From Chloroflexota bacterium (lineage in GTDB: Bacteria; Chloroflexota; Anaerolineae; Ardenticatenales; Ardenticatenaceae), in NCBI GenBank assembly GCA_003520455.1, contig DOUV01000900.1, positions 1 to 14,462 of the forward strand: 14,462 nt of DNA, written 5' to 3'. A program made the translations under genes and the position numbers. Below, piece by piece: positions 1 through 14,462 of the stretch. The notes under the pieces are model-generated. The model was not told the DNA's origin and did not search any database. It saw nothing but the letters and a program-made list of their open reading frames with translations. Numbering within the stretch: the first letter of the stretch is position 1; every line of letters begins with the position of its first letter.

Positions 1-18
1 AGTTTTTTAGACACGCTC
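1..18. repeat. Terminal end of an IS5-type insertion sequence lying mostly outside the window
   Basis: The reverse complement of 1-18 starts GAGCGTGTCTAAAAAA. This closely matches the terminal repeat of the complete IS at 901-1882 (GAGCGTGTTTGGAAAA): the first eight bases are identical and an A-rich run follows. The three bases after it (19-21) are TTA, the same trinucleotide duplicated around the complete element. The simplest reading is that a related but distinct IS5-type element ends here and its body lies left of the window. Only one end is visible, so the element itself is inferred. Confidence 0.5.
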
Positions 19-33
19 TTAGAAAATCAGTAG

Positions 34-590
34 TTCACGATTTGCGGTCACGACGAGGACAAGGATTTTGAGGAAGCCCTGTTCGGCTGGTTGAATGGAG
101 GTGACGAAGCCCCATCAACCGCACCCAACAGAGAGAGCCTCATGATAGCGCAAAAAGAGCTGAGGGCCGAAGAGATACGCATGACGATACAGGAAGTAGC
201 CCAGACACACCTACCGTTTGAAGTCGACGGCTACGTGTGCAGCAGCGAAATGATCATAGACGTGCTGATGAAGGCAGCGACAGAAGGCATCAGCCTGGAT
301 GCAGCCTGTCGGGATCTGACGGACACCGCGACGGGCAAAACGATCCGAGCGATCATCAACGAGCAGTTGAGCGTCGAGCAGCTCCGTGAGTACGAGGCTG
401 AGATCAACGCTGCCTTGCAGGACTGGGTGCCCGAGCAGATCTTCAAGCAGAAGCTGGATGCGGCCAGCGACGAACATGATGAGCCGTTCTATGGCACGCG
501 GCCTGAACTCAGAGCGTACACCGTGCGCAGCCGGGCGAGGAAAGGGACCACCCACTTCTTCCGCATCGCCAGTGCCCATGTCATGCATTT
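34..590 (+). pseudogene. Truncated ISH3-like transposase (N-terminal part)
   Basis: The frame is open from just after a stop at 31-33; possible starts are TTG 91 and ATG 142. The product resembles the N-terminal third of ISH3-type DDE transposases. It has a helical N-terminal region, then DEHDEPFYGTRPELRAY, where the first catalytic Asp is expected, and ARKGTTHFFRIASAHV. At about 582-591 the similarity stops, and a beta-propeller fragment begins in another frame. The remaining catalytic residues are absent, so it cannot be active. The frame runs on to a stop at 660, but that tail is out-of-frame propeller DNA. The acidic segment encoded at 49-90 may belong to the transposase or to an older gene; I cannot tell. 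Confidence 0.6.
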
Positions 591-900
591 GGCCGCTTGG
601 TTGCACTGGAGAACCCGAGAGATCCTCAAGTACCATTTCGGACAGAGCTTTACCTGGTAACAGCGGATGGAGCAGACCAAAGGCTCTTTTTGGCCGATGA
701 GAGTGCTTATGGCATTCAACCACTGAGTTGGCCTGAAGATGGGCAGCTATTCTATTATGCGATGGTGACCCTTCAGGGTCGATGGGAACTCTGGGGAGTG
801 GATATACGTACCGGGTCAACATAGTGTAAAACATCCCTTCCCTCCCAGTATCTCATCCAGAGCGCCTCTCTTTCACCAGGTGGAGCCAATGTACTCCTTA

Positions 901-918
901 GAGCGTGTTTGGAAAATG
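901..918 (+). repeat. Left terminal inverted repeat of the IS5-family element
   Basis: GAGCGTGTTTGGAAAATG is the exact reverse complement of 1865-1882. The preceding TTA (898-900) is the left target-site copy. Confidence 0.88.
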
Positions 919-988
919 ATTTGACAGAAATGGCCATAATACCCGAGATATGGAATATATTCTATGGATGAGCCTGAAAGGAACTAAA

Positions 989-1855
989 GTGAGCGAACAG
1001 GCAACAGTGATCTACGAGACGGATGTGACCGATGAGCAGGATGACCTGATTGCGCCGCTGATCGAGCGCCGGTTGAAGCGCGGCCGTCCCACCAGCTTGT
1101 GCTTGCGCCTGGTATTGAATGCATTGTTCTATTTGACGCGAACCGGCTGTCAATGGCGGCTTTTGCCGAAAGATTTTCCAGCTTGGCCAGGCGTCCGGTA
1201 TTCCTTCGACAAATGGACGGAGGCTGGGACCTGGCTGGAAATCAATCGTCGCCTGGTCGAACGGCGGCGGCTGGCCGTCGGGCGCATCTCGACCCCTTCA
1301 ATGGGTCTGATCGCCAGCCAGTCGGTCAAAACGACAGAAGTTGGTGGTATACGCGGGATTGATGGTAACAAGCAAGTCAAAGGACGTAAACGCCAACTTG
1401 TCACCGATACGCAGGGAAACCTGTTGGGAACTCTGGTTCATCCGGCCAATACTCATGACACCGTCGGCGGCGAAGAACTCTTGGATCTGGTGCTCAATGA
1501 GTATTCATCCATCAAGAAGATCCTGGCGGATCAAGGGTATCGCAGCGACCTGGTAGTGTGGCTTCAACAAGATTTTGGCGTCGAACTCGAGATTGTCGCG
1601 AAACCCGCAGATCAAAAGGGATTTGTGGTGCAAAAATATCGCTGGGTAATTGAACGCACGATTGCCTGGCTCAATCGCTATCGACGCCTGAGCAAAGACT
1701 ACGAGCGTCATGTCTGGAATAGTGAAGCGATGATTGACATCGCCTCCATTCATTTGATGCTGCGTCAATTGCACCCCAATGCGAATATTCCGATTCTGTA
1801 CAAAGAGAAGCGGTCTCCCGAATCGATGGGCCTCCTTTTGAAACAAGCGGCCTAA
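989..1855 (+). CDS. IS5-family transposase with first catalytic Asp replaced by Ala
   Basis: This is an IS5-type DDE transposase of about 288 residues. The N-terminal region has the family pattern (DEQDDLIAPLIERR, TRTGCQWRLLP, DKWTEAGTW). The catalytic block normally reads IDSQSVKTTE but here reads IASQSVKTTE; the Ala codon is GCC at 1313-1315. The second Asp (LADQGY, codon 1529-1531) and the Glu (WVIERTIAWLNRYRRLSKDYE, codon 1652-1654) are intact. GTG 989 is preferred because AAAGGAA precedes it at ribosome-binding distance. ATG 950 and ATG 968 are in frame but lack a good site. Losing the first Asp should abolish catalysis in this fold, so the protein is probably inactive though full length. 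Confidence 0.85.
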   Translation: MSEQATVIYETDVTDEQDDLIAPLIERRLKRGRPTSLCLRLVLNALFYLTRTGCQWRLLPKDFPAWPGVRYSFDKWTEAGTWLEINRRLVERRRLAVGRISTPSMGLIASQSVKTTEVGGIRGIDGNKQVKGRKRQLVTDTQGNLLGTLVHPANTHDTVGGEELLDLVLNEYSSIKKILADQGYRSDLVVWLQQDFGVELEIVAKPADQKGFVVQKYRWVIERTIAWLNRYRRLSKDYERHVWNSEAMIDIASIHLMLRQLHPNANIPILYKEKRSPESMGLLLKQAA

Positions 1856-1864
1856 GTGTATGAA

Positions 1865-1882
1865 CATTTTCCAAACACGCTC
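1865..1882 (-). repeat. Right terminal inverted repeat of the IS5-family element
   Basis: CATTTTCCAAACACGCTC pairs perfectly with 901-918. The following TTA (1883-1885) is the right copy of the target duplication. Confidence 0.88.
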
Positions 1883-1978
1883 TTATGGTCTTGGAGGCGC
1901 ATCAATATGCTCTCATAGTGCTAAGCATCGATGGGCGGGAGCACAGAACAATCATTAGGGGGCAAGAGGCGATCAGCC

Positions 1979-2090
1979 TATCAACCGCGTCCAGCTGATA
2001 CGCTGCTCGCGGGCCGCTCTGCGGCCCGTGCTTGCGTCCCCTCGCCCGCCTGCGGCGGGTTCGGCGCGGCTGACGCCGGGGGCGTTAGCC
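1979..2090 (+). other. attC-like recombination site A (long form)
   Basis: The 5' core is TATCAAC (1979-1985) and the 3' core is GTTAGCC (2084-2090). The core-proximal stem pairs GCGT-c-CAGC with GCTG-ACGC, leaving one unpaired C on the 5' arm, as in the other sites of this window. The 112-bp interior holds two further hairpins: GGGCCGC/GCGGCCC around 2011-2027 and CCCGCC/GGCGGG around 2045-2059. The stop codon of the broken propeller gene lies in its 5' arm, and the toxin-antitoxin unit follows. The 5' core is imperfect against RYYYAAC. Confidence 0.6.
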
Positions 2091-2161
2091 ACCGGATATT
2101 GAAGCTCACTGTGCTGGTTCGTTTTCACAGACGAGTTCTCCACTGGGTCGCCGTTTATATA

Positions 2162-2190
2162 TTGACATTGTATATACATACACGTATAAT
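2162..2190 (+). promoter_or_regulatory. Consensus sigma-70 promoter of the toxin-antitoxin unit
   Basis: TTGACA (2162-2167) and TATAAT (2185-2190) are both exact consensus hexamers separated by the ideal 17 bp. The expected transcription start is near 2197, only about two bases before ATG 2199, so the transcript would be leaderless or nearly so. No ribosome-binding site precedes that ATG, which agrees. This is the only clear promoter I found in the window. Confidence 0.8.
2169..2178. promoter_or_regulatory. Probable operator palindrome between -35 and -10
   Basis: TGTATATACA is a perfect 10-bp palindrome in the promoter spacer, followed by the related TACACGTATA. BrnT/BrnA-type and other ribbon-helix-helix antitoxins repress their own promoters from such sites. 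The antitoxin gene lies 300 bp downstream, so autoregulation is likely. Binding is inferred. Confidence 0.5.
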
Positions 2191-2236
2191 TTAGCTCGAT
2201 GAATGTCACGTACACCCTCCATGACGTCACCTTCGA

Positions 2237-2488
2237 ATGGGACAGTCAGATGAAAATCTTCGCAAGCATAACGTCTCTTTTGAAACTGCTTGCGAGGCTT
2301 TCTTCGACCCCTTTGTACTTTGGCTGGATGAGGAAGTCGTCGAGGGTGAAGTCCGTGAAACAATCCTCAGCATGACCATCAATTGGCGTCTGCTCTATGT
2401 CGTGTATGTGATGCGTGATGATACTGTTCGACTCATTTCCGCGCGCAAGGTGACGAAAACAGAGAGAAAACGATATGAAGATCAATAG
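2237..2488 (+). CDS. BrnT-like (DUF497) toxin, N-terminus frameshifted
   Basis: The product is a BrnT-type ribonuclease toxin, recognised by NLRKHNVSFETACEAFFDP and the C-terminal SARKVTKTERKRYED. The usual N-terminal FEWD motif is missing from this frame. It occurs in another frame that starts at ATG 2199 (residues TFEWDSQ), right after the consensus promoter. The two frames differ by one base, and the switch falls in an AAAA run at 2253-2256. Adding one A would read FEWDSQMKNLRKHNVSF. Unrepaired, the frame from 2199 ends at TGA 2373-2375. So the toxin is either a recent frameshift mutant, made by -1 slippage, started internally at ATG 2237 without a ribosome-binding site, or affected by a sequencing error. 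It overlaps the antitoxin gene by 14 bp. Confidence 0.75.
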   Translation: MGQSDENLRKHNVSFETACEAFFDPFVLWLDEEVVEGEVRETILSMTINWRLLYVVYVMRDDTVRLISARKVTKTERKRYEDQ

Positions 2489-2774
2489 GCTGAAACAACG
2501 CTTACGCAAAGACCGTCCCATGACTATGATCAGTCTTCGGATGCCGGAAGACGTGGTGGAAGACTTGAAGCGGATTGCGCCCCTGCTTGGTTTCTCCGGT
2601 TACCAGCCATTGATCCGTGCCTACATCGGGCAAGGGCTACGGGCTGACTTGGCGCGACTCGAGAGCAATCAGGTGGTCAGCGATTTTGTTGAGAGTCTGC
2701 GGAAGCATGGGGTGGAAGACGAGGTGATCGCCTCTGCAATGGCGGAAGTGCAAGAGGCGATACAACCTGCATGA
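2475..2774 (+). CDS. Ribbon-helix-helix antitoxin (BrnA/CopG-type)
   Basis: The 99-residue product has a basic N-terminal tail and then TMISLRMPEDVVEDLKRIAPLLGFSGY, the beta-strand plus two helices of a ribbon-helix-helix DNA-binding fold. An acidic helical C-terminus probably wraps the toxin. Antitoxins of this kind neutralise BrnT-like toxins and repress the operon. The start overlaps the end of the toxin gene, indicating translational coupling. If the toxin frame is truly broken, the antitoxin would be an orphan. A GGCTAAC-like attC 5' core at 2798-2804 could be the remains of this cassette's own site, cut by the following IS; this is weak. Confidence 0.72.
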   Translation: MKINRLKQRLRKDRPMTMISLRMPEDVVEDLKRIAPLLGFSGYQPLIRAYIGQGLRADLARLESNQVVSDFVESLRKHGVEDEVIASAMAEVQEAIQPA

Positions 2775-2872
2775 CGGACTCACACCATGAAACTGCTGGC
2801 TAACACACATGGGAGGCGACAGGGCTCCGTGGTGGCTTTCAACAACGTTGACATGGAAGCTCATCCCCTTCC

Positions 2873-3841
2873 AGGAGAACGACAGGGTGACGAAAGCTGA
2901 AGCGCGAACCCAGGCCGCGCGCGAGCGGCACCACCAGCGAGCCAAGGAGCGCAAGCGGCGACGCCGGTGCGCTTATCCAAGTGATCTAACGGGCGTGCAG
3001 TGGGCGCTGATCAAACCGCTGGTCGTCCGCCCGAAAACTGGCCCAGGTCGCCCGGTCGACCTGGACTGGCGCCTGGTCTTGAACGCGATCTTCGATCTGG
3101 TGCGCACGGGCTGCCAGTGGTGCTATTGGCCCGACCGCTTTCCGCCCCGCCGCAGCGTGCGCTCTTGGTTCGACCAGTGGACCCATGACGAGACCTGGGA
3201 ACGGATCAACCCGCGCTTGGGTCGCTGGGTCCGGGTGAAACTGAACCGAGCGCCCACGCCAAGGGGTGTCATCGTGGACAGCCAGAGCGTCAAGACGGCC
3301 GAGGTCGGCGGCGAGGTCGGCCTCGACGGCAACCACAAGGTCCAGGGCCGCAAACGTCATGTGCTCACGGATACGCTCGGGCTGCGCTGGAAGGTGGGTG
3401 TGACCGTGGCCACTCTCACGGACGCTGCAGGCGGCGAATTCGTGCTGTTGGCCGTGGCCCGACTCATGCCGCGCCTCAAGAAGGTCTGGGCCGATGGGGC
3501 CTACCAGGCCATGGCCGACTGGATCGCCGCGCATCTCGGCATCGAGGTCGAGATTACCAAGCGCCCCGACGGCCAGAAGAGCTTTGTCGTCCTCGCCAAA
3601 CGCTGGATCGTGGCGCGTTCTATCGCCTGGCTCACCCGCTACCGTCGGCTCAGTAAGGATTACGAACGCGACCCGGTCTATAGCGAATCCATGATTTACA
3701 TCGCGTCTATTCGCTTACTGCTCAACAAGCTCCGGCCAGATACCAGTCAGCCCGTCCCGTACAAGTCTCAGCCCAAAGCAAGTGTTCCGGCTTAATCTCT
3801 ATTTTCGTGGTAAAGTACTGTTGTAATTTCCGACCGCGCTC
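2873..3841 (+). mobile_element. Second IS5-family element, left end not identifiable
   Basis: A second IS5-type transposase gene is followed by a right terminus that ends in TTTCCGACCGCGCTC at 3841. No reverse complement (GAGCGCGGTCGG) occurs upstream, so the left repeat is missing or too diverged; the start given is the ribosome-binding site of the transposase. A loose, gapped match lies around 2822-2845. Immediately right of 3841 begins a methyltransferase open frame that lacks its N-terminal half, so the insertion was probably followed by loss of the left flank. Confidence 0.65.
2887..3795 (+). CDS. IS5-family transposase with catalytic Glu replaced by Ala
   Basis: The product is about 302 residues. 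It has a basic N-terminal tail, then YPSDLTGVQWALIKPL and RTGCQWCYWPDRFPP. The catalytic Asp residues are in VIVDSQSVKTAEVGG (codon 3277-3279) and VWADGAY (codon 3493-3495). The third residue normally sits in WVVERTxAWL but reads WIVARSIAWL here, with Ala encoded by GCG at 3613-3615; the rest (RYRRLSKDYER) is conserved. Without Glu the enzyme should be inactive. GTG 2887 is preferred because AGGAGA (2873-2878) precedes it. An in-frame ATG at 2809 would add 26 residues unlike the family. The gene is more GC-rich than the transposase at 989-1855, so the two are not recent duplicates. Confidence 0.85.
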   Translation: MTKAEARTQAARERHHQRAKERKRRRRCAYPSDLTGVQWALIKPLVVRPKTGPGRPVDLDWRLVLNAIFDLVRTGCQWCYWPDRFPPRRSVRSWFDQWTHDETWERINPRLGRWVRVKLNRAPTPRGVIVDSQSVKTAEVGGEVGLDGNHKVQGRKRHVLTDTLGLRWKVGVTVATLTDAAGGEFVLLAVARLMPRLKKVWADGAYQAMADWIAAHLGIEVEITKRPDGQKSFVVLAKRWIVARSIAWLTRYRRLSKDYERDPVYSESMIYIASIRLLLNKLRPDTSQPVPYKSQPKASVPA

Positions 3842-3842
3842 T

Positions 3843-4189
3843 GAAGTTGGGGTTGAGATTCAATGTGTTCATGCGGACTTATTGGAATGGGAAACACCAG
3901 ATCATTTCAATCTGATCCTAATCCGGGTTGCTTACACAGTATGAGCAGCGACAGCCGGAAAAGGTACAAAGTCCAACTACTGAAGTGGCTTCATCGATCA
4001 TCTTCCTTGTATGTGCTCTTGCATTTTGCCAAGCGGCACTTTTTTGACCTCGGCTTGGTGGGGCCACAACGAAAAACCCGAGAGGACATAGAACGGTTCT
4101 TCGCACCTGAACTGAGGCTTACGGAGTTTTATTCGGAGATGGGAAAGGAACCCTTGAATCAATACCTATTCTTGTCCAAGACTCAGTGA
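3843..4189 (+). pseudogene. 3' remnant of a SAM-dependent methyltransferase gene, frameshifted
   Basis: Starting directly at the IS end, one frame reads SEVGVEIQCVHADLLEWE and then TPDHFNLIL, like the motif II/III segment of class I methyltransferases. After about 3920 the other frame continues with PGCLHSMSSDSRKRY and LVGPQRKTREDIERFFAP, the usual C-terminal part. One base lost near 3920-3930 explains the switch (the expected motif is LDRGCLHS). The SAM-binding GxGxG region is absent, so no active enzyme can be made. The second frame ends at TGA 4187-4189, four bases before attC-like site B1, so this was probably a cassette gene destroyed by the IS. Confidence 0.65.
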
Positions 4190-4192
4190 GCG

Positions 4193-4252
4193 CCCTAACA
4201 ACGGCATACAGCGGACGGCGCTACGCGCCGCCGCTGATGCCCGCCGTTGGAC
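4193..4252 (+). other. attC-like recombination site B1
   Basis: At 60 bp this is the size of a classic 59-base element. The 5' core is CCCTAAC and the 3' core GTTGGAC fits GTTRRRY. The arms pair GGCAT-a-CAGCGG-ac-GGCGC with GCGCC-g-CCGCTG-ATGCC around a TAC loop, leaving a single extrahelical A on the 5' arm. It separates the methyltransferase remnant from the hydrolase gene. Confidence 0.78.
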
Positions 4253-4321
4253 GGCTGCAGTGATAGTGCAAGCCCTGACGGTTATCTTATCGGCCAGCCC
4301 TTGATTGAGTAGGAAGAGACA

Positions 4322-5116
4322 ATGGAAAAGGTCACTTCGCCTGACGGTACAGCTATCGCCTACTATCGCAGTGGTGCGGGATCGCCACTTGTCCTGGTCC
4401 CTGGTACAGGTGCCGCAAATCCGGTTGCCTGGACAGCCGTCCTCCCGGCGCTTGAAGAGCACTTTAGCGTGTACGCGGTTGATCGGCGGGGTCATGGTGA
4501 GAGCGGAGATGGCCCCACCTATGCCATCGAGCGTGAATTTGAAGACATTGCGGCTGTTGTAGACTCGATTGAGGAGCCCGCCAATCTGCTGGGGCACTCC
4601 TTTGGTGCCCTCTGTGCCCTTGAAGCTGCCTTGCTCACCCGGAATCTTCGCCAGCTCGTCGTGTACGAGCCCGCTCTACCTCTCCCAGGCGTATCGCTTT
4701 ACCCTGCAGGCGTCATCGAGCGGCTTCAAGCCCTGCTGGACGCGGGTGACCGAGAGGGAGTCCTGACCACGTTCTACCATGAGGTCGTAATGGTTCCACC
4801 CCACGAGATTGAACAGTTGAGAGCGTCGCCGGCCTGGCCAGCGCGGCTGGCGACCGCCCACACCCTGCCGCGGGAGACGCGGGCAGAAGAACGATATACG
4901 TTCGATGCGCAGCGGTTTAAGGACTTGCATACCCCAACGTTGCTCCTGCTCGGCGGCGACAGCCCGCAGATCCTCAAAGCGGCCACTGAAACTGTAGACA
5001 CAGCCTTGCCAAACAGCCGGATCGCCGTCATGCCGGGGCAACAACACATCGCAATGTACACTGCACCTGATCTCTTCCTGCATGAGGTGCTAACGTTCTT
5101 AATCGAGCCGAGATGA
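4322..5116 (+). CDS. Alpha/beta-fold hydrolase
   Basis: This 264-residue protein has the full alpha/beta hydrolase plan. The oxyanion-hole segment is PLVLVPGTGAANPVAW. The strand-turn VDRRGHGESG follows. The nucleophile elbow is GHSFG with Ser93, the acid is Asp213 in LLLLGGDSPQ, and the catalytic His242 is in PGQQHIAM. A helical cap lies at about residues 125-195. There is no signal peptide, so it is probably a cytosolic esterase-like enzyme; the substrate cannot be told. AGGAAGAG precedes ATG 4322. The gene stands alone between attC-like sites B1 and B2 with no obvious promoter, as expected of an integron cassette. Confidence 0.88.
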   Translation: MEKVTSPDGTAIAYYRSGAGSPLVLVPGTGAANPVAWTAVLPALEEHFSVYAVDRRGHGESGDGPTYAIEREFEDIAAVVDSIEEPANLLGHSFGALCALEAALLTRNLRQLVVYEPALPLPGVSLYPAGVIERLQALLDAGDREGVLTTFYHEVVMVPPHEIEQLRASPAWPARLATAHTLPRETRAEERYTFDAQRFKDLHTPTLLLLGGDSPQILKAATETVDTALPNSRIAVMPGQQHIAMYTAPDLFLHEVLTFLIEPR

Positions 5117-5132
5117 CGGATACAGAGGCACC

Positions 5133-5195
5133 GGCCAACATGCGGTTGCAGCCGACTTGCTCCGCTGCGCAAGCGGCTGAACCGCACCGTTATGC
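5133..5195 (+). other. attC-like recombination site B2
   Basis: The 5' core is GGCCAAC and the 3' core is GTTATGC. The arms pair TGCGGTT-g-CAGCCG-ac-TTGC with GCAA-g-CGGCTG-AACCGCA, giving 7 bp and 6 bp on either side of one extrahelical G. The layout, including the ac/g internal bulge, is the same as in site B1. It starts 16 bases after the hydrolase stop, and the next gene begins about 20 bases after its 3' core. Confidence 0.8.
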
Positions 5196-5216
5196 GGCTG
5201 GAAGGGTGTTGCGAGG

Positions 5217-5804
5217 TTGAACGTCGTCCGTGATTTCGATTTCCATCCCGACGAGGAGACGGTTCGAGTGTTTGGTGCAGCGCGCTCGGACGTGCCTCGA
5301 CTCGACGCCGACGTGTTTGTAGCGCGAGTACGCTACGAAGATGTGGTCCTGCACCACTACGCGTGGGCTTCTCGATGGTTTAAGGTGAACGTGACAACGG
5401 ACCTGGCTGGCCAGGTGGTCGAGACACTCCCCACCGACGGCGTTCCCGCCTATACTTTCAACATCGACATCGCCACGCCGATGCTCCATGATGATCGAGA
5501 AGTGTTCGCCGTCGACTTGTTTGCCGACGTGCTGGTCCGCGCCGACGGTGTAACGTACGTCGTCGGCGGCCAGGATGAGACGAAGTGGGCAGCGACCGCG
5601 GGGTTGATCTCGGAAAAGGAGCTGAGGGGCGCCGAGCGGGCGCTGGGCCAACTCGTTGAGATCGTCGAGCGCGGCTCCCTGATGACGCTGCTTTATGAAG
5701 CATGGCCCTTGGAACCTTCGAATCCTCGGTTTGCCCCCGCGATGGAACGAGTGGCTATATGCCAGGTGGCGGTGCTTGCGCCGTACAGGCGGTGGACCTG
5801 GTGA
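5217..5804 (+). CDS. DUF402-family protein (possible nucleotide phosphohydrolase)
   Basis: The 195-residue product resembles DUF402 proteins. It has a strand-rich N-terminal half (ASRWFKVNVTTDL) followed by the family signature YTFNIDIATPM and VFAVDLFADVLVRADG, then a helical tail (EKELRGAERALGQLVEIVERG). The acidic residues that bind metal in characterised members, such as nucleoside di/triphosphatases and FomD, appear kept (NID, VDLFAD). The substrate here is unknown. The start is taken as TTG 5217, with GCGAGG just upstream. The last 25 residues are unlike the family and may be read-through into former spacer. It lies between attC-like sites B2 and C. Confidence 0.75.
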   Translation: MNVVRDFDFHPDEETVRVFGAARSDVPRLDADVFVARVRYEDVVLHHYAWASRWFKVNVTTDLAGQVVETLPTDGVPAYTFNIDIATPMLHDDREVFAVDLFADVLVRADGVTYVVGGQDETKWAATAGLISEKELRGAERALGQLVEIVERGSLMTLLYEAWPLEPSNPRFAPAMERVAICQVAVLAPYRRWTW

Positions 5805-5831
5805 TCGGCTGATTCGGTCCGGGCGTCCGCC

Positions 5832-5894
5832 GTCTAACCACGGCGTCCAGGTAGACTCGGCTTCGCCTCGCCGCTGACGCCGTAGACGTTAGCC
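5832..5894 (+). other. attC-like recombination site C
   Basis: The 5' core GTCTAAC is an exact RYYYAAC; the 3' core is GTTAGCC. The arms pair ACGGCGT-c-CAG with CTG-ACGCCGT (7 and 3 bp) with one extrahelical C, and a small GGC-ttc-GCC hairpin caps the site. It separates the DUF402 gene from the acetyltransferase gene. Confidence 0.8.
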
Positions 5895-5979
5895 GGCAGG
5901 GGCGGTGTGCGGTTCTCTGCCGTGTAGAGCCCGCTGCGCCGGGTATACGCCGCTTCCTTCTGATTTCGGACCGAACACG

Positions 5980-6429
5980 ATGCGAGTTCGTGCTGTTGAA
6001 GTGGCTGATCGCGGTGAATGGCTGCGCATGCGGGGCTTTCTCTGGCCCGAGGCGGCTGAGGCCGAGCATGCAGCCGATATCGATGCATTCCTCCGCGGCC
6101 CCTCCGAGGCAGAGCTGGTGCTGGCCGTCTTTGTTTGTGAGCGTGCGCCGGGCGGACTTTGCGGCTTTCTGGAGCTCTCGGTGCGTAGCTATGCCGAGGG
6201 CTGCACGGGCGCGGCTCCGTACGTGGAGGGCTGGTATGTCGATCCTGACGTGCGGGGGCAGGGAATCGGACGAGCGCTCATGGAGGCCGCCGAGCAGTGG
6301 GCAAGAGAGCGTGGCTACACGGAACTGGCCTCGGATGCCGAGCTGGAGAACCGGGCCAGCCATGAAGCCCACCGGGCGCTCGGCTTCGAGGAGGTGGAGC
6401 GCGCCGTCCACTTCCGCAAAGCTCTGTAG
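5980..6429 (+). CDS. AAC(6')-I-like aminoglycoside N-acetyltransferase (GNAT)
   Basis: This 149-residue GNAT protein resembles the short AAC(6')-I enzymes that acetylate the 6'-amino group of aminoglycosides with acetyl-CoA. Features shared with that group are WLRMRGFLWPE near residue 20, LELSVRSYAEG, EGWYVDPDVRGQGIGRAL (residues 83-100, the acetyl-CoA loop) and the C-terminal ASDAELENRASHEAH followed by RALGFEEVERAVHFRK. Its length also matches. ATG 5980 gives the family N-terminus; an in-frame upstream extension to 5905 has none of the family character. No good ribosome-binding site or promoter is seen, so expression may be weak or driven from upstream. The gene lies alone between attC-like sites C and D. 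Activity on a drug is inferred; another small amine substrate is possible. Confidence 0.82.
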   Translation: MRVRAVEVADRGEWLRMRGFLWPEAAEAEHAADIDAFLRGPSEAELVLAVFVCERAPGGLCGFLELSVRSYAEGCTGAAPYVEGWYVDPDVRGQGIGRALMEAAEQWARERGYTELASDAELENRASHEAHRALGFEEVERAVHFRKAL

Positions 6430-6436
6430 CCGCCCA

Positions 6437-6553
6437 GCCTAACCGGCGCTGCAGGCGACTCAGGGCCGTGCATGGACAAAGCTGCTGTGCTTGCCCGACC
6501 GGCAGCGCATCCAGTAGAGTGTGACGCGCCAGGCCCTGAGCTTGGCGTTGTTC
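6437..6553 (+). other. attC-like recombination site D (long, degenerate 3' core)
   Basis: The 5' core GCCTAAC is a perfect RYYYAAC, eight bases after the acetyltransferase stop. The arms pair GCT-g-CAGG with CCTG-AGC, keeping the single extrahelical G, and CTCAGGGC/GCCCTGAG forms an alternative 8-bp stem. The 3' core GTTGTTC (6547-6553) departs from GTTRRRY, so the exact 3' limit is uncertain. Confidence 0.6.
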
Positions 6554-6617
6554 GGTACGCCACCGCAACTCAAGTAACATTAGGTAACTCATTTCTCTCA
6601 CAAACGAAGGTGTCCTG

Positions 6618-6795
6618 ATGACTCACCTCCTTGAAGAGGCTTTGGCAAAACTATCAACAGAATTTGCGGGAACGTCAGATTGCGATTGTTGTGTTGCTTT
6701 CAACCTCCTGGCCACGAATTCGCCGGCGTGTTGATGGAATTCGGGAAGTGATCAGTGCCATGCGTGCTGATAGCTACTCAGAGATTCCGATCTAA
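6618..6795 (+). pseudogene. Small frameshifted gene remnant of unknown function
   Basis: ATG 6618 follows a good ribosome-binding site (GAAGGTG) and encodes MTHLLEEALAKLS, which looks like the N-terminus of small antitoxin-like proteins, but this frame soon degenerates. Another frame, from about 6655, reads LRERQIAIVVLLSTSWPRI and ends at TAA 6793-6795 as ISAMRADSYSEIPI. One frameshift near 6640-6665 would join them into a protein of about 59 residues. Alternatively two fragments were joined by a deletion. It sits between site D and the partial site at 6809, so it was probably a cassette gene. No family can be assigned. Confidence 0.4.
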
Positions 6796-6808
6796 AACGC
6801 AACGCACC

Positions 6809-6858
6809 GCCCAACAACCGGTTGCAATAGGGTTTGGCCAGCTCAACTGGTATTCGAA
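6809..6858 (+). other. Partial or decayed attC-like site D2
   Basis: GCCCAAC is a perfect RYYYAAC 5' core, 14 bases after the TAA of the small remnant. ACCGGTT (6817-6823) pairs with AACTGGT (6845-6851) through one G-T wobble, in the place of the outer stem of the other sites. No GTT core follows, so the 3' half has decayed. The next gene begins about 35 bases on. Confidence 0.4.
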
Positions 6859-6890
6859 TGATGTGACAGATCATTGCCTGGAGGCAAGAC

Positions 6891-9800
6891 ATGGGTGAAA
6901 CAAGACCCCCCGATCCAGTTGAGCAACGAGCGGCAACGCTCATATTGAAACTCGGTCTGAAGGGCGCAGAGAAATATGAACGGGTGCGGCTCGAATTGGA
7001 GACCGCCCGCCTGAAGCGCAGCGCTGGCGCCGATGTGGCGGTCAGCCTTGAGGGAAAGCGTCTGGAGCTACAGGCAAAACTGGATTTCGTCGAGACGGTG
7101 GAGTTCACGGCGCCGTCTGGCAGCTACGAGGCGTTGATCCTGATCCTCGGCAGCGTTTGCGGCCTTCCCGATCGCGGCCTGTCGTGGGTCGAGCTCGCCT
7201 CGGTTGCAGCCGTGACCATCGCCGAGCCGATTGACTTGAAAAGGGATACTGAAGCGGCCATATCCATCGTCCGTGATCTTGACGAGATTCTGTTCGATTC
7301 ACGTCCGGACGATGAACGCGAGGAGGCGATGGAGCGCTGGCATTACGTCGACACTGCCCGGCCAGCGACAATTCGCCTGAATCAAGGATCGATCGGCAGC
7401 GGACGGCGTGCGTGGGCCGATGTCCGGTTAAGGCCGGATACGTTCGAATTGGGCACAGGACTGAGCCTGCGCCGAGGCGCCATCGACGCACTTCCCGAAC
7501 TCTTCAGAGGGCAGCGGCCCCTGGGGCCTGTCCTGGAGATCACGGCGTCCTCGGCGCCGCGCGGGTGGCTTGACATCACCCTGAGCTATTCGCCCGAAGA
7601 ACTCGCCCGGTCTGGATTCGAGTCCAAAGATATCGTGGTTCTTCAGTTCCTTCGCGATCGTCGCCAGTATCGCGAGATACCACCCTACCGCGTCGATACG
7701 GCCAACCACACAGTGAGCGTCCGGGTGAATTCGTTGTCCGCGTTTTTCGCCTGCTCTCCCGGAATCCTCGTGAACTTCCCCAGACTCCAGATCAATGCTG
7801 CGGGCGAAGTGGTCGCCTACGAGGATGCACGCGAGACGCAGATCGCCGGCCGCGTCGTTGACGGCCGAACGGACGCGTTCCTGCTCACCCAGGTAAGTCG
7901 CACGTCCTGGACCTCGCAGGGCTGGTTCGTGTTCGAGGACGTTCCGCTCGAGCCCTCCGATACCGCCGTGACCATCGTCGCCGGTGGTCACTTCTGCGAC
8001 TTTACGATTCGGCGCGGGCTCCCCACAAAGACCATCACCCGGCCCAACACGCCGTTCGCTGGTACGCCAGGGTTCGGAGACGAAGGCACGGTCTTCGTGG
8101 CGACTGTGTTGCGCCAGACCGTCGATACCGCCGCGGTTGAGGGTATCGATGCCCTGCGCAACTTCCTGTCGAGCGTAGAACGGAACATCCCGACGATGTT
8201 CTGGTTCAACGCCGACGCGGATCAGTGGGAGTCCTTCAGACTGTTGTCTGATCGCTTCTATGAGAATGAGTTTGCCCGCCTGGCAATCGACGAGATCGCC
8301 CGAAATCTGCGACGTGAGGTTCCTGTCAACCCGGACTATCCAGAGGAAGTGCGTTACCTCCGGTCGCTGGCGGATTTCGTTGCCGGGCTGAACGAGACCA
8401 ACGCCCGTTTCGGCCTGGCGGTGATCATCAACGTCGTCGCGCAACTCTTTGGCGCCGACAATCTCTCGGTGTCATCGCGGCTCCCAGTCGTCACCCTGAC
8501 GGAGGGACACGTCGGATGTGCCTTTGTCGCCGCATCCTATAATGGCTGGCGGGCGTCAACGCGTAGCTCAGTTGGCAGCTACCTGCGGCGGCGACACGTG
8601 CCGCGTCAGGCCGACCGCCGTGCTGGGTTCGGGCTGAGTGTGCTAGCCGGGCGTCTGTTCTACGTGCGCGCCTCGCGCGACAGCGTGGTCGAGGTGGAGG
8701 TCGTCGCCGACGACCTCCTCTGTAGCGCGCTCTCGATGAAGGTGAACCACGCGCTCGGTCAGCCCGCGATCCTGGCAATCGGGCTTCCGCCGGAGGACGG
8801 CGCGGGATACGACGAGAGTATGCTTCTCCTGTTCCAGCGCCAGAGGAACGGGCAGTGGACGCGTGCGGTCGTCTGGCAAGGCCAGCCGATCATCGATGCG
8901 GACATGGACTTCGGGTTCGGAGACAGACCCTTCGTGGTCGCTGCGGTGGAGAACCGGAACGAGGAGCTGAACGCCGACCTGTACTACCTCCCGCCTCAAC
9001 CGCTCGGGCCGGGGTGGGCTCCGCGGCCATTGACCTGGAACCTGGTAGGGTTTCCGGTCAATACCCAGTTGGGGATGTGGCCCCGAATCGTCATCTCGAG
9101 CTGGCCACCGGAGGAATTGGGGACCATCGACTGCGGCTTCACCTTCTTCACAGAGCACACGGTGTTCTGGCTCGCTGGCACGCCAGACCGCGATGGCCGA
9201 TGGCAGGTGGTTGAAGCGGGCCAGGGAACGAGGGCGAGTCTCGCCGCGGCGTCGAACCTGGCGCCGCCGCCCCAGGGGTTTGCCGACGATGTAGTCGGTT
9301 TCAGCCGGGTCAGCCCCTATCACTGGGCCTCCAGTATCGCGCCCCGGAGCGATGGTTCCATCTGGTATGCCTTCGGCAACGGCGTCCTGCATCTCGCCCG
9401 CTTCAATGGCACGAATGTCACCAACCGCATCGTGGACATCGACCGCACGACGGGGTTCTTGCCGCAGCTCGCCACGCGCGAGTCCGCGCCCGGCAGCTTC
9501 AATCCTCCCGGTGCGCCGGTCATCGGGTACAAAGACGTGCACGGTGCCAGCACGCTCAACGCCGCCAGCGGTATTGAGTTCGCGACCGGCCTCGACCTGC
9601 AGTTCTACGACCTTGCCACCAGCCACCAGGTTCCCCAGGTCTCTCCGCCCGACGTTCCCGCGCCGGTCGGCGCTCCTGTACCGCGCCGTTCGTATGCGCA
9701 GGCGTTTCTGAACGACTTTGGCACGCGAGTTCCTTTCACCTGCGGCCGCTTCACCAGCTACGTCGGGATCGTCATCTTAAGTGCCCTGTCGGGCAGCGGC

Positions 9801-11777
9801 CTTTCGTCTGCCGAGCAGCAGCGCCTCCTTGACGAAACGCAGTCCTCCATCTTTATGAACAGCCCCATCGACATCCATGCCCGGCCTGAGGAAGGCTTGC
9901 TGGAGATCACAATTCACAACGATAAGCCGAATGAACCGGACGCGATCCGCTCGATGCGCCTGCGGCAGCGGACTGGGGGACGGACAACACTCATCGTGAC
10001 GGATTCGACCGGGACCGAGGGCGAGGGCGCCTGCGGCCTCATGCAGGACAGCTGGGACGCCATCGCCGGCAATTTTATCAATGTACCCCTCGACCCAACG
10101 AGTCTGTTTCCGATGGACGGCGGGATCCGGGCGCGTGATGTACGCCTGGATGGGATCAGGATGTCGTTCTCCGCAGCCCCCACCGTAGTTCCGCGGCAGC
10201 AGGGTGCCATTCGCTTCCGCGTCGATCTGCCGAGCATCCACATAGAAGGAGAATCGCGCGGCGTCAACTTCACCGCGGCCTCGACGGAACCGTCGGTGTT
10301 TGAGTTCGATGTCGCGCCGTTCGTCGTCGACGGCCGCGTGAACTGGCACATTCGCTCCACGTCCGGCCGGATTGGCCATATCGATGTCGATGTCGATCTC
10401 GATTTCCTCACGTGGATCGGTGTCGTCGGTGGAATCATTACAGGGAACCCGCTGGTCTACTTCTTGGTTCTCGTCGATCCAATCGCCGGAACGTTCGCTA
10501 CCGATGAGACCAACGAACAACTGGCCGAGCGAGAGGGGCTACCGCTGGGTGGCCTTCCGGGTCAGCTGATGGACCTGCTCGGAGCGCACGCGCTGCGAAA
10601 GGCGTTCGGCACGGAGACCGATCTGAGCCAGTTCACGTTCGAGGCGGTTCATCTCGAGGACCTGTTGACGACGACGTCGAGATCGAACCCGTTCATCACC
10701 TACTTCCTGCGCCTGCCCCGCGGTGCCGCTGACGCACCGCCGGCGACGGATTTCGAGTTCTTCCCGGATCAAGTCCGCGACTTCGGCAGCGTCATCGTTG
10801 GCGCGTCGTCGGGAATTCGCAGCGTCTTGCTCGTCAATAATGGGAGCTTCCCAGTCTCGTTGGAGGGCGTGCAGGTGGTCGGGAGCAACGAATTCGTCCT
10901 GGTAAGCTCGGCAGTGTGGCCCAAGATCATCGCGCCGGGCGCCTCCGAAAGGCTCGACCTGGAATTCCGGCCCCAGGGCGGAGCGGGATTGCGCCAGGCG
11001 ACACTGCGCGCCGACTATAACGGCCGGCGCCAGCTACAACTCACGCTGTTGGGCGTTGCTCAACCCGCGCCTCTGCCGGAGATCCGCGCCATCCCTCGCC
11101 AGCTCAGCTTCGGGGTAGTGAATGTTGGGACGACTGCCACACTGCAACTCACCCTGGCTAATGACGGCGCCGCGCCGTTGACCATGAACGCCGCGCGCGT
11201 CGAAGGTCCCGACAGCGCGCTCTTCGCGCTACCCGGCCAGATCCCAACCGTGGTTCAGGCAGGACAAACCGCCTCTCTGGAGGTGAGCTTCACCCCCGCC
11301 GCGATGGTCGCCGGCGGGCACCACGCCACGCTCGTCATCGAGAGCAACGCGGACAACGATCCCCAGTTGGGCGTGAGCCTGTTCGGCGCGGGAGCGGCCT
11401 CCAGCCTTCTGGTGATGCCGACGCAAATCGCTTTCAACCCCTCCCCGCTGGCGCCGACCCTTCCCCCGGGTCTAGGATCGAGACGCGGCTTCACCATCTA
11501 TAACGTCGGCGCCGTGCCGCTGACTATCGCCGGAAGCTCGTTCCGGGTGCTTGAGGCGGGGAGCGGACAGGTATCGCCGCACTTCGAAATCCTGGACGCT
11601 GCCGGACAACCCTTCCCGCAAAATGACCTTCAACTGAACGGTGGAGCCTTCCAAAGTCTGTCGGTCCAGTTCCGCCCCGTGGCGGCCGGCGACCACGCGG
11701 CCAGGATAGAGCTCACGCCAACAGATCAGGCCCAGCCGCCGGTGACAGTGTCCATTAGCGGCCGAGGGATTGGGTAG
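6891..11777 (+). CDS. Giant protein with beta-propeller-like and three C-terminal ASH-type domains
   Basis: This 1628-residue protein starts at ATG 6891 after GGAGG (6880-6884). No signal peptide is visible. Residues 1-75 are helical and charged. Residues about 225-295 resemble a beta-sandwich module found in large bacterial surface proteins (ITLSYSPEELARSGF, VDTANHTVSVRVNSLSAFFA), and 300-375 look like a carboxypeptidase-regulatory Ig-like fold. Residues about 600-870 contain repeated strand units (PFVVAAVENRNEELNADLYY, GSIWYAFGNGVLHLARF) like a sialidase-type propeller, without clear Asp boxes. A hydrophobic hairpin lies at 1172-1203 (WIGVVGGIITGNPLVYFLVL). Three ASPM/SPD-2/hydin-like Ig domains follow, from about 1287, 1397 and 1506, each with the FGxVxVG or equivalent opening and a FxP strand. 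Binding or adhesion is likely, but the true role is unknown. Confidence 0.8.
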   Translation: MGETRPPDPVEQRAATLILKLGLKGAEKYERVRLELETARLKRSAGADVAVSLEGKRLELQAKLDFVETVEFTAPSGSYEALILILGSVCGLPDRGLSWVELASVAAVTIAEPIDLKRDTEAAISIVRDLDEILFDSRPDDEREEAMERWHYVDTARPATIRLNQGSIGSGRRAWADVRLRPDTFELGTGLSLRRGAIDALPELFRGQRPLGPVLEITASSAPRGWLDITLSYSPEELARSGFESKDIVVLQFLRDRRQYREIPPYRVDTANHTVSVRVNSLSAFFACSPGILVNFPRLQINAAGEVVAYEDARETQIAGRVVDGRTDAFLLTQVSRTSWTSQGWFVFEDVPLEPSDTAVTIVAGGHFCDFTIRRGLPTKTITRPNTPFAGTPGFGDEGTVFVATVLRQTVDTAAVEGIDALRNFLSSVERNIPTMFWFNADADQWESFRLLSDRFYENEFARLAIDEIARNLRREVPVNPDYPEEVRYLRSLADFVAGLNETNARFGLAVIINVVAQLFGADNLSVSSRLPVVTLTEGHVGCAFVAASYNGWRASTRSSVGSYLRRRHVPRQADRRAGFGLSVLAGRLFYVRASRDSVVEVEVVADDLLCSALSMKVNHALGQPAILAIGLPPEDGAGYDESMLLLFQRQRNGQWTRAVVWQGQPIIDADMDFGFGDRPFVVAAVENRNEELNADLYYLPPQPLGPGWAPRPLTWNLVGFPVNTQLGMWPRIVISSWPPEELGTIDCGFTFFTEHTVFWLAGTPDRDGRWQVVEAGQGTRASLAAASNLAPPPQGFADDVVGFSRVSPYHWASSIAPRSDGSIWYAFGNGVLHLARFNGTNVTNRIVDIDRTTGFLPQLATRESAPGSFNPPGAPVIGYKDVHGASTLNAASGIEFATGLDLQFYDLATSHQVPQVSPPDVPAPVGAPVPRRSYAQAFLNDFGTRVPFTCGRFTSYVGIVILSALSGSGLSSAEQQRLLDETQSSIFMNSPIDIHARPEEGLLEITIHNDKPNEPDAIRSMRLRQRTGGRTTLIVTDSTGTEGEGACGLMQDSWDAIAGNFINVPLDPTSLFPMDGGIRARDVRLDGIRMSFSAAPTVVPRQQGAIRFRVDLPSIHIEGESRGVNFTAASTEPSVFEFDVAPFVVDGRVNWHIRSTSGRIGHIDVDVDLDFLTWIGVVGGIITGNPLVYFLVLVDPIAGTFATDETNEQLAEREGLPLGGLPGQLMDLLGAHALRKAFGTETDLSQFTFEAVHLEDLLTTTSRSNPFITYFLRLPRGAADAPPATDFEFFPDQVRDFGSVIVGASSGIRSVLLVNNGSFPVSLEGVQVVGSNEFVLVSSAVWPKIIAPGASERLDLEFRPQGGAGLRQATLRADYNGRRQLQLTLLGVAQPAPLPEIRAIPRQLSFGVVNVGTTATLQLTLANDGAAPLTMNAARVEGPDSALFALPGQIPTVVQAGQTASLEVSFTPAAMVAGGHHATLVIESNADNDPQLGVSLFGAGAASSLLVMPTQIAFNPSPLAPTLPPGLGSRRGFTIYNVGAVPLTIAGSSFRVLEAGSGQVSPHFEILDAAGQPFPQNDLQLNGGAFQSLSVQFRPVAAGDHAARIELTPTDQAQPPVTVSISGRGIG

Positions 11778-11876
11778 TCTCCTGGTAGCTCTGCCGGGCC
11801 ACGCCTCGAAGGCTGAAAAGGGGCGGATATACTTGATGAGCCTGACAAGACAAACGGCACCTGATAGGAGGCCACA

Positions 11877-12143
11877 ATGGTTCAGCCCAATGTGATTCGT
11901 CACGATCGTGAGATCTTGGGCGGAACATCGGTCTTGGCCGGCACACGCGTTCCGGTTCAGACCCTGCTGGAGTATCTGGAAGGCGGTCAATCGCCGCAAG
12001 AGGTCCTGGACGACTTTCCGACGGTGGAACGTGACCAGGCGATTGCAGTTCTCGAACAGCTCAAGCACATCTTACTCACGCAGTCCCGAAAGGCTGTGGC
12101 CTTGGCGAGGGCCGCAACGCGGCAACTAAACCCTGGTCGTTAG
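11877..12143 (+). CDS. DUF433 protein (orphan antitoxin-like)
   Basis: The 88-residue protein is a clear DUF433 member, with IRHDREILGGTSVLAGTRVP, a winged-helix-like DNA-binding core, then LLEYLEGGQSPQEVLDDFP and AVLEQLKHIL. DUF433 proteins usually precede a PIN-like (DUF5615) toxin and act as its antitoxin. Here no toxin follows; the next gene is a methyltransferase. AGGAGG at 11866-11871 is a strong ribosome-binding site. The tail after KHIL (about 20 residues) is unlike the family, and its stop codon lies inside a GTTAGGC core at 12139-12145. This suggests that recombination replaced the natural downstream partner. Confidence 0.82.
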   Translation: MVQPNVIRHDREILGGTSVLAGTRVPVQTLLEYLEGGQSPQEVLDDFPTVERDQAIAVLEQLKHILLTQSRKAVALARAATRQLNPGR

Positions 12144-12145
12144 GC
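12139..12145 (+). other. Isolated attC-type 3' core (site E)
   Basis: GTTAGGC fits GTTRRRY exactly. The preceding CTAAACC resembles the 3' arms of the other sites, but I found no pairing 5' arm nearby. The following gene starts 36 bases downstream behind its own ribosome-binding site, as after true cassette boundaries. It may be the scar of a rearranged site. Confidence 0.35.
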
Positions 12146-12180
12146 AGACCGAAAGCGGGCAGCTTGAGGCGAGGAGAGTC

Positions 12181-12912
12181 TTGAAGAAAACGGATTACAG
12201 CATCCTGGCCGACCGATACGCTTTACATCGCAGCGCCCATCCGGCGGTGGTCACCCGGCTCGCGACTGGGCTCAATCCGGAATCGCGTGTGCTCGAGATT
12301 GGCTGCGGGACAGGAAACTACCTGGCCGCGATTCGTAACTTCACTTGGTGTGAATGCGTTGGAATCGATCCATCTCCCGAAATGCTCTCGAAGCTTCGCG
12401 CGCGGGGACTTCCGATCCGGGCAATCGAAGGTCGGGCCGAGCAGCTGGACCTTCCCGGCGAGGAGTTCGATCTGGTCTACTCCGTGGATGTGATTCACCA
12501 CGTCGGCGATCGCGACGCGGCATTTCGCGAAGCAAATCGAGTATTACGCAACGGTGGTCACGTTTGTACGATCACTGATTCGGAGTGGATGATTCGGAAC
12601 CGGCAGCCGCAGTCGGTATACTTTCCGGAGACGATCGATGTCGACCTTGCGCGGTATCCAGGCATCCACGTACTTCGCTCGGAAATGACGCGAGCAGGGT
12701 TCGACTCGTTTCGCGAGGAAATTGCGGAGTACTCCTACGAGCTTACGGATTCCGTCGCCTACCGCCACAAGGTCTTCTCGTCATTGCTGTACATCAGTGA
12801 CGAGGCGTTTCGGCGTGGCCTGGCACGGCTCGAAAATGACTTGCGTCGGGGTCCGGTTCGATGCACTTCGCGGTACCTGCTTCTCTGGGGCACGAAGCAG
12901 AACAGGAAATGA
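12181..12912 (+). CDS. Class I SAM-dependent methyltransferase
   Basis: The 243-residue product has the standard motifs: VLEIGCGTGNY (residues 37-47, motif I), GIDPSPEML with Asp63 binding the ribose (motif II), FDLVYSVDVIHHV (96-108, motif IV) and VLRNGGHVCTITDSEW (motif VI). The helical C-terminal part is typical of small-molecule methyltransferases of the Methyltransf_11 type; the substrate cannot be told. The start is TTG 12181, with GAGGAGAG just upstream. The gene is alone between core E and attC-like site F, so it looks like a one-gene cassette. It is unrelated in detail to the remnant at 3843-4189. Confidence 0.88.
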   Translation: MKKTDYSILADRYALHRSAHPAVVTRLATGLNPESRVLEIGCGTGNYLAAIRNFTWCECVGIDPSPEMLSKLRARGLPIRAIEGRAEQLDLPGEEFDLVYSVDVIHHVGDRDAAFREANRVLRNGGHVCTITDSEWMIRNRQPQSVYFPETIDVDLARYPGIHVLRSEMTRAGFDSFREEIAEYSYELTDSVAYRHKVFSSLLYISDEAFRRGLARLENDLRRGPVRCTSRYLLLWGTKQNRK

Positions 12913-12947
12913 CGGAGATACCTTGGCCAGGCATGCGAGACGGCATT

Positions 12948-13022
12948 GCCTCACTCCGCGTTGCAGCTGACAAGGCGCTCGCGTACGCTCGGTCCGCGCA
13001 GCTGAACGCTGCGACGTTAGCC
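12948..13022 (+). other. attC-like recombination site F
   Basis: The 5' core GCCTCAC differs by one base from the GCCTAAC of site D, and the 3' core is GTTAGCC, as in sites A and C. The arms pair GCGTT-g-CAGCTG with CAGCTG-AACGC with one extrahelical G, then GCGC with GCGC after a short bulge. It lies 35 bases after the methyltransferase stop. Confidence 0.75.
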
Positions 13023-13117
13023 GGCCCATTTGCCAGAAGGTCCTCGCGCATCCGCAGGTGGGCTGCCATCAGCCAGGGGTTCCAGGCGCGGGCCATCCCG
13101 CGGTCGGCCGGTAGCCT

Positions 13118-13147
13118 GGGGGGCCGGGGGGCCTGTCGGGGGGTGGG
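13118..13147 (+). other. Strong G-quadruplex motif
   Basis: Four G runs of 6, 6, 6 and 3 (13118-13123, 13126-13131, 13138-13143, 13145-13147) are separated by loops of 2, 6 and 1 bases. This satisfies the usual G3+N1-7 rule with room to spare. The stretch 13023-13166 between sites F and G has no convincing plus-strand gene. The minus strand at 13025-13096 encodes a short protein-like stretch (WNPWLMAAHLRMREDLL), but without a supported start or full gene. Confidence 0.65.
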
Positions 13148-13166
13148 TGTCCCCGGCGGAGGGGCC

Positions 13167-13276
13167 GGCTAACCCCCGTTGCCGCCGACGCGGGCGATCG
13201 AGGCGCCATACTACGCCGTGCGACCAATCGGGCATTGATCCTGAATCGCCCCGCGCGGCTGAACCTGCCGTTAAGG
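13167..13276 (+). other. attC-like recombination site G (long, less regular)
   Basis: The 5' core is GGCTAAC and the 3' core GTTAAGG. The arms pair GTT-g-CCGCCG with CGGCTG-AAC with one mismatch and the same extrahelical G. It is 110 bp long with an unstructured centre. The region upstream holds the G-quadruplex motif and no gene. Confidence 0.5.
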
Positions 13277-13347
13277 CCGCCCCTGGGGTGCCTACTCCCC
13301 GTACGCAGCCGGCTGGCCTCCTTCAGGAAAGGTCCCGCGTGAGTGCC

Positions 13348-13354
13348 GTTAGAC
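13348..13354 (+). other. Possible additional attC 3' core just before the helical-protein gene
   Basis: GTTAGAC fits GTTRRRY exactly and lies 17 bases before GTG 13372, the spacing seen for cassette genes. A 5' half resembling the other sites may begin near 13291 (CTACTCCCCGTACGCAGCC), but pairing between the halves is poor. Confidence 0.3.
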
Positions 13355-13371
13355 GTTTGGAGGCGTACACC

Positions 13372-13827
13372 GTGAATGAATCCGCGATCCACGCTGTCAT
13401 GGCAGAAGCCCGCAATTGCGCGTTGACCATGCTCGAGAACGCCACCTACATCCAAAGTGAGCTGGCCAACGTCCGAATCAACGATGCACTTCGAGCAGAG
13501 ACGCAACAGCTCTGCTCTGCATTCGTCGGCACGAAGCATGACATCATCTCTGAACTGTTCGAACTGGACGAGCTTCTCAGCTCAGAGGCTACAGCCTCCG
13601 TGATCCGTTCTCGGGTGAATCGCATCATGCAGTTGTTCCAGAATGACATCACCCGGATGCATCAGCTTGTGATGGCTCTCGAATCCGCCAGCAAACAAGA
13701 TCCGGCCTACGCACTTGCCTATGTGCTGGTCGCAGAGTCGGCTACAAACATTCTCAATGCCTTCAACCGCACGAGAGCAGTCGCGGATTCCCTACACGCC
13801 GAAGCAGAGGAGAATCGACGCACCTGA
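13372..13827 (+). CDS. Helical (coiled-coil-like) protein of unknown function
   Basis: I do not recognise this family. The product of about 151 residues is almost entirely predicted helix, with heptad-like spacing of Leu, Ile, Val and Ala, for example SELFELDELLSSEATASVI and NRIMQLFQNDITRMHQL. It has no signal peptide or membrane segment, so a cytosolic helical bundle is likely. GTG 13372 is preceded by GGAGG at 13359-13363. GTG 13339, also in frame with AGGAAAGG upstream, would add 11 residues. Anything further upstream in the frame is GC-rich noncoding DNA that includes site G. Its TGA (13825-13827) lies within the 5' core of site H. Genes of this unknown kind are common in integron cassettes. 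Confidence 0.7.
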   Translation: MNESAIHAVMAEARNCALTMLENATYIQSELANVRINDALRAETQQLCSAFVGTKHDIISELFELDELLSSEATASVIRSRVNRIMQLFQNDITRMHQLVMALESASKQDPAYALAYVLVAESATNILNAFNRTRAVADSLHAEAEENRRT

Positions 13828-13917
13828 CAAGGCGCTGCACCTGACCCCGGCCCGCATCCTGGTTTCTCATGGTTCCCTGTCGCTGCAGCGGACCGCGGCA
13901 GGTGAGCTGGGTTGTTG
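13822..13917 (+). other. attC-like recombination site H
   Basis: The 5' core ACCTGAC overlaps the stop codon of the preceding gene. The arms pair GCT-g-CACCTG with CAGGTG-AGC and keep the single extrahelical G. The 3' core is either GTTGTTG (13911-13917, best spacing) or the consensus-perfect GTTGAGC at 13927-13933. The interior shows no further long stem. Confidence 0.6.
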
Positions 13918-14076
13918 CCCGGGCGCGTTGAGCGTGTGCAGAAGGTTCTCAGCCCCTCCCAGTGGAGAGCCAGTGTCACTGCTGGTATGAAGGCTCGCCT
14001 GGTGTGATGATTGGGCCATCTTGGGCCGGGCTCAATAGACCAACTCCTCGAATAGCAGTTGATAGGAGAAAATAAA
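13918..14076. other. Spacer before the LLM gene with no supported feature
   Basis: I see no gene or convincing promoter here. A short palindrome CAGTGTCACTG occurs near 13971-13981. AGGAGA just before 14077 is the ribosome-binding site of the next gene. Confidence 0.4.
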
Positions 14077-14462
14077 ATGTCGACAGACTCTCGCCCCCTC
14101 GGTGTAAACATTATGAATCTGGAGACGCGGCGCGATGCAATTCTTCACTTAGCCATCCGCGCTGATGAACTTGGTTATGAAGCTCTGTCATTTCCTGAAA
14201 CGTGGTCGTATGATGCAATGCTAATATTGACCGAGATTTCTGTTCGTACCCAACAGATTCGCCCGTGGGCTACTATTCTTGGCGTATGGGGACGTAGTGC
14301 TGCCCAAATTGCGATGGCTTCTGCAACACTCAATATGATTTCTGGTGGTCGATTCATGCTTGGGCTTGGAACCAGTACGAAGCAATTGGCGGAAGGCCTC
14401 CACGACGTTTCTTACAGAACCTCGCGAGAGAAAGCCCAGGGCTTCCAGCCCTGGGAGCCCCT
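14077..14462 (+). CDS. LLM-class flavin-dependent oxidoreductase, N-terminal part (truncated by window end and probably by an insertion)
   Basis: ATG 14077 follows TAGGAGAA at ideal spacing. The frame encodes a luciferase-like monooxygenase N-terminus: LGVNIMNLETRRDAILHLA, ADELGYEALSFPETWSYDA, IRPWATILGVWGRSAAQIAM and SGGRFMLGLGTSTKQLAEGLHDV. Such proteins use FMN or F420 in a TIM-barrel fold. After HDVSY (codon TAC 14413-14415) the sequence no longer resembles the family, which would continue with an Arg-rich helix. Instead it enters a GC-rich hairpin. The gene is less GC-rich than most of the window and may have a different origin. It is probably interrupted right after TTAC. Confidence 0.75.
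   Translation, partial: MSTDSRPLGVNIMNLETRRDAILHLAIRADELGYEALSFPETWSYDAMLILTEISVRTQQIRPWATILGVWGRSAAQIAMASATLNMISGGRFMLGLGTSTKQLAEGLHDVSYRTSREKAQGFQPWEP
14416..14462. mobile_element. Possible left end of an IS200/IS605-type element
   Basis: Directly after TTAC (14412-14415), where the oxidoreductase similarity stops, there is a short leader. A perfect hairpin follows, CCCAGGGCT-tcc-AGCCCTGGG (14435-14455). IS200/IS605 elements insert 3' of a short target (TTAC for IS608) and carry a subterminal hairpin about this far from the end. No transposase is visible because the window ends, so this remains inference. Confidence 0.35.

Follow-up and report, generated by a model that had tools for sequence, protein, structure and literature searches.

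A probable CALIN-type array of integron gene cassettes in a 14.5-kb stretch of Chloroflexota DNA

In a stretch of 14,462 nucleotides from an uncultured Chloroflexota bacterium (hereafter, the window, meaning the whole DNA analysed), single genes are separated by palindromes, which raises the question of whether these are the attC sites of an integron and, if so, where the integrase is. The bottom strand of attC folds when it is single-stranded, and the integron integrase recognises the unpaired bases of the folded site and recombines it at the G/TT of the R′ box. The excised cassette is a circle, whose entry takes place at attI or at another attC. In an array of this kind, each cassette would end in its attC, preceded as a rule by a single gene and in some cases by several or by none. 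Clusters of attC sites that lack an integron integrase are called CALIN, a term of IntegronFinder, and are described in passages of PMC9024848 and PMC8618304; the latter also treats the ways in which CALINs arise and includes Chloroflexota among the integron-bearing phyla. CALIN-type arrays are thus a known kind of arrangement, of which the window is a good example: it is very probably an integron gene-cassette array without an integron integrase in the sequence at hand.

Models of attC that are specific to a taxon are dealt with in part of PMC8352920, and the one used here was built from the integrons of a single phylum. The alignment of the DUF402-type protein of the window led to a contig of a Chloroflexi MAG, and the genome of this MAG was the centre around which the phylum was sampled. 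Among 400 genomes of that phylum, 43 had a match to the integron integrase family TIGR02249 above its cut-off and 47 had one at E ≤1e-40, with no match in 14 control genomes. Stretches around intI genes were taken as 20 reference loci (L029-L048), and attC-like sites were collected from them with a simple scanner. The covariance model, R1, comes from an alignment of 23 scanner sites beside intI, none of them from the window, which were hand-picked among the scanner hits of up to 82 bases in six loci. Eight further hits of that size in these six loci, which were either echoes on the opposite strand or lacked clear boxes, were not used, and one of the sites that were kept (L032, position 15723) is misaligned at its 3′ end. 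The scanner required one unpaired base in L″, a rule written after the sites of the window had been viewed, and the training set was consequently not blind to this trait. For this reason, the reference sites were checked by their layout relative to intI, by the covariation of their stems and by searches of control loci with R1 and with a second model, a profile. This profile consists of the four boxes and the pairing of L, is free of loop length and was trained on intI-adjacent sites only, leaving out those in which R′ does not start with GTT (one of 47) and merging identical box sets.

With R1, 14 of the 20 intI stretches yielded a total of 47 sites at E ≤0.0009. The canonical layout, in which the site is upstream of intI and on the strand opposite to it, is seen for 46 of them. 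Among the six stretches in which no site was found, the upstream sequence spans only 219-3039 bases in five and 9165 in one. The stems of the reference sites covary (score of 0.382, against 0.124 in shuffles), with 89% of cells paired, compared with 25-40% when the stems were slid, and 138 cells changed on both sides, compared with 48.9 in shuffles, although all of these measures lean in favour of the structure, as the alignment was fitted to it. Two of the five covariation measures are not clearly above shuffles, in which values as high were reached in 45 of 500 cases for pairs changed on both sides and in 495 of 500 for further pair types. On the basis of these sequence comparisons, the reference sites were taken as genuine attC. 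An exception in orientation occurs in L034, where the attC at 10559-10630, located 46 bases upstream of intI, is on the minus strand, which it shares with intI, while the remaining sites of that array are on the other strand.

The eight palindromes listed in an earlier note on this DNA, which had been made from the letters alone, are all present in the window, with boundaries that differ by 0-3 bases from those given there. All of them are attC sites on the plus strand, with the layout R″, L″ with one unpaired base, L′ and R′ (Table 1). The GTT of R′ is found in all eight and the AAC of R″ in five, with ATC, CAC and GAC instead in attC1, attC6 and attC8, respectively. The earlier note had proposed a covariance model as the check on these sites. 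When R1 was run on the window without filters, which gave 38 matches at E ≤10, five of the eight were clearly recovered (E from 2.5e-15 to 5.9e-5), while attC5, attC7 and attC8 gave weak matches (E of 0.036-0.47). By R1 alone, these three do not stand out and they need other support, since the best match in control DNA (85,524 bases from seven other loci, out of eight control loci) reached 16.0 bits. They are 98-120 bases long, compared with 59-82 for the training sites of R1, and the pairing of their L boxes, which is good in attC1-4 and attC6, is poorer.

The profile, which does not depend on loop length, places the eight sites at ranks 1-8 of the window, with scores of 27.5-59.6, and every further match scoring at least 14 comes from one of these palindromes read on its other strand (four cases, at no more than 25.0). 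Across 29 control loci (172,881 bases, within which some overlap is likely), five matches scored at least 18, the best of them 22.6, and none reached 24. In 300 dinucleotide shuffles there was one match of at least 27 (28.3), that is, as good as attC5. The layout of integron cassettes, CALIN-like, that had been proposed for the window is consequently supported by R1 for five of its eight sites and by the profile for all eight. It might be argued that the palindromes are ordinary repeats (REP-like sequences or terminators) that happen to lie between genes, as half of them fold no better than shuffles: the folding energy of the bottom strand is outstanding for attC1-4 (z of −4.4, −5.4, −4.9 and −2.3), and the values for attC5-8 are −0.3, +0.7, −0.3 and −1.2. 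We regard this explanation as extremely improbable, since the palindromes share the boxes of attC, point one way and match sites adjacent to intI, with no equal-scoring counterpart in control DNA (by R1 for the best five and by the profile for all eight), and since no terminator-like sites were found in 1860-6900. An Rfam search of the window at E ≤1 gave two matches, neither of them to an attC family and both below the gathering score.

By the 4-kb rule for attC clusters, which is given in a passage of PMC9668308, the array is made of two clusters. At least two attC sites less than 4 kb apart are expected in a CALIN, and five such sites are found in 1976-6556 and three in 12948-13920; of the sites that are significant with R1, the first cluster has four and the second has one. 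An interval of 6.4 kb separates the clusters. The description of the units as single genes on the same strand holds for most of the window, and it fails in two places: 6557-12947 contains a gene of 1628 codons, a DUF433 gene and a methyltransferase gene, and the 144 bases between attC6 and attC7 (13023-13166), which form a cassette closed by attC7, have no gene assigned. As the earlier note had stated, stop codons are found in or just before the 5′ cores (4, 17, 28, 8 and 36 positions before attC2, attC3, attC4, attC5 and attC6, respectively, and inside attC8). Starts, which were said to follow the 3′ cores often by 20-70 bases, were observed 70, 22 and 86 bases after attC2, attC3 and attC4.

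Table 1. Features of the window, with positions counted from its first base and the scores on which each assignment is based
Feature	Position	Strand	Evidence
IS5-family insertion sequence	900-1883	+	transposase 950-1855; NF033580 207.1 bits, cut-off 110
attC1	1976-2090	+	R1 24.3 bits, E 5.9e-5; profile 49.6
Sigma-70 consensus promoter (TTGACA, 17 nt, TATAAT), consensus match only	2162-2190	+	12/12 match, ahead of toxin gene
BrnT-family toxin	2237-2488	+	PF04365 73.7 bits, cut-off 34.5
BrnA-like partner, overlapping the BrnT gene	2475-2774	+	NF047399 15.4 bits, below cut-off 60
Second IS5-family element, inside first cassette	2853-3864	+	172.6 bits, cut-off 110; tentative ends, 13/16 bases matched
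108-aa ORF without known relatives	3863-4189	+	one match, 100% identical over 76%
attC2	4193-4252	+	R1 56.6 bits, E 6.8e-14
Alpha/beta hydrolase cassette gene	4322-5116	+	PF12697 77 bits, cut-off 26.3
attC3	5133-5195	+	R1 61.8 bits, E 2.5e-15
DUF402-type cassette gene, 195 aa	5217-5804	+	annotated as PF04167, as are most of the relatives listed (own record P0001, 178 aa)
attC4	5832-5894	+	R1 37.6 bits, E 1.3e-8
AAC(6′)-like GNAT acetyltransferase cassette gene	5980-6429	+	NF043067 135.5 bits
attC5 (long loop, weakest)	6437-6556	+	R1 10.2 bits, E 0.47, rank 12; profile 27.5
Orphan 5′ half of an attC, which may close a short, decayed cassette	6809-6830	+	half-site score 13.0
1628-aa gene, C-terminal ASH/HYDIN-type Ig domain	6891-11777	+	PF22544 67.1 bits, cut-off 25.5
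DUF433 gene	11877-12143	+	PF04255 58.5 bits, cut-off 23.6
Orphan 3′ attC half (L′ and R′)	12123-12145	+	half-site score 17.4
Methyltransferase cassette gene	12181-12912	+	PF08241 86.1 bits, cut-off 21.2
attC6	12948-13022	+	R1 39.9 bits, E 2.8e-9
attC7	13167-13276 (13277 by R1)	+	R1 14.3 bits, E 0.036; profile 31.5
Four-helix protein cassette gene	13372-13827	+	frame open from 13030; 75 relatives
attC8	13822-13919/20	+	R1 13.2 bits, E 0.068; profile 28.8
Luciferase-like monooxygenase gene, cut by window end	14077-14460	+	PF00296 65.5 bits, residues 18-117

The genes of the first cluster agree with this reading. BrnT/BrnA and acetyltransferases are named as cassette functions in part of PMC7370490, and the presence of gene families that are at home in cassettes was counted in favour of a cassette array. 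The partner of the BrnT-family toxin is called BrnA-like from its position and a weak score only. In the stretch searched for promoters, two promoter-like sites were found against 1.4 in shuffles, a number that is not above chance, although the 12/12 match ahead of the toxin gene stands out. The DUF402-type protein is 63% identical to its Chloroflexi MAG relative, had no Pfam match at E 0.001 and has one relative in 400 genomes of the phylum.

Two IS5-family elements accompany this cluster. The first, which is placed upstream of attC1, has perfect inverted ends of 19 bp; if these ends are read as GAGCGTGTTT, TTA is found on both sides, which would fit a 3-bp target duplication. The second separates the toxin pair from the orphan 108-aa ORF, which starts at the right end of the element; by its first start codon, the transposase ORF spans 2809-3795 and begins before the left end given in the table. 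A possible attC start near 2800, beside this element, was dropped, as it was not among the best 16 half-sites. In 301 genomes of the phylum, the first transposase gave no match at E ≤1e-80, an empty result that is not informative. Among plasmid sequences, the best 12 of the 2499 matches to the first transposase are at most 47.1% identical (and all 2499 below 60%), and the best 12 of the 1814 matches to the second are at most 44.8% identical. No near match of the window DNA was found in plasmids.

The last gene of the cluster encodes a relative of an aminoglycoside-modifying enzyme. Its product misses the cut-off of NF043067 (135.5 versus 140 bits) and matches solved AAC(6′) structures (1s3z, E 1.2e-20). 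The plasmid-borne gene aac(6′)-Il, which we take to be a cassette gene, encodes an acetyltransferase of the same AAC(6′) type, and the gene of the window likewise stands in front of an attC; however, the two proteins are only 48.6% identical, and that of the window lies under the NCBIfam cut-off. Of 301 genomes of the phylum, 18 encode relatives at E ≤1e-10, the closest at 55% identity. No attC was found within about 1.5 kb on each side of these 18 genes (best R1 match of 13.7 bits and best profile score of 18.5), a result that was weighed against the array reading and gives no sign that the AAC(6′)-like gene is mobile elsewhere. The gene of the window is a cassette, and those of the 18 relatives appear to be ordinary chromosomal genes.

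The interval between the clusters is harder to interpret. A few decayed palindromes had been reported in addition to the eight, of which a 5′ half (6809-6830) and a 3′ half (12123-12145) have some support. In 200 shuffles of the plus strand, 5′ halves scoring at least 12 and at least 14 occurred in 0.195 and 0.065 cases per window (13.0 observed), and 3′ halves scoring at least 16 in 0.07 (17.4 observed); judged by these scores, both half-sites are likely, not certainly, real. From attC5 to position 6830 there is a short stretch with no intact gene that ends in the 5′ half-site. The 5.3 kb that follow, up to the 3′ half, contain the 1628-aa gene, whose product has one partial match (29%) in 141 genomes; 1628 amino acids are very long for a cassette gene. 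Together with an interval that exceeds the 4-kb rule and a segment bounded by opposite halves of attC (5′ and 3′), this gene is what would be expected if only 1976-6556 and 12948-13920 were cassettes and the 5.3 kb were chromosomal or inserted DNA, two cassette clusters having been joined or split. By contrast, the halves pair poorly beyond GGTT/AACC (by eye), neither of the two genes that they enclose matched a transposase family, and the stop codon of DUF433 lies inside the R′ box of the 3′ half, an ending like that of cassette genes. We consider this reading quite possible, if on balance slightly improbable. A more ambitious proposal, which we hold to be unlikely, is that the segment would be a compound cassette of exceptional size, or else an insertion that parted the two halves of an attC, and that the array would represent an environmental pool in which an AAC(6′)-type gene had been taken from chromosomal relatives and made part of a mobile cassette.

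In the second cluster, the four-helix protein, whose gene stands between attC7 and attC8, has a predicted model of high confidence (mean pLDDT of 95.1) and belongs to a family of 75 relatives, mostly on short contigs and including one from Terriglobales. A search of 301 genomes of the phylum gave a single relative; C16, C48, KHD 55-57 and H97 are invariant among the 17 sequences aligned. A Foldseek search with the model gave no match at E ≤0.001, and the structures matched are common bundles. Weak matches to CARF/HEPN and RapA_C were not taken as its function, and of the 132 stretches of viral contigs that matched a pattern none was confirmed as a relative. The monooxygenase gene downstream of attC8 is probably the next cassette. 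It leaves its family match before the end of the window, whose last 40 bases contain a short hairpin that may mark where another mobile element ends.

The window encodes no integron integrase, as the earlier note had maintained: a profile of 12 integrases from the reference loci, searched in six frames, reached a best score of 1.0 bit, compared with 543-611 bits in four intI-bearing loci used as positive controls, three of which had contributed to the profile and one of which, L038 (543 bits), had not. The window could nevertheless be part of a complete integron, with intI and attI beyond it, the assembly broken at repeats and the integrase acting in cis. Its ends look like mobile-element repeats, as the first bases resemble an IS end and the last ones hold a hairpin where the monooxygenase gene leaves its family, and an integron broken by assembly must therefore be considered. 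Moreover, intI is common in the phylum sampled, and draft assemblies are said in a passage of PMC9024848 to inflate the counts of CALINs, some of which can be broken complete integrons. Against this, nothing IntI-like is found in 14.5 kb, and an array remote from any active integrase would be consistent with the IS insertions and the broken half-sites, although these are no proof of it. A complete integron is, in our opinion, a doubtful explanation that deserves serious attention. In the reference loci, several of the integron integrases are located within 1 kb of a contig end.

Returning to the CALIN-type array as the preferred reading, the window resembles the elements known by this name in that two or more attC sites are near each other, the cassettes all point the same way and, within its limits, there is no integrase. 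It differs from them in its two clusters, 6.4 kb apart and with the 1628-aa gene between them, and in its two IS5 elements, and it is integrase-free only as far as the window reaches. With the integrons of the reference loci it shares the attC boxes and the unpaired L″ base, and the model trained there finds five of its sites; there, however, all but one of the 47 sites accompany an intI, being upstream of it and on the other strand, whereas no intI is seen here. We infer that the best-kept sites at least (attC2, attC3, attC4 and attC6) could still recombine with an integrase supplied in trans; CALIN cassettes are described in part of PMC9668308 as capturable by such integrases. The two IS5 insertions and the broken attC halves suggest that the array may be decaying. 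Toxin pairs have a stabilising role for arrays, and the pair found here may contribute to keeping this one.

The window brings to light a well-supported array of cassettes in an uncultured bacterium and ties its sites to the integrons of a phylum with intI over the cut-off in 43 of the 400 genomes sampled. Two points are worth following, namely the 5.3-kb segment between the orphan half-sites and the AAC(6′)-like cassette, which, when set against its 18 attC-less relatives, is suited to the study of how genes of the chromosome are turned into cassettes.
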